DNA from: an uncultured Selenomonadales bacterium
Lineage (GTDB): Bacteria; Bacillota; Negativicutes; Selenomonadales; Selenomonadaceae
DNA length: 64,000 bases
Direction: 5' to 3'
Assembly: GCA_946183785.1 (NCBI GenBank)
Contig: CAMHCS010000006.1
Coordinates: forward strand, 1-64,000
Positions 1 to 64,000 of the stretch are shown in pieces. The position numbers and the translations under genes were made by a program. Below the pieces are notes generated by a model that was not told where the DNA came from, made no database searches, and saw nothing but the letters and a program-made list of their open reading frames with translations. Each line of letters begins with the position of its first letter. Position 1 is the first letter of the stretch.

Positions 1-52
1 GCGGAAAAAGACCCGGCAGAGGCGCGGAGGGACTTATTCAGTGGTTCCTTAA
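1..52. mobile_element. 3' fragment of the 160-bp palindromic MITE-like element
   Basis: The first 52 bases match the right end of the element at 144..303 (gaaaaagaccc, then gacttattcagtg, then a TTCC end followed by TTAA), with several substitutions. The left part lies outside the window, so whether the copy is complete is unknown. It is more diverged than the three internal full copies. Confidence 0.7.
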
Positions 53-69
53 ATCTTTACTGTGATTTA

Positions 70-123
70 TGATACGTCAGACGTGCCGGAGGCGCGGCTG
101 CAGCCTGCGAAGCAGGCGTATCT
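70..123. repeat. Three-way-junction palindromic repeat, copy 1
   Basis: The segment folds as an outer stem GATACG/CGTATC with two hairpin arms: GTGCC-GGA-GGCGC and GCCTGC-GAA-GCAGGC. The copy at 52672..52725 has the same length and layout but different paired bases in all three stems, so the pairing is preserved while sequence changes. It is intergenic, next to the MITE at 144. Function is unknown; it could be a structured RNA or a DNA-level palindromic repeat. With the flanking MITE copies it accounts for the gene-free stretch 1..340. Confidence 0.6.
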
Positions 124-143
124 CAGTTCAAAATTTCATTTAA

Positions 144-303
144 GGAAGCACTGATTAAGTCAAGTCGTGGCCCTGTCGAGGGATTTTTTCGTCAGGCAAG
201 GAAAAGTGCTCGAAGTCGTAGCAGAGCTACGTCGAGAGCACTTTGACGCAGCATGACGGAAAAAGACCCGTCAGGGGCGCGGCGGGACTTATTCAGTGCT
301 TCC
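144..303. mobile_element. 160-bp palindromic MITE-like element, copy A
   Basis: This element starts GGAAGCACTGATTAAGTC and ends with the near-perfect inverse GACTTATTCAGTGCTTCC. The two 80-bp halves pair along most of their length, so the whole element is one long imperfect hairpin. It is flanked on both sides by TTAA (140-143 and 304-307), consistent with a 4-bp target duplication. Nearly identical copies lie at 15612 and 19471. It has no coding capacity, so it would depend on a transposase elsewhere. Confidence 0.8.
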
Positions 304-340
304 TTAAAAATTTGGCTAAAATTTGGGCCTGAGATTAGTA

Positions 341-823
341 TCAATCGTCCGCAAACGGGTAATCCGCGCCGTACCAGCCGGGCTTTCCTGCGACAGAGTA
401 AATCAGGCCTTTCGCGGCAAGGCCGTCAATATGCGCCGCAACGACTTCCGATCCTTCCTCGGTCATGATCGAGAGGAGCCCCATCGCGCCGCCGGACAAA
501 TCCGTCTGCCCATAGCCGCGCACATACTCAAAAATCACGCGATCCACCATGTCCGACAAATATTTTTCCTCAAATTGTTCCTCGGTCATCGCAGCGGCTT
601 CCGCCATCACGCGCTTCGTCCCGTCGCCATATACCTGCTTTGCCTGTTCCGCCTGCTCCGCCGTTTCCGGCAGGGCGCCCGACGACCAGGCCGCTATGAT
701 TTTCTCCCGGCAAGCCGAGCAAACCGCAAACGCCGCCGCACCGTCGTCCCGGGCGACCACCTGCACTCGGTCGTTACCCCCGCAGAACAGGCACGCGCAG
801 CCTTCCGTCTCCCTGAATCTCAT
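341..823 (-). CDS. Hypothetical protein with an N-terminal Cys-pair zinc-ribbon-like motif
   Basis: This is a 160-aa protein of unrecognised family. Residues 9-38 contain CACLFC and CSAC, two closely spaced Cys pairs that could bind one zinc. The rest is Ala/Glu-rich, predicted helical and soluble, with no signal peptide or membrane segment. It lies downstream of the dehydratase/activase gene (about 120 bp away) on the same strand and could be its last operon member. A MITE copy sits 37 bp beyond the stop. Coding is supported by length, codon use like the neighbours and absence of a competing ORF of better quality. No function is assigned. Confidence 0.6.
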   Translation of the reverse strand: MRFRETEGCACLFCGGNDRVQVVARDDGAAAFAVCSACREKIIAAWSSGALPETAEQAEQAKQVYGDGTKRVMAEAAAMTEEQFEEKYLSDMVDRVIFEYVRGYGQTDLSGGAMGLLSIMTEEGSEVVAAHIDGLAAKGLIYSVAGKPGWYGADYPFADD

Positions 824-944
824 TTCATTTCACCTCAATATGAAATATCATACACCATTCCGCCGTCGAAGAAAATATATGCAAGAAAAAAAGCGACGCA
901 TGGAATATATCCCTGCACCGCCTTTCTTTCCTACGATATTAGAT

Positions 945-3900
945 TCATCCTGCGTGATATGCTTCGCTTTCGTTGTCCGGCGCTTTTTCCCGTGCGACGG
1001 AAAGCATCAGCTTGATCCGGTTGACCTGGTTGACCTCGCTGGCGCCGGCGTCGCAGTCGAGCGCAATAATATTGCTGTCCGGATAACGCTTCCGGAGAGC
1101 GTGCATGACGCCCTTGCCCGTGATGTGATTCGGCAGGCAGCCGAAGGGCTGCAGGCAGACAATGTTCGGCACGCCGCGCTCAGCCAGTTCCATCATTTCC
1201 CCGGTCAGGAACCACCCCTCGCCCGCCATATTGCCAAGCGAGACCTGTTGGCTCGCCAGCGCAGCCAATTCCTTGATGGTGGACGGCGGCTCGAAGCGGC
1301 GGCTCTTTTTCAGCGCGTCCGCCATCGGGTGTCGGAAAAATTCCAGCATTTGGATTGAAAATTCCGCTTTCCAGCGGTCGACGCGCCCGCCCGCCAGGAG
1401 CCTGCGTTTTACGATATCGTCGAAAGCCATATACTCCATGAAGTTCAAAAGATCCGGCATTACGACTTCCGCGCCTTCATCGAACAAGAGCTCTTCCAGG
1501 TGATTGTTTGCCAACGGATGATATTTTACGAGGATTTCGCCGACAACGCCGACTTTCGGCTTCCAAAGCGTCTCGTCGACGGGCAGGATATCAAAATCGT
1601 GAACGATCTGCCTCAGATTCCGCCGATACTTGAAATAACTGCCGTCGGAAAGCTCCTCCTTTACGCGCGCCATCCACTTTTCGTAAAGGCGCTCCGTCGA
1701 GCCCAGCGCAATCTCATACGGCTTAACGCGGTTTTTCACACGCATCAAAAGATCGCCGTAGACGACGGCTTTGACGATATCCGTATAACAACTCCGGGTC
1801 ATGACGAAATCGTCCGTCTCGCTCTCACGTCCCATGAAAGCGAAGGCGGGAACCTGCCCATACCCGGCGTCCTTCAGCGCCGCCCGCATAAGATTCAAAT
1901 AGTTCGTCGCGCGGCACGCGCCGCAAGTCTGGAACAGCATGATTGCCGTCCTGTCCGGATCGCAGGCGCCGGACCGAAGCACGGAAAGCATTTGCCCGAT
2001 GACGACGATAGCCGGATAGCACATGTCGTTGTTTACATACCGAAGGCCGACGTCGATTGCACTTCGATCCATCGTTTTCGGAATCACAAGGCGATAGCCG
2101 TGTGCCCGGAACACCGATTCCAAAAGCTCGAAATGAATCGGCGACATTTGCGGCGCAAGGATCGTATACGTCTCCTTGCATGCCTTCGTAAAATGAGGTC
2201 GTTCTTTCCGCTGCATCGGCTCGTAGGGCATGTTCTCCCTGCGGGCGAGCGCCGCCATCAGCGAGCGAACGCGTATGCGAGCCGCGCCGAGGTTCGACAC
2301 CTCGTCCAGTTTTATCATCGTGTAAAGGCGATGATGCGCCTCAAGAATTTCCTTGACCTGCCCCGTCGTAATCGCGTCCAGCCCGCAGCCAAAGGAACTG
2401 AGCTGAATCAGCGCGATATTGTCATGGCTTGCTGCAAAGCTGGCGGCATGGTAAAGCCGCGCATGGTAACTCCACTGATTGACGATGCCCAATGTGTCGT
2501 CGCCTTCCACCGGAAGACGATAGACCATATCCTCCGAAAGCACTGGAAGCCCATAGGATTGAATCATCTCCGGAATGCCATGGTTGATTTCCGGGTCGAT
2601 ATGATAAGGACGCCCTGCCAGAAGAATCGCCGGCAAATGCTCGCGCTCGATCAATTCGAGGATTTCCTTCCCATACGCGCGCACGTCCTCTTTGTAATGC
2701 GCCAGTTCCGCGTAGGCTGCTTCTACCGCTTCGGCAATCTCGGCTTTTCCGAGCTTTTCCTCCGCCAACTCCTCGGCCAAACGCTCAATCATGCGGCTCT
2801 TGTCATGGATCGGCAGGAACGGCTGCATGAACTTGACGCCCTTTTCCTCTAAAACATCCATATTGCCGCGGATATTCTCTGCATAGGAAGCGACGACCGG
2901 GCAGCTGTAATGGTCGTCAGACGGGTGTGCCTTGTCCTCCATGTTATAGGGAATGCACGGATAGAAAATCTTGGGCACGCCCTTTTCGACAAGGTCGACG
3001 ATATGGCCGTGGACGAGCTTCGCCGGATAACAAAGCGAATCTGACGGCACCGTCTCCATGCCGCGATAATATGTACGGACGGAAGTCTTGCCCGACAGTA
3101 CGACTTCGTAGCCGAGCTTCGTAAAGAACGTGAACCAGAACGGATAATCCTCATACAGATTGAGCACACGTGGAATCCCAATCCTTCCCCGCTTCGCATC
3201 TGTAAGCGGCCGATAATAATTGAACAGCCGGTCGTATTTGTATTGGTAGATGCTCGGCACCGTTTCCGCGGAGCGCTGCTTTCCAACGCCGCGCTCACAG
3301 CGGTTGCCCGAGAAATATTTGCCTCCGTCCGAAAACGTGGATGCGGTAATCAGGCATTGATTGCCGCATCCTTTGCAGCGATAGGAATTTGTCTCCACCG
3401 AAAACGCATCCAGCGCGTCTGCGGAGAGCACCGACGATTTCTCGACGCCGCTTTCCAGCGCGAGAATCGCCGCGCCATACGCGCCCATAACGCCCGCGAT
3501 ATCAGGACGGATTACGTCGCGCTGCAAAAGCACTTCCAGCGCACGGAGCACCGCGTCGTTGTAAAAAGTGCCGCCCTGCACGACGATATGCTCGCCGAGA
3601 GTCTCCACATCGCGAAGCTGCATGACCTTGAACAGCGCGTTCTTGATGACCGATATGGCGATGCCCGCAGAAATGTCACTGACGGACGCGCCTTCCTTCT
3701 GCGCCTGCTTGACCCGGGAATTCATGAAGACCGTGCAGCGGGTGCCGAGGTCGACAGGCTCCCGTGAGTCGATAGCCTTGGCCGCGAATTCCTCGGTCGT
3801 CATCGAAAGTCCCTGAGCGAAATTCTGGATAAACGAACCGCAGCCCGCCGAGCATGCCTCGTTCAGTGTGATATTGCCGATACTTCCCCGATGTACGAAA

Positions 3901-5186
3901 AAGCATTTCATATCCTGCCCGCCGATATCGAGTACAAAGCTGACCTCAGGGCAAAATTCCTGCGCCGCGCGAAGATGGGCGAAAGTCTCCACCTCGCCGC
4001 CGTCGGCGTGAATCGCCGCCTTGACAATACCTTCGCCGTAGCCCGTCGTCATCACCGACGCGATATACTGGCCGGGTTTCATTTCCGCATAAAACGCGCG
4101 CAGCTCTCGAATCACCGCCTGGAGCGGCAGTCCTTCGTTGCTGCCGTATGCCGTGTATAAAAGCTCCTTGTCTTTTCCGATGACGGCGAGCTTCGTCGTC
4201 GTCGAGCCCGCGTCAATACCGAGGAACAGCGGGCCGCGATACTCCGAAAGCTCCCCTCTTGGCACGCGGTCTCTGTCGTGGCGTTCCCGAAAATCCTGGT
4301 ATTCCGCGGCGTCATGGAACAGCACGAACTTCGAGGAACGCGTCTGGATTGCCGCATCTTCCCTCGCGCATTCGATACTCCTGGAAAGGCGGCAGAAATC
4401 CATATCCTCGCCTTCGTCGGAAAGAGCCGCGCCCATCGCCACAAAATAACAGCCGTCTTTAACCGGCATTACCTCGTCCGGCGTCAACTTCAGCGTCTCG
4501 ATAAAACGTTTGCGAAGCTCGGACAGGAAATACAGCGGTCCGCCCAAAAAAGCGATATGTCCGCTGATCGGGCGCCCCTGCGCCAGATTGCCGATAGTCT
4601 GGTTGACCACCGCCTGAAAAATCGAGAGCGCGATGTCGGCTTTTTCCACGCCGTCGTTGATCAGCGCCTGAATATCCGTTTTTGCGAACACGCCGCAGCG
4701 GGAAGCGATGGTGTAAATCTGGCGCCCTTTCTCGGCTAACGCATTGAGTCCCAAAGCGTCCGTCGAGAGCAGCGCCGCCATGTGATCGATAAAAGAGCCG
4801 GTACCGCCGGCGCAGACGCCGTTCATGCGCTGCTCCGACGCGCCGCCGAAATAGGTGATCTTCGCGTCCTCGCCGCCGAGCTCCACAGCCGTATCCGTCT
4901 GCGGGATCAGAGACTTCACCGCCGATGCGCAAGCGATCACCTCCTGCACGAACGGAAGCCCGACCCGCTGGGCGACGCCCATGCCCGCCGACCCCGTCAG
5001 GGCAAAGGAAAAACGCCGCGAGCCAACGACGTCCCGCAGCGCCGACAAATTTTCATGCAACGCCTTGCTGATTTCCGAAAAATGGCGCGCATATTTTTTA
5101 TAAATTATTTCTTTCGCCTGATTCAGTACGACGACCTTGATCGTCGTCGAGCCGATATCTATGCCGACGCTTAAAGCAGCAGCCAA
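945..5186 (-). CDS. 2-hydroxyacyl-CoA dehydratase / activase-family fusion protein
   Basis: This 1413-aa protein belongs to the large family annotated as acyl-CoA dehydratase activase. Two ASKHA (BadF/BadG/HgdC-like) ATPase domains come first: VGIDIGSTTIK near residue 8 with CAGGTGSFID near 128, and LGIDAGSTTTK near 322 with CSAGCGSFIQ near 440. In true activases a Cys pair between domains holds a [4Fe-4S] cluster that injects an electron into the dehydratase. A CxxC-type segment (CKGCGNQC, near 605) follows, then a DUF2229-like and HgdB-like dehydratase portion with conserved Cys (for example CGACRATNY). The substrate is not known; related family members ferment amino acids via 2-hydroxyacyl-CoA. 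The start is TTG (5184-5186), with GGTGG and AGAG upstream. It is probably a monocistronic or first gene. Confidence 0.85.
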   Translation of the reverse strand: MAAALSVGIDIGSTTIKVVVLNQAKEIIYKKYARHFSEISKALHENLSALRDVVGSRRFSFALTGSAGMGVAQRVGLPFVQEVIACASAVKSLIPQTDTAVELGGEDAKITYFGGASEQRMNGVCAGGTGSFIDHMAALLSTDALGLNALAEKGRQIYTIASRCGVFAKTDIQALINDGVEKADIALSIFQAVVNQTIGNLAQGRPISGHIAFLGGPLYFLSELRKRFIETLKLTPDEVMPVKDGCYFVAMGAALSDEGEDMDFCRLSRSIECAREDAAIQTRSSKFVLFHDAAEYQDFRERHDRDRVPRGELSEYRGPLFLGIDAGSTTTKLAVIGKDKELLYTAYGSNEGLPLQAVIRELRAFYAEMKPGQYIASVMTTGYGEGIVKAAIHADGGEVETFAHLRAAQEFCPEVSFVLDIGGQDMKCFFVHRGSIGNITLNEACSAGCGSFIQNFAQGLSMTTEEFAAKAIDSREPVDLGTRCTVFMNSRVKQAQKEGASVSDISAGIAISVIKNALFKVMQLRDVETLGEHIVVQGGTFYNDAVLRALEVLLQRDVIRPDIAGVMGAYGAAILALESGVEKSSVLSADALDAFSVETNSYRCKGCGNQCLITASTFSDGGKYFSGNRCERGVGKQRSAETVPSIYQYKYDRLFNYYRPLTDAKRGRIGIPRVLNLYEDYPFWFTFFTKLGYEVVLSGKTSVRTYYRGMETVPSDSLCYPAKLVHGHIVDLVEKGVPKIFYPCIPYNMEDKAHPSDDHYSCPVVASYAENIRGNMDVLEEKGVKFMQPFLPIHDKSRMIERLAEELAEEKLGKAEIAEAVEAAYAELAHYKEDVRAYGKEILELIEREHLPAILLAGRPYHIDPEINHGIPEMIQSYGLPVLSEDMVYRLPVEGDDTLGIVNQWSYHARLYHAASFAASHDNIALIQLSSFGCGLDAITTGQVKEILEAHHRLYTMIKLDEVSNLGAARIRVRSLMAALARRENMPYEPMQRKERPHFTKACKETYTILAPQMSPIHFELLESVFRAHGYRLVIPKTMDRSAIDVGLRYVNNDMCYPAIVVIGQMLSVLRSGACDPDRTAIMLFQTCGACRATNYLNLMRAALKDAGYGQVPAFAFMGRESETDDFVMTRSCYTDIVKAVVYGDLLMRVKNRVKPYEIALGSTERLYEKWMARVKEELSDGSYFKYRRNLRQIVHDFDILPVDETLWKPKVGVVGEILVKYHPLANNHLEELLFDEGAEVVMPDLLNFMEYMAFDDIVKRRLLAGGRVDRWKAEFSIQMLEFFRHPMADALKKSRRFEPPSTIKELAALASQQVSLGNMAGEGWFLTGEMMELAERGVPNIVCLQPFGCLPNHITGKGVMHALRKRYPDSNIIALDCDAGASEVNQVNRIKLMLSVAREKAPDNESEAYHAG

Positions 5187-5314
5187 CTCTCTGCACCACC
5201 CGCGAAGAACTCATGGATTCCAAAATGAACCGTCTTCATAATTAATCTATATTATACCATATTGATACTAAACTTCAAGCTGTTTGACGCGTTTTTGCGC
5301 GGCGTCCACCATGC

Positions 5315-6121
5315 TCACACATCTTTCTCCGCCACGTACCAGGCTGCATCGTAATCCACCCGCGTCAGGCAAAGCCCGCAAGCCGGAGCGGTGGCGCTGG
5401 CCTGCTGACGATCCTTCGCCGACAGAATCGCAGAAAAATCTTCCGGGGACAACACGCCCCTGCCGACGTCCGCCAATGTGCCGACGATATTTCGAACCAT
5501 GTGGTACAAAAATCCGTCCGCCGCGAAGGTGAATGCAACTTCTCGTCCGTCGTGAAACAATTCCGCTCTCGTCATCGTGCGGACAGGCGACATTGGAGCA
5601 CCCCCGGCCGCGAGGAAGGACGAAAAATCGTGCTTTCCCAAAAGCGTTTTTAGCGCCGTTTCTATCGCCAGTCTGTCGAGAGGCTGCCGGATATGCCACG
5701 CGTAGCGGCACAAAAAAGGATTCGGCGTCTCCCCCGTCAAGATTCGATAGCGATACGTTTTTTCCTTCGCCGAGTGAAGCGCGCTGAATTCCCGGTCGGC
5801 TTCAAACGCGCGGCATACGACAATATCGGGCGGCAACAGGCTGTTTACTGCGCGGGGAATCCTTTCGACGGGAATCGTCCCGTCCGTGAAAAAATTAACG
5901 ACCTGTCCCTCCGCGTGAACGCCTGCGTCCGTCCGTCCCGCCGCCGCCAGCTCGACCGTATCGCCGAAAACCCTGGAAAAAGTTGCTTCCAGTTTATTCT
6001 GCACGGCGACGATTGGGGGCGTCTGCCGTTGAAATCCGTGATAATCAGTCCCGTCGTAAGCGACAATCAGACAGATATTCCGCGCCCGCCGCTTCATTTC
6101 CTCTTTGTGCTCGCGCTTCAT
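5315..6121 (-). CDS. truA: tRNA pseudouridine(38-40) synthase TruA
   Basis: This 268-aa protein isomerises uridines 38, 39 and 40 in the tRNA anticodon arm to pseudouridine. The catalytic-Asp motif is clear in AAAGRTDAGVHAEGQ (near 60-74), and LIVAYDGTDYHGFQRQ near the N-terminus is typical of the family. It is the last gene of the ecfA1-ecfA2-ecfT-truA run, an order common in Firmicutes; its ATG overlaps the ecfT stop by one base (TGATG). An internal ATG eight codons later with AGAGG in front is an alternative start. Confidence 0.95.
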   Translation of the reverse strand: MKREHKEEMKRRARNICLIVAYDGTDYHGFQRQTPPIVAVQNKLEATFSRVFGDTVELAAAGRTDAGVHAEGQVVNFFTDGTIPVERIPRAVNSLLPPDIVVCRAFEADREFSALHSAKEKTYRYRILTGETPNPFLCRYAWHIRQPLDRLAIETALKTLLGKHDFSSFLAAGGAPMSPVRTMTRAELFHDGREVAFTFAADGFLYHMVRNIVGTLADVGRGVLSPEDFSAILSAKDRQQASATAPACGLCLTRVDYDAAWYVAEKDV

Positions 6122-6924
6122 CAGACGCCCGCCGCCTTCATCGCGCCCATCGCTGCGAGCAGCAATGCCGTCACGCCGGCCGCTGCATAGTCGACGCCGC
6201 CGACATGAAGCTCTTTCATCCTCGTACGCCCCTCGCCGCCGCGATAGCAGCGCGCTTCCATAGCCGTCGCCAGCTCGTCCGCTCTGCGGAACGAAGATAT
6301 AAACAACGGGACGAGAATCGGCACGAGGTGACGGACGCGTTTCAAGACGTTGCCCGTCGAAAAATCCGCGCCGCGCGACTGCTGCGCTTTCACGATGGTA
6401 TCCGTTTCCTCGATCAGCGTCGGTACGAAACGAAGCGCGATCGTCATCATCATGGCAAGCTCATGGGCCGGAACGCCGACGGCCTTCAACGGGCGCAAAA
6501 GCCGTTCCATACCGTCTGTCAGCGAAAGCGGCGAGGTTGTAAAGGTCAGCAGCGACGAAAACAAAATCAACAGCGTCAGGCGAAGGCAAAGGAAGAATCC
6601 TCGGGACAAGCCTTCCTTCGTCATGTCGAAAATCCAGAAACGGAAAAACACCTCGCCCGGCGTAGCGCAAAGATGGATCAGGAACGTGAAGGCCAAAATC
6701 CACCAAAGCGGGCGCAGCGAACGGAAATACATGGACGCGGGAACGCCGGACAAAAAGATCAGCGCCAGCGCAAGTCCCGTCAGCGCCGTATAACCGCCCG
6801 GCGTGTCAAATATAAAAATCGCCGCCATCAAAACGATCAGCAGCAGGAGCTTTGCCCGGGGATCCATTCGATGCAGCACGGAAGTTCCTGGAAAAAACTG
6901 TCCGATGGTGATATCCGTCAACAT
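6121..6924 (-). CDS. ecfT: Energy-coupling factor transporter transmembrane protein EcfT
   Basis: This 267-aa membrane protein is the scaffold of an ECF-type vitamin/micronutrient importer. It joins the two ATPases to interchangeable substrate-binding S components. The sequence shows several hydrophobic segments (near 25-60, 70-90, 105-125 and at the C-terminus) and the cytoplasmic signature with SRGADF and SSFRRADELATAMEARCY, which carries the Ala-Arg-containing coupling helices. It lies between ecfA2 (7-bp overlap) and truA. No S component lies in the window, so the substrate cannot be named and this may be a shared group II module. Confidence 0.93.
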   Translation of the reverse strand: MLTDITIGQFFPGTSVLHRMDPRAKLLLLIVLMAAIFIFDTPGGYTALTGLALALIFLSGVPASMYFRSLRPLWWILAFTFLIHLCATPGEVFFRFWIFDMTKEGLSRGFFLCLRLTLLILFSSLLTFTTSPLSLTDGMERLLRPLKAVGVPAHELAMMMTIALRFVPTLIEETDTIVKAQQSRGADFSTGNVLKRVRHLVPILVPLFISSFRRADELATAMEARCYRGGEGRTRMKELHVGGVDYAAAGVTALLLAAMGAMKAAGV

Positions 6925-7787
6925 GCCGTCCCCTCCTTTTTTCGAATCGCCTTAGCGATACGCTTGGCAGCCTCCTCTGCGGTGAACGCGTCCGCCTCCA
7001 CCAAAAGGCCGTTTTGCCGGAGACGCGACAGCAATGCGACCGTAGGCGGCGCCGCCAGCCCCGCCTCCTTCATTTTCTCGTCGGCAAAAAACGCCTCCGA
7101 AGGCGGCGCGTCAATCAATATGCGTCCGTCGTGCATGAAAACGACGCGCTCCGCCATGCGGGCAATATCCTGCATATTGTGCGAGACAAAAATAATCGTT
7201 AGCTTTTTCTTTCGGTGCAGATCCGTGATTCGCCGTAAAAGCTCTTCCCTCGCCTGCGGGTCGAGCCCTGCCGTCGGCTCGTCCAGTACGAGATACTGTG
7301 GCTCAAGCGCCAAAACGCCCGCAATGGCCACGCGGCGCATCTGACCGCCGCTGAGCTTAAACGGCGTGACGTCTCTGTATGACTCATAATCGAGCTGCAC
7401 GAACTCCATCGCGGCCCGCACGCGACGCTCGATTTCATCCTCGGGGAGCTCGAGGTTTCTCGGTCCGAAGGCGATATCCGCCGCCACCGTTTCCTCGAAA
7501 AGCTGCTGCTCCGGATATTGGAACACCATGCCGACCTTGCGTCGCGCTAAAACAGCCTCTTTCTTTTTTCCCGCGAGGTTCACACCGTCAATCAGCACCT
7601 CGCCTTGCGTAGGGTGCAGCAGGCCGTTCAAATGCTGCACCAGCGTTGATTTGCCCGAGCCCGTATGCCCGGCGATCGCCGTCAGCGACCCGTCGGCAAT
7701 CGTCAACGAAACATCCCGGAGCGCCATCCGCTCGAAAGGCGTCCCCTTCATATAGGTATAGGATACGCCCTTTAACTCTATCGGCAT
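6918..7787 (-). CDS. ecfA2: Energy-coupling factor transporter ATPase EcfA2
   Basis: This 289-aa ABC ATPase of the ECF importer has Walker [11 protein letters not shown], signature [13 protein letters not shown] and Walker [13 protein letters not shown], all intact. I set the start at the ATG at 7787, which follows GGTGGTGG on the minus strand and precedes the conserved [10 protein letters not shown]; a longer reading to 7859 lacks family similarity in its first 24 residues. The gene overlaps ecfA1 by 10 bp and ecfT by 7 bp, implying translational coupling. It should form a heterodimer with EcfA1. Confidence 0.93.
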
Positions 7788-8614
7788 AATGCCACCACCA
7801 ATTCTTCGTCGGTCACGATATCTTCCGGCAGACGAACACCTTGTTTCCGGAGCTTCCAAGCGACCTCCGCAGCCAGCGGCACGTCAAGACCGCGCTTTTT
7901 CATCGCGTCCACGCGGCTGAAAATCTCCTTCGGACTCCCGTCCTCGACGATCTTGCCTTCCTCCATCACGACGACCCGCTGAGCAGCCGCCGCTTCCTCC
8001 ATAAAATGCGTGATATAGACCACCGTAATGCCCGATTCCTGATGGAGCTGCCGTACCGTGTCGAGAACTTCCCCGCGCCCGACGGGATCAAGCATCGCCG
8101 TAGGCTCGTCCAGCACGAGGCATTTCGTATGCATTGCCAATGTTCCCGCAATCGCGATTCTCTGCTTCTGCCCGCCGGACAAAAGATGAGGCGCAAAGCC
8201 TCGAAACGACGACATACCTACTGCAGCCAGCGCCTCGTCAACACGACGGCGAATCTCATCAGACGGCACGCCAAGATTTTCCGGGCCGAAGGCCACGTCG
8301 TCCTCGACGATGGCCGCAATAATTTGATTATCGGGATTCTGGAACACCATGCCGACGTTCTGCCGGATATCCCAAAGCCGCGCCGCGTCCCGCGTATCCA
8401 TCCCCGCCACACGGCAAACGCCCGAGGTGGGTAAAAGAATCGCGTTCAGATGCTTCGCAAGCGTCGATTTCCCCGAGCCGTTCGTACCGAGCACCGCAAC
8501 GAACTCGCCTTCCTCAATCGAAAGATTCACCTGGTCCAGAGCCATGCGCCTCTCGCCGCGTTCCGACGGATAGACGAAGCTAAGCTCCTCAACTTCAATA
8601 AAAGCCAATTTCAA
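7778..8614 (-). CDS. ecfA1: Energy-coupling factor transporter ATPase EcfA1
   Basis: This 278-aa ABC ATPase is the first gene of the ecf-truA operon. Walker A is GTNGSGKST, the signature [13 protein letters not shown] and Walker [14 protein letters not shown]. The N-terminal [19 protein letters not shown] is typical of the EcfA1 type. The start appears to be TTG (8612-8614) preceded by AAAGG; no ATG fits the conserved N-terminus. Upstream lie a TATAAT box and an inverted repeat (8661..8709). Confidence 0.93.
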
Positions 8615-8660
8615 TCAACCTTTAAGCGGATAATCCGCCGTTTTTTCGTATACGACGCTT

Positions 8661-8709
8661 ATTATACAAAAGAAAAACTGTCAACGCAATTAAAATCTAT
8701 CGTTGACAG
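8661..8709 (-). promoter_or_regulatory. Possible promoter with inverted-repeat operator for the ecf-truA operon
   Basis: On the minus strand a perfect TATAAT (8661-8666) lies about 50 bp upstream of ecfA1. The best-spaced -35 (17 bp) is only TTGCGT. A perfect 9-bp inverted repeat, CTGTCAACG...CGTTGACAG (8678-8686 and 8701-8709), overlaps the -35 region and looks like a repressor operator. The promoter call rests on the -10 box; the operator call on symmetry and position. Confidence 0.4.
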
Positions 8710-8790
8710 TTTAAGAAACCGACCTCGTGCTATTTTCACTTCCGCGCCGTTGTGCACGCGGGCGGTTATCTAATTTTACTATTTACAATT

Positions 8791-9042
8791 TTATTTCTTT
8801 CCTCTCTCAATCAATTCCAGCTTTGCCGCGCGGGGTAATCTTTTCAGCGCGCACTCGCGGCGCATGGCCTCGTTTTTGTCCCCGAATTCCTCATAATACC
8901 GAAGCTTCACCGGAAGGCGCGCGCGCGTGTATTTCGCGCCCTGCCCTGCGTTATGGGCGGCGACGCGCTTTTCGAGATCGTTGGTCCATCCGGAGTAAAG
9001 CGTGCCGTCCGCGCATTCGACGATATAGGCGTAGGCGGTCAC
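8791..9042 (-). CDS. GIY-YIG nuclease family protein (UPF0213/YhbQ type)
   Basis: This 83-aa stand-alone GIY-YIG domain protein shows [23 protein letters not shown], which carries the family's two Tyr motifs (here YIV and YSG) and the following Arg; the usual length is 80-100 aa. Members of this small group bind or nick DNA, but their cellular role is poorly defined. The start is GTG, overlapping the upstream PPIase stop by four bases (GTGA), so translation is probably coupled. Confidence 0.85.
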
Positions 9043-9635
9043 TTCTTGTCCTTCGCCTCGTCCGCCGCGAGAATCGTGATCTTCTTGATTGTCACGTCCT
9101 CATAAGGTCTGTCGCGGAACGGATCGGTCTCTACCTTGCCGATGGCCTTGACCACGTCCATGCCCTTGATTACCTTGCCGAACACCGCGTGATGACCGTC
9201 GAGCCACTCCGTCTTTGCCAGCGTAATGAAGAACTGGGACCCGCCGGTGTTCGAGCCAGCGTTCGCCATCGACAGGATGCCCTCGCCGCTGTGCCGAAGA
9301 TCCGGATGGAACTCGTCGGGAATCGTGTAGCCCGGGCCGCCGGTGCCGTCGCCCTTCGGACATCCGCCCTGGATCATGAAGCCGTCAATGACGCGATGGA
9401 AAATCAGGCCGTTGTAAAAGCCCTTTTCAACGAGCTGAATGAAATTTCCCGTGGTCTTTGGCGCCTTGTCCTCAAAGAGCTCTATGTCGAATGTTCCCTT
9501 GCTCGTCTCAAATCTTGCGATACGGTTTTCCATTTTCTTCTCTCCTCCGTTGTTCTGTCCGCCCGCCGCGCAGGCCGTGCTCAAAATCAGGAGCAGCAGC
9601 GACGCCGCGAGGCAAAAAATCTTTTTCATCTTCAT
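9039..9635 (-). CDS. Cyclophilin-type peptidyl-prolyl cis-trans isomerase, secreted (probable lipoprotein)
   Basis: This 198-aa protein has a cyclophilin domain: [43 protein letters not shown] and [14 protein letters not shown] are hallmark segments including the active-site Arg and the QFFIT core. The N-terminus [19 protein letters not shown] followed by TAC is a hydrophobic signal with a lipobox-like Cys, suggesting a membrane-anchored extracytoplasmic foldase. I start at 9635 because upstream in-frame sequence shadows the MBL gene. It overlaps the MBL gene by four bases. Confidence 0.9.
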
Positions 9636-10372
9636 TGTGAAAATCCGCTTCCTTTCTTGTACACACGTCTCTCTCCCGGCTCGACCGGCGACCAGACGGG
9701 AATCTCCCGCCCCGGTGCAAAAAAATCCACGTCCGGCTCGAATCGCGGATAGCTGACGCTGTGCATCGTGACGAGCGCGCCCGTGTCCGTGCGGCGGCAA
9801 AACTCCTTTGCGCCCCAGTCCCGCGCCTCTTCCAGCCGCCCGTCTGCGGGGAAGAACGCCAAATCGAAGGCCTTGCCGTCGAGCTTTTTCATCTGCTTGA
9901 AGAAGCCGTTTCTCGCAAACTTGATATTTTCCTGCGTGTCCCCTGACCAGTGCCACCAGTTGAAATCCCCGGCGTGGAAAATCCTCCAGCCGCCGATTTC
10001 CACGAGAAACGACGTGCCCTCGTCCGTGGAGTCGAAGCTCTCGACGCGAATTCCTCCGCCCTCCCAACCGTCGTACTTTCCGAGCCAGACAGTCTTTTCC
10101 GCCGGAAACCGCGACGCCTCGGAAAGCGCCCGGATATCCTCGCTCAAAAAGAACCGCGACGCTTTCGCGTAGCGGGCGATGGCCGGACTGAAATGGTCTA
10201 AATGCGCATGGGACACGAAGAAATAAACCTGTAGCGCCTGTCCCATCACGCGCTCGACGTCGCCCCGCATATCGCGAAACGCATCAAAGACCAGCGCCCA
10301 GCGATCCTCCCCGTCTTCGACGACGAAGCCGCTGTTCAAAAGGTACGCAATCCGTACCGCTTCATTCGTCAA
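9632..10372 (-). CDS. MBL-fold metallo-hydrolase
   Basis: This metallo-beta-lactamase-fold protein of about 246 aa contains [10 protein letters not shown] (the HxHxDH zinc motif) and [10 protein letters not shown] later in the fold. The protein looks cytoplasmic. Start choice: TTG at 10370-10372 follows GGAGAGGACAGG and overlaps the YitT stop by 11 bases; a longer reading begins at an ATG at 10420. The C-terminal segment is family-typical for small UlaG-like or YycJ-like hydrolases, but the substrate is not evident. The gene is coupled with the YitT gene upstream and the PPIase downstream. Confidence 0.8.
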
Positions 10373-11270
10373 CCTGTCCTCTCCCTTCCCTCCTGTCGCG
10401 TTCCCGGAGCATTTTTTCAAGCTTCACGCCAGGCATGGTGAAGCCGCGTCCCATGACCTCGTTGGCGTCCATCACGATCATAAACGCCTGCGGATCGTAA
10501 TGGTCGGCCACGCGCTTGACTCGCGCCACCTGCGTCAGTGTCACGACGACGAAAAGCACCCGCTTCTCCTGATGAGTGAAAGCACCCTCGCCGTCGAGGA
10601 AAGTGACGCCGCGCCCGACGCCGCGAATAATGGCCTCAGCGATCTTCTCGGTCTTGTCCGAGATCAAAATGACGACCTTCCGATGGTTGAAGCCCGCGAT
10701 GACCCTGTCGGTCAGCGTCGCGCTCATAAACATCGAGATAAGCGTATACATGGCCGGCGTCACGCCGAACATGATCGCCGACACGGCCATGATCACGCAG
10801 TTGAAACCGAAAATCACGCCGCCCATGTTGAACGAGTAATATTTTTTCACAATCGCCGCCACGATGTCAAGCCCGCCGGAGCTGCCATCGTTTCGGAAAA
10901 TGATGCCATAGCCGATGCCGTTGAACACGCCGCCGAAAACCGCCGCCAGCATCGGGTCCGGCACCGGCGCATAGGCGTTCAGAAAATGCGTGGCGTCGAG
11001 ACAGACGGAAAACATCACAGTGCCAAACACCACGCCGACAAAATAATCGCGCCCCAACACGCGAAGCGCGGCAATCAAAAGCGGTATATTGTAGACGAGC
11101 ACCTGCGCGCCCACGGGCAGCCCGGACAGGAAATAGACGATCATGCCGATGCCCGTGAGACCGCCCGACAGCAGATGATTCGGCAGCAGGAAAAGATTGA
11201 TGGAACTGGAGCTGATCAGGCACCCCAGCGTGATGCCCGCCGCCTCAAGCAGACGATGAGAATTAATCAT
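10362..11270 (-). CDS. YitT family membrane protein (DUF161 plus DUF2179)
   Basis: This is a roughly 302-aa integral membrane protein. Five or six hydrophobic segments fill residues 5-190 (for example LLIAALRVLGRDYFVG), with the conserved NGIGYGIIFRNDGSSGGLDIVA loop and a C-terminal soluble DUF2179-like domain starting around VVILISDKTEKIAEAI. The family is widespread in Firmicutes and its transport role is unproven. I prefer the ATG at 11270, whose first bases overlap the upstream TGA (ATGA); a GTG at 11279 is the alternative. Confidence 0.88.
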   Translation of the reverse strand: MINSHRLLEAAGITLGCLISSSSINLFLLPNHLLSGGLTGIGMIVYFLSGLPVGAQVLVYNIPLLIAALRVLGRDYFVGVVFGTVMFSVCLDATHFLNAYAPVPDPMLAAVFGGVFNGIGYGIIFRNDGSSGGLDIVAAIVKKYYSFNMGGVIFGFNCVIMAVSAIMFGVTPAMYTLISMFMSATLTDRVIAGFNHRKVVILISDKTEKIAEAIIRGVGRGVTFLDGEGAFTHQEKRVLFVVVTLTQVARVKRVADHYDPQAFMIVMDANEVMGRGFTMPGVKLEKMLRERDRREGRGQVDE

Positions 11271-11923
11271 CTTTTCCACGGCGGCGTCGTCTCCTTCTCC
11301 GTTTCATCCCGGTTCTCCAGAGCGCTCATGTCGATATCCTTTCCCTCCAAAAGGCGCGCGTTGAAGTCGTCGTTTTGCCAATCCTCTTCCTCGCCGCCGC
11401 CAAGGTCTGCCTCTTCCTCCGTCAGCGGCAGGCTCGTCAGCCGCCACGAGACGAGGATCCATGTCCCCGGCTCGATTTCCAGCATCAGCTTCTGCCCCGG
11501 CTTTTCGGGATTCCGATAAATATTCCAGGTCAGTCCGCCGACCTGCTCCCGCTCCTTCGAGCCGTAAACCGTCGCGATCCTGTGAGGCGTGGCCCCGTAC
11601 CGCACACCGTCCCGCGCCGTGTAATCCTGATCGTCGATGACAATATCGACGACCTTGCCAGTCGCGGTGGACACGCCCACGGAATATTTCTTCTTGAACG
11701 TGTAGTATTTAACGCGGATGCCGAACACGCTCTTTTCCGTATCGAAAAGCGGCGTTCCGAACGCCTTGGCGATCGCGGCTTCGTCAGCCGTCTCGCCCAA
11801 CGCCACCCCGCGCACGGAAAAATCCTCCGGAAGCACGCGCCCCTCAGCGCCTGCCGCCAGAGGAAACGCCGCCAGCAACAGGAAAAAAAACGCCGCCTGA
11901 AAAATCCGCCGCAAACCGTTCAC
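11267..11923 (-). CDS. Hypothetical secreted protein
   Basis: This 218-aa protein has a Sec signal peptide (hydrophobic residues 8-25, cut probably after AAGA). The mature region has a repeat-like SVRGVALGETADE motif and a second RYGATPHRIATVYGS motif, reminiscent of SmpA/OmlA-like or stalk-copper-oxidase-like substrate domains that read G-x-T/A-P-x-x-V. The C-terminus is acidic and low-complexity. It is coupled to the YitT gene by ATGA and follows the aminopeptidase gene with a 21-bp gap. Function is not known. Confidence 0.7.
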   Translation of the reverse strand: MNGLRRIFQAAFFFLLLAAFPLAAGAEGRVLPEDFSVRGVALGETADEAAIAKAFGTPLFDTEKSVFGIRVKYYTFKKKYSVGVSTATGKVVDIVIDDQDYTARDGVRYGATPHRIATVYGSKEREQVGGLTWNIYRNPEKPGQKLMLEIEPGTWILVSWRLTSLPLTEEEADLGGGEEEDWQNDDFNARLLEGKDIDMSALENRDETEKETTPPWKR

Positions 11924-11944
11924 CTCCTGAGAACCCGCCTGGCG

Positions 11945-13186
11945 TCAAAACTCCACAAAATTTCCGTCACGGAACACCGGAACATCTTTGCCGTCCTTCG
12001 TTTTGCCCGTAATCGACAAATCCTGCGACCCGACCATGAAGTCCTCATGCAGCAGCGAATCGTTGACGCCATGGGAAAGGAGCGCCAACCTGTCCATTTC
12101 CGTACCACCCGCGAGACAGGTCGGATACGCTTTGCCCAGCGCCAGATGGCACGAAGCATTCTCGTCGAACAGCGTATTGTAGAAAAGCACGCCGCTTTTT
12201 GAAATCGGCGAATCGAAGGGAACCAGCGCGACCTCGCCGAGACGCGCCGCGCCCGCGTCCGTCCTGAGCAATGCCTCAAGATGCGCGCGCCCCTTCTCCG
12301 CCTCGAAGGAAACCACCTTGCCCGCCTCGAAGCGAAGCCTCAGGCCCGTAATCAGATTTCCCTGAAAGACCAGCGGCTTCGTCGCGACGACAGTGCCGTC
12401 CACACCTTCACAGTGAGGCAGCGTATAGATTTCCTCCGTCGGCAGGTTCGCGACAAAGACGCGCCCTGCTTGCGTCTCTTCCGCGCCGCCCGCCCAGACA
12501 TGTCCTTCCGGCAGGCAGATTGTCAAATCCGTACCGAGTCCGTTCACGTAATGAAGCGACGAGAACGCCCAGCCGTTCATAAAATCCGAAGCGCGGCGCA
12601 AAAAATCCGTGTGCGCTTTCCAGCGTGCCTCCGCGCCCCCATCGCCCAATACCCGCACCGTGGAAAAAATCGCTTCCCAAAGCTTGGATTCCGCGTCTTT
12701 TTCGTTGGGAAAAACTTTTTTCGCCCAGGCTTCCGTCGGCACGGAAATCACGCACCAGGCGTTTTTATTCGCCATGATGCGCGCGCGGTACTCCAGGAGC
12801 GCCTCCCCCGCCGCCTGCTGGGCCGTCGCCAGCCGTTCCGTCGCAACGCCAAGGAACGCTTCCGGATCCTCGGCGTGAATCGAAATAATCGCCGCGTCGT
12901 CCTCCGCGTTGTCCATATAGAGGCGCCGCCGCCAGTCGGGATAACTGGAAAGTGCGTCTTTAGACGCCATCTCGAAGCGAATGCGCGAAAACCGCTCGTC
13001 ATTCCAGACAATCGTCACGTCTTTCGCGCCCGCCCCGTATCCTTCCCTGGCCAGCCGCCGCGCAAAATCCGCGCACTCGATCGGCGCGTTTATGATAAGC
13101 GGCTGCCCTTCGCGCAGATTCACGCCCGTCTTCACCGCGAGCCTCGCATACTCCGAAAGCCGGGCCTCCATCATTTCTCCCGTCAT
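11945..13186 (-). CDS. M29 family aminopeptidase
   Basis: This 413-aa cytoplasmic metallo-aminopeptidase of the PepS/AmpS (thermophilic aminopeptidase) family matches the family's usual length. Metal-ligand-region motifs are visible: LPTEEIYTLPHCEGVDGTV, FDENASCHLALGKAYP and the C-terminal GVNDSLLHEDFMVGSQDLSITG. It removes N-terminal residues from peptides. The start ATG region overlaps the stop of the M48 gene by four bases, so these two peptidase genes are co-translated. Confidence 0.93.
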   Translation of the reverse strand: MTGEMMEARLSEYARLAVKTGVNLREGQPLIINAPIECADFARRLAREGYGAGAKDVTIVWNDERFSRIRFEMASKDALSSYPDWRRRLYMDNAEDDAAIISIHAEDPEAFLGVATERLATAQQAAGEALLEYRARIMANKNAWCVISVPTEAWAKKVFPNEKDAESKLWEAIFSTVRVLGDGGAEARWKAHTDFLRRASDFMNGWAFSSLHYVNGLGTDLTICLPEGHVWAGGAEETQAGRVFVANLPTEEIYTLPHCEGVDGTVVATKPLVFQGNLITGLRLRFEAGKVVSFEAEKGRAHLEALLRTDAGAARLGEVALVPFDSPISKSGVLFYNTLFDENASCHLALGKAYPTCLAGGTEMDRLALLSHGVNDSLLHEDFMVGSQDLSITGKTKDGKDVPVFRDGNFVEF

Positions 13187-14232
13187 TTGATTGCGTTCAG
13201 CCGTTCCGCCAGCTCCGACGCCGACGGGTCGCCATAGACCGCTTCCATGATCGGCTGATCGCCAAGCATCAGCACATTGCCGTCCGCCCAGGCGTTTGCA
13301 TTGTTATACCCGTTGTGATACGCCGTTGCAAGATTGCCCATGACAAAATAAGCGCGTTCATGGCTGCTCATATCGTCCGCCGGCGCGGGCGTCACAAAAT
13401 CCTTGCCGTTCACTTTGACCAGCGCCGCGTCCGCATCGATCTTCACCTTGCCGCCGCTGTATTCAGTCAGCGACTTCGCGTAAGTATCGCGGCGGTCTTT
13501 ATGGTCGGGATGGTCGGAAAGGAAGCTGGAACCGCCGCCCGGCGACTTTTCCATCACGCGCTGCCAGATTGCCGCGCAGGCGCCGGGATTGTAGCTGGAA
13601 TGCGTAATATATTCAAACGCCAGCTTGTCCGCTTCGCGCTCCTTCGCCCTCGGCATATGCACGTTGCCCACGACGCCCGCGATCAGCTGTCCGAGCGCCG
13701 AGCCGTTCGTCAGCACCGCCGCGCCCACCTGAGCAATCAGCGTGTCCCGCATCCCTTTCTGCACATGCTTTTTCTGCCCGTGCCCCATTTCATGACCGAG
13801 CACCACCGCAACCTCGTCGTCGTTCGCCACCATGTCGAACATGCCCGTATTCACGCTGATATTGTGCCCAAGCGTGCAAAAAGCGTTGAACGACTTATCA
13901 TTGTTGACAAAATAATTGTACGGTTTGTCATAGACGGTAGGATCGACTTGCGCAATGGCCCCGGTAAGGCTTCCCATAATGCTGTCGAGCCGCTCGTTCA
14001 GATAGGGATCTTCATTGACGCCGTATTCCTGCTGCATCTGCTGGAACAACTCGTCCCTGCCTTCATTATCGTAATAGTTGAGCTGCTGATTAAGCGCCGC
14101 GTATTGAAGGCCCGCGCCAAGCACCGTACCAAGAAGGTCCGCATGCGCCGTAGGCACGGGAACGACGGAAAAAGCAACCGTCCCGGCAACGACCAACGCC
14201 GCCAATTTCTTCTGCAGTTTCTTCAGGTTCAT
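13183..14232 (-). CDS. M48 family metallopeptidase, exported
   Basis: This 349-aa Zn-protease carries VVLGHEMGHGQKKH (HExxH) and, downstream, READKLAFEY, which supplies the third zinc ligand. The N-terminus is a signal peptide ending near PTAHA, so unlike membrane-bound HtpX it is probably periplasmic (BepA/YfgC-like), fitting an outer-membrane organism where such proteases help envelope protein quality control. I start at the ATG at 14232, eight bases after GGAGGGG; a GTG at 14241 is in frame but sits too close to the ribosome site. Confidence 0.9.
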   Translation of the reverse strand: MNLKKLQKKLAALVVAGTVAFSVVPVPTAHADLLGTVLGAGLQYAALNQQLNYYDNEGRDELFQQMQQEYGVNEDPYLNERLDSIMGSLTGAIAQVDPTVYDKPYNYFVNNDKSFNAFCTLGHNISVNTGMFDMVANDDEVAVVLGHEMGHGQKKHVQKGMRDTLIAQVGAAVLTNGSALGQLIAGVVGNVHMPRAKEREADKLAFEYITHSSYNPGACAAIWQRVMEKSPGGGSSFLSDHPDHKDRRDTYAKSLTEYSGGKVKIDADAALVKVNGKDFVTPAPADDMSSHERAYFVMGNLATAYHNGYNNANAWADGNVLMLGDQPIMEAVYGDPSASELAERLNAIK

Positions 14233-14358
14233 CACAAACACCCCTCCAAAATAGATTGTAGGACAAATCTTTATCGTATAGATATTCGCCGCCTGTTGTA
14301 AAAATCCTGCCCGCTATGGACAAATCATAAGCCTCACGTTTATAATAATACTGATTTT

Positions 14359-14495
14359 CGACCAAAATTCATATTCATTTTTGGTCGCAGATGCGTCTGC
14401 TGCGCAGGCGGCATTTGCGCCTACAGCATAAATGCCGTCTAATTAATCGCAATATAGACTTATAAATCTTAACTGCGATTAGTATAAAATGCAAA
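14359..14495. repeat. Hairpin cluster resembling the three-way-junction repeat family (diverged)
   Basis: The divergent intergenic region holds CGACCAAAA...TTTTGGTCG (14359-14388), then a GC-rich branched segment (GTCTGC-TGC-GCAGGC and GGCATTT...AAATGCC), then AATCGC...GCGATT. The order AT-rich hairpin, GC-rich branch, AT-rich hairpin is the same as at 52629..52750, but sequence similarity is weak, so membership in that family is tentative. Confidence 0.35.
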
Positions 14496-14522
14496 TATGA
14501 AAAACAGAGGTGCTTTTCCGAT

Positions 14523-15542
14523 ATGTGGGCAACCCACAAAACGTCTATCCTGCTCGGCATCAGCTTCGTCGTGCTGCTCGGCTCGTTCTGGCTGCTGCCG
14601 CAGCTTGCTTTCGTCGTATTCATCGCGCTGCTTCTTCATCTCCTGCTCTGCCCGATGGTAGACTATCTGCATAAGCTCCGCATGATTCCGCGCGGCCTTG
14701 CCGCAGCGTTGACGCTGATTCTGTTCCTCGTCGCCGTCACGGTTCTTTTTGCCGTACTGTCGACGCCGCTGGCGCGCTCCGCGCAGAAATTCTCTCATGA
14801 CCTTCCGGCTTTGACCGAAAGTATGCGCGACCTTTTCGCCTCTTATCCCGTCATCGCGCAGGAAGTCGACAAATTTTGGCGGGAACTCGCTTCCATCGGC
14901 ATTGACGCCCTTCGTTCCTCGTTGGAAGTATTGTTCTCGTTTTTCTCCAAAATCTTCGACGTCGTCATCATTCTTTTCTCCGCGTTTTATCTGCTCAAAG
15001 ACGGCCGTGAAATCGAAGAATGGATTACGCGCCTCTTTCCCCAAAAAGATCACATGCGCGTTTTCAAGCTGTTCGACCGCATCTTGCTTTCGCTGCACAC
15101 ATACATCTGCAGCCAGATCGCCATCTGCTTCCTGATGGGAATCGTCGTGTTCTTCTACTTCACTGCCCGCGATATTCCGTACGCGGTGGTCTTCGCCGTG
15201 CTCTCCGGCGTCAGCGAGTTCATTCCCGTCATCGGTCCGACCGTCGCTTCGCTGTTCGGCGTGTCCGTTGCCGCCACTATCTCGCCGTGGATGGCGGTGC
15301 AGACGCTTCTCTTCTATCTGCTGATCACGCAGGCCAATCACAATTTCATTTATCCCACGCTCATCGGAAAATCCCTGCATCTGCACCCGATCGCCATTCT
15401 GCTGGGCCTGCTCCTCGGCGGCTGCCTCCTCGACGCGCCGGGTATGTTCCTCGCCGTGCCGCTGATGGTCATCATCCGCCTCGTCATTGAGGACATCTAC
15501 CATGACGCGGGGGAAAATGAGCAAACGCCGCCCGTGAAATAA
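14523..15542 (+). CDS. AI-2E family transporter (PerM/YtvI-like permease)
   Basis: This 339-aa polytopic membrane protein has about seven to eight hydrophobic segments. The family signature is visible in the C-terminal half: GVSEFIPVIGPTVASLFGV and NFIYPTLIGKSLHLHPIAILLGLLLGG. Members export small solutes or ions; despite the name, only some act on autoinducer-2. Preceded by AGAGG at a suitable distance. It is divergent from the M48 gene and followed by a terminator hairpin. Confidence 0.92.
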   Translation: MWATHKTSILLGISFVVLLGSFWLLPQLAFVVFIALLLHLLLCPMVDYLHKLRMIPRGLAAALTLILFLVAVTVLFAVLSTPLARSAQKFSHDLPALTESMRDLFASYPVIAQEVDKFWRELASIGIDALRSSLEVLFSFFSKIFDVVIILFSAFYLLKDGREIEEWITRLFPQKDHMRVFKLFDRILLSLHTYICSQIAICFLMGIVVFFYFTARDIPYAVVFAVLSGVSEFIPVIGPTVASLFGVSVAATISPWMAVQTLLFYLLITQANHNFIYPTLIGKSLHLHPIAILLGLLLGGCLLDAPGMFLAVPLMVIIRLVIEDIYHDAGENEQTPPVK

Positions 15543-15554
15543 GCAGTATATAAA

Positions 15555-15599
15555 AAAACGCTCCTCTGAAAATCCGTAACGATTTCAGGGGAGCGTTTT
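15555..15599 (+). terminator. Intrinsic terminator after the AI-2E-family gene
   Basis: AAAACGCTCCTCTGAAAATC pairs with GATTTCAGGGGAGCGTTTT, followed by TTCTTTGTCTTTT. A MITE copy is inserted 13 bp beyond the stem. Confidence 0.8.
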
Positions 15600-15611
15600 C
15601 TTTGTCTTTTA

Positions 15612-15771
15612 GGAAGCACTGATTAAGTCAAGTCGTGGCCCTGTCGAGGGATTTTTTCGTCAGGCAAGGAAAAGTGCTCGAAGTCGTAGCAGAGCTACGT
15701 CGAGAGCACTTTGACGCAGCATGACGGAAAAAGACCCGTCAGGGGCGCGGCGGGACTTATTCAGTGCTTCC
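15612..15771. mobile_element. 160-bp palindromic MITE-like element, copy B
   Basis: This copy reads the same as copy A (144..303) through the body. It is flanked by TTTA on both sides (15608-15611 and 15772-15775). It sits directly after the terminator T-tract of the AI-2E-family gene, between convergently arranged genes. Confidence 0.85.
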
Positions 15772-15782
15772 TTTATGATCGA

Positions 15783-17006
15783 TTATCCTAACGTCAGCCG
15801 CACATAGGTCTTTTTCCCTTTCCGCACAATCGCTGCGCCGTCCTTGAAATCCTCTCCGGCCAGCTTGCGTTCGATGTCCGTGACGCGCTCGTCGTTCAGA
15901 TACAGGCCGTTTTGCTGGACGAGGCGCTTACCCTCGCCCTTCGAGGCGACGACGCCTTTCTTCGCCAGCACGTCGAGAAGCCGCGCCCCAAGCTCCGAAG
16001 CCGCAATCTCTGCCGTGGGCATCGCGTCGGCGTCGCCGGCGCCGCCAAAGAGTGCTTCTGCCGCTTTTTTCGCCTTTTCCGCTTCGGCCTCGCCATGCAC
16101 GAGGCGCGTGACCTCATAAGCGAGAACTTTTTTCGCGTCGTTCATGCGTTCGTCCTTGTGCTCAGTGAGTCTCTGTACCTCATCCATAGGCAGGAATGTC
16201 AGCCGGGCGAGGCATTTGGCCACGTCGCCGTCGTCGATATTCCTCCAGTATTGATAGAAATCGTAAGGCGAGGTCTTTTCCGCGTCGAGCCAAAGGGCGC
16301 CCGAGGCAGTCTTTCCCATTTTCTTGCCGTCGCTCTTCGTCAGGAGCGAGAGCGTCAGACCGTAAGCGGCTCGCCCCTCGCGGCGCCGGATCAGCTCCAC
16401 GCCCGCGATGATGTTCGACCATTGGTCGTCGCCGCCCATTTGGAGTACGCAGCCGTAACGACGATTCAGCTCCATGAAGTCATACGCCTGCATCGTCATA
16501 TAGTTGAACTCCAGGAACGTCAGCCCCTGCTCCATGCGGTTCCTGTAACATTCTGCCGCCAGCATTCGATTGACCGAAAAGCAGGCGCCCACGTCCCGCA
16601 AAAACTCGATGTGGTTGAGCTTCCTCAGCCATTCGCCGTTGTTGACCATCAGCGCTTTGCCGTCGGAAAAGTCGATAAAACGAGCCATTTGCGCCTTGAA
16701 TCGCTCACAATTCGCCTCGATTTCTTCGTCAGTCATTACGCGGCGCATATCGGTCCGGCCCGACGGGTCTCCGACGGTACCTGTGCCGCCGCCGACAAGG
16801 CAAATCGGGCGGTGCCCGGCGCGCTGGAGCCGAGCCATCGCCATCAACGCCAGAAAGTGACCGACGTGCAGGCTGTCCGCCGTCGGATCAAATCCGATGT
16901 AAAACGTAATCTTTTCTTCGGAAAAGAGCTTCTTGACTTCTTCTTCATTCGTACATTGCGCGATATAGCCTCGTTCTTTGAGTTCGTCCCATACGTTTTC
17001 CGCCAT
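15783..17006 (-). CDS. tyrS: Tyrosyl-tRNA synthetase
   Basis: This 407-aa class I synthetase charges tRNA-Tyr. The HIGH-type motif is in [16 protein letters not shown], the KMSKS-type loop is [13 protein letters not shown], and an S4 RNA-binding domain occupies the C-terminus ([10 protein letters not shown]). The [13 protein letters not shown] plus KMGKT form is typical of the TyrZ-like group. I start at the ATG at 17006, preceded by AGAGGAG. The gene lies 84 bp downstream of the PBP gene; no room exists for a T-box leader, so it is likely transcribed with the PBP gene. Confidence 0.95.
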
Positions 17007-17063
17007 CAATCTATCTCCTCTTAGAGTTAAACCACTTCCATCCCCTGGAAATGAATAAACATT

Positions 17064-17090
17064 CACTCTTCACTCTTAACTCTTAACTCT
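17064..17090. repeat. Short tandem-like repeat of ACTCTTAA/ACTCTTC units
   Basis: The PBP-tyrS gap contains consecutive CACTCTT, CACTCTT, AACTCTT, AACTCTT units. It is low-complexity with no obvious role. Confidence 0.4.
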
Positions 17091-19313
17091 TTACTTCCCT
17101 TTTCCCTGTCCGCCTGTCATGCTCGGCGCTGTTGACGGTCCGGGAGGCGCGGGCTGAGGCTTCGACGGTCTCGTCGGCGTCTCCGTCTCCGGCTCCGGTT
17201 CTGGCTCTGGCGCCGTCGGACGTTCCGTCGAAGGCCGCACCGGCGTCGGCGACTCGGGCGTTTCACGCTTCGGCGCAGTCTCTTCACGTTTCGGCTGCTG
17301 TTGTTGCTGCGTCTGCGGTCTCTGCGTCGGCGGCTTCGCCTGTTGGCTCGGCTTTTGATTCTGCTGATCCCGTTTTTGATTCGAGGGACGCCCTTCCTCC
17401 CGCAGTTCGTCCATAGCGTCGCTCCGATGGCTCGGACCGGGCTCAAACTCGCGGACCGGCATATTCGCCGTCGCTTTTTCCATAAAGGCCTGCCAGATCG
17501 AAGCAGGCAAATTTCCGCCGGTCATTCCGTCGAGGTCGCTGTTGTCGTCGCAGCCGACCCAAACACCCGCCACAAGGTCGGTGGTATAACCGACGAACCA
17601 TGCGTCGCAATAATCGCTGGTCGTCCCCGTCTTGCCCGCTGCCGGCCGGTCGATAGCCGCGCCCGTGCCTGTACCGCGCGCGATGACGCCCTGCAGCATC
17701 GACGTCAAATCGTTCGCGCTGGCCTCGCTGATTACGTTCTTCTGCTTCGGCTTCGCCTGCTCCAGGACTTTTCCGTTCCTGTCGAGCACTTTGATGATTG
17801 CCGTCGGGGCGACATGAATGCCTTGGTTTGCGAAGGTGCCGTAAGCGCTGGTCAGCTCCAGCGGCGTCACCCCGCGAGTCAGACCGCCGAGAGATGTGGC
17901 AAGGCCGCGGTCATTCGTCGGCCCGTCCAGCACAAAGGTCGAAACGCCCATTTCCTGCGCATAGTAAATCGGCTTGTCCATACCGATTTTCTGCGCGATT
18001 TTTACCGTCGGCACATTCAGCGACTGCTCCGCCACATAGCGGAGCGTCACCTTGCCGTTGAAATTCCGGTTGTAGTTCATTGGTTCCCAATCGCCGACCA
18101 TGACCGGGCTGTCCTCTATGATCGTGTTTGGCGTGAACCGGTTCTCCAATGCCGCCGCAAAAACGAAGGGCTTGAAAGCCGACCCCGGCTGCCGCTCCGC
18201 CATCGTCGCGCGGTTGAACTGGTCGGTGCCTCGCCCGCCGACCATCGCCTTGATCTGCCCGGTGTGCGGGTCGATGGCCACCAACGCTCCCTGCGGCTGC
18301 GCGAGACCGTTCTTATCCGTCTCAAAGGTCGGCAGCATGCGCATCGCGGCCTCCGCCGCCCTCTGCATATCCATGTCGATGGTCGTGTAAATCTTGAGTC
18401 CGCTCTTGTAAACGGCGTCAGCGCCATACTTGTCGATCAGGCCCTGTACCACATAGTCGATGAAATACGAGGCCTCCGTCGTTTCCCCGGCCTGTGGGCG
18501 TACAAGCTTCAAATCCTCCCGTTTCAGGCGGTTGGCCTCAGAATCGCTGATATAATGGTACTTCGCCATCTGCTCCAGCACCGTAGCCCGGCGCGCCCGC
18601 GCCGCTTCCAGATTATTGAACGGCGAATAATAATTCGGGCTCTTCGGAATCCCGGCCAGCATCGCGCACTCGTTCAGCGTAAGCGCGCTGACATCCTTGC
18701 CGAAATACGTCTTCGCGGCGGCCTCGACGCCATACGCGCCCTGACCGAAATAAATCTGATTCAGGTAAAATTCCAGAATTTCCTGCTTCGTGTACTCCCG
18801 CTCAAGCTGCAGCGCGAGAAACATTTCCTGAATCTTGCGCTTCATCGTGCGCTCCGGCGTCAGGTAAGCGTTCTTCGCGAGCTGCTGCGTAATCGTCGAA
18901 CCGCCCTCGGTCACGCCGCCGCCGGTAATGTTTGCCCAGGCCGCGCGCAAAATACCCCGCGGATCGATGCCGGAATGCTCGTAAAATCGTGCGTCCTCCA
19001 CCGCGATAAACGCATTCTGGAGGTCTTTCGGAATCTGCGAGATTTTCACCGGCATACGATTCTCAGTCGCGTGGATATTGGCGATCTCGTTGCCGTTGAT
19101 ATCGTAAATCTGCGACGAAGCCGACGGCGTGAGATCCTCTGCCAGGTTCGGCCTCGTGTTCATACTGGCCGTCAGAAAGCCGCAGCCGATGCCGGTCAGC
19201 ATCACCAGCACCACGAGAAAAAAGCCGCCGATAATCCGCCAAAAAGTTCCGCTGCTCTTCTTCGATGAGCGGGATCTTTTCGCTTGCGCCGCCTTCGTCG
19301 GTTGCTTCGTCAT
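17091..19313 (-). CDS. Class A penicillin-binding protein (PBP1A type)
   Basis: This 740-aa bifunctional peptidoglycan glycosyltransferase/transpeptidase has a cytoplasmic basic tail, one transmembrane helix (about 26-50), and then a GT51 domain with EDARFYEHSGID (catalytic Glu) and GGSTITQQLAKNAYL. The transpeptidase has GSAFKPFVF (SxxK serine), the EQSLN box and AGKTGTTSDY (KTG). The last about 110 residues are a Pro/Gln/Glu/Thr-rich low-complexity tail, probably disordered and periplasmic. Transcribed leftward, followed by tyrS. Confidence 0.94.
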   Translation of the reverse strand: MTKQPTKAAQAKRSRSSKKSSGTFWRIIGGFFLVVLVMLTGIGCGFLTASMNTRPNLAEDLTPSASSQIYDINGNEIANIHATENRMPVKISQIPKDLQNAFIAVEDARFYEHSGIDPRGILRAAWANITGGGVTEGGSTITQQLAKNAYLTPERTMKRKIQEMFLALQLEREYTKQEILEFYLNQIYFGQGAYGVEAAAKTYFGKDVSALTLNECAMLAGIPKSPNYYSPFNNLEAARARRATVLEQMAKYHYISDSEANRLKREDLKLVRPQAGETTEASYFIDYVVQGLIDKYGADAVYKSGLKIYTTIDMDMQRAAEAAMRMLPTFETDKNGLAQPQGALVAIDPHTGQIKAMVGGRGTDQFNRATMAERQPGSAFKPFVFAAALENRFTPNTIIEDSPVMVGDWEPMNYNRNFNGKVTLRYVAEQSLNVPTVKIAQKIGMDKPIYYAQEMGVSTFVLDGPTNDRGLATSLGGLTRGVTPLELTSAYGTFANQGIHVAPTAIIKVLDRNGKVLEQAKPKQKNVISEASANDLTSMLQGVIARGTGTGAAIDRPAAGKTGTTSDYCDAWFVGYTTDLVAGVWVGCDDNSDLDGMTGGNLPASIWQAFMEKATANMPVREFEPGPSHRSDAMDELREEGRPSNQKRDQQNQKPSQQAKPPTQRPQTQQQQQPKREETAPKRETPESPTPVRPSTERPTAPEPEPEPETETPTRPSKPQPAPPGPSTAPSMTGGQGKGK

Positions 19314-19435
19314 GAAAATCCTCCTCTGCCCGATTCGGGCAAGATATTGATTACATTAGAAATCAATGACACAAAAATCCATAATAAAGATTCTAAGCCT
19401 TATTCCCTTTTCTGTCAAATTGCAAGAAACAGAAA

Positions 19436-19464
19436 ACGGCATGGTTTTTTCTTTCCCATGCCGT
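19436..19464 (-). terminator. Intrinsic terminator (ddh side)
   Basis: ACGGCATGG pairs with CCATGCCGT; minus-strand reading is followed by TTTTCTGTTT. It lies downstream of ddh but is separated from it by MITE copy C. On the plus strand the stem is also followed by CTTTT. Confidence 0.55.
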
Positions 19465-19470
19465 CTTTTA

Positions 19471-19630
19471 GGAAGCACTGATTAAGTCAAGTCGTGGCCC
19501 TGTCGAGGGATTTTTTCGTCAAGCAAGGAAAAGTGCTCGAAGTCGTAGCAGAGCTACGTCGAGAGCACTTTGACGCAGCATGACGGAAAAAGACCCGTCA
19601 GGGGCGCGGCGGGACTTATTCAGTGCTTCC
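19471..19630. mobile_element. 160-bp palindromic MITE-like element, copy C
   Basis: This copy differs from copies A and B at one internal base that I could see (cgtcaagc for cgtcaggc). It is flanked by TTTA on both sides (19467-19470 and 19631-19634). It lies six bases after a terminator stem. Confidence 0.85.
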
Positions 19631-19652
19631 TTTATACTAAGGAAACGATGAT

Positions 19653-20639
19653 TTACAGAAGCGACGATCGAAGCTCCTCCGCCGTCTTCGGCGAAAGATA
19701 CGCGGGAGGAATGTCGAGAACGGTCTTCGCGCCCTTCACCCCTTCAGCCGCAAGACGATGGGCAGCCCGCGCATAAGCGACGAGAACGCTGGCGGTGAAC
19801 TCAGGATTCGAGTCGAGCTTCAGACTGAACTCCACGACGTGCTTGTGCGCGCCGTTCTCCCCCGTTGCGCCGGAGCGGATCACAAAACCGCCGTGCGCGA
19901 GGCCACCGTGCTTTTCATTAAATTCCTTCTCGTCGATGAAATGGACGGTAGTGTCGTAGTCGGCGAAATAGTTCGGCATCGTCACAATTTCCTTTTCAAT
20001 GCGCGCTCTGTCCGCGCCCTCCTTCGCAACGACGAAACATTCCCGCGTATGCTTTTCCCGCGTCGAAAGCACCGGATTCTTTCCCGAACGCACAGCCTCC
20101 AAAGCCGCCTCGACAGGCACCGTATACTGTTTCGCGTTCTGCACGCCCTCGATGCGGCGGATCGCGTCGGAATGCCCCTGGCTGACGCCGCGGCCCCAGA
20201 AGGTGTAATCCTTGCCGTTGGGCAAGATCGCACTGGCGTAAGCGCGGTTCAGCGAAAAGAGGCCGGGATCCCACCCGACGGAAATAATCGCGACCTTGCC
20301 GCCCGCCTTCGCCGCCGCGTCCACCGCCGCGAAGTGCTCGGGAATCCGCGCGTGCGTGTCGAAGCTGTCAATGACATTGAAGTCCTTCGCATACATCGGC
20401 GTCTGCACCGGAAGGTCGGTGGCGCTGCCGCCGCAGAGAATCAATACGTCTATCTTGTCCTTCCATTGGCCGATCTCGCTTACCGATACAACAGGAACGT
20501 CTTTCCTGCGAATGGACAGCGACGACGGCTCGCGGCGCGTAAAGACCGCCGCAAGCTCCAGATCAGCGCACGCCTCCGTCGCATACTCGACGCCGCGCCC
20601 AAGATTTCCATACCCCAAAATACCAATCCGAATGCTCAT
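19653..20639 (-). CDS. ddh: meso-Diaminopimelate D-dehydrogenase
   Basis: This 328-aa NADPH-dependent enzyme reductively aminates tetrahydrodipicolinate to meso-diaminopimelate in one step for lysine and peptidoglycan synthesis. The N-terminal Rossmann motif is IGILGYGNLGRGVEYA; family segments CGGSATDLPVQTP, SFDTHARIPEH, SVGWDPGLFSLNR, FWGRGVSQGHSDAIRR and GATGENGAHKHVVEF are all present. Length is normal for Ddh. The start ATG is at 20639, 19 bp after the HD-protein stop, so they are probably co-transcribed. With dapF at 58 kb, the genome has DapF even though the dehydrogenase route bypasses it. Confidence 0.95.
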   Translation of the reverse strand: MSIRIGILGYGNLGRGVEYATEACADLELAAVFTRREPSSLSIRRKDVPVVSVSEIGQWKDKIDVLILCGGSATDLPVQTPMYAKDFNVIDSFDTHARIPEHFAAVDAAAKAGGKVAIISVGWDPGLFSLNRAYASAILPNGKDYTFWGRGVSQGHSDAIRRIEGVQNAKQYTVPVEAALEAVRSGKNPVLSTREKHTRECFVVAKEGADRARIEKEIVTMPNYFADYDTTVHFIDEKEFNEKHGGLAHGGFVIRSGATGENGAHKHVVEFSLKLDSNPEFTASVLVAYARAAHRLAAEGVKGAKTVLDIPPAYLSPKTAEELRSSLL

Positions 20640-20658
20640 TTTTTATCGCTCGCCTTTC

Positions 20659-21225
20659 TTATTTTCCCAAATCCAGTTCCGCCTCGTGCGCCTGCATACC
20701 CTTGACGCAAAGCTCCATCACGACGCCGAGTTCGAGACCGAGACGCTCGACGCCCTGTTGGATCAATTCACGATTGCATTTCGCCGCGAAACGCTTGTCC
20801 TTGAATTTCTTTTTGAGGCTCTTGACCTCCATTCCTTTCATGCCCTCAGGCCGCATGAGCGCGTAAGCATGGACGATGCCCGTCAGCTCGTCGACGGCGA
20901 ACAGGCTCTTCTCCATATTCGTCACGGGCTCCTTCTCGTCAGTGACGACGCCGAATCCGTGAGAAATAATCGAACGAATATCTTCCTCGTCGACGCCTTC
21001 CGGTGCAAGCAGTTCCCGCACATGACGGCAGTGCTCATTTGGGTATTTTTCATAGTCCACGTCGTGCAGCCAGCCGATAGCCGCCCAGTGCTCCGCGTCT
21101 TCGTCGAAATGCTCGGCCAACGCGCCCATCGCGGCGCTGACCGCCGCCGCGTGGGTGAAAAGATGGGCTTCCGTCGTGTGCTTTGCAAGGATTTCCTTTG
21201 CCTTCGCTAAAGTCAATGCGCTCAA
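20659..21225 (-). CDS. HD-domain protein (HDIG-type, predicted phosphohydrolase)
   Basis: This 188-aa protein has HD-superfamily residues in LFTHAAAVSAAM, GWLHDVDYEKYP (HD pair), HCRHVRELL and SIISHG. No membrane segment or nucleotide-binding domain is seen. Related stand-alone HD proteins hydrolyse phosphate esters of nucleotides, but the substrate is unknown. The segment after residue 110 is helical. It is first gene of a two-gene unit with ddh and lies downstream of the rpoC terminator. Confidence 0.85.
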   Translation of the reverse strand: MSALTLAKAKEILAKHTTEAHLFTHAAAVSAAMGALAEHFDEDAEHWAAIGWLHDVDYEKYPNEHCRHVRELLAPEGVDEEDIRSIISHGFGVVTDEKEPVTNMEKSLFAVDELTGIVHAYALMRPEGMKGMEVKSLKKKFKDKRFAAKCNRELIQQGVERLGLELGVVMELCVKGMQAHEAELDLGK

Positions 21226-21247
21226 AATATCCGCCTCCCATTTTTAT

Positions 21248-21286
21248 AAAAAAACGGTTCGCGGCGTTATGCGCACGAACCGTTTT
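21248..21286 (-). terminator. Intrinsic terminator after rpoC
   Basis: Minus strand: AAAACGGTTCG pairs with CGAACCGTTTT and is followed by a run of seven T. It closes the rpoBC transcript. Confidence 0.85.
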
Positions 21287-21293
21287 CCATTTC

Positions 21294-24200
21294 TTATGCT
21301 TCCGCCTCCGGCGAATCGTTCGTTTCCGCCCCGGGAACCTCCGCTACGTCTGCGCTTTCCGGCGTAGCTTCATTTTCCGCAGGCGCGTCCCCGGCAACAT
21401 GATCGCCCTCCGGCAACGCCCCGCCTTCTTCGCCTTCCGGCGCTTCCGGTACGACCTCCGCCGCGTCGGGATCGACGACGCCGATATTGCGGTAGCGTCC
21501 CATGCCCGTGCCCGCAGGAATCAGCTTGCCGATGATGACGTTTTCCTTAAGGCCGATCAGCGGATCGACCTTGCCCTTGATGGCCGCGTCTGTAAGCACG
21601 CGGGTCGTCTCCTGGAAGGACGCCGCCGACAGGAACGAATCCGTAGCGAGGGAAGCCTTCGTGATTCCCAGAAGAATCGGCTTAGCCACCGCAGGTTCGC
21701 CGCCGTTCTCGATCACGCGGGCATTGACCGCCTCAAAGGCGTTGATGTCGATATACTCGCCGGGCAGGAAATACGTATCGCCCGAATCCTCGATCTTGAC
21801 CTTATGGAGCATCTGCCGCACCATGACCTCGATATGCTTGTCGTTGATGCCGACGCCCTGGGATTTATAGACCTTCTGCACCTCGTAAACGAGGTAGCGC
21901 TGCGTCTCCTTGAGACCGCAGACACGGAGAATATCATGCGGATTGATGGAGCCTTCGGTAATCTTGTCGCCGAGCTTCATCTTCATGCCGTTCTGCGCCA
22001 CCATGCGGGCGCCATACGGAATCTCATATTCGCGCGGCTCGCCGTCATCCGAAGTAATCGTGACCTTCCGCAGATCGTCCTGCACAGTCGCCACGCCCTC
22101 GTTTTCGGCAATAATCGCGTGATGTTTCGGCTTGCGCGCCTCGAAAAGCTCCTCGACACGCGGAAGACCCTGTGTGATATCCTCGCCGGCGACGCCGCCC
22201 GAGTGGAATGTGCGCATCGTAAGCTGCGTACCCGGCTCGCCGATAGACTGCGCCGCAATAATGCCAACCGCTTCGCCTACGTCGACTTCCGACGCGTTGG
22301 CGAGATCGCGGCCGTAGCACTTGATGCAGACGCCATACTGGGATTTGCAGGTCAGCACGCTGCGTATAGACACTTTATCGCGAACCTTGCAGATTTTTTC
22401 CGCCAGTTCCTCGTCCACCGTCTGGTTCAAAGAAGCAATCTTTTCACCCGTCTTCGGGTCGATGATGTCCTCAGCCAGCACGCGGCCGACGATACGTTCC
22501 GAAAGCGGCTCGATAATGCCGTTGCCTTCCTTGATGGCCTCGACCTCAATGCCGCGAACGTTGTTGTTGCGAACGCGGATTTCCCGCGCGTCGCTTTCCA
22601 ACGCGCGCTGGACGTCCTCTTCGGCAATTTCCGTATCGGCGGGAATCAAGACCTCCCCGTCGCCGGAAACGACGTCCTCCGTCGCTTTCTTCCCCGCAAT
22701 CTCATGCAGGAAGGAATGAAGCGCCTCTTTCCGCGCCTTGGCGTCCGGCGTGCCGAGCACAATCGTCTCGGACATCATCGCATTGCTGATGACCGCTTCG
22801 GAGTAAGCCAAGGAACCGCGAATCACGATCTCAGGCACATGACGCTCGCCCAGAGTCGCAAGATGGCTCTCGGTCAGCACCGTATCCTGCGGCAAAAGCA
22901 CCTCGCCCGTCTCCGGATCGGCAATTGGAGCGCCCAGCACCCGCTCGACGAGAGCCTCGCCGAGAATATCCAGCGCCTCTGCCGTCGACGGCGCAAGCCG
23001 AGCGCGTTCCCGCGCAAGGTCGATGCTCATGATATCGCAGTCGTCCTCCCGCACGATGACGTCCTGCGCGACGTCAACCAGGCGGCGCGTCAGATAGCCG
23101 GAGTCAGCCGTACGGAGAGCCGTATCTGCGAGACCTTTGCGGGCGCCGTGAGAGGAAATGAAGTAATCGGAAACCGTCAGACCTTCGCGGAAGTTCGCCG
23201 TAATCGGCAGAGCGATAATCTTGCCCGACGGGTCGGACATCAGACCGCGCATCCCGGCAAGCTGACGCATCTGCTGCGCGTTGCCTCGAGCGCCGGAGTC
23301 TGCCATCATGAAAATCGGGTTGAACGAATCCATGTTGTGCATCATGGCCTCGCCGACGTCATTCGTCGTCTGCTGCCAAAGAGCGACAACCTTGTTGTAG
23401 CGCTCCTCCTCGGTGATGAGGCCGCGGCCGAATTGATGCTCGATCTTATTGACGGCTTCCGTCGTCTCGTCGATCATCTGCTGCTTTTCCGGCGGCACGA
23501 TGACGTCCGAGATGGCGACCGTCATTCCTGCGAGGCAGGCATAATGATAACCGAGGTTCTTTACGTTATCGATGACGACGGCGGTCTTGCCCGCGCCAAA
23601 ATGCTTGAAGCACTTCGCGACGAGTCGTTCCAGCTCCTTCTTGTTCATACGGATGCCGTATTCCCACTCGCCCGTCTCTTTATTCTTCACATAGTAGCGG
23701 ATTTCCTCGGGCAGGATCTCGTTGAAGATCATTCGTCCCAAGGAAGTCTTGACGAGGCCGTAGCCTTCGATTCGCGTCGTAATGGACGCCTGCAAATCCA
23801 GCTCGCCATGCTGCTGGGCCAGAAGCGCTTCCTCAATACCCGTGACGAACATGCCCTCGCCCTTCGCGCCGGGCCGCAGAATCGTCAGGTAATAAGAACC
23901 GAGCACCATATCCTGCGTCGGAACAATGATTGGATTGCCGTCCTTCGGCGCGAGAATGTGATGCGCCGCCAGCATCAGGATACGAGCCTCCGCCTGCGCC
24001 TCCGCCGAGAGCGGCAAATGGATAGCCATCTGGTCGCCGTCGAAGTCGGCGTTGTAAGCGGTACATGCCAAAGGATGCAGCTTCAGCGCGCGGCCTTCCG
24101 TCAGCACCGGCTCAAAGGCCTGAATGCCGAGACGATGAAGCGTCGGCGCACGGTTCAAAAGGACCGGATGCTCTTTGATGACGTCCTCGAGGACGTCCCA

Positions 24201-25391
24201 TACCTCCGGGCGAACACGCTCGACGGCGCGCTTCGCGGCCTTGATGTTGTTCGCCGCTCCGCTGTTGACCAGCTTTTTCATGACGAAGGGCTTGAAGAGC
24301 TCCAACGCCATTTCCTTCGGCAGGCCGCACTGGTGCAGTTTCAGTTCCGGGCCGACGACGATAACCGAACGGCCGGAATAGTCGACGCGCTTGCCCAAGA
24401 GATTCTGACGGAAACGCCCCTGCTTGCCCTTGAGCATATCGGAAAGGGATTTCAGCGGACGATTCCCCGGACCCGTGACAGGACGTCCGCGACGGCCGTT
24501 ATCGATCAGGGCGTCCACAGCCTCCTGCAGCATGCGCTTTTCATTTCTGACGATGATATCCGGCGCGTCGAGATCAAGAAGCCGCTTCAAGCGGTTGTTG
24601 CGGTTGATGACGCGGCGGTAAAGATCGTTGAGGTCGGACGTCGCGAAACGTCCGCCGTCGAGCTGCACCATCGGGCGAAGCTCCGGAGGAATGACCGGCA
24701 CAACGTCCAGAATCATCCACGACGGCTTGTTGCCGGATTTGCGGAAAGCCTCGACAACCTCCAGCCGACGGATTGCACGGACCTTCTTCTGTCCGCTGAC
24801 GCCGACGAGATCGCCGCGAAGCTCCTCGCTCAGCGCGTCAAGGTCGATCTCCTCCAGGAGCTCTTTGATAGCCTCGGCACCCATACCAACACGGATATTC
24901 GCCCCATCGGTCGCACAGTACTCCTGATACTCGGCCTCCGACAGCAATTCCTTCTTCTTGAATCTCGAATCTCCCGGATCGAGGACGATATAGGAAGCGA
25001 AATACAATACCTTCTCCAGAGCCCGCGGCGAGATATCGAGAATCAAGCCCATGCGGCTCGGTATTCCCTTGAAATACCAAATATGCGACACCGGCGCCGC
25101 CAATTCGATATGGCCCATGCGCTCACGGCGAACCTTTGCCCTCGTGACCTCAACGCCGCATCGGTCGCAGACAATTCCCTTGTAACGAATGCGCTTGTAC
25201 TTCCCGCAATGGCACTCCCAATCGCGCGTAGGTCCAAAGATGCGCTCGCAGAAAAGCCCGTCGCGCTCCGGTTTCAGGGTACGATAATTGATAGTTTCCG
25301 GCTTTTTGACTTCGCCGTACGACCACTCGCGGATTTTTTCCGGCGACGCGAGGCCGATCCGCATCGAGTCAAAATTATTAACATCCAGCAA
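21294..25391 (-). CDS. rpoC: DNA-directed RNA polymerase subunit beta'
   Basis: This 1365-aa catalytic subunit shows the N-terminal zinc site [20 protein letters not shown], the absolutely conserved [12 protein letters not shown] with the three catalytic Asp, and the second zinc site [13 protein letters not shown]. The C-terminus has an acidic Glu/Ala/Pro tail of about 50 residues. It starts 18 bp after rpoB, as usual, and ends at a strong terminator. Confidence 0.98.
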
Positions 25392-25409
25392 AGGGCTGCA
25401 CTCCCTTCC

Positions 25410-29156
<3,747 letters not shown>

Positions 29157-29417
29157 GAAATCCTTCACTCCTTAGCCGGGAAAACAGAAACCGTCCGTCT
29201 CCCCAAATTTGAGGTCGAAACAACGCAAAAAGAAGCGCACAAAAACGAAAGGGAGGTACTGAAAACACGAAAAGACAAGGCCCTTATCCCGTTTAAAACC
29301 TTGCCGTCAACTTTTCCGTATTCCGCTTTTGTCCGTTATTGTTCATATTCCGCTGACCCACGCGATCGTTTTTCGGTTGGCAGGAACTGTGTCATGCTTC
29401 ACTTTCTGCAATCACAT
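29157..29417 (-). other. rpoB 5' leader (about 260 nt), no gene
   Basis: The stretch between the rpoB promoter and its start codon has no ORF of quality. It includes a small stem (GGCAAGG...CCTTG, near 29278-29310). I see no known riboswitch or ribosomal-protein leader in it. Confidence 0.4.
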
Positions 29418-29446
29418 ATATTATCATACAAAAATTTTCGTGTCAA
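29418..29446 (-). promoter_or_regulatory. Sigma-A promoter for rpoB-rpoC
   Basis: Minus strand: TTGACA (29441-29446), 17-bp spacer, TAATAT (29418-29423). It lies just after the rplL terminator, so rpoBC has its own promoter. Confidence 0.75.
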
Positions 29447-29456
29447 TTAATAGTGC

Positions 29457-29490
29457 GAAAAAAATCGGAGGACGTTTTCGCCCTCCGATT
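29457..29490 (-). terminator. Intrinsic terminator after rplL
   Basis: Minus strand: ATCGGAGG pairs with CCTCCGAT, followed by a T run. It separates rplJL from rpoBC transcripts. Confidence 0.8.
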
Positions 29491-29507
29491 AATTATTTCA
29501 AGTTGGA

Positions 29508-29882
29508 TTACTTTAGCTCGACCTGAGCGCCGGCTTCTTCGAGTTTCGCCTTGAGCTCTTCGGCCTCCGCCTTCGCGACCTTCTCCTTGACCGGCTTCGG
29601 GGCCTCGTCGACGAGAGCCTTCGCTTCCTTCAGGCCAAGGCCCGTGACCTCGCGGACAACCTTGATGACGCCGATCTTCTTGTCGCCGGCGCTCTTCAGG
29701 ATCACATCGAATTCCGTCTGCTCCTCGGCAGCGGCAGCGCCGCCGGCAGCCGGGGCAGCGGCGGCGACAGCGACCGGAGCCGCAGCCGAAACGCCGAATT
29801 TCTCTTCCATAGCCTTGACCAGTTCGGAAAGCTCGAGCACCGTCATGCTCTCAATCGCCTGCATAATTTCTTCTTTCGTCAT
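29508..29882 (-). CDS. rplL: 50S ribosomal protein L7/L12
   Basis: This 124-aa stalk protein has the N-terminal dimerisation helix ([20 protein letters not shown]), the Ala-rich hinge and the C-terminal GTPase-factor-binding domain ([34 protein letters not shown]). Start is ATG at 29882 after GGAGG; the upstream in-frame extension is not coding. Unusually, the gap to rplJ is over 200 bp and carries a palindromic repeat. Confidence 0.97.
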
Positions 29883-29934
29883 TTGTAAAAACCTCCGTTT
29901 TTTTATAATTGAATTCACTGAATACCTTATAATC

Positions 29935-30085
29935 AGCCTTCCCCTATGGGGAAGACTACAGCCCGCAGGGCTGACGGATGAGGTTTTGTAATGTAACGAC
30001 CGACATAAACGCAGCGTCAAAAACCTCACCCACCGCTATCGCGGTCCCGAAACAGTCCACCGGACCGCTTCGCCCCAAAGGGGAG
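29935..30085. repeat. Palindromic dispersed repeat in the rplJ-rplL gap
   Basis: Two inverted half-units face each other around GAGGTTTT...AAAACCTC. Each half carries short GC stems: GCCCGCAGGGC, CCGCTATCGCGG, CTTCCCCTATGGGGAAG and GCCCCAAAGGGG. Similar CCTCC/GTCAC/GGGAGG units occur at 55237..55395, and such repeats are known to be scattered in Firmicutes. It will be transcribed between rplJ and rplL. Confidence 0.6.
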
Positions 30086-30096
30086 AGCAAAAATAT

Positions 30097-30654
30097 TTAC
30101 GCCGACTCCTTCTGCTGACGAATCGCGTCAAGCACATAGACGACGTTGCGGATAACGCCCGAAAGGACGCCCACCGTACCGCTGATCGGAGCCTGCATGC
30201 TGCCGAGGAGCTTCGCGATAAGGACTTCGCGGGACGGCAGAGAAGCGAGCGCCTCTACCTCCTTCGCGTCGATGACCTTTCCGTCGACCAGACCCGCCTT
30301 GACGGTGAGGATTCCCGCATCGGACAGCTTGTTCTTCTTGATGAACTCGCTGATGACCTTCGCCGGAGCGATCGCGTCCTCCTTCGACGACGCCAACGCA
30401 GTCGTACCGGCCAGATGCTCGACGAGCCCGTCCATACCGGCCTCTTTCGCCGCAATCGTGGTCAGCGTATTCTTGACGACATGATACGAAACCCCCGCTT
30501 CGCGAAGTGCGCGGCGAAGCTGTGTATCCTGCGCGACCGTAAGACCTCTGTAAGAAGTCAGGACTGCGCCTTTCGCGGAGGTCAGTTCCTCCTTCAGGGA
30601 AGCAACGATATCTTTCTTTTCCTGAGAAACCTGCTTGTCATGAATAGCGGACAT
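30097..30654 (-). CDS. rplJ: 50S ribosomal protein L10
   Basis: This 185-aa protein is the base of the L7/L12 stalk. Family motifs: VLTSYRGLTVAQDTQLRRALREAG, VVKNTL and FIKKNKL. The ATG at 30654 is six bases after GGAGGTG; a GTG three codons earlier lies inside the ribosome site. The L10 leader in the upstream gap should bind L10(L12)4 for autoregulation. Confidence 0.97.
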   Translation of the reverse strand: MSAIHDKQVSQEKKDIVASLKEELTSAKGAVLTSYRGLTVAQDTQLRRALREAGVSYHVVKNTLTTIAAKEAGMDGLVEHLAGTTALASSKEDAIAPAKVISEFIKKNKLSDAGILTVKAGLVDGKVIDAKEVEALASLPSREVLIAKLLGSMQAPISGTVGVLSGVIRNVVYVLDAIRQQKESA

Positions 30655-30708
30655 CAAATACACCTCCTTCCATTTTCATTATGTAAGAAATAACTTAGTA
30701 AAAACAAA

Positions 30709-30743
30709 CTGCGGCTTCCGGCCAGAGACTCCGGAAGCCGCAG
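30709..30743 (-). terminator. Attenuator-like hairpin upstream of rplJ
   Basis: Minus strand: CTGCGGCTTCCGG pairs perfectly with CCGGAAGCCGCAG, followed by TTTGTTTTT. It lies between the L10 leader and rplJ, so it could be an attenuator or reduce read-through from rplKA. Confidence 0.65.
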
Positions 30744-30822
30744 GAAAAGTGCAGCGTTTCCGGCCTCGGCTGGACTTACGGATTATCTCCCGCCTGCTGT
30801 CTTCGGCCTTGATATATGCAGT
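30744..30822 (-). ncRNA. Ribosomal protein L10 leader
   Basis: The minus-strand sequence has the recognisable conserved elements of the L10 leader: CCGAAGACAGCAGGCG, then AATCC, then CCGAGG, enclosed by a partial outer stem. It lies immediately upstream of the rplJ attenuator, as in other Firmicutes. Covariance-model confirmation was not possible here. Confidence 0.75.
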
Positions 30823-30840
30823 TTTAAAGAATAGCCTTGA

Positions 30841-31536
30841 TTACTCAGGCTTCGACGCGAGCTGCACCGGTACGCCCGGGCCCATCGTAGCCGCCAGCGT
30901 CAGGGACTTGATGTACTGTCCCTTCGCGCCCGCCGGCTTCGCCTTAATCAGCGTATCGACCAACGTGCGATAGTTCTCGACGAGCTTCTGGGAATCAAAG
31001 GACGCCTTGCCGATCGGGCAATGCACATTGCCCGCCTTGTCGGTGCGGTACTCGACCTGGCCGGCTTTGATCGCCTTGATTGCCTTCTCGAGATCCATCG
31101 TGACCGTGCCGAGCTTCGGGTTCGGCATAAGGCCGCGCGGGCCGAGGATTTTACCAAGCTTACCGACGACGCCCATCATGTTCGGCGTAGCGACGGCAAC
31201 GTCAAAATCGCACCAGCCGCCCTGAATCTTCGTCACCAGCTCGTCCGAGCCGACGAAATCAGCGCCCGCCGATTCCGCCTCGGCAACCTTGTCGCCCTTC
31301 GCGAAAACGAGCACCCGCTTCGTCTTGCCCGTGCCGTGCGGCAGCACCACCGCACCGCGCACCTGCTGATCCGCGTATTTCGGATCGACGCCGAGCCGGA
31401 CATGAAGCTCGATTGTCTCGTCAAACTTCGCCGTAGCGGTTTTCTTGACCAGCTCCACCGCTTCGGAAAGACCGTACAGCTTGCCTTCCTCAATCAGCTT
31501 CGCGGCCTCCTGATACTTCTTGCCTGCTTTTGCCAT
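30841..31536 (-). CDS. rplA: 50S ribosomal protein L1
   Basis: This 231-aa protein has L1 motifs: [26 protein letters not shown] near 47-72, [16 protein letters not shown] and [17 protein letters not shown]. It binds 23S rRNA at the E-site stalk and can autoregulate rplKA. It follows rplK by about 60 bp. Confidence 0.97.
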
Positions 31537-31596
31537 TCAAAAAACTCCTTTCGTGGTACAAACGGCAGTACCTCCCACGCTCTTATGAGCCGATCG

Positions 31597-32022
31597 TCAG
31601 TCGACAATCTCAATGCCCATGCTGCGCGCCGTGCCCTCGATCATGCGGGTAGCCGCTTCGAGGTCGGCTGCGTTCAGATCCTGCATTTTGAGCTGCGCAA
31701 TTTCCTGCGCCTTCGCCCGCGGAAGCTTCGCGACCTTCGTCTTGTTCGGCTCGCCGGACGCCTTCTCGAGATTCGCGGCCTTCTTCAAAAGTACCGCCGC
31801 AGGAGGCGTCTTCGTAATGAACGTAAACGAGCGATCCTCAAATACGGTAATCTCCACCGGAATGATAAGACCGGCCTGCTTCGCCGTCCGCTCGTTGAAT
31901 TCCTTGACGAACGCCATGATATTCACGCCCGCCTGACCGAGCGCCGGGCCTACCGGGGGAGCCGGCGTAGCCTTGCCTGCCAGGACTTGCAGCTTCACGA
32001 GCTTCGCAACCTTCTTTGCCAT
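31597..32022 (-). CDS. rplK: 50S ribosomal protein L11
   Basis: This 141-aa protein has [33 protein letters not shown] at the N-terminus (thiostrepton-region domain) and the C-terminal rRNA-binding domain ending SMGIEIVD. It lies 51 bp after nusG in the conserved order. Confidence 0.98.
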
Positions 32023-32073
32023 CTATGCTTACACCTCCTTACAGTGACTGTCTATCAATAAATTATATAAAAC

Positions 32074-32646
32074 CTAAATCTTTTCCACCTGGTCGAAATC
32101 CAGCTCGGCCACCGTCTCGCGCCCGAACATCTCGACCACCGCCTTGAGCTTCCCACGCTCGCGATCTACCTCGGTGATAGTCGCAGGAAGACTCTCAAAA
32201 GCGCCGGAATTAATCAGCACCTGCTGTCCCGGCTGGATATCCACGGAAATCCGCCGTCTGCCGGCGCTGTCGCCGCCAGGCTTCAGGATATGCTCGACCT
32301 CGCTTTCCGCGAGAGGAATCGGCTTCGTCGATTCCGAACCGACAAACCCCGTCACACCCGGCGTATTGCGGACGACATACCACGACTGATCGTCGACGAT
32401 CATCTCCACCAGCACATAGCCGGGAAAAACCTTTCGCTTGACGATCTTCTTTCGCCCGTTCTGCATCTCCACGTCGTCGTCGAGAGGCACCGTGACGTTG
32501 AATATTTTGTTCTCAAGTCCCATCGAGCGGATCTTCCGCTCCAGATTGGCCTTGACCTTATTCTCATAACCAGAATAGGTATGTATTACATACCAGCGCT
32601 TCTGCGGTTCCGGCCTTTCCGCCGCTGCTTGCTTTTCTTCTTCCAT
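32074..32646 (-). CDS. nusG: Transcription termination/antitermination protein NusG
   Basis: This 190-aa protein has the NGN domain (KRWYVIHTYSGYENKVKANLE, FPGYVLVEM, VRNTPGVTGFVG) followed by a KOW domain (QPGQQVLINSGAFESLPATI). It binds RNA polymerase and couples it to ribosomes or Rho. It is 14 bp downstream of secE. Confidence 0.97.
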   Translation of the reverse strand: MEEEKQAAAERPEPQKRWYVIHTYSGYENKVKANLERKIRSMGLENKIFNVTVPLDDDVEMQNGRKKIVKRKVFPGYVLVEMIVDDQSWYVVRNTPGVTGFVGSESTKPIPLAESEVEHILKPGGDSAGRRRISVDIQPGQQVLINSGAFESLPATITEVDRERGKLKAVVEMFGRETVAELDFDQVEKI

Positions 32647-32660
32647 CGTCCCGATCCGCC

Positions 32661-32891
32661 TTATCGTAAAATGAGCGTGAACAATCTGGAAAAGAACGTA
32701 TCGCAGACCCAGATCAGCGTACAGACAATCACGACTGCGACGGCGACGACAGCGGTGTCCGTCGCGAGCTCACGCTTCGTCGTCCACGATACCTTCCCCA
32801 TCTCGGCCTTGACCTCTCTGAGGAACTTTATGAGATTGAATCCGGACTCCGACGAGGCCGTCAATGCTTTCTCTTCCGCCAAACCTTTCAC
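32661..32891 (-). CDS. secE: Preprotein translocase subunit SecE
   Basis: This 76-aa single-span SecE has the amphipathic segment NLIKFLREVKAEMGKVSWTTKREL and one transmembrane helix (about 45-68). It is the short form typical of Gram-positive lineages. It sits 23 bp after rpmG and 14 bp before nusG. Confidence 0.95.
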   Translation of the reverse strand: MKGLAEEKALTASSESGFNLIKFLREVKAEMGKVSWTTKRELATDTAVVAVAVVIVCTLIWVCDTFFSRLFTLILR

Positions 32892-32914
32892 ATCCTCAGG
32901 CCGCCGGCAGGATA

Positions 32915-33079
32915 TTATTTCGTCTCCTTATGCGGCGTGTGCTTCTTGCAGAACTTGCAGTATTTGTTGATCTCGATCCGGTCGGGATCGTTCTTCTTGT
33001 TCTTGTTGGTCCTGTAATTGCGGTTCTTGCAAACCGTACAGGCCAACGTGATTGCATTGCGGTTCGCATTCTTGGCCAT
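32915..33079 (-). CDS. rpmG: 50S ribosomal protein L33
   Basis: This 54-aa zinc-type L33 has CTVC and CKFC pairs (Cys 14, 17, 41, 44), so it is the C+ form. The ATG at 33079 follows an AGGAGTG site; longer in-frame readings upstream are not coding. It is the first gene of rpmG-secE-nusG. Confidence 0.95.
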
Positions 33080-33143
33080 CGTATGCACTCCTTCCTCGGG
33101 AAACTTACACAAAAATAAAACGCGCACAAAACGTCGCTGATAT

Positions 33144-33172
33144 AATGTAGCACACTTGTCCCCGCATGTCAA
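33144..33172 (-). promoter_or_regulatory. Sigma-A promoter for rpmG-secE-nusG
   Basis: Minus strand: TTGACA (33167-33172), 17-bp spacer, TACATT (33144-33149). It lies between the tRNA terminator and rpmG. Confidence 0.7.
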
Positions 33173-33185
33173 CAAAAAAATATGA

Positions 33186-33216
33186 ATAAAAAGAAACCTC
33201 CGCGCGACGGCGGAGG
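33186..33216 (-). terminator. Intrinsic terminator of the tRNA cluster
   Basis: Minus strand: CCTCCGC pairs with GCGGAGG with a short loop, followed by TTTCTTTTT, ten bases beyond tRNA-Met. Confidence 0.75.
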
Positions 33217-33225
33217 ATATTTTCA

Positions 33226-33302
33226 TGGTGGCGGAAGGGAGATTTGAACTCTCGACACTGCGGGTATGAACCGCATGCTCTAGCCAACTGAGCTATTCCG
33301 CC
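33226..33302 (-). tRNA. tRNA-Met (CAT), elongator type
   Basis: This 77-nt gene has an encoded CCA. Acceptor GGCGGAA/TTCCGCC and anticodon loop TTCATAC in stem TGCGG/CCGCA. Paired position 1-72 and lack of the three GC pairs of the initiator argue for an elongator; a CAT anticodon modified to read Ile AUA cannot be fully excluded. The T stem has one A-C mismatch. Confidence 0.88.
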
Positions 33303-33317
33303 AAATCAATATATTAA

Positions 33318-33393
33318 TGGAGCTGATGACCGGGATTGAACCGGTGACCTTATCCTTACCAAGGATACGCTCTGCCGACTGAGCTACATCAGC
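33318..33393 (-). tRNA. tRNA-Thr (GGT)
   Basis: This 76-nt gene has an encoded CCA; acceptor GCTGATG/CATCAGC; anticodon loop TTGGTAA in stem TATCC/GGATA. Confidence 0.92.
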
Positions 33394-33403
33394 GCATTGT
33401 GCC

Positions 33404-33479
<76 letters not shown>

Positions 33480-33485
33480 ATATGA

Positions 33486-33571
33486 TGGTGGGCAGGGTTG
33501 GATTCGAACCAACGTAGCCGTTAAGCGACAGATTTACAGTCTGTTCCCTTTAACCACTCGGGCACCTACCC
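33486..33571 (-). tRNA. tRNA-Tyr (GTA)
   Basis: This 86-nt class II tRNA has a long variable arm, anticodon loop CTGTAAA in stem ACAGA/TCTGT, and an encoded CCA. Confidence 0.93.
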
Positions 33572-33574
33572 ATT

Positions 33575-33650
<76 letters not shown>

Positions 33651-33681
33651 ACGTCACGATACTATCGGCTGACAGATTAAA

Positions 33682-33710
33682 ATAATATCATAAAAAAAAA
33701 CGTTTGTAAA
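33682..33710 (-). promoter_or_regulatory. Sigma-A promoter of the tRNA cluster
   Basis: Minus strand: TTTACA (33705-33710), 17-bp A/T-rich spacer with nine T, TATTAT (33682-33687), about 32 bp upstream of the first tRNA. Confidence 0.7.
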
Positions 33711-33780
33711 GTCTTTTGTTTCTCAAAAAATGCGTTTGTGACAAATATCCTAAACGCTTACGCAGCAAACTTCCCACCCC

Positions 33781-35991
33781 TCATCCTAATACCTTCCCGT
33801 CCACATCTCTTCCTCCTTTGTAAACCAACGAAAGCATTGTAATGTCGTCAGTCTGCTCCGCCTCGCCCACATGCAGGGCGACGTCCGAGCGGACGGCCTC
33901 TAAAATCTCCTTGGCCGAAATATCCGATACGTCTATGCGGTTCAGCGTCTCCAACAGCCGGTCCTCTCCGTAAAGCTCCTCTTTCTCATTCAGAGCCTCG
34001 GTTACGCCGTCCGTGTACAGAAACAATACATCCCCAGGGGCAAGCACCGTTTCCTGTTTTTGATAGTTTATCCCTTTCCTTCCCCCAAGAACGAAATTGC
34101 GGGCCACCGCAAGAAAGGAGAACCTGCTCTCCCCTGCTCGATAGACCAAGGGCGGATTGTGCCCCGCATTCACATACTCGAACATTCCTGTCCGCAGGTC
34201 CAGGATACCGATAAAGGCGGTCACGAACATCCTCTCCGTATTCTCCTGCCGCAGTTGATCATTGACACGGGCAACCAGTTCCCCGAGACTTCCGCAATTC
34301 GTCCCTAAAACAAAATCCTTCAGCATCGTCTTAGCGATGACCATGAACAGCGCCGCGCCGGTCCCCTTGCCGGACACGTCGGCCATGGTGACGGCCAAAT
34401 GGTTGTCGTCCACCAGATAGAAATCATAGAAGTCGCCCCCGACTTCCTTGGCCGCTTCCATGGAAGCATAGAGATCCACTTCGGTCCGATCCGGATAGGC
34501 AGGGAATCGATGGGGGATCATGCCGGTCTGGATGTTTGCGGCCAGGTCCAGATCTGCGGATATTCGCTCCTTCTCTGCCGTGATATGTGAAAGATTCTCC
34601 ATGTACGCCTTCAGGTCTCTCGTCATATCATTGACAGAATTTGCCAAATCCTCCACTTCGTCCCCTGTATTGATAAGGATCTTTTTATCCAGGTTCCCGG
34701 TTGCAATTTCCCGCACGCCCTCCGTCAGGGCTATAATCGGGCTCACGAAACGGTTGGCCGCCAGACGGCTGATAAAGAACAGCACCGTCATAATCACTGC
34801 CAGACGCAGCGTCATCTCCAAAAGGTTATCCCTGAAGAATGCTTGCATAGAATCGGCAAAGTCATCCACATTCTCGGCAACGGATTCTCTCACAGCCTGA
34901 ACCACATCCATGACCTCGTTCGCCCGGATCAAAGAGCCGTAACTCCAGCCCACTGAAGAAATCGGAGCATAGGCAAGAAAATACGCTTCGCCGTTTAATG
35001 TCACCGATGCAACATTATGTTCGCCAGCTACCATACGAGCAGCCTCCGCCGCCAAGCTTTCCTCCGTTCCTCTTCGTAAATCCCGACGTTCATCAGATAC
35101 CGACAGGATACCGTCCTGCTCAGAAGAAAAAACAATTTCCCCCTTGTCATTCAAGGTGAAATATGTGCCGCTTCCCTTGATTCCCTTTATGCCTTCATCC
35201 CGCATGAACCGGGAGAATGACCGCAGACTGAAACCGATGCCCGCGACCCCGGCCAATCCATGTGCATCCCAGTATGGAACGGCATAATCGAATATCGGAA
35301 AGCCGTCGCTGCCCATGTATAACTCCGTTGTCGTCGGCTTTCCCTCTGCCACTGCCGCCCGATACCAGGGCCTTTCCTTCGGATTATACGAGGACAGGAA
35401 TTCTTCCGTAAAGACTACCTGCTCCTGCCCTGACGGCAAAATGTCCGCGCAGAACATATAGCCTTTTTCTGACGCCAGATAAATGGAGCCGGAATAGTCC
35501 AAATAAAAACTCGCTGTATTCTCAATCGTATCAACGATTCCGGCAACCCTATCGATTTCAGGGGATATTGCCGCCATGGCTTCCGGGGTTCTCACTTCAG
35601 GAGAATAAAAAAGATAAACCTCTCCGGATCTGATTGCCTGCCTGTTTGGATCCGGTATGTTTCTATGCCCTGCTCCGTCCATTTTGACGAGAAGCCTTTC
35701 CATCATCAGGGCAATATGCTTCGTGCCTTCCTTAAGGCTATTCATCTCCCGATCTATTTGCGCAGCCCTTATTTGGGCATGGGTCAGAAGCCGTTTACGG
35801 GCGAGATCTTTTCCAAAGGTTTCCGTAAAGTCTTCAGCAAAATCCCCCATCATCTCCCCGTTTTCCATGGCATCATTCTGTGCGCCGAATATATTCATCA
35901 GCAGTGCCGCACTCAGAGCAAAAAAACACAGCGCCACAGCAGACAACATCAAGGAAAAGGCTCTCCGACGAATGCTCTTTTTTGTAGCCAT
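33781..35991 (-). CDS. SpoIIE-family serine phosphatase with Cache-like sensor and HAMP (copy 1)
   Basis: This 736-aa membrane phosphatase has a first transmembrane helix (about 12-34), an extracytoplasmic dCache-like sensor (to about 375; EVYLFYSPEVRTPEAM and KERPWYRAAVAEGKP are typical), a second helix (about 392-412), HAMP (SPIIALTEGVREIATGNLDKKI...) and a SpoIIE/PP2C phosphatase (GGDFYDFYLVDDNHLAVTMADVSGKGTGAALFM). Such RsbU-like enzymes dephosphorylate a STAS antagonist. Residues about 422-718 are encoded by an 893-bp tract that reads identical to the next gene; the last residues differ. It lies seven bp downstream of the paralogue and is the last gene of the region. Confidence 0.92.
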   Translation of the reverse strand: MATKKSIRRRAFSLMLSAVALCFFALSAALLMNIFGAQNDAMENGEMMGDFAEDFTETFGKDLARKRLLTHAQIRAAQIDREMNSLKEGTKHIALMMERLLVKMDGAGHRNIPDPNRQAIRSGEVYLFYSPEVRTPEAMAAISPEIDRVAGIVDTIENTASFYLDYSGSIYLASEKGYMFCADILPSGQEQVVFTEEFLSSYNPKERPWYRAAVAEGKPTTTELYMGSDGFPIFDYAVPYWDAHGLAGVAGIGFSLRSFSRFMRDEGIKGIKGSGTYFTLNDKGEIVFSSEQDGILSVSDERRDLRRGTEESLAAEAARMVAGEHNVASVTLNGEAYFLAYAPISSVGWSYGSLIRANEVMDVVQAVRESVAENVDDFADSMQAFFRDNLLEMTLRLAVIMTVLFFISRLAANRFVSPIIALTEGVREIATGNLDKKILINTGDEVEDLANSVNDMTRDLKAYMENLSHITAEKERISADLDLAANIQTGMIPHRFPAYPDRTEVDLYASMEAAKEVGGDFYDFYLVDDNHLAVTMADVSGKGTGAALFMVIAKTMLKDFVLGTNCGSLGELVARVNDQLRQENTERMFVTAFIGILDLRTGMFEYVNAGHNPPLVYRAGESRFSFLAVARNFVLGGRKGINYQKQETVLAPGDVLFLYTDGVTEALNEKEELYGEDRLLETLNRIDVSDISAKEILEAVRSDVALHVGEAEQTDDITMLSLVYKGGRDVDGKVLG
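33835..34727. repeat. 893-bp direct repeat, copy 1 (HAMP plus phosphatase domains)
   Basis: This tract reads the same as 36023..36915 at a constant offset of 2188 bp. Both sides diverge abruptly: sensor halves are only distantly related. The pattern suggests recent gene conversion or a recent partial duplication. Confidence 0.9.
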
Positions 35992-35998
35992 GATGATA

Positions 35999-38182
35999 TC
36001 ACCCTAAAAAACGTATGCCCATCATTGTAATGTCGTCAGTCTGCTCCGCCTCGCCCACATGCAGGGCGACGTCCGAGCGGACGGCCTCTAAAATCTCCTT
36101 GGCCGAAATATCCGATACGTCTATGCGGTTCAGCGTCTCCAACAGCCGGTCCTCTCCGTAAAGCTCCTCTTTCTCATTCAGAGCCTCGGTTACGCCGTCC
36201 GTGTACAGAAACAATACATCCCCAGGGGCAAGCACCGTTTCCTGTTTTTGATAGTTTATCCCTTTCCTTCCCCCAAGAACGAAATTGCGGGCCACCGCAA
36301 GAAAGGAGAACCTGCTCTCCCCTGCTCGATAGACCAAGGGCGGATTGTGCCCCGCATTCACATACTCGAACATTCCTGTCCGCAGGTCCAGGATACCGAT
36401 AAAGGCGGTCACGAACATCCTCTCCGTATTCTCCTGCCGCAGTTGATCATTGACACGGGCAACCAGTTCCCCGAGACTTCCGCAATTCGTCCCTAAAACA
36501 AAATCCTTCAGCATCGTCTTAGCGATGACCATGAACAGCGCCGCGCCGGTCCCCTTGCCGGACACGTCGGCCATGGTGACGGCCAAATGGTTGTCGTCCA
36601 CCAGATAGAAATCATAGAAGTCGCCCCCGACTTCCTTGGCCGCTTCCATGGAAGCATAGAGATCCACTTCGGTCCGATCCGGATAGGCAGGGAATCGATG
36701 GGGGATCATGCCGGTCTGGATGTTTGCGGCCAGGTCCAGATCTGCGGATATTCGCTCCTTCTCTGCCGTGATATGTGAAAGATTCTCCATGTACGCCTTC
36801 AGGTCTCTCGTCATATCATTGACAGAATTTGCCAAATCCTCCACTTCGTCCCCTGTATTGATAAGGATCTTTTTATCCAGGTTCCCGGTTGCAATTTCCC
36901 GCACGCCCTCCGTCAATTTAAGGACGGGTTCCACAAATCGTTTTGCCGATCTGCAGCTTCTGAAATACAGTCCCCCGAAGACCAGCAGCAGGAGCAATGC
37001 CAGCTTCCATAGATTTCCTACCAGAGAAGAATGCATCCTCGCAGCAAAATTCCCTTCTCCTGTTGATATACTATCCCGTGCAGTCTTCACAGACGACATG
37101 GCTTTCTCCCGATCGATGAGCGTACCGAAACTCCATCCTACGGACGGAATGGGCACATAGGCAAGTTCATATTCCCTTCCTTCTAACGTCACACGGGCAA
37201 TTCCGCTCTTTCCTGCCACCATGTCCTTTGCCGCCTGTGCAATCGTCGGCTCCGATATGTTCCTGAGATCCGCGGCGCCCTCGAAAGAAACCGCCAAAGG
37301 TCCCTCCTTCAGAGAAGAAAACATAACCGTTCCGTTTTGGTTCAGGGCAAAATTGATATCTGTGTCGGAAATGGACCGGTCCGCCATTATCCGATACAAG
37401 GAATCCAACTGCAGGGCAATACCCGCCACGCCTGCGAATTGTTGCCCGCTGTAATAGGGCGAGTAGCAAATAACTATCGATGAATGTTCGTTTTCGGTAT
37501 AGATAACAGTAAACTCTCCCTTTCCGGCTTGTTCCGCCTTCTGATACCGAGAGATGTTTCGGGAGGCGAACGCCGGATGGTTCTCCACTGTGCGGATAAT
37601 TTCGTAGTCATTTTCTTCGGAAAAGAGGTTTGCGCAAATCAAGTAGCCGTCCCGAGAAGCGACAAAACTGGAACTTTGATATTTCTGATACGAGTGTAAT
37701 ATGATTTCGAGATCATCTGCGATATTGGATGCCAACCCTATTTCCTCCGATAATGCGGAGTCCATCTCCTCTGGGTTCTTGGCTGCGGGCGTGAAAAGAA
37801 CATACGCTTCTCCCGAGGATACGCGCTGTCCTGCAGGGGACGGAAGGCGACGGAGCGAATACCGCTCGGGATGTGCCAAAATCCTCTCCATGGAATTTGC
37901 GATATACTGCGCGTCCTTCTTGAGGAAGTCTAACTCATGATTTACCAGCCGTGCTTTCCCCTGCGCCACTTCTTCCAAATGCCGCTTGGTTTGGTCAACG
38001 GCCTTTTCCTCCCAAATGGCAAGGACAGAGTTCCCCATGGTTTCGGCGTTTTCCATCACTATATCCTGAACGCCGTAGATACTCCGAAGAGAGACCGTTC
38101 CCATGGCTAAAAGGGACAGCAGACCTGCCCCTAAAAGAAACCGCAGAATCCTCCGTTGGATGTCTATTCTTCGTTTCCCCAT
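35999..38182 (-). CDS. SpoIIE-family serine phosphatase with Cache-like sensor and HAMP (copy 2)
   Basis: This protein of about 727 aa has the same architecture as its downstream neighbour: helix near 20-40, Cache-like sensor (SGEAYVLFTPAAKNPEEMD; YSPYYSGQQFAGVAGI), helix near 395-410, HAMP, and SpoIIE phosphatase. The sensor is clearly different from copy 1, while HAMP plus phosphatase are encoded by the identical tract. So the two proteins probably feed different signals into the same target. I prefer the ATG at 38182 (GGAAGGAAA in front); in-frame alternatives lie at 38203 (ATG) and 38206 (TTG). It lies about 170 bp after the arginase-like gene. Confidence 0.9.
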   Translation of the reverse strand: MGKRRIDIQRRILRFLLGAGLLSLLAMGTVSLRSIYGVQDIVMENAETMGNSVLAIWEEKAVDQTKRHLEEVAQGKARLVNHELDFLKKDAQYIANSMERILAHPERYSLRRLPSPAGQRVSSGEAYVLFTPAAKNPEEMDSALSEEIGLASNIADDLEIILHSYQKYQSSSFVASRDGYLICANLFSEENDYEIIRTVENHPAFASRNISRYQKAEQAGKGEFTVIYTENEHSSIVICYSPYYSGQQFAGVAGIALQLDSLYRIMADRSISDTDINFALNQNGTVMFSSLKEGPLAVSFEGAADLRNISEPTIAQAAKDMVAGKSGIARVTLEGREYELAYVPIPSVGWSFGTLIDREKAMSSVKTARDSISTGEGNFAARMHSSLVGNLWKLALLLLLVFGGLYFRSCRSAKRFVEPVLKLTEGVREIATGNLDKKILINTGDEVEDLANSVNDMTRDLKAYMENLSHITAEKERISADLDLAANIQTGMIPHRFPAYPDRTEVDLYASMEAAKEVGGDFYDFYLVDDNHLAVTMADVSGKGTGAALFMVIAKTMLKDFVLGTNCGSLGELVARVNDQLRQENTERMFVTAFIGILDLRTGMFEYVNAGHNPPLVYRAGESRFSFLAVARNFVLGGRKGINYQKQETVLAPGDVLFLYTDGVTEALNEKEELYGEDRLLETLNRIDVSDISAKEILEAVRSDVALHVGEAEQTDDITMMGIRFLG
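36023..36915. repeat. 893-bp direct repeat, copy 2 (HAMP plus phosphatase domains)
   Basis: Partner of 33835..34727. The tract begins at the fourth to fifth codon before the stop of this gene and ends within the linker before HAMP. Confidence 0.9.
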
Positions 38183-38355
38183 TTTCCTTCCCCGCAACGG
38201 CATCAAACAACAAGGAGATTGCCTCTTCTTATATCGGGCTTCGTCAATCCTCGGGCTTCAAGACGGCATTGGCTCTTGTCGGCTTAAGCGCTGCAATCGC
38301 CGCCGTCTTCCTTTAGACGGGCAATTTCCTGCCTTTGGCCTTGTTCTGCATATCC

Positions 38356-39231
38356 CTATAACTGTAAGAATTCCAGCTCCATAACCTCTGAAAGCCGTGA
38401 CAAAAACTCCCTTTCCACGAACGCCGCACGATCATGGGGCAAGTATCCCGAAAACGAAGAACGGCAGATATCGATCGCCATAGGAACTGCTCCAGATGCC
38501 GCCAAATACGCAAGGAGCCGTTCGATGCGGCGGACAATCGTTTCTTCATCAGCAAGCCCGGGCGGGAGAAAATGCTCCCGATAGACAAGATAATACTTCC
38601 CGGCGTCCGCTTTGACATGTAACAGCCTTCGGGGCAATATCCGGAAAGGATGATTTTTATCCGCCCAATATTCCTCATAGGCCTCGGCGGTAATCTCCAA
38701 ACGTTTTTCCGGCACACTGGACAGACTGTCGTCCCAGCAGAAATAGTCCAAGTCCACGTCCAGCACGATTTTTCCCAAAGGAGCGGGATGTTCTTCCAGC
38801 CCGCCGTTTATCCATGTAAAAAAATGATAGCCGCTGGACGGGTCCTTTTTCTTCGGCGCATGGAGAAACGGAACATAGTCCCAGCATTTTAGCTCGCTTT
38901 CCGACCGGCGGAAGACAACCTTTTCCTTTGGGCAGACGTCCATCGGCTGAATGTTTTTCAGAATGTGCACCGTTGAAAAAAAACCATAGTAAACGGCAGG
39001 GATAATGAAGTCCGCTATGCCCAGGGCACGGTCCAGGCACTGCCGCGCCTCAGCAGCCGTCTCAATCCTTAGGCTGAAATCCCAGTCGTAGCCTCCGCAC
39101 TCCATATCGTCATGATGGTCAATATGCAGGAGATAGTTACCCATTGCGGGAATGATCCCCTTCTCCCGAAATAAATGCCAGGCCACGAAGGCCTCATGAT
39201 GCTCGTCGACAAAAATAACAGGAATATTCAT
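38356..39231 (-). CDS. UPF0489 family protein, predicted peptide arginase (Arg to Orn)
   Basis: This 291-aa protein opens with VIFVDEHHEAFVAWH and LLHIDHHDDM (36-42), and has IVLDVDLDYFCWDD at 156-167; these His/Asp clusters resemble the two Mn-binding motifs of ureohydrolases. From family knowledge, UPF0489-type proteins include OspR-like peptide arginases that convert Arg side chains in RiPP precursors to ornithine. Its position, overlapping the TolC-like gene by four bases (ATGA) at the end of a Nif11/NHLM locus whose three cores all end in Arg-rich tails, supports that role. The family assignment is firm; the activity is inferred. Confidence 0.8.
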   Translation of the reverse strand: MNIPVIFVDEHHEAFVAWHLFREKGIIPAMGNYLLHIDHHDDMECGGYDWDFSLRIETAAEARQCLDRALGIADFIIPAVYYGFFSTVHILKNIQPMDVCPKEKVVFRRSESELKCWDYVPFLHAPKKKDPSSGYHFFTWINGGLEEHPAPLGKIVLDVDLDYFCWDDSLSSVPEKRLEITAEAYEEYWADKNHPFRILPRRLLHVKADAGKYYLVYREHFLPPGLADEETIVRRIERLLAYLAASGAVPMAIDICRSSFSGYLPHDRAAFVEREFLSRLSEVMELEFLQL

Positions 39232-40658
39232 GGCTCCTCCTCAAGATGCATGGAAGCCGCTTTCAGCGCGCGGGACGAAGACTTTCCCATCTCCACTCCC
39301 TCGACATAGTCCGGAACGCGGATATCAATCGGAGTGCCCATGGCCTTGTCCAAAGCGGCTTTGGCTATATAATAATTATACAAAGCGGTTACATAATTCG
39401 TCTCGGCCTGGACCACGTTGTCCTGGGCGTCAGTTACCACCAAAATAGTATCTATTCCCTCGATGTAACGAAGCTGTCCCAGCATGTATGCCTCTTTGGC
39501 CGTTTCCACCGAATCGGCCGCAGTGGCGATATTGCGCTCTTCCGTACGCAAAGAGGTATATGCTTTGCTGACTTCCAGTTCTATCTTTTCAGTGGTCTGA
39601 GCCGCCTGCGACACGGCTTTATCTAATGCAGACCTGGCTGCTTTCACATTGGCTTGGGTGACGCCGTTGTCAAAAGGGCTCCAAACGACATTTAACCCGC
39701 CTTCCCAATTATCCAGGGTATGATCATCCCTGAAGGGGGACTCTCCGCTCAAATTTTTGCCGACGACGATGCCAATACTGGGACGGTATCCTGACTTGGC
39801 TGACCCTACATCTGATTCTGCCTGCTTTACGGCATATCGAGCCGCCGCTCCATCCGGACGGTTGAGCATTGCATACGATAAAGCTTCCTCCATGGATATT
39901 TCATAGTGCCGGTACTGAAATGAATCGTCCACTTCCAATTCCTCTGTTACAGGGAGGCCTATCAGATTATTGAGCTCGGCACGGGCGTTGTCACGATCGC
40001 CCAGCGCTGAAATAAGCGTTTGCTGCTTGTCAGCCAGCTGTACTTTGGTTGACAACACGTCTGACTTGGCGATGACTCCCTCCTCATAGCCAGTTGTCAC
40101 CGCCTGCAAATGCTCCGTTACTGAATTAACTGCTTCCTGCGCCACAGTCACCAAAGCATTGCGTTGCAGGAGATGATAGTACGCCTCGGCTACCTGATAT
40201 TTCACAGTCTGTTTCGCATGTTCCAGCATCAGGTCGGCAGCGTGCAGTCCATAGAGAGCCGAATCGATCTTGCCTTCCTGATCTCCGCCTGTATAAAGAG
40301 GGATCTCCATCCGGACGTCGTTTTCAAATTCTGATTTAAAAGCAGGAATGGAGGAATCCAAGTCGTGAGCCCGCCGCAACTCCTCATAATATTTTCCGCC
40401 AATGCGGTTGGCCGTTCCCTCCCAAGTAACTTTCGGCCCCATGAATCGACGCGCCGCCATGTATTCATTAGCGGCTTTTTCCCTGTCGCTCCTTGCCTGC
40501 TCAATATCCCGATTGTTTTCCAGCGCCATTTCGATGCTTTCTTGCAAAGTCAACGGTCTTGCATAGGACGAATTCATTGACCCCCATGACAGCAGGAAGA
40601 AAGCCAACGTCCCGGCAGTTGCCCGCCCGAACCGGGAAAACACAAGATTTTTGCTCAC
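39228..40658 (-). CDS. TolC-family outer membrane efflux protein
   Basis: This 476-aa protein has a signal sequence (to about residue 32 of the mature start), then the repeated TolC layout: LTLQESIEMALENNRDIEQ, helical coiled-coil regions, and the second repeat with SYAMLNRPDGAAARYAVKQAESDV. It should form the outer-membrane channel of the exporter encoded upstream. I start at the GTG at 40658, seven bases after GGGAGG; a longer reading begins at 40703. Its presence shows the host has an outer membrane. Confidence 0.88.
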   Translation of the reverse strand: MSKNLVFSRFGRATAGTLAFFLLSWGSMNSSYARPLTLQESIEMALENNRDIEQARSDREKAANEYMAARRFMGPKVTWEGTANRIGGKYYEELRRAHDLDSSIPAFKSEFENDVRMEIPLYTGGDQEGKIDSALYGLHAADLMLEHAKQTVKYQVAEAYYHLLQRNALVTVAQEAVNSVTEHLQAVTTGYEEGVIAKSDVLSTKVQLADKQQTLISALGDRDNARAELNNLIGLPVTEELEVDDSFQYRHYEISMEEALSYAMLNRPDGAAARYAVKQAESDVGSAKSGYRPSIGIVVGKNLSGESPFRDDHTLDNWEGGLNVVWSPFDNGVTQANVKAARSALDKAVSQAAQTTEKIELEVSKAYTSLRTEERNIATAADSVETAKEAYMLGQLRYIEGIDTILVVTDAQDNVVQAETNYVTALYNYYIAKAALDKAMGTPIDIRVPDYVEGVEMGKSSSRALKAASMHLEEEP

Positions 40659-40671
40659 AGTCTTGCCTCCC

Positions 40672-43443
40672 TCATGATACCTGCCGCTTGACCATATCAG
40701 CAAACAGGCCCCCGCGCTTCACCAGCTCTTCATAATTTCCGCTTTCTATCAGTCGCCCTTTATCCAGTACCAGTATGCGGTCACAGTCTTTGATGGTGGA
40801 TAAGCGGTGCGCCACCACGATACGGGTGACGTGCATCTTCGTCAAGCTTCGGGTGACAATGGCCTGGGTACGATTATCGAGAGCACTGGTGGCCTCATCG
40901 AAAATCAGGATAGACGGTTTCGCCGCCAAAGCACGGGCAATTAGAATGCGCTGCCTCTGTCCCCCGCTGATATTTGAACTGCCCTCGCTGATAACCGTCT
41001 GCATTCCCATGGGCATTTTACGTATGTCCTCAGCAATGCCGACCGCCTCTGCGGCATCCCACGCATCCTCCATCGACAGAGCCGTGGTCCCTACAATATT
41101 TGTAAAGATGTCTCCGGTCATCAACTGTCCGTTTTGCAGGACCACTCCCATCTGGGCGCGAACCGAAGAAAGCGACAACTCCATTAAATCCTGTCCATCA
41201 TAATAGACAGCCCCCTGCTGTGGTTCCTCAAATCCAAGCAACAGGCGCACCAAGGTGGATTTGCCGCAGCCGCTTCGCCCCACAATGGCCACGTTCTCCC
41301 CCGCTTCGATACGAAAGCTCACGTCATGAATCACATCGGGCGTATTTTCATTGTAAGCAAAAGTGATATGACTGACTTCGACGGCGCCGGTCAGTACGTC
41401 TGCGTCGACCCTGTCCTCGTTGATTTCCGGCATGGTCTCCAGCATGGGACGAAGGTTTTCGATATGCGGCTTGATGGTGAAAAGCTGCCCCATCAGCGGC
41501 ACAAAAGAATTGATTGTCATATTCAAACTGATAAAGGCTGATTCAAAGGCTAAGAACTGGGCATAGGCAATACCGATCTCATTCTTGTTTACGACATAAA
41601 ACACGATATAGTAAAGAGCCAAGGAAAGCAGGAGCGGCTGCACGGAGCTTATGATACCGCTGTAATTCTGCCGCCACCTCATTTTCAGATTCCATTGCCA
41701 TTCCTTGCCGAAGGATTTGCTCCACAGAAGATACGCTTCTTCCTCCGCTCCCTGGATGCGGAATTTGGCCAGACCATTGAAAATCTGCTGCACGATGCTG
41801 GCCGTGTTGTTCTCCGCCTCGATCTTATTGGCCTGCAAAACCGCTGTCCCGCGGTAAATCAAAAACATAACAAAAAGGTAAACGCCCCATACCGCCAGCG
41901 CAGCCACAGTCAGCTTCAAATTGTAATATGCCATGAGCAGGAGACTCCAGAAAGAGCAAATCACATTAAATGCCGTTGCGACAAATTCCTCATTTATCAC
42001 GGTCTTAATTGCCTGCAGACTGCTCATTCTCTGCGCCATCTCGCCCGTCGGGAAACGGCGGAAGAACTTTGCGGGAAAAGTAAGCACCCGCCCCCACAAC
42101 GCGGCTTCAGTCGCCATATCCATATGGGTCGTGATTCTGAGAATCGCTATGGAACGAACCATGGCCAGCGCCGCCATGGTGAAGGCGGCTACCATGGAAA
42201 CCTGCGTGACAGTAGCCAATCCTTGCCGGTCGAGAATCGGAATGATATCCTGAAAAATAGTTTCCGTGATAACAGGCGTGATCAATGGGATTATCCCTGC
42301 CACGATGCTGGCAAAGAGAACCGCGTGCCAATCCACATTCCAGCAATGGTCGACCATAAACTTGAACAAATCCCGAACCTTCATCTGTTTTGTCGGAAAG
42401 CCCGCATAACAGGCAAAGGCCCGCTTATCTATCCTGGCCGCTACGGATTCCGTAACCTCGCAGCCGTTCGGCTCCTGCGCGCTCACCATCCGGTACTTCC
42501 CAATCTCATCAGGAACCAGCGCTACGAGATCCTTCTTTTCCCCGTAATAGCCGATCATGACCCCGCTGTCCTTCTGATGCCAATTGTCCACGAGGTCAAT
42601 GAGACGTATCTGCATATTGCCTTTCTGGATCAAACGCCGGATAAGCCCTACCTGATCAAGCTTCTTCACGACGTCCGGCGACAGGCTGATATTGCCCGTC
42701 GGCATCCCCAACGCTTTGGCGACCTTGTTGACAATAAAAGCCACCCGATCCGTTTTAGACAGATTCTCGACAGGTTCCCGATAAGCAAGCTCACGGCCGG
42801 TCAGGCTTTCCATGGCGGTTCCTAAAACCGCCTTTTTATTGTTTTCTCGCGCATTAAGCCTTTTTTCCAGTCTCTTATCCTCAGACCGAAAACGGCTGCC
42901 CAGCAGCATGGAAAAAATAGCTTCATTTTCCTCGAATTCTTCCAGAATTCCAGCTTCATCCGATTCCTTGTCCTGGAAAAGCGAGCCGTCCTGCCAACGC
43001 CTTAATTCCTCATCGCCGCCCTTATCCGCGATGAGGCGCAGCCATGGCAGTTCCATAAGCCGCCCGAACCATTGCCGCATAAGTCCTGACTGAGTCCCGA
43101 CGTCCATCCCCTGGAAAGGAATCAGGTCTATCGTTGCGTCCTCCGTGGCAAAAAGCGTTATATAGATTCGGCCAAACTCGTCATGGGACGGATACGCCGT
43201 CTCGTTTTTTCCCAACTTCATCAAAAAAATCTGTCGGAAGGAAATATCCCGCTGGCTAACCGCATAGACCTCCACGCTGCCGCTGGTCAACAGGGCAAAA
43301 ACGGTATCGTCGGTCAGGTGATAGCGCTCCCCGGCTTTAAGCTTCAAAGCCTGTTCCCTCCCTTCCTCATTCAATAGGCTCAACAGACTCTGTCTCATCT
43401 TGGTCGGACTTGTCTGCCAGGAGACGGCTGTACGGGCCGTCAT
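40672..43443 (-). CDS. NHLM-type bacteriocin exporter ABC permease/ATPase (ABC2 type)
   Basis: This protein of about 923 aa has an N-terminal cytoplasmic region of about 380 residues without a peptidase, including a cyclic-nucleotide-binding-like start and a degenerate mid-domain. Then a six-helix ABC transmembrane domain (about 390-680) and an ATPase with VGRSGCGKSTLVRL, NISGGQRQRILIARAL and LIFDEATSALD follow. The layout is that of the second NHLM (nitrile hydratase leader microcin) ABC protein, which pairs with the C39-bearing one. An internal ATG at 43398 could be the real start, which would cut the overlap with the upstream gene. Confidence 0.88.
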   Translation of the reverse strand: MTARTAVSWQTSPTKMRQSLLSLLNEEGREQALKLKAGERYHLTDDTVFALLTSGSVEVYAVSQRDISFRQIFLMKLGKNETAYPSHDEFGRIYITLFATEDATIDLIPFQGMDVGTQSGLMRQWFGRLMELPWLRLIADKGGDEELRRWQDGSLFQDKESDEAGILEEFEENEAIFSMLLGSRFRSEDKRLEKRLNARENNKKAVLGTAMESLTGRELAYREPVENLSKTDRVAFIVNKVAKALGMPTGNISLSPDVVKKLDQVGLIRRLIQKGNMQIRLIDLVDNWHQKDSGVMIGYYGEKKDLVALVPDEIGKYRMVSAQEPNGCEVTESVAARIDKRAFACYAGFPTKQMKVRDLFKFMVDHCWNVDWHAVLFASIVAGIIPLITPVITETIFQDIIPILDRQGLATVTQVSMVAAFTMAALAMVRSIAILRITTHMDMATEAALWGRVLTFPAKFFRRFPTGEMAQRMSSLQAIKTVINEEFVATAFNVICSFWSLLLMAYYNLKLTVAALAVWGVYLFVMFLIYRGTAVLQANKIEAENNTASIVQQIFNGLAKFRIQGAEEEAYLLWSKSFGKEWQWNLKMRWRQNYSGIISSVQPLLLSLALYYIVFYVVNKNEIGIAYAQFLAFESAFISLNMTINSFVPLMGQLFTIKPHIENLRPMLETMPEINEDRVDADVLTGAVEVSHITFAYNENTPDVIHDVSFRIEAGENVAIVGRSGCGKSTLVRLLLGFEEPQQGAVYYDGQDLMELSLSSVRAQMGVVLQNGQLMTGDIFTNIVGTTALSMEDAWDAAEAVGIAEDIRKMPMGMQTVISEGSSNISGGQRQRILIARALAAKPSILIFDEATSALDNRTQAIVTRSLTKMHVTRIVVAHRLSTIKDCDRILVLDKGRLIESGNYEELVKRGGLFADMVKRQVS

Positions 43444-45598
43444 GCTGTATCATGTCCCGATGGGTGCCTCGTTCCACCACCCGGCCCTGATTCAGCACGA
43501 TGATTTCATCGGCGTCCCGTATCGTGGACAGTCGATGGGCGACAATAAAACAGGAGCAGCCCCTTCGCCGTATGTTTTCCAGTATCACCTGCTCGGTCAC
43601 AGGATCAAGGGCGCTGGTGGCTTCGTCCAAAACCAGAAGCGACGGATTCACGGCCAGTGCGCGAGCAATTTCCAAACGCTGCCGCTGGCCGCCGGAAAAA
43701 TTCAGTCCGCCCTCGGACACTTTGGCCTCGTACCCGCCGTCCAACCGCAGAATGTCCTCATGGATGCATGCATCCATGGCCGCCTGTATAATATCGCTGC
43801 GACGCAGGGAGTTATCAAACAAAGATATATTTTCCCGTACGGTGCCTGTAAGCTGAAATATATCCTGATCGACGGCAGACAAAGATCCCACGATCACGCG
43901 GCGCGGAATCTCCCGCCGATTCACACCGTCAAACAATACCTCCCCGGACCACTCTTCATATAAGCCGGTGAGAATCTTGGCCAACGTCGACTTGCCGCTG
44001 CCGCTGTATCCCACAATGGCTACCCAGTGTCCCGGTTCCAGGTGCACGTTGAAATTTTCCAGAAGAGGCGGTTCCATCGGGCTATACCCGAAGGTAACAT
44101 TTTTGAATTCCACTTCGCCGGAAAGCCGCGAAGAGGGAAACTTCATTTCGCGGTCCGCCGGGGGATAGTTCAAACTGTCGATCTCATAGCGGCGTACATC
44201 GTCCAGACGCTGCATCTGCGTCTCCGTGGACTGCAATACCGAGCCCAGAAGAATCATCTTGTTGACAGGTTCCTGGAAACTATCCATGAGCTTTTGGAAC
44301 GCCATAAAGATACCGGCCGTCATGACGCCTTCCATGATGGAAAAGCCTCCCAATGTCATGATGATAGCCGCGTTGAGTCCGTTCACCAGCGTGGGAAGAA
44401 CCGAAGCCGTCAGGGACCAGATCTGCACCTCTTGGACTCCCAGCAACACCTTGGCATGATATCCCGCCCACTTGGAAAAGAAATCACTCTCATTGCCGTT
44501 GGCCTTGATGCTCTCTATCATCATCAGACCGTTCACCACGGTGCCGAACTCCTTGCCCTGGTCCTGCTGGATGCGCGTGTTCATATCCGTGAGCTTGCGC
44601 CGCAGCAGAAGGAAAACCGCGAAATCCACCAGACTAAGCCCCACGCCGATGACAGTCAAGGACACGCTGTATTGCAGCAGCAACAAAAGGTAAAAAACGG
44701 CCACCAAAAAATCCAATGCCACCGTGGCCGCAGAGTTCGCCAACACGTTGGCCACCGATTCATTGAACGCTATGCGTCCCGCGATTTCCGCCGAATACCG
44801 CTGCTGGAAAAAAGTGATTGGCAGCCTGAGCACATGCCAAAAGAAGCTGGACGAATCCGCCAGCGTCAATTTTTCCTGCCATCGGGTAAGAACCATCGCG
44901 CGCAAATAAATCATAGCCAGACTGAGACACAGGGATATTCCCATAGCTATGCACAGGTTGGACATCCAATCCGGCCGCTTGCCCGTCAGAATATCATCGA
45001 TAAAAATCTGATTGAACACAGGGGAAGCCAGACCGGGAAAAATCAGCCCCAGTCCGATGAGCATCGCGAAAATCATAGCCCACTTATCTTCCATCAATTT
45101 AGCGGACACGGCTCTGACTATGCTGTAGCGCTGCCCTGCCCGCTCAAAATCGGCCGCAGGCCTTACCCAAAGGGCTACCCCCGTGTAGGAAGTACGAAAC
45201 TCCTCCCACGGCACCTCCCTGCGCCCCATGGCCGGATCATTCAGATAAGCGACGCCGTCTATGATTCCTTCCAGCACTACAAAATGGTTGAATTCCCAAT
45301 GGAGAATCAAGGGGAAATCTTCCTGTTGTTTAGTCAAGAGCTTGTCGGCAGGCCATCGATAGCCTTTCGCCGTGCAATTGCGGTTTTCGGCTGCCTGCAA
45401 AATGCAGTACGCATTTGAACCGTCACGGTTTACCCCGCATTCCTGCCGCATTTTTTCCAAAGGAATCCACAGACCATAGTGGGCTAATACCATAGCCAAT
45501 GACGCCGCTCCGCATTCGGTTGCTTCCATCTGCAGTATGGTAGGTACCTTCACCCGGGGTCCCTGAGAGCGCCAGAGCCGTAGAATTCTATCCAGCAT
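43367..45598 (-). CDS. NHLM-type peptidase-containing ABC exporter (C39 protease)
   Basis: This 743-aa transporter has an N-terminal C39 protease: Q23 and C29 in LQMEATECGAASLAM, H105 in HWEFNHFVVLEG and D121 in LNDPAMG form the usual set. A six-helix membrane domain and an ATPase ([42 protein letters not shown]) follow. The protease should cut the Nif11 leaders after the double Gly during export. It starts four bp after the HlyD-like gene stop. Confidence 0.93.
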   Translation of the reverse strand: MLDRILRLWRSQGPRVKVPTILQMEATECGAASLAMVLAHYGLWIPLEKMRQECGVNRDGSNAYCILQAAENRNCTAKGYRWPADKLLTKQQEDFPLILHWEFNHFVVLEGIIDGVAYLNDPAMGRREVPWEEFRTSYTGVALWVRPAADFERAGQRYSIVRAVSAKLMEDKWAMIFAMLIGLGLIFPGLASPVFNQIFIDDILTGKRPDWMSNLCIAMGISLCLSLAMIYLRAMVLTRWQEKLTLADSSSFFWHVLRLPITFFQQRYSAEIAGRIAFNESVANVLANSAATVALDFLVAVFYLLLLLQYSVSLTVIGVGLSLVDFAVFLLLRRKLTDMNTRIQQDQGKEFGTVVNGLMMIESIKANGNESDFFSKWAGYHAKVLLGVQEVQIWSLTASVLPTLVNGLNAAIIMTLGGFSIMEGVMTAGIFMAFQKLMDSFQEPVNKMILLGSVLQSTETQMQRLDDVRRYEIDSLNYPPADREMKFPSSRLSGEVEFKNVTFGYSPMEPPLLENFNVHLEPGHWVAIVGYSGSGKSTLAKILTGLYEEWSGEVLFDGVNRREIPRRVIVGSLSAVDQDIFQLTGTVRENISLFDNSLRRSDIIQAAMDACIHEDILRLDGGYEAKVSEGGLNFSGGQRQRLEIARALAVNPSLLVLDEATSALDPVTEQVILENIRRRGCSCFIVAHRLSTIRDADEIIVLNQGRVVERGTHRDMIQHDGPYSRLLADKSDQDETESVEPIE

Positions 45599-45602
45599 CC
45601 GA

Positions 45603-46565
45603 TCACCTGCTTCTCAGCCACTGACTGGCTTTATAAAACACGTGCTCAATAGGGGGACGTCGTTCAATGACAATGGAGCCGGTGACAAAACTGCCTGCCG
45701 TAATGGGCTTATGTTCTCCCACCACGCTGGTCCAGAGATATCCCGACTCCGAATTCTCGTCCTTCACCAACTCAAACTTGACTTCCATCAACGCGCTGTT
45801 CTGGGTCTGCTGAATCCATTGCGCCAGTTGGGCGTTTCCCAAACCCTGCTCCACCACTTGAGCCGGTACGGGATATTGGGATACGGAACGTACAATGCCA
45901 ACTAAGCTCCCGGACTGCGACACATCCACGCCATTAGGCGCCAGCTGGATATCCATGCCCGGTTCCACCCGCTTCCCCTTATCCACAGGTATATACAGCA
46001 AGCCGGTCAATTCCTCCCGGTCCTGCGTCAGACGGATAGTACAGATAGGGCGCCCCGCTTCGATAACGCTTCCCTTTTCTACCATAACTTCATCTACGAT
46101 GCCGTCATAGTCGCTGTAAAGATTCTCCGCAACGTTTTGCTGTTCTTTCTTTGCCCCATATTGGTAAACACGCTCCATGGCGTTGCGGTCATCCGTCGCC
46201 AACCCCATCCCGTACTTTGCCATACGAGTATCGGCTAACTGGTCGGCCTGCTCCAATTGGGCGATTAAATCCCCGCGCTTCACCTTGCTGCCATTTTTTA
46301 CAAAAATCTTCTTCAGCTTACCGGGAGAAATATGGGAAATATTTACGATTCCGGCAGAGTCTAAAATCAATCCCATACCGTCGGCCTTTACGGTGAACGC
46401 CCCGAAAATCGACCAAATCAGCACCGAAACGAGCAGAACCCCTATGGCCGCAAGGCTCATCCATCCCACGGGCGTGGTTACCGGCAGCATCATATCCAGC
46501 CGTTCCGGGGAACGCAATTTGTCCAAGGCTTCTTCGCTGAAAATTTCCGAATTATCTGCAGGCAT
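45603..46565 (-). CDS. NHLM bacteriocin system secretion protein (HlyD family)
   Basis: This 320-aa adaptor has one transmembrane helix (about 33-55), a lipoyl-like half near 80-110 (SPGKLKKIFVKNGSKVKRGDLIAQL), no long coiled coil, and a barrel domain. The N-terminal FSEEALDKLRSPERLDMML is typical of NHLM HlyD-like proteins. The gene overlaps the next adaptor gene by one base (TGATG-type), so both are co-translated. It should link the ABC pair to the outer membrane channel. Confidence 0.9.
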   Translation of the reverse strand: MPADNSEIFSEEALDKLRSPERLDMMLPVTTPVGWMSLAAIGVLLVSVLIWSIFGAFTVKADGMGLILDSAGIVNISHISPGKLKKIFVKNGSKVKRGDLIAQLEQADQLADTRMAKYGMGLATDDRNAMERVYQYGAKKEQQNVAENLYSDYDGIVDEVMVEKGSVIEAGRPICTIRLTQDREELTGLLYIPVDKGKRVEPGMDIQLAPNGVDVSQSGSLVGIVRSVSQYPVPAQVVEQGLGNAQLAQWIQQTQNSALMEVKFELVKDENSESGYLWTSVVGEHKPITAGSFVTGSIVIERRPPIEHVFYKASQWLRSR

Positions 46566-47794
46566 CAGTTTTCCCTTCCTTCCTCCAGTTTTACCTCGGC
46601 CTTCATTCCATTCTCCAACCCCTCGACGTCGGATATGATCACGATCTCCCCCTCCGCGATACCGGAAAGGATTTCCACATATTCCCCGTCATCGATCCCT
46701 GCGGCTACAGTACGACGCTCAAGCGCGCCATCCGTTCCCAGAACGAATGCTTCCGTACGGGAAAGATCCAACGCCGAGAGCGGTACTGTCAATCCCCTGT
46801 GGGAAATATTGGATCGTACCACCAGATTGTTGTAATTTTGAGGCTCCAGTAATCCCGCGCGGTTGTCCACCTCAAAAAACACCGTCCGCATAGCGGCCGT
46901 CTCCTGGAGATCGGGTGAGATACTCAAGATACGCGCCGTAAGGCTCTGCCTCGCTCCGGCGTTGCCGGCAACGTATTTCGTGTCGTAAACCTTGGCAAAA
47001 TCGCTTCGGCTGAAGTCCAGACTGGCATTCTGCCCCACCGCTACTCCCTTTGCCAATACGTCTTCCAATGGCAGGGAAAAATAAAGCCGACGAAAGTTTC
47101 CTACCAATGCCAAAGGCGTTCCCGCATTGACATAAGAACCCAGCTGTTTGTAAATGAGCAGAACATCCCCCTCGATGGGAGCCTGTACCTGTGTATGATC
47201 GCTGTCGATAAGCAGTTGTTCCAACTGCGCCGTCAGAATATCCCTTTGGGCAATCGCCTGTTCCTGTAGGACCTGTGCTTCCTTATAACCGGCCGCCACT
47301 TCCTCAAACTTCTGCGGGGTAACTGCGTCCCTGGCCCGAAGCCTCTCATAGCGGCCGTAATCATTTTCCGCTTTAGCCAATCCTGCTTCAGCTTTTGCGA
47401 TATCGCTCTCGGCCTTCAGGATTTCAATCTCCGCCTGTCGAATTTTGCCGGGCAGCTGCTCATTGACCAGCCGAAACAAGATCTGCCCCTGCTTCACATG
47501 ATCGCTTTTGTGGACTTCAACCGCACTTATGCGCCCGTCCACAAGGGCAATGGCGTCGGTCATTTCATTTGAATAAAGATGGACTGTGTCCAGGGCCAGC
47601 CGCATTTTAATATCCTGCACCTTCGCCCTGGCGCCGTGCAGCGTCAGTTTCTTGTCTGCCGTACGGCTCTTGATATTGCTCTCTCCGGCCTGATTCAAAT
47701 AAGCGCCGTAGGAAATGACGACAACCACGATGCCCAAAACGACGCCCAAAGCAATAAGAAATATTTTTTTCACCGGTCCATCACCACTCCTCAT
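46565..47794 (-). CDS. RND-type periplasmic adaptor (membrane fusion protein)
   Basis: This 409-aa protein has an N-terminal helix (about 9-30), a lipoyl half-motif (DGRISAVEVHKSDHVKQGQILFRL), a coiled-coil hairpin (about 115-190), the second lipoyl half (APIEGDVLLIYKQLGSYVNAGTPLALVG), a beta-barrel and a membrane-proximal domain. It is the AcrA/HlyD kind normally paired with TolC. Two different adaptors in one operon is unusual. A GTG at 47773 with GGAGTGG in front is an alternative start. Confidence 0.85.
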   Translation of the reverse strand: MRSGDGPVKKIFLIALGVVLGIVVVVISYGAYLNQAGESNIKSRTADKKLTLHGARAKVQDIKMRLALDTVHLYSNEMTDAIALVDGRISAVEVHKSDHVKQGQILFRLVNEQLPGKIRQAEIEILKAESDIAKAEAGLAKAENDYGRYERLRARDAVTPQKFEEVAAGYKEAQVLQEQAIAQRDILTAQLEQLLIDSDHTQVQAPIEGDVLLIYKQLGSYVNAGTPLALVGNFRRLYFSLPLEDVLAKGVAVGQNASLDFSRSDFAKVYDTKYVAGNAGARQSLTARILSISPDLQETAAMRTVFFEVDNRAGLLEPQNYNNLVVRSNISHRGLTVPLSALDLSRTEAFVLGTDGALERRTVAAGIDDGEYVEILSGIAEGEIVIISDVEGLENGMKAEVKLEEGREN

Positions 47795-47950
47795 AAAAAC
47801 AGGAAATATTCTCCTCCTGGCCGCAATTCTTTCGGAGATTTGGCTTTCTGCCCGCGTCGGATACTATTTGCCGCCGCATCGCTGTATAAGCCGTCCGGCG
47901 TCCTTCACGGTTAAAAGAATACCCCGCGCCTCCCGGCGGTGAAAAATTTC

Positions 47951-49834
47951 TCAGATCGTTGACGCCAATGGGCATTTGCTGCCTTCCATCTCAAAAACGC
48001 CCCGGAAATCCCATGTCACGGCCTGACAGGGAATGCAATGATTCTTATTTCGGCATCCGCCGCATATTTCGTCCTTCCTGTCCTCAACCGTCCGCAATTC
48101 CTGTAGTACGGGGGATTTTTGCCAATAATCCGTCAGGGAGTTATATCTCTCCCGTTGCCTGTGGAGATGACGGCATGGAGTGAGATATCCATCCACGCTG
48201 ACGCTGAACCCGTCGCGTCCTGCGCCGCAGCCTCGGCCAATCCCGGCGTTCAGGTTGCAGAAAAACCGCTGCCCCAGGATAGCCCGCAGCTGTGAGAAGC
48301 ACTCCTCGGCCGACAGTTCCACTCTTCCCTTGTAGCTCTTGATTTGCTTGGCAATTTCAATTACTTGTGGGCCGCTGGGCGCACTGGCAAGATTCTTCAT
48401 TTTGTCCGGCTTGAACATCATAACGGCAATCGATCGTACCTGATACTCCTCCGCCAATTTTATCATATTCGGGAAATCAAAGGAATTGAAAGAATGCATG
48501 ACCCAGTTGATGACCGTTCTCTCATACCCTATATCCCGCAGATTATGCAGGGTGCGAATGGCAAGCTCGTAGCCGTCGCGGCTTTGGGAATTGATCTCCC
48601 GCGTGCTGCCGTTCAGCGAAACGCAGATATCAGCCACGCCGCAATCTATAAGTGATTTCAGCCTATCCTTTTCCGCACCGTAACCGGAGACGGCTATATT
48701 CGCCTCCATTCCCAGGCGGCTGCTCTCGGCCACAAGCTCAGCCAGATGAGGATAGCACAAAGTCTCGCCGCCGCTCAGGTTTACTGTTTTTACCCCGCTG
48801 CGGGCGGCCTCTCTTATCCAGAACAGCGCCGTCTCCATTTCCATGTCCTGCCCACCCGATAAGTCACAATAACACTGAGGGCATCTGAGGGGACACTTCG
48901 TCGTCAGTTCCAGGTTCATCAAAGTCGGCGCCGCATAAGCGCGGAAATCGTGCTGGTAATGCACATTCCCCTGCCGCAGATAAGCCCTGGCCGCTGTCAC
49001 ACAGCCATCCTGGAAAGTCAGCCTGAAACGGGATATGTCGTTTTGTATATAAGGGCTGAACTGCGGAAATTCATCCACGAACCGAAGCACGTCCTGCCGT
49101 TTGCCGTCCACACAGAGTCCAATGCCTTTCAAGAACTCCAGTAACCGTGAAATCGTCGCCGTATGTTTATTGGGGGGACCAAAATAAATGCCGATTTTCC
49201 GTGAAACGCCCTCCGGACAGACGTCAAAAACCACGATGAACCGCCCCCGCTCACTGAAGGGCCCCAATCTGCACAAAAGCGCATCCAAGGCTGAAACATC
49301 GCCGTCCCATCCAAGATCCCCCAAACAGGATAAGACCGCCTCCCTTTCCATATCGTTCAGGACTAGGCGCAGGAAACCGTCCATCCCACGGCCCTGCATG
49401 GAGCCGACCTGCAAGATCCGTTGCCCGCGAAAAAATACAATCTCCGCACAGCGAAGCAGAACAGGGCGCACCGCCTCCAAAGTTTCCGGGGATACAATTT
49501 CCGACAGCAGGGAATCGCACATCTCGCTTAGCGAGGAAACATTCTCCACACGCGAAACATCAAAAAAGAAACAGGGGCGTATCGGCATCGCCGAACACGC
49601 CTCATCATCTAATTCCAGCCATAATTCATTACCGAAAGGCGTCTTCCGGTCCAGACGTATGGAATAGCCACAGCCTTTTTCCTCTTTTGAAAGGCACACC
49701 TCCAAAATTGTTTCCGACGTTTCTTTATCCCCGAATTGTTGCCGTACATTTTCCCAGCCGCGACGGCATCCATCGTCAAATAAATTCTCATAGGTTTTCT
49801 GCCCGAGATAATCCAGGCACTCCTTTACCAGCAT
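47951..49834 (-). CDS. Radical SAM/SPASM peptide maturase with ~300-aa N-terminal extension
   Basis: This 627-aa enzyme has the radical SAM cluster motif CPLRCPQC (Cys 314, 318, 321; CxxxCxxC), followed by LSGGETLCYPHL and IAVSGYG. The C-terminal SPASM-like region has CGAGRDGFSVSVDGYLTPCRHLHRQ, then CGGCRNKNHCIPC with a final Cys near the end, giving ligands for auxiliary clusters. The first 300 residues are Cys-rich and not recognised; the segment before the core (FRLTFQDGCVTAARAYL) hints at a precursor-interacting domain. The reaction (epimerisation, cross-link or other) cannot be read from sequence. The start is the ATG at 49834, 12 bases after GGAGG. Confidence 0.88.
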   Translation of the reverse strand: MLVKECLDYLGQKTYENLFDDGCRRGWENVRQQFGDKETSETILEVCLSKEEKGCGYSIRLDRKTPFGNELWLELDDEACSAMPIRPCFFFDVSRVENVSSLSEMCDSLLSEIVSPETLEAVRPVLLRCAEIVFFRGQRILQVGSMQGRGMDGFLRLVLNDMEREAVLSCLGDLGWDGDVSALDALLCRLGPFSERGRFIVVFDVCPEGVSRKIGIYFGPPNKHTATISRLLEFLKGIGLCVDGKRQDVLRFVDEFPQFSPYIQNDISRFRLTFQDGCVTAARAYLRQGNVHYQHDFRAYAAPTLMNLELTTKCPLRCPQCYCDLSGGQDMEMETALFWIREAARSGVKTVNLSGGETLCYPHLAELVAESSRLGMEANIAVSGYGAEKDRLKSLIDCGVADICVSLNGSTREINSQSRDGYELAIRTLHNLRDIGYERTVINWVMHSFNSFDFPNMIKLAEEYQVRSIAVMMFKPDKMKNLASAPSGPQVIEIAKQIKSYKGRVELSAEECFSQLRAILGQRFFCNLNAGIGRGCGAGRDGFSVSVDGYLTPCRHLHRQRERYNSLTDYWQKSPVLQELRTVEDRKDEICGGCRNKNHCIPCQAVTWDFRGVFEMEGSKCPLASTI

Positions 49835-49944
49835 CGAAAACCATTCCCTCCGTAGAACCCCTGTCTTCGTTCATCGTTTCCGCCGTCCAGGGTCCTGTTC
49901 CGTATCTGTCCGTTCCTTCGCCATAAATCTGCCTCTCGCCGCAA

Positions 49945-49987
49945 CAGAACTCCGGCGCAGAGGAATATCCTTTGCCCCGGAGTTCTG
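49945..49987 (-). promoter_or_regulatory. Intercistronic hairpin between precursor genes and the radical SAM gene
   Basis: CAGAACTCCGG (49945-49955) and CCGGAGTTCTG (49977-49987) form a perfect 11-bp stem with a 21-nt loop. No T-run follows on the minus strand. It could slow or protect the transcript so that precursor mRNA exceeds enzyme mRNA. Confidence 0.45.
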
Positions 49988-50090
49988 CGAAGCGGGGCAG
50001 CACAATCATGATCCGCACGATCGAGCAACCCGTACTTTCCCAACGGCGCTTTTTAATTGTTTGCCTGTCGCACAAGGAGCGTTCCCTTTG

Positions 50091-50426
50091 TCACCAACGA
50101 CGGCGGTGGTTCCTTGTACACGTATCTACACACCTAGCACTGGCTGCAACTGCGGCGATAGCAGAGCCAATGCCAAATATTATGGCAGGAACAACACAAC
50201 CGCCTGACACAGCCTTCAGACGGTCTTTGCCAAGCTCCTCGCCGCCCTCCACCTGCCGAACTATTTCCTCCCACATGGCGTTGATTTCTTCCACCGAGAC
50301 TTCGGCGCCTTTGTCCTTCAATGCCTGCTGCACTTCCTCCGCAGTCTCCATCTCCAAGATTTTTTCAACGAACGCTTGATCGGACAACACTTCCTTTAAT
50401 TTTTCCGCACGCTGTTCATCTGTCAT
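50091..50426 (-). CDS. Nif11-leader RiPP precursor peptide 1
   Basis: This 111-aa precursor has a 76-residue Nif11-type leader (KLKEVLSDQAFVEKIL, AEEVQQALKDKG, VEEINAMWEEI) ending in LKAVSGG at 75-76. The predicted core (77-111, 35 aa) starts with Cys, is hydrophobic and Ala/Gly/Ile-rich, has Cys at 77, 99 and 103, and ends NHRRRW. The leader should be cut by the C39 exporter. The start is ATG after GGAGG. It is the nearest of the three precursor genes to the radical SAM gene. Confidence 0.9.
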   Translation of the reverse strand: MTDEQRAEKLKEVLSDQAFVEKILEMETAEEVQQALKDKGAEVSVEEINAMWEEIVRQVEGGEELGKDRLKAVSGGCVVPAIIFGIGSAIAAVAASARCVDTCTRNHRRRW

Positions 50427-50453
50427 GATCGCTTTCCTCCTTTGATTATTGTT

Positions 50454-50801
50454 TTACCAACGACCTCTTGTCAGTGTGTCTGCCAACGAGATCCCCGAAG
50501 CGGCAACAGTTATCCCAGTCCCCGTAAAGAGCGCCTTGAGCCCCAGTGAAACCGCAGACCCAATAACGCCACAGCCTCCCGCCACGTTCTTCAGCTGTTC
50601 TTTGTCAAGCTCCTCGCCGCCTTCTAACTGCTGAATCATTTGCCTGTGAATCTCGTTGATTTCCTCCAACGAAAGGTCGACGCCTTTCTCCTTCAATGCC
50701 TGCTGCACTTCCTCTGCAGTCTCGATCCCCAGCAATTTCTTGACGAATTCCTGATCGGCAAAGATTTCTTCCAGTTTTTTCACACGTTCTTGCTCTGTCA
50801 T
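50454..50801 (-). CDS. Nif11-leader RiPP precursor peptide 2
   Basis: This 115-aa precursor has a 76-residue leader very like those of its neighbours, ending LKNVAGG. The core (77-115, 39 aa) starts with Cys, is rich in Gly/Ser/Thr/Leu/Val and ends TRGRW. The ATG at 50801 is nine bases after AAGGAG; an in-frame ATG three codons earlier abuts the ribosome site. Intergenic gaps on either side are 25-27 bp. Confidence 0.9.
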   Translation of the reverse strand: MTEQERVKKLEEIFADQEFVKKLLGIETAEEVQQALKEKGVDLSLEEINEIHRQMIQQLEGGEELDKEQLKNVAGGCGVIGSAVSLGLKALFTGTGITVAASGISLADTLTRGRW

Positions 50802-50826
50802 TTTGTACATCTCCTTTGTTCCTGTT

Positions 50827-51150
50827 TTACCAACGCACCCGTCCTAAATGAAGTCCGAGCGCAGTCGCCTGGACTGCTGCGCTGATGGCCGCACCTACCG
50901 CCATAGCTGTTGTAATAACGAACCCCCCTGCCACGTTCTTCAGCTGGTCCTTGTCAAGATCCTCGCCGCTCTCCAGCTGCCGCACAAGTTGATTGTGAAT
51001 CGCTTTGATTTCCTCCACCGAAAGGTCGACGCCTTTGCCCTTCAATGCCGACTGCACTTCCTCTGCAGTCTCCATCTCCAGTATCTTCTTGGCGAATTCC
51101 TGATCGGCGAAAGCCTCCTTTAGCTTGGTGATACGCTCTTGGTCATTCAT
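50827..51150 (-). CDS. Nif11-leader RiPP precursor peptide 3
   Basis: This 107-aa precursor has a 76-residue leader ending LKNVAGG; the core (77-107, 31 aa) has no Cys, is Ala/Thr/Val-rich and ends GRVRW. Lack of Cys shows that the shared maturation does not need Cys. It is the first precursor gene in transcription order, after GGGGG and eight bases. Confidence 0.9.
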   Translation of the reverse strand: MNDQERITKLKEAFADQEFAKKILEMETAEEVQSALKGKGVDLSVEEIKAIHNQLVRQLESGEDLDKDQLKNVAGGFVITTAMAVGAAISAAVQATALGLHLGRVRW

Positions 51151-51272
51151 AGGATTTGCCCCCTTTTTTTAATTTAAACATCTATCCCAATACTTCAACG
51201 CACGACTGTGCACTGCTTATTAGCCGCCGGAATATCAGTTCCCCGGAAAGCAGGGGATTGGCGTCTTCATGG

Positions 51273-51737
51273 TTAGAAACACAGCCTTTTCAACGCCTCT
51301 ATCAGATTCTTCCGGTTTACGGGCAATCTCGATCCGCCGGCCACCCGGCGCAAATCTTCAGCCCCCATCTCTTCGCGGTCTTCTTCCTTAGCCGCCGCAT
51401 TACAGCAATCCCTTAATTCCGCCGTGGATAATATCAACCCCTTTCCCTCCAGCAGCGCCCGAACCTCATCAATGGACTTCATCCCTGCCATTTTATGAAG
51501 CATCGTCTCATCTGCCAGTATTTCCTGAAATTTGGAAAGCTTCTCCCGTTCCGTCGGCGCATCCGTGCTCTCCATAGGACTATGGCATTTCAAGCCTTCC
51601 TGTATTCTTTGCCAAAGCCTTTCCCGAAGAAGAGGGTTTTCTGCTGCAAAATCAACCTGCTGAAAAGCAGTTTCCAGTTGTGTGATAATCATAGCGTCGT
51701 CATGGTCCGACTTGTTCCGTCCGTCCCCGACTGTCAT
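51273..51737 (-). CDS. Nif11-domain protein with N-terminal extension and GG-tailed 19-aa peptide
   Basis: This protein of about 154 aa has residues 1-60 unlike the precursors (Asp/Glu-rich, with LLRERLWQRIQEGL), then a Nif11-like domain (KLSKFQEILADETMLHKM, SIDEVRALLEGKGL) ending in LRRVAGG at 134-135. The tail (136-154) is short, basic and amphipathic and ends RLCF. It lies directly downstream of the sigma gene, so it could be an atypical precursor, a signal peptide or a sigma regulator; the sequence does not decide. Start ATG at 51737, 12 bases after GGAGGG; upstream ATG at 51764 has no ribosome site. Confidence 0.7.
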   Translation of the reverse strand: MTVGDGRNKSDHDDAMIITQLETAFQQVDFAAENPLLRERLWQRIQEGLKCHSPMESTDAPTEREKLSKFQEILADETMLHKMAGMKSIDEVRALLEGKGLILSTAELRDCCNAAAKEEDREEMGAEDLRRVAGGSRLPVNRKNLIEALKRLCF

Positions 51738-51811
51738 TGATGATCCACTCCCTCCTCTGCTCATATATACAATATTGCATCTCAAAATGTGACACCCTGA
51801 ACAAAATTTTT

Positions 51812-52330
51812 TTATTCATTTTGAACCATCTTTCGGCACTTCTGCAGCAGACGATGATATCGCTGCCTGACCGCCGATTCCTTCACCCCGATGATCCCGG
51901 CCACCTCCTCGTTGGTAAGGCCGACGCCGTAACGCAGTTCCAAAAGGCTGCGTTCCTCTGGCGAAAGGCCCTCCAGAAGCTTTTCCAGCCACAGGCGGAC
52001 AGGAGCCTGCAGAGAGTCGTCCTTTCCGATCTCCTCCGGAGCAGCCGTCTCCGGTATTTCGCCGATAACCTCATGACGAAAAGCCGACCGTTTCCAAAAA
52101 TTACGCACAGCGTTTCGGGCTATGGCATAAATCCAGGCAGTGAGAGTTCCCCTCTCCTCATTCCATTGCGCCAGATTCTGAAAAACCGATATAAAGATAT
52201 CTGCCGTTACGTCCTCAGCGTTCTGCCGATGGAGCAGCTGCCCGTAAACATAATTATAAACGCCGGCATAATATTTGTTGTAGATGCCTTCCATCTCGGA
52301 AGCAGCCCGTTCATCCTGCAATCCTTCCAT
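51812..52330 (-). CDS. RNA polymerase sigma factor, ECF subfamily
   Basis: This protein of about 172 aa has region 2 (IYNKYYAGVYNYVYGQLLHRQNAEDVTADIFISVFQNL, then LTAWIYAIARNAVRNFWK) and region 4 (LSPEERSLLELRYGVGLTNEEVAGIIGVKESAVRQRYHRLLQK). No region 3, as in ECF factors. The ATG at 52330 has AAAGG seven bases in front; an ATG at 52354 is possible. It is the first gene of the leftward RiPP locus and the obvious candidate regulator of it. No typical transmembrane anti-sigma gene follows. Confidence 0.88.
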   Translation of the reverse strand: MEGLQDERAASEMEGIYNKYYAGVYNYVYGQLLHRQNAEDVTADIFISVFQNLAQWNEERGTLTAWIYAIARNAVRNFWKRSAFRHEVIGEIPETAAPEEIGKDDSLQAPVRLWLEKLLEGLSPEERSLLELRYGVGLTNEEVAGIIGVKESAVRQRYHRLLQKCRKMVQNE

Positions 52331-52628
52331 CCTGATACCTTTCTGCCCAATCATATCCTTGCCCGGGAAATATCGCGATTCCCATGCTTATAGGAGAACA
52401 GCGAAAACCTTGCCAACTTGCAAAAAGAGGCATAAAGAACGCTTTCCATCCAACAGCCTGTAAAAGGCAACAACGCAAAGCGCCCTCTATGCCTCCACTG
52501 ATAACCATAGGAAGGAAAAGAGATACAAAGTATGTTTGCTCAACACTTTGAATTATATCAACATTTTACAAAAACGGCAATATTGTCTAAAGAAATGTTC
52601 GCCGTAAATGCGGTAATATCCAAATCAT
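52331..52628 (-). other. Leader and upstream region of the ECF sigma gene, no recognised gene
   Basis: This stretch holds the sigma-gene promoter (52552..52580) and a roughly 200-nt leader. A 65-codon reading frame overlaps it and runs into the sigma gene, but I do not support it as coding. The remainder up to the STAS gene is the repeat at 52629..52750. Confidence 0.4.
52552..52580 (-). promoter_or_regulatory. Putative sigma-A promoter of the ECF sigma gene
   Basis: Minus strand: TTGCCG (52575-52580), 17-bp spacer, perfect TATAAT (52552-52557), about 220 bp upstream of the sigma start. Confidence 0.5.
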
Positions 52629-52750
52629 ACTAGAAACTGTTAAAATCATTTGATTTTTACAGTTTCTAGTATGAGACGTCAGACGAGCCACAGGCTCGGC
52701 TGTAGCGTGCGTAGCACGCGTCTCACCAATTGAATCTTTCAATTGGTGAG
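52629..52750. repeat. Three-way-junction palindromic repeat, copy 2 (complete, with flanking hairpins)
   Basis: Three parts follow each other: hairpin ACTAGAAACTGT/ACAGTTTCTAGT (52629-52670); three-way fold with outer stem TGAGACG/CGTCTCA and arms GAGCC-ACA-GGCTC and GCGTGC-GTA-GCACGC (52672-52725); hairpin CTCACCAATTG/CAATTGGTGAG (52722-52750). It lies six bases downstream of the STAS stop and may also end that transcript. Confidence 0.65.
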
Positions 52751-52755
52751 TAGTA

Positions 52756-53058
52756 TCAGTCTTCAATCTTCATAAAGTCGCTGAATCCTGTAAGATTCAG
52801 GACGTCCATGACCACAGGCCCGACATGAACCAGCCTCATATCCCCACCGGCCTCGTCCATCATATCCTGGGCAAGAAGGATAACTCTCAGCCCCGCAGAG
52901 GCCACATAGGTGACCCCCGCCATGTCGAAAGTCAAATCCGTGATTCCCGTGAGGCTTGATTGCACTTCCTGTTCCAGTGTTTTTGCCTCTTTAGCTGCAA
53001 GCCGTCCGGCCAGATGGACGGTAAGCGCATTTCCGTTCTGCTCCTTCTTGATTTCCAT
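52756..53058 (-). CDS. STAS-domain anti-anti-sigma factor (RsbV/SpoIIAA type)
   Basis: This 100-aa protein has the typical antagonist fold: GNALTVHLAGRLAAKEAKTLEQEV and FDMAGVTYVASAGLRVIL. The Ser in YVASAGL (about residue 56) is the expected phosphorylation site for the kinase encoded 19 bp upstream. Dephosphorylation by the SpoIIE phosphatases at 33.8-38.2 kb would close the switch. Confidence 0.92.
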   Translation of the reverse strand: MEIKKEQNGNALTVHLAGRLAAKEAKTLEQEVQSSLTGITDLTFDMAGVTYVASAGLRVILLAQDMMDEAGGDMRLVHVGPVVMDVLNLTGFSDFMKIED

Positions 53059-53077
53059 GCTTATCCTCCTCAGGGTA

Positions 53078-53515
53078 TCAGACCATTCTTTTTTTTACCG
53101 TCAGTATATTTTTTCCGTCACGCCATTCATACCGGATCTCATCCGCTATATCTATGACAAGGAAAATCCCCAGTCCTCCTCTTTGACGGTTTTTAGCGCG
53201 TTTACGAACGGCATCCGCAGAGAGAGTCTCTTTTCGCTCCAGAGGATTAAATTTTTTCCCGCTGTCCTCAAAGACCAACGTAATGATATAATCGGAATCT
53301 TGGGATATGCGGCCCCGGACATCGGCCTGTCCTGTCCCCGGTGCATAAGCATAGTTGACGATATTTACGAAGACTTCCTCCACTAAGATGTCCAGCTTTG
53401 CCCGCATTTCATCCGTACAGGGCACATCCTTCAGCAGCTCGTCCACGAATTCGTTGACCACGTCCAGCCCGTCCAATGTAGCTTCAACTGTCAATACAGC
53501 TTCTTTGTCGCTCAA
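53078..53515 (-). CDS. Anti-sigma factor / serine kinase (RsbW-like HATPase)
   Basis: This 145-aa GHKL ATPase has the N box EEVFVNIVNYAY, G1 EDSGKKFNPL and G2 RQRGGLGIFLV. It should phosphorylate the STAS partner and bind a sigma factor or other target. The start is TTG (53513-53515), seven bases after GGAGG. Its sigma target is not evident; the only sigma gene nearby is of ECF type, which is not a classic RsbW client. Confidence 0.9.
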   Translation of the reverse strand: MSDKEAVLTVEATLDGLDVVNEFVDELLKDVPCTDEMRAKLDILVEEVFVNIVNYAYAPGTGQADVRGRISQDSDYIITLVFEDSGKKFNPLERKETLSADAVRKRAKNRQRGGLGIFLVIDIADEIRYEWRDGKNILTVKKRMV

Positions 53516-53662
53516 TGAGGCGCCTCCTCTCCCGTCCAGCCTTAAAAAGGCCGTTAATATTGCCTACACAGGGGGATGCTCGTCTCCGCGCAGTACGGAA
53601 AACAATAACAACAAGGAAAAACTCTTTGGAATGACCTCCCACAATCATTCATAACTTATACC

Positions 53663-53740
53663 AGAAACTGTTAAAATCATTTGATTTTTACAGTTTCTGC
53701 ATGAGACGTCAGACGAGCCATAGGCTCGGATGTAGTATTA
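53663..53740. repeat. Three-way-junction palindromic repeat, copy 3 (truncated)
   Basis: The first ~70 bases (AGAAACTG...CAGTTTCT, ATGAGACGTCAGACGAGCC, AGGCTCGG, TGTAG) match 52632..52703 almost exactly and in the same orientation. The second arm and closing strand are missing. Together with copy 2 it brackets the STAS/kinase pair in direct orientation. Confidence 0.65.
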
Positions 53741-53920
53741 GTCAGGAAGTCTCTTCATTGATTCAAACAGAAGATCGTGTCCGGCAAACCGACAAAACCG
53801 CATAATCATGCTTCATCGTTAGACGCCCATGAATACAGTATATGCCCACGGTTCCTCCCTGTCAAGAAAAGGAACGGCGCCGCCCAAACCGTCAAATCTA
53901 AGTTGCTGAATAGAATCAAA
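53741..53920 (-). other. Gene-free leader region upstream of the anti-sigma operon
   Basis: No ORF above about 17 codons with a ribosome site is seen on the minus strand. It holds a near-consensus promoter (53837..53865), so the kinase/STAS transcript would carry a leader of about 320 nt that includes the truncated repeat in reverse orientation. Confidence 0.4.
53837..53865 (-). promoter_or_regulatory. Near-consensus sigma-A promoter upstream of the kinase/STAS operon
   Basis: Minus strand: TTGACA (53860-53865), 17-bp spacer, TATACT (53837-53842). No competing gene lies between it and the kinase TTG start. Confidence 0.65.
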
Positions 53921-53962
53921 GGGGCTGCCCATGAAGATTTTTTTCCTTCATGCGACAGCCCC
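53921..53962 (-). terminator. Strong hairpin after coaBC
   Basis: GGGGCTG and CATGAAG pair with CTTCATG and CAGCCCC (one 2/3-nt internal bulge). The minus-strand T-tract is weak (TTTGATT), but position 30 bp after the coaBC stop supports a terminator. Confidence 0.6.
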
Positions 53963-53992
53963 GTGGCAAATCATTTGTAAATGGGAAATATC

Positions 53993-55204
53993 TCATTTCC
54001 GGCTTTTCAGATCTTCCGGCAGGACGCGGTCGAAAATCCGCTTCGCGACTTCCTTCTTTGTCATCATCGGCAGCTCCTCGATCTCCCCGTCTCGGGAAAT
54101 GATCTTGACGAGATTCGTCGCCGTATTGAAGCCCGCGCCCGGCTTCGTCACATCGTTGGCGACGATGAAGTCGAGGTTCTTTTTCTCGATCTTTTCCCGC
54201 GCGTACTGCAGGAGGTTTTGCGTCTCCGCTGCGAAGCCGACGAGGATCTGGCCCGGTCGCTTTTTCTGTCCCAGCTCTTTCAAGATGTCGGGATTCTTTT
54301 CCAATATTATGGAAAGCTCCTCGTCGCCTTTCTTGATCTTCTGATCGGAAACCGTTCTCGGGTGATAGTCGGCGACAGCGGCCGCCTTGACGATAACGCG
54401 GCTCGTCTCCGCTTCGCGCAGCACGGCCTCACGCATTTCCTGCGCCGTCTCGACGGAGATGAATTCTTGCAAACCGGCGGGCGGCGTCAGCGCTGAAGGT
54501 CCAGAGACAAGCACGACATCCGCGCCACGCGCTACGGCTTCTTCCGCCAACGCATAGCCCATGCGACCGCTGGAGCGATTTCCGATATAGCGCACGGGAT
54601 CGATCGGCTCTATAGTGCCCGCCGCCGTCACCAACACCTTGACGCCGGAAAGCTGCGCGCCCTCGGCGAAAAACTTTTCCAAAGCCGAGACGATTTCTTC
54701 CGGTTCGGCAAGACGCCCCGGTCCTTCCGCGCCGCAGGCGAGCTTTCCCGTGCCCGGCGCGATGATATGCGTGCCGCGTGCTTCAAGGGTTTTGATGTTC
54801 TGCTGCACGGCCGGGTGGGCAAACATGTTGCAATTCATTGCCGGCGCGAAAAATATCGGCGCCGTGACTGCGAGAAGCGTCGTCGTCAACATGTCGTCGG
54901 CGACGCCAAGCGCCGCCTTCGCAAGAACATTCGCAGTCGCCGGAGCGACCAAAACGGCGTCTGCCCATTCCGCCAATGCGATATGCGCGACATTCCAATG
55001 CTGGACAGGCGCCCACATATCGACGGTCACGGGGTTTCCGCTGATCTCGCGAAAGGTCAGCTCTGTGACGAATTCCGTCGCTTCGCGCGTCATAATGACG
55101 CGAACCTCTGCTCCCGCTTTCCGAAGACGGCTCACAGCCTCCACCGCTTTATATGCAGCAATACCGCCTGTGACGCCCAGAAGTATCCTTTTGCCTTCAA
55201 GCAT
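53993..55204 (-). CDS. coaBC: Bifunctional phosphopantothenoylcysteine decarboxylase / phosphopantothenate-cysteine ligase
   Basis: This 403-aa fusion makes 4'-phosphopantetheine precursor in coenzyme A synthesis. The flavoprotein CoaC half has GVTGGIAAYKAVE, the active-site His region (VQHWNVAHIALAEWAD) and FAPAMNCNMFAHPAVQQN. The CoaB half starts near 185 with VLVTAAGTIEPIDPVRYIGNRSSGRMGYALAEEA and has the KKNLDFIVANDV signature. Complete, last gene of the gmk-rpoZ-coaBC run. Confidence 0.96.
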   Translation of the reverse strand: MLEGKRILLGVTGGIAAYKAVEAVSRLRKAGAEVRVIMTREATEFVTELTFREISGNPVTVDMWAPVQHWNVAHIALAEWADAVLVAPATANVLAKAALGVADDMLTTTLLAVTAPIFFAPAMNCNMFAHPAVQQNIKTLEARGTHIIAPGTGKLACGAEGPGRLAEPEEIVSALEKFFAEGAQLSGVKVLVTAAGTIEPIDPVRYIGNRSSGRMGYALAEEAVARGADVVLVSGPSALTPPAGLQEFISVETAQEMREAVLREAETSRVIVKAAAVADYHPRTVSDQKIKKGDEELSIILEKNPDILKELGQKKRPGQILVGFAAETQNLLQYAREKIEKKNLDFIVANDVTKPGAGFNTATNLVKIISRDGEIEELPMMTKKEVAKRIFDRVLPEDLKSRK

Positions 55205-55236
55205 CGCTTCTGCTCCTGACTTTAAAACGATAACCT

Positions 55237-55395
55237 GAATCCGTGAAGTTTGTTCCGCGTTCTCCCCCCGGCGGCTTCGTCGCCACCCCCCTCCCGGAGA
55301 GGGGCTTTAAGCCTCCCTCTTTGAGGGAGGTGGCACGCCGAAGGCGTGACGGAGGGAGTTTGTAGACATTTACGCGGAACGAGTTTCACGGATTC
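55237..55395. repeat. 159-bp palindromic repeat between coaBC and rpoZ
   Basis: Outer inverted repeats GAATCCGTGAA...GTTCCGCGT (55237-55260) and ACGCGGAAC...TTTCACGGATTC (55372-55395) enclose two facing units rich in CCTCCC/GGGAGG with GC stems (GGCGGCTTCGTCGCC and CACGCCGAAGGCGTG). It lies in a leftward operon and will be transcribed. Its size and architecture resemble the 160-bp MITE but the sequence differs. Confidence 0.6.
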
Positions 55396-55410
55396 AAGGA
55401 TGAACTTCCC

Positions 55411-55629
55411 TTATTTCGCGCCGAGTTTCGTACGCTCGAAACCGATCTTTTCCTCCGCGACCTCGGCCAGTGCCCGCGTCACGTTCTTGTTCGAAGGCAC
55501 CTTCACTTTAACCTCCGCGCCATCCTGAAGCTGACGCGCGCGCTTCGCCGCGAGTACCGCCAGCGTGTAACGGCTGTCCACCTTCGTCAAAAGCTCTTTC
55601 ATCGGCGGATGCACAATATCCATCTGCAT
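55411..55629 (-). CDS. rpoZ: DNA-directed RNA polymerase subunit omega
   Basis: This small protein (about 72 aa) has the omega features PPMKELLTKVDSRYTLAVLAAKRARQL and NVTRALAEVAEEKI. It helps assemble beta'. The ATG at 55629 is ten bases after AAGGAG; a GTG at 55638 overlaps the gmk stop and is also possible. Confidence 0.93.
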   Translation of the reverse strand: MQMDIVHPPMKELLTKVDSRYTLAVLAAKRARQLQDGAEVKVKVPSNKNVTRALAEVAEEKIGFERTKLGAK

Positions 55630-55634
55630 ATCCT

Positions 55635-56243
55635 TCACACTCCTTTTATCATTTCTTCAATCTTTTCCAAATTATTGCGCGTGCGCGCGTGTTCAGCGGC
55701 CACAATGGCCGAAAGCGTCCTCACGGCGTTTTCCACTTTATCGTTCACAATTGTATAGGCATACTGCTTTGCGGCGGCAATTTCTCCCGCCGCCGCCGCA
55801 AGACGGCGCGCGACGACCGCTTCCGAGTCCGTGCCCCTGCCCCGAAGCCGCTTCTCCAGTTCGTCAAAAGACGGCGGCAGAATAAAAACGTAAACGCCGT
55901 CGGGGAATTTCTTCTGCACGTTCAGCGCGCCCTGCGTATCGATCTCCAACAGGATGTCCTCACCCCGTGCGAGGCGTTCCTCGATCTTTTTCAGCGGCGT
56001 CCCGTAGTAATTCCCGTAAACCTCCGCCCACTCTAGAAGCTCGCCGTTGTCGATCATGCGCTCAAACTCCGCCCGGGAAAGGAAATAATAATTGACGCCG
56101 TCCTGTTCCCCTTCGCGGGGCGCACGTGTCGTGGCCGAAATCGAGTAGGCGATCTCTCCGTGCGCGCCGAGGAACGCGTCGCACACCGTTCCCTTGCCGG
56201 CTCCCGAAGGGCCGGACACCACAATCAGACTGCCCTTTTTCAT
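55635..56243 (-). CDS. gmk: Guanylate kinase
   Basis: This 202-aa GMP kinase has the P-loop [17 protein letters not shown] at the N-terminus, [23 protein letters not shown] and [12 protein letters not shown]. Complete; overlaps remA by four bases (ATGA). Confidence 0.97.
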
Positions 56244-56515
56244 GTATCCTCGTCCTCCGCTTTCGACGCGTCGTCCTTGCCCGTAATACGCCCCACGATG
56301 GTCTCCGGCTGGACGGCGGACAGGATGACATGGCCGCTGTCCATCACGAGCACCGACCGGGTACGGCGCCCGTAGGTCGCGTCAATCAAATCGCCCGTTT
56401 CCCGCGCCTCCTGGACGATCCGCTTGATCGGCGCCGATTCCGGCGCCACGATGGAAATGACCCGATGCGCCGAAACGACGTTGCCGAAGCCTATATTGAT
56501 AAATTTCATGTCCAT
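56240..56515 (-). CDS. remA: DUF370 / RemA-YlzA family regulator
   Basis: This 91-aa protein has [28 protein letters not shown] and [31 protein letters not shown]. In Bacillus, RemA binds DNA and activates matrix and osmoprotection genes; here only family membership is certain. The ATG at 56515 follows GAGG by eight bases. Confidence 0.92.
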
Positions 56516-56525
56516 AATCTTATCC

Positions 56526-57407
56526 TCATTCAATATTCTGCACTTGCTCGCGCAGCTTCTCGATCTCGCTCTTCATCTCCACCGCGAGCTGCGCCGCGCG
56601 CACGTTGTTTGCCTTCGACGCCGTCGTATTGACCTCGCGGTTCATTTCCTGGATCAAAAAGTCGAGCTTTCGCCCGACGGGCTCCGCCGCGTTTTCCAGA
56701 ATCGCGCGAAACTGCTCGAAATGGCTCCGGAGCCGCACGATCTCCTCGGTGAAGTTCACGCGGTCCGAATACATCGCCGTTTCCTGAATGATCCGTGCCT
56801 CGTCGATCTCCGCGCCCGCCAGCGCCTCTTTGACCGTCGCCTCCAACCGTTCGCGGTACTGCCTGACAATCTCCGGTCCCAGCTTCGCGACTTCTTCCGT
56901 ATAGCCGGAAAGGATATCGACACGCTTCAAAAAATCTGCCCGAAGATTTTCGCCCTCCGTTTCGCGCATTGCCGTAAACCTTTGCATTGCCTCGTCAAGC
57001 GCCGCCAAAATCACCGGCTCCGCGCCTTCGAGAGCGTCCTGGACGTCCGCCGCCGTCAACACGCCCGGATAAGCCGCGACAGCCTGCACGTCGTCGGGGC
57101 GCGGCAAACGCAAAAGATCGCTGATCTCGTTCAACGCCTTATGGTACGCAATCGCCAACGGTTTGTCAAGCCGAATCTCCCGAACGCGCTCCCGCTTGTC
57201 GAGAAACTGCACGCCGATCGTCAGCTTTCCTCTGGACGCATACGCCCTGACCTTCGCCTTCATAGCTTCCGCAAAGGAATCGAGGGCGTGAGGCATGCGA
57301 ATATCGAGGTCAAGATACCGCTGGTTGACCGCCTTCACCTCAACTGCGACGCGGTAATCCTCGTTTTCCGAAAGCCCCGCGCCAAAGCCGGTCATGCTCC
57401 TCAGCAC
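56526..57407 (-). CDS. YicC/YloC family endoribonuclease
   Basis: This 293-aa protein has the typical start [30 protein letters not shown] and the C-terminal [23 protein letters not shown]. The family was shown in other bacteria to have endoribonuclease activity. It lies ten bp upstream of remA and overlaps dapF by seven bases. Confidence 0.94.
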
Positions 57408-58258
57408 TTCAATTCCCCCTCATATACCCCTGAAAAAACTTTTTCCGCCGGACCAGTCATATAAATACGATTGTTTTTCTCCGACCACTCGATCGTCAGC
57501 CGCCCGCCGTCCAGTTCCACTTCGGCGCGGCGCTCCGAGCGCCCGTTCAGCACCGCCGCCACGAGCGTCGCGCAGGCGCCCGTACCGCAAGCCAAGGTCA
57601 CCGCCGCCCCGCGTTCCCAGACGCGCATGCGAAGATGCTCGCGATCGCGTACCACGACGAATTCCGTATTCGTCCGGCGTGGAAACCAGGTATGGCTCTC
57701 AAAGGCGGGGCCGACTTTTTCCATATCCACGTCGTCTACGTCGCCGACAAAAACGACGCAATGGGGATTTCCCATCGAGACGCAGGTCGCCTTGTATCGT
57801 TTGCCGAGCACCTCGATTTCTTCCGAGATTACGCGATGATCGCCGAACCCCTCCACGGGAATTTTCTTCGCTTCCAGCACCGGCTCGCCCATATCGACCT
57901 CGACGCCCGTGATTTTCCCGTCGTCCTTGACGATGCGGGGCGTCAGGATGCCCGCGCCCGTCTCCACCGTGAAGCTGTCCTTTTCCGTCATGCCTTCGTC
58001 GTACACGAGGCGCGCAAAGCAACGAATACCGTTTCCGCACATTTCCGCCTCGCTGCCGTCCGCGTTGAATATCCGCATGCAAAAATCCGCTTTATCCGAC
58101 GGCAGCACGAAAATCAACCCGTCCGCGCCGATTCCGTAATGGCGGTCGCAGACGCGCCGCGAAAGCTCCGCCGTCCCCCCCGGCAGCCCGGACGTCCGCC
58201 CGTCGACCAGCACGAAATCATTGCCGCAGCCCTGCCATTTCGTAAAAGCCAATGCCAT
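57401..58258 (-). CDS. dapF: Diaminopimelate epimerase
   Basis: This 285-aa cofactor-free racemase converts LL- to meso-diaminopimelate. The two catalytic Cys lie in AEMCGNGIRCFAR and TLACGTGACATLVA. The ATG at 58258 is nine bases after AAGGAG. As this genome also encodes Ddh (19.7 kb), meso-diaminopimelate can apparently be made by two routes. Confidence 0.96.
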   Translation of the reverse strand: MALAFTKWQGCGNDFVLVDGRTSGLPGGTAELSRRVCDRHYGIGADGLIFVLPSDKADFCMRIFNADGSEAEMCGNGIRCFARLVYDEGMTEKDSFTVETGAGILTPRIVKDDGKITGVEVDMGEPVLEAKKIPVEGFGDHRVISEEIEVLGKRYKATCVSMGNPHCVVFVGDVDDVDMEKVGPAFESHTWFPRRTNTEFVVVRDREHLRMRVWERGAAVTLACGTGACATLVAAVLNGRSERRAEVELDGGRLTIEWSEKNNRIYMTGPAEKVFSGVYEGELKC

Positions 58259-58335
58259 ATTCTCACGCTCCTTCACAATCGTATTTATTTTATATGTTTA
58301 AGACAAAAACTGCAACGTAAAAATCGCTCCAGCTA

Positions 58336-58364
58336 TTGAATCTTTGAAAAAGAACTTTTATAAT
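58336..58364 (+). promoter_or_regulatory. Sigma-A promoter for uppP
   Basis: TTGAAT (58336-58341), 17-bp spacer, TATAAT (58359-58364), followed by GGAGG and the GTG start 30 bp on. Confidence 0.75.
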
Positions 58365-58393
58365 GGAACAATCAATTTCTTGGAGGAATCAAC

Positions 58394-59242
58394 GTGGATG
58401 TAAACTTTGCGGAACTTATCAAGACGATTATATTGGGAGTCGTCGAGGGCGTCACCGAATGGCTGCCGATCAGCAGCACCGGTCATATGATCCTGGTGGA
58501 CGAATTCATCAGGCTGGACGTTTCCAAAGCCTTCATGGACATGTTTCTCGTCGTGATCCAGCTCGGCGCCATCCTGTCCGTCGTCGTGCTGAATTTCGAC
58601 AGACTGAATCCGTTTTCCTCGTGGAAAACGCGGGCAGAAAAAAAGGAGACGATCGAGCTCTGGAAAAAAGTCATCGTCGCCTGCGTGCCGGCCGGCGTTA
58701 TCGGTCTTTCGTTCAACAAATTTATGGAACAACATTTCATGACGGCGCTGGTGGTCGCGTCTACGCTGATTATCTACGGCATCCTGTTCATCGTCGTGGA
58801 GAATATGAACGCAAAGCGGACGCCCCGCATCAAAACTCTGGCGCAGCTCGACTACAAGACAGCGTTGATCATCGGCGGCTTTCAAGTGTTGTCCCTCGTG
58901 CCCGGCACCTCGCGTTCCGGCTCCACGATCCTCGGCGGGATTCTATTCGGTACGTCGCGTTTCGTCGCAACGGAATTCACCTTCTTCCTCGCAATCCCGG
59001 TCATGTTCGGCGCCAGCCTGCTGAAACTGGTGAAGTTCGGCTGGCACTATACCGGCGGCGAAATCTTGATCCTGCTGATTGGCATGGCGACGGCCTTCAT
59101 CGTTTCGGTCATCTCCATCAAGCTGCTACTCCGATACATCAAGAAAAACGACTTCAAGGCCTTCGGCTGGTACCGTATCGCCCTCGGCCTCGTGGTGCTC
59201 GCCTACCTTTTCCTCGTCGGCGACCCTGTTGGCGCAGAGTAA
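58394..59242 (+). CDS. uppP: Undecaprenyl-diphosphatase
   Basis: This 282-aa membrane enzyme (BacA type) recycles the lipid carrier for cell-wall synthesis. Signatures: GVVEGVTEWLPISSTGHMIL near the N-terminus and QVLSLVPGTSRSGSTILGGI. About seven or eight membrane spans. GTG start after GGAGG. Bacitracin resistance is a known consequence of high expression of this family. Confidence 0.96.
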   Translation: MDVNFAELIKTIILGVVEGVTEWLPISSTGHMILVDEFIRLDVSKAFMDMFLVVIQLGAILSVVVLNFDRLNPFSSWKTRAEKKETIELWKKVIVACVPAGVIGLSFNKFMEQHFMTALVVASTLIIYGILFIVVENMNAKRTPRIKTLAQLDYKTALIIGGFQVLSLVPGTSRSGSTILGGILFGTSRFVATEFTFFLAIPVMFGASLLKLVKFGWHYTGGEILILLIGMATAFIVSVISIKLLLRYIKKNDFKAFGWYRIALGLVVLAYLFLVGDPVGAE

Positions 59243-59341
59243 ATTTCGCTTTTTATTTCTCGTTATTTCTGTTATACTTTTTAATCACAACATTCCGGAA
59301 TCCCAACTTGCATTTTCAATAATGGATAAAGAAAGGAAGCA

Positions 59342-60610
59342 ATGCAAATGACAGATAAAAAGAAGAATACGGAAGCGGAATCGCTGGACGCCGCCTCCAT
59401 AGTGGAGCAGACGACCGTCGCCGATATTTTCCGCGCAGCCTACTACCTCGACAATATCGCCGTCAAGACGAAGCTGATCGAGAGCCCCTTTTTTTCTTCC
59501 ATCAGCGGGAACACCGTCCTCTTGAAGCCGGAGAACCTGCAAGTCACCGGCTCCTTCAAGCTGCGCGGCGCATACAACCGAATCAGCCAGCTCCCGGACG
59601 ACGAGCGGGCAAAGGGCGTCATCACCGCGTCGGCGGGCAATCACGCGCAGGGCGTCGCCTTTGCCGCGCAAAAGCTCGGCGTCAAGGCCGTGATCTGCAT
59701 GCCCGCGACCACGCCGATCCTGAAAGTCGAAGCGACGCGCGCTTACGGCGCGGAAATCGTGCTTCACGGCGACACCTTCGACGACGCGTTCGCGAGATCG
59801 TTGGAACTGCAAAAAGAAAAGGGCTACGTCTACATCCATCCCTTCAACGACCTTAACGTCATTCTGGGACAAGGGACGACGGCAAAAGAAATCATCGACG
59901 ACTGCAAGGACGTCGACGCGATTCTCGTCCCCATCGGCGGCGGCGGCTTCGCCAGCGGCGTCGCTCTCGCCGCGAAGCTCGTCAATCCGCACGTCAAGGT
60001 CATCGGCGTCGAGCCTGCGGGCGCGGCCTGCATGAAAGCGGCCTTTAAAGCGGGCAAAGTCACTACGCTTCCCGCTGTCGACACCGTGGCCGACGGCTGC
60101 GCGGTCAAGACGCCGGGGGATCTGACATACGCCTTCTGCAGAAAATACCTCGACGACGTCGTCACCGTCTCGGAGATGGAAATCATGAGCGCGCTGCTTT
60201 CGCTGATCGAAAAGCACAAGCTCGTCGCCGAGGGCGCCGGCGTTCTCTCCCTCGCCGCGCTGCCGAAGCTGAAAATGCGGAACAAGAAAGTCGTCCCGAT
60301 CATCAGCGGCGGCAACATTGACATTTCCACCATTTCCGCGCTGATCGACAAGGCGCTGATCGACCGTGGGCGCGTCTTCTGCTTCGGAGTCATGCTGCCG
60401 GACAAGCCGGGCCAGCTCCTCGCCGTCGCGCAGATTCTCGCGGACACCAACGCCAACGTCACGAAGCTAGAGCACAATCAGGCCGGCGTCACCGACAGCT
60501 TCAAGAAGGTACAGCTCGAGGTCACCTGCGAGACCCACGGCGAAGAACATATCCGCACTATCATTTCCGCCCTCGAAAAAGCAGGCTACGACGTTTCACG
60601 CGTTTACTGA
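59342..60610 (+). CDS. ilvA: Threonine ammonia-lyase with C-terminal ACT domain
   Basis: This 422-aa PLP enzyme deaminates threonine to 2-oxobutyrate for isoleucine synthesis. PLP-Lys motif: LQVTGSFKLRGAYNR; the Gly-rich phosphate loop is IGGGGFASG. One ACT domain (GVMLPDKPGQLLAVAQIL) at the C-terminus is characteristic of the single-ACT group and allows allosteric control. ATG within GGAAGCAATG; a second ATG lies two codons on. Confidence 0.94.
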   Translation: MQMTDKKKNTEAESLDAASIVEQTTVADIFRAAYYLDNIAVKTKLIESPFFSSISGNTVLLKPENLQVTGSFKLRGAYNRISQLPDDERAKGVITASAGNHAQGVAFAAQKLGVKAVICMPATTPILKVEATRAYGAEIVLHGDTFDDAFARSLELQKEKGYVYIHPFNDLNVILGQGTTAKEIIDDCKDVDAILVPIGGGGFASGVALAAKLVNPHVKVIGVEPAGAACMKAAFKAGKVTTLPAVDTVADGCAVKTPGDLTYAFCRKYLDDVVTVSEMEIMSALLSLIEKHKLVAEGAGVLSLAALPKLKMRNKKVVPIISGGNIDISTISALIDKALIDRGRVFCFGVMLPDKPGQLLAVAQILADTNANVTKLEHNQAGVTDSFKKVQLEVTCETHGEEHIRTIISALEKAGYDVSRVY

Positions 60611-60624
60611 TTGGGGGAAGTCAT

Positions 60625-60654
60625 TTGTATCCTTCCCTCTTCTTGGCGTATAAT
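60625..60654 (+). promoter_or_regulatory. Putative promoter for the ArsR-family gene
   Basis: TTGTAT (60625-60630), 18-bp spacer, TATAAT (60649-60654), 60 bp before the arsR-like ATG. Confidence 0.5.
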
Positions 60655-60713
60655 GGATTCCATAGATATATGCGCAGGAAAATACGCGGTGAAATGCCCA
60701 CAGGAGGAATCAA

Positions 60714-61061
60714 ATGGAAAAGGCAGGATTTCAGGGTGCTTCCGCCCATACACACAACAGCCGCCCTCTCGCCGAGCTGGACGATTTCACGAGCCAACGA
60801 CTCGCCAACGTCTTCAAAGTACTCGGCGACCCGACGCGGATCAAGCTGCTTGCCCTGATTACTGCGAGCGAAATGCGCGTCAGCGACATCGCCGACGCCC
60901 TCGCTATGGGACAGTCGGCGATTTCCCACCAGCTTCGCGTGCTTCGCGACGCACGGCTGGTGAAATTCCGGAAAGAAGGCAAGGAAGCGTGGTACTCCCT
61001 TGACGACGACCACGTCGTCAAGCTTATGCGTCAGGGACTCGAACACGTTTCCCACGGCTGA
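60714..61061 (+). CDS. ArsR/SmtB-family regulator with zinc-sensor-type alpha-5 motif
   Basis: This 115-aa winged-helix repressor has the helix-turn-helix MRVSDIADALAMGQSAISHQLRVLRDARLV. The C-terminal helix carries D98-x-H100-x10-H111-x2-H114, exactly the alpha-5 pattern of Zn/Co sensors such as CzrA and SmtB, and two His lie near the N-terminus (12, 14). No arsenic-type Cys pair is present. No metal transporter gene is adjacent, so its target is probably remote or itself. Confidence 0.92.
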   Translation: MEKAGFQGASAHTHNSRPLAELDDFTSQRLANVFKVLGDPTRIKLLALITASEMRVSDIADALAMGQSAISHQLRVLRDARLVKFRKEGKEAWYSLDDDHVVKLMRQGLEHVSHG

Positions 61062-61093
61062 CAGCTGCAGCCCCTAAGAAAGGAGCGAATCGT

Positions 61094-61855
61094 ATGCGGA
61101 TAAAGCGAAGATCTTTCCCTTTCCTTTTGGCTCTCGCACTCGCGTTGCTCTTGTCCGGCGAAGCTCTCGCCGCCCCCATGTTGCAGCAAGGCTCCGAAGG
61201 CCACGACGTCCTCATCCTGCAGCAAGGGCTTAAATCCCTCGGCTACGAAGTGGAAACGGACGGCGTCTTCGGGTATTCGACCTATCGCGCGGTCATCGCG
61301 TTCCAACGGGATGAAAAGCTGACAATCAGCGGCAAAGTGGATCGCGGGACATGGCGCGCCCTCAAAAAACGTACTTCCGAAAAAAAACCGACAGCGACCG
61401 CGAAACCGGAGGAACGCCCGAAGGACGAACCGGCGCCCGCTGCCGTGAAAGCGCCCGAAAGCGCACCGTTCCTGCCGAAAAAGAAAGTCGACGCCATCAT
61501 CAAGACGGCGAAGAAATACCTGGGGACAAAATACGTATTCGGCGGCACGACGCCGAAGGGCTTCGACTGCTCGGGCTTTGTCCAATATGTCTTCAAACAG
61601 AACGGCTTCACTCTTCCCCGCGCCGCTGACGAGCAATACAAGCTTGGCCAGCGCGTCAAAAAACGCGCCGAGCTCGAACCGGGCGATCTTGTCTTTTTCT
61701 CCACCTATGAAAAGGGAGCGTCCCACTGCGGCATCTACCTCGGGAAAAATCAGTTCATCCACGTCTCCTCCAGCAAGGGCGTCCGCGTCGACAACCTCGA
61801 CGATTCCTACTGGAAGCCCCGCTGGTACGGCGGAAAGCATATCGTCAAGAAATAA
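61094..61855 (+). CDS. NlpC/P60 cell-wall hydrolase with peptidoglycan-binding domain
   Basis: This 253-aa exported enzyme has a signal peptide (cut near ALA, about 26), a PG_binding_1 domain (EGHDVLILQQGLKSLGYEVETDGVFGYSTYRAVIAFQ), a Lys/Pro-rich linker, and a C40 peptidase with Cys in GFDCSGFVQYVF, His in SHCGIYLG and His in FIHVSS. It should cut stem peptides. It ends with a strong terminator. Confidence 0.95.
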   Translation: MRIKRRSFPFLLALALALLLSGEALAAPMLQQGSEGHDVLILQQGLKSLGYEVETDGVFGYSTYRAVIAFQRDEKLTISGKVDRGTWRALKKRTSEKKPTATAKPEERPKDEPAPAAVKAPESAPFLPKKKVDAIIKTAKKYLGTKYVFGGTTPKGFDCSGFVQYVFKQNGFTLPRAADEQYKLGQRVKKRAELEPGDLVFFSTYEKGASHCGIYLGKNQFIHVSSSKGVRVDNLDDSYWKPRWYGGKHIVKK

Positions 61856-61857
61856 GC

Positions 61858-61902
61858 AAACCATCGGGCATTCTGACCGTCATGATGCCCGATGGTTTTT
61901 TT
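61858..61902 (+). terminator. Intrinsic terminator after the NlpC/P60 gene
   Basis: AAACCATCGGGCAT pairs with ATGCCCGATGGTTT, followed by TTTTT. Confidence 0.88.
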
Positions 61903-61983
61903 CAGCGTTTCCATATCCCCCCTTTCTCTTCATGAACGAATGTGATAAGATAGAGAATATACAGAACGGAAGGGGGAACCGTT

Positions 61984-63018
61984 ATGCAAAAAGAAGAACT
62001 GATTCAGCTTCTCCACGATCCCGATGTTTGTCAAGAGATTTTTCTCATTGTAAAAAACGGCGGAAAACCGCCTACGGCGACCGATTTGAACAAGCTTGCC
62101 GCCATCAAAGCTGCGCTGCAAAAAAAGGCGACGCCGGAAGAGCCAAAGACTCCACCCTTGTCCGATACGTCGCCCAAAAAACCTTTGCCTAATATAAAAG
62201 ACGAGGGCGTTCCCGCCGGCACGGGCGACGTCTTTTCGGACAAGCTTGCCCTGCTCCGAAACCAGGTGCAGAAGACAAACGAAGAACGCGCCGCAAAGGC
62301 GAAAGCCGCCGAAGAGAAGAAGGCGGCAGGCGGCGCGGCGGAAAAATACACCTTCGTACTCGAACGCCCCTGCCCGGTCTGCGGCCTGACAACTCACGTA
62401 GTCAAATGCAAGTCGCGCCTCATCGCCGAAAAGACCGACCTCGATCTCTGCATTCATTATAAGGACTTCAATCCGTACTTATATCGCGTTTGGGCCTGCG
62501 AACATTGCGGCTATGCCGCCGATGAGCAGAAATTCATTCGACGTCTGCCGGAGAAGACCCAGGAGAAGCTGCTTCAATTCCTGCAAACGTCTAATCTCGC
62601 CCTGCCATTCGTCGAGGAGCGCACCTCCCAGCAGGCGATCCAATATCTTGAAATGGCGATTCTGTTCAACGAGCTGGCCGACCCGTCGCCGAACCGCCGC
62701 GCCAATCTCTATCTGATTATGGCATGGATCCACCGTTACGACGGAAACGCCGAGAAAGAACGCGCCGCGCTCGACAAGGCGGCGGAGCTTTTCGATCTGT
62801 CCCTCGACACAGAAAATTATCCGGTGGACAAGATGTCCGACACGATGGCGACTTACCTGACCGGCGCGATTCATGTGCTCCGGCAGGATTACGACAAAGC
62901 GACGCGCCATCTGAGCCGCATCATCAGCAATCAGGGGCTGCGGTCCACCGCGCCGAAGCTTTACGAAATGGCGCGCGACATGTGGCAGGACGTCAAGGAT
63001 GCAAAAGCGAAAGGATAA
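61984..63018 (+). CDS. DUF2225 domain-containing protein
   Basis: This 344-aa cytoplasmic protein has an N-terminal ~110 aa helical Ala/Lys-rich variable region, then CPVCGLTTHVVKCKSRL and VWACEHCGYAADEQKF, a likely zinc-ribbon pair characteristic of DUF2225. The C-terminal half looks TPR-like (LYLIMAWIHRYDGNAEKERAALDKA; HVLRQDYDKATRHLSRII). Function of the family is unknown. Confidence 0.88.
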   Translation: MQKEELIQLLHDPDVCQEIFLIVKNGGKPPTATDLNKLAAIKAALQKKATPEEPKTPPLSDTSPKKPLPNIKDEGVPAGTGDVFSDKLALLRNQVQKTNEERAAKAKAAEEKKAAGGAAEKYTFVLERPCPVCGLTTHVVKCKSRLIAEKTDLDLCIHYKDFNPYLYRVWACEHCGYAADEQKFIRRLPEKTQEKLLQFLQTSNLALPFVEERTSQQAIQYLEMAILFNELADPSPNRRANLYLIMAWIHRYDGNAEKERAALDKAAELFDLSLDTENYPVDKMSDTMATYLTGAIHVLRQDYDKATRHLSRIISNQGLRSTAPKLYEMARDMWQDVKDAKAKG

Positions 63019-63043
63019 CGCACAGCACAATCGCATGACAACG

Positions 63044-63076
63044 ATCCCGCAGGTTCATTCTCCTGCGGGATTTTTA
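63044..63076 (+). terminator. Intrinsic terminator after the DUF2225 gene
   Basis: ATCCCGCAGG pairs with CCTGCGGGAT, followed by TTTTT. Confidence 0.85.
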
Positions 63077-63085
63077 TCGCTCGCC

Positions 63086-63114
63086 TTGAAAAAAGAACTC
63101 GTATCGTATAGAAT
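63086..63114 (+). promoter_or_regulatory. Sigma-A promoter for the NSS symporter gene
   Basis: TTGAAA (63086-63091), 17-bp spacer, TAGAAT (63109-63114), 41 bp before the TTG start. Confidence 0.65.
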
Positions 63115-63155
63115 AAGGTGCGTATGAGCAATACATATAATAGGAGGCATGCCCT

Positions 63156-64000
63156 TTGGAACAGTTTTCTTCGCGGCTGGGCTTTATCCTGATTTCTGCC
63201 GGCTGCGCCATTGGTCTCGGCAACGTCTGGCGCTTTCCATTCATCACGGGGCGCTATGGCGGCGCATCCTTCGTACTGATCTATCTGGCGTTTCTCGTGC
63301 TTCTGGGACTGCCCGTGATGATGGCGGAGTTTGCCGTCGGCCGTGCCAGCGGCCACAGCGTCATGTCCTCATTCAACGAGCTGGAGCCGCATGGAACGAA
63401 ATGGCATTGGTTCCGCCATATCGCCCTCCTGGGCAATTTCCTCCTGATGATGTTCTATACGACGGTCGCGGGCTGGATGCCGTACTATCTATACAAGACA
63501 TTAGCGGGCGGCTTTGACGGACTTTCGCCGGAAGCCGTCGGCGGCGTCTTCGGCGCCCTCCTGTCCGACCCGACGACCATGATCGGCTACATGGTGGCGA
63601 CGGTCATCATCTGCGGCGGCGTCTGCTACCTCGGTCTGGAAAAGGGCGTCGAGCAGGCGGGCAAATGGATCATGAGCGCGTTGTTCGTGCTGATGATCTT
63701 GCTGGCCGGCAACTCGCTCCTGCTGCCCGGCAGCGGCGAAGGACTTTCCTATTATCTGCTGCCGAATTTCGAGCGCTTCATGCAAGACGGTCCGATCGCC
63801 GTCATCAACGCCGCCATGGGACAGGCATTCTTCACGCTGAGCCTCGGCATCGGTGCGCTGGCCATTTTCGGCAGCTATATTGGAAAAGAAAAGCGCCTTG
63901 CAGGCGAAGCTATCGTCATCACAGTCCTCGACACGATCGTCGCGCTGATGTCCGGCCTGATCATCTTCCCGGCCTGCTTCAGCTACGGCGTCAGCCCCAC
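63156..64000 (+). CDS. Neurotransmitter:sodium symporter (NSS/SNF) family transporter, 3' end outside window
   Basis: The first 281 codons of a sodium-coupled amino-acid-type transporter (LeuT fold) are present; the rest is beyond the window. The TM1 signature is exact: ISAGCAIGLGNVWRFPFITGRYGGASFVLIY with the unwound NVWRFP, then AEFAVGR. Later helices (MGQAFFTLSLGIGALAIFGSY) match TM6. The start is TTG at 63156, eight bases after GGAGG; the nearby ATG at 63149 is in a different frame. Confidence 0.9.
   Translation, partial: MEQFSSRLGFILISAGCAIGLGNVWRFPFITGRYGGASFVLIYLAFLVLLGLPVMMAEFAVGRASGHSVMSSFNELEPHGTKWHWFRHIALLGNFLLMMFYTTVAGWMPYYLYKTLAGGFDGLSPEAVGGVFGALLSDPTTMIGYMVATVIICGGVCYLGLEKGVEQAGKWIMSALFVLMILLAGNSLLLPGSGEGLSYYLLPNFERFMQDGPIAVINAAMGQAFFTLSLGIGALAIFGSYIGKEKRLAGEAIVITVLDTIVALMSGLIIFPACFSYGVSP

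Follow-up and report, generated by a model that had tools for sequence, protein, structure and literature searches.

Gene content of the NHLM cluster

The window (the whole stretch of 64,000 nucleotides of DNA that was analysed) contains an NHLM-type peptide export cluster with all its genes on the minus strand (Table 1). Both the C39 peptidase/ABC exporter (NHLM ABC1) and the HlyD-type secretion protein scored above the cut-offs of their models. The genes form an operon-like run headed by a housekeeping-type promoter located ~220 nt 5' of the start of the sigma factor gene, and this was the only promoter standing out. A shared ECF promoter motif upstream of the precursors was not found by enumeration of 4-mer pairs, a search that was swamped by the coding repeats of the tandem precursors. 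The named relatives in the genus of the window genome are rumen Schwartzia.

Table 1 Features of the cluster and of the FU protein in the window (positions of the whole stretch)
Feature	Position	Strand	Evidence or remark
Partner-switching genes	52756..53058, 53078..53515 and 33781..38206	-	
Sigma-A-type promoter TTGCCG-17-TATAAT, TG before -10	52552..52580	-	10 of 12 consensus positions
ECF sigma factor	51812..52330	-	Sigma70_r2 1.9e-12, r4 5e-13
FU protein, 154 aa: FU domain, Nif11 leader and 19-aa tail	51273..51737	-	
FU N-terminal domain, aa 16-50 (...QLETAFQQVDFAAENPLLRERLWQRIQEGLK)	51588..51692	-	two predicted helices, common to relatives
Diverged Nif11 leader, aa 63-135	51333..51551	-	homologous to the leaders of precursors 1-3
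Minimal C39 recognition segment EMGAEDLRRVAGG: M-12, L-7, V-4, GG	51333..51371	-	register per PMC6363468, PMC10885120
19-residue basic tail SRLPVNRKNLIEALKRLCF	51276..51332	-	predicted helical
Nif11-type GG precursor 1	50827..51150	-	
Nif11-type GG precursor 2	50454..50810	-	
Nif11-type GG precursor 3	50091..50426	-	
Radical SAM/SPASM maturase, 627 aa	47951..49834	-	
Periplasmic adaptor, RND-type membrane fusion protein	46565..47794	-	TIGR01730 2.8e-41
NHLM HlyD-type secretion protein	45603..46565	-	TIGR03794 224.9 bits, above cut-off
NHLM ABC1, C39 peptidase/ABC exporter	43367..45598	-	TIGR03796 952.7 bits, above cut-off; Peptidase_C39 5e-30
Second exporter ABC protein (NHLM ABC2)	40672..43443	-	position and homologues in related clusters
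Outer-membrane factor, TolC-type	39228..40703	-	homologues and sequence inspection

The sigma factor contains only the sigma70 regions 2 and 4, which identifies it as one of the ECF type. Its reading frame is open from an ATG at 52354 (51812..52354), and we agree with the initial annotation in preferring the ATG at 52330, which has AAAGG 8 nt upstream. The same annotation had described a Nif11-domain protein behind the sigma factor, and this order holds, with both genes on the minus strand and an intergenic gap of 74 nt. The follower protein (hereafter FU, follower of sigma) starts at ATG 51737, preceded by the ribosome binding site (RBS) GGAGGGAGTGG, and its stop is at 51273; the longer TTG start of the ORF list is superfluous. 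It ends in DLRRVAGG followed by SRLPVNRKNLIEALKRLCF, a tail with a net charge of about +4 and one Cys, so that the double-glycine motif (RRVAGG) and the 19-residue basic tail that had been noticed at this end are indeed there. The double glycine lies in the C39 register (M-12, L-7, V-4, A-3, GG).

The Nif11 half of the protein is 29-35% identical to precursors 1-3 (E 6e-9 to 9e-7), contrary to the earlier view that it was unlike them, and the protein differs from these neighbours only in its N-terminal domain and its short tail. The Nif11 leader model TIGR03798 matched aa 70-135 with an E of 5e-4 and 20.3 bits, below the cut-off of 32.3, and precursors 1-3 also remained below it (30.2, 27.1 and 25.7 bits). 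Compared with the Nif11/N11P RiPP precursors (Haft 2010, PMC2887384; TIGR03798), the C-terminal half is a diverged Nif11 leader with GG, but the protein has an extra N-terminal domain. By this score and this domain it does not fit the identity of a plain Nif11 precursor.

The maturase carries ~300 N-terminal residues without domain assignment ahead of the radical SAM domain. Behind the exporter genes there is a UPF0489 (PF12640) protein (38356..39231, minus strand). Some members of this family are peptide arginases that convert Arg to Orn, OspR for example. Precursors 1-3 have Arg-rich ends (GRVRW, TRGRW and HRRRW), and ornithine-containing products are possible.

The FU family and its leader-like end

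The N-terminal part of the protein had been taken for a unique stretch of 60 residues. Actually, a search with the window protein alone in 151 genomes of Selenomonadaceae retrieved 20 proteins, mostly reading frames of 75-108 aa and nearly all matching in the N-terminal part only, and many more were found with profiles. By these comparisons the N-terminal part represents an undescribed family, to which we have given the name FU. The domain consists of ~35 residues around a D-F-A/S motif, and the core M-D-x-L-F-R-x-x-D-F-A-A-[ED]-x-P-x-L-x-E-R-L-W-x-[KR]-I or a close variant was present in 20 of the 20 relatives. All of them finish in a leader-like segment (usually R-E-L-S-E-D-E-L-x-x-L-A-A-A-G) that was not the basis of their detection. 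In its usual form this end, a stretch of 13 residues that follows the domain, is E-L-x3-[DE]-x-L-x2-V-A-A-A-G. A broader profile adds a second group of FU proteins, which have x-F-D-F-S-x-[CLF]-[SH]-x-[VI]-[KR]-x-x-L and the same leader end.

There is no model for FU in Pfam or NCBIfam, nor did the domain match any curated model of the known anti-sigma families in these collections (class I, zinc-binding and others). A suspected link to DUF5667 gave no match and was dropped. The sequence search of the PDB produced unrelated weak matches only (EHD2, E 0.007) and no solved anti-sigma structure. The N-domain is predicted as two helices with low confidence, the structure predictions being weak (pTM 0.28 and 0.45). 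When 398 genomes were scanned with a pattern for the AAAG end, matches were few, and two of five were due to chance. No description of FU-type proteins was found in the open-access literature on NHLP/NHLM and sigma, Nif11 and sigma, or leader and anti-sigma.

For LahT150, a C39 protease, the last 13 residues of the leader suffice, with positions -12, -7 and -4 placed in the protease groove (PMC6363468). This register (hydrophobic -12, L/M/F -7, -4) was present in 45 of 46 FU proteins and in a mean of 0.4 after shuffling, a count of 45 that is partly due to selection because the profile behind the larger set includes the leader end, which is not the case for the 20 of 20 mentioned above. The short FU end shares its register with the Nif11/N11P leaders, but a Nif11 domain is absent from most FU proteins, which carry AA for GG and lack a core like those of their neighbours. 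The doublet at -2/-1 was AA in 41 proteins, GG in two (the window and L150) and AG in two. Since the register is present and the cuts reported for C39 exporters are after GG, GA or GS (PMC10885120), for most FU proteins binding by the exporter peptidase looks possible and cutting unlikely. The residue after the doublet is G in 39 of 45, and a P stands two positions beyond it in 17 of 45. A G behind the AA doublet agrees better with a structure that is kept than with a cleavage site that is free.

A complete Nif11 leader replaces the short end in two FU proteins, the one in the window and L051 (G096). The L051 fusion has kept a precursor-like RBS (GAAGG) within the reading frame, suggesting that translation of the precursor still has its own start; the window protein has no RBS before its internal Met. 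Release of the C-terminus of the window protein by the exporter, as the initial annotation proposed, is plausible, given the full leader register with GG and the C39 exporter in the operon.

In L148 (2648..3277, minus strand) the gene of an FU-domain protein overlaps an ECF sigma gene and encodes another, longer C-terminal domain without the leader end, and the FU of the Schwartzia locus L089 is truncated, so that the leader end is not strictly required. Two FU proteins from two distant families have a Cys4 zinc-ribbon-like end and no short tail (L095, 9881..10243, minus strand; L149, 2946..3329, plus strand).

Association and co-divergence with the sigma factor

ECF sigma factors of the window subfamily were found in 18 of 121 Selenomonadaceae genomes, and FU in all 18. 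The usual order in the clusters of this subfamily is second ABC gene, sigma and then FU, directly or within ~3 kb; several Selenomonas clusters have FU 1-3 kb from sigma or divergent (L093, L094, L221). We read 46 NHLM clusters, some of them only in part: 37 had sigma and FU, five had neither (L092, L214, L215, L224, L228), four had sigma only and none had FU only (Fisher p 9e-5, which overstates independence because there are close relatives in the sample). Three of the four sigma-only clusters are short contig pieces and the other (L097) has an FU farther along the same contig. An FU gene is thus present in 37 of the 41 sigma-bearing clusters, a co-inheritance that, with the adjacency of the two genes, is expected of an anti-sigma factor, and all four NHLM clusters of the window genome carry both genes. 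At the level of whole genomes, NHLM ABC1 was above the cut-off in 58 of the 121, FU was present in 53 and both in 52 (Fisher p 3e-26, with the same overstatement). Of the six apparent exceptions with ABC1 and without FU, at least one (G027) does contain an FU of lower score in its cluster (L227).

Outside the family we used a broad FU profile built with one extra-family sequence (G235), the sigma factor not being used in the search. In 398 genomes of the phylum there were eight small non-Nif11 matches, G235 included, and seven of them directly adjoin an ECF sigma gene (G235, G165, G283, G450, G265, G177 and G452), with G391 as the exception. The sigma-adjoining matches span five other families. 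In G165, G283, G450 and G265 the start of FU overlaps the stop of sigma by 8-11 nt, as in translationally coupled pairs, and in G235 and G265 Nif11 precursors follow the pair. This distribution indicates that the sigma/FU pair is older than the Selenomonadaceae.

FU has also diverged together with sigma. Across 32 clusters the distances among sigma factors and among FU N-domains were correlated with a rho of 0.76 (permutation p 0.001), shared ancestry not being fully removed by this test. The partial correlation with sigma given ABC2 was 0.63 for the N-domain and 0.64 for the whole FU, whereas that of the whole FU with ABC2 given sigma was 0.07. The four clusters of the window genome form the same two pairs by sigma and by FU. 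The sigma factors of the window and C31 are 49% identical and their FU proteins 42%, those of C17 and C53 43% and 42%, and across the two pairs these values drop to 18-22% for sigma and 20-31% for FU. The four ABC2 proteins of the window genome are about equidistant (53-66% identical). Such tracking of sigma over the transporter is how a specific sigma partner should behave. Taken together, the pairing with ECF sigmas, the overlaps in distant families and the co-divergence strongly favour the sigma regulator that had been suggested for this position. For the secreted signal peptide, suggested at the same time, specific support was not found, since most tails are short and polar and their conservation does not extend beyond the genus.

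Possible role of FU and alternative explanations

We give a probability of about one half to the reading of FU as the regulator of its cognate sigma factor, most probably a small soluble anti-sigma factor with a leader-like end that would sense the exporter and produce a feedback. In the mechanism that we infer, the N-terminal DFA/DFS domain, predicted as two helices, would bind sigma, inhibiting rather than activating it, and the C-terminus would carry the segment by which the C39/ABC exporter, and perhaps also the maturase, recognises its substrates. When there is spare export capacity the exporter would engage the leader-like end and pull FU off sigma, and the precursor and exporter genes would be transcribed; when precursors saturate the exporter, FU would be displaced and sigma silenced. 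FU may in this way allow the cell to adjust the production of peptides to its capacity for exporting them. The AA-type proteins would be poorly cut mimics, with sequestration without cleavage as the output. Among the variants, cleavage with release of the tail is most likely for the window FU, with its complete Nif11 leader and true GG; a cut after GG would free the 19-mer and the sigma-binding fragment would stay inside. More tentatively, FU could be a new class of anti-sigma factor with a mimic of a RiPP leader as sensor, through which the C39/ABC exporter (or its occupancy by precursors) would directly switch the ECF sigma of exporter and precursors, by cleavage or sequestration, across Selenomonadaceae and further families of Bacillota.

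Among known systems, the flagellar type III system exports FlgM as an entire protein, and CnrY is membrane-anchored. In class II anti-sigma factors two helices clamp sigma2 and sigma4. The likeness to FlgM/FliA is that FU would couple the activity of a sigma factor to the state of a secretion machine, but FU would address a C39/ABC exporter by its leader end, and no more than its tail could be exported. With the class II anti-sigma factor CnrY of Cupriavidus, the two helices of which wrap an ECF sigma (PMC7406223), FU shares the ECF partner and the location near the sigma gene, and its short domain would have a similar layout if the low-confidence prediction of two helices holds; however, FU is predicted to be soluble, has no detectable sequence relationship with CnrY and ends in a peptide-exporter leader. 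Another possible output would be a cut after AA leaving a C-terminal -VAA or -LAA that resembles a ClpXP degron, comparable to the degron of RseA that is exposed by cleavage (PMC10202637) and to the documented C-terminal di-alanine of sigma-AntA (PMC7142297). Unlike RseA, FU has neither a membrane segment nor a site-1/site-2 protease, and the window copy would end in -AGG.

FU could also be the precursor of an exported pheromone, guided by its N-domain and leader end to the NHLM exporter and cut there at AA or GG, with a tail that acts outside and feeds back on sigma. The leader register does fit a C39 site, in the window copy GG is followed by a basic tail that is predicted to be helical, and the tails differ between genera, but we consider it unlikely, with the doublet being AA in 41 of 46 proteins, outside the documented GG, GA or GS sites (PMC10885120). 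Moreover, the G that follows the doublet in 39 of 45 and the P two positions later in 17 of 45 contrast with the precursors, which are variable after the cut. The tails are mostly short and polar, some of them zinc-ribbon-like (L095, L149), the N-domain tracks sigma and not the transporter, and a receptor gene was not identified.

The homology of its Nif11 half to the neighbouring precursors and its true GG would suit a window protein that is simply a fourth RiPP precursor with a fused FU domain, the regulation being lost and the tail alone matured and exported. A second fusion is known (L051), and it has kept the internal precursor-like GAAGG. Against this reading, the window protein has no RBS before the internal Met, and its tail lacks the long hydrophobic cores and the -RW ends of precursors 1-3. 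The sigma factor has been kept, and since no other FU was found in this cluster, the fused protein is its sole representative there. We consider a fourth precursor quite improbable. As to the sign of the regulation, the association data are all neutral, and a sigma activator or chaperone (co-sigma, stabiliser) with the same leader end would produce them equally. The anti-sigma gene of ECF sigmas is usually located directly behind the sigma gene, and activating partners are rare. The small FU gene directly behind sigma, overlapping it in distant families, has precisely this anti-sigma position, and we would give an activator very little credence.

If FU is indeed an anti-sigma factor that senses the exporter, this would account for the switching on of cryptic NHLM/Nif11 peptide clusters in rumen and gut bacteria, and a sigma factor would be under the control of small-peptide export capacity, in a manner comparable to flagellar genes and FlgM export. 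Deleting or overproducing FU, or expressing sigma, would provide a handle to awaken silent clusters, and an ECF sigma together with an FU ending in ..EL-x3-[DE]-x-L-x2-V-AAAG would be a search signature where FU is unnamed.

The window cluster is flanked by a partner-switching module with a STAS protein, an RsbW-like kinase and dCache/HAMP/SpoIIE phosphatases (Table 1), and parts of it recur around other NHLM clusters of the family (L092, L105, L142, L210, L211, L222, L223). In the cluster with the exporter and maturase closest to those of the window (L092, in G116), STAS and RsbW occur but ECF sigma and FU do not, which makes a second layer of regulation likely. The tandem SpoIIE phosphatases (33781..35991 and 35999..38206, minus strand) have different sensor halves and nearly identical HAMP and phosphatase halves, which look as after a recent duplication or gene conversion. 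One inverted repeat (agaaactgtaaaaatcaaatgattttaacagtttct) is found in two copies, on either side of the RsbW-STAS pair (~52620..52680 and 53660..53700).
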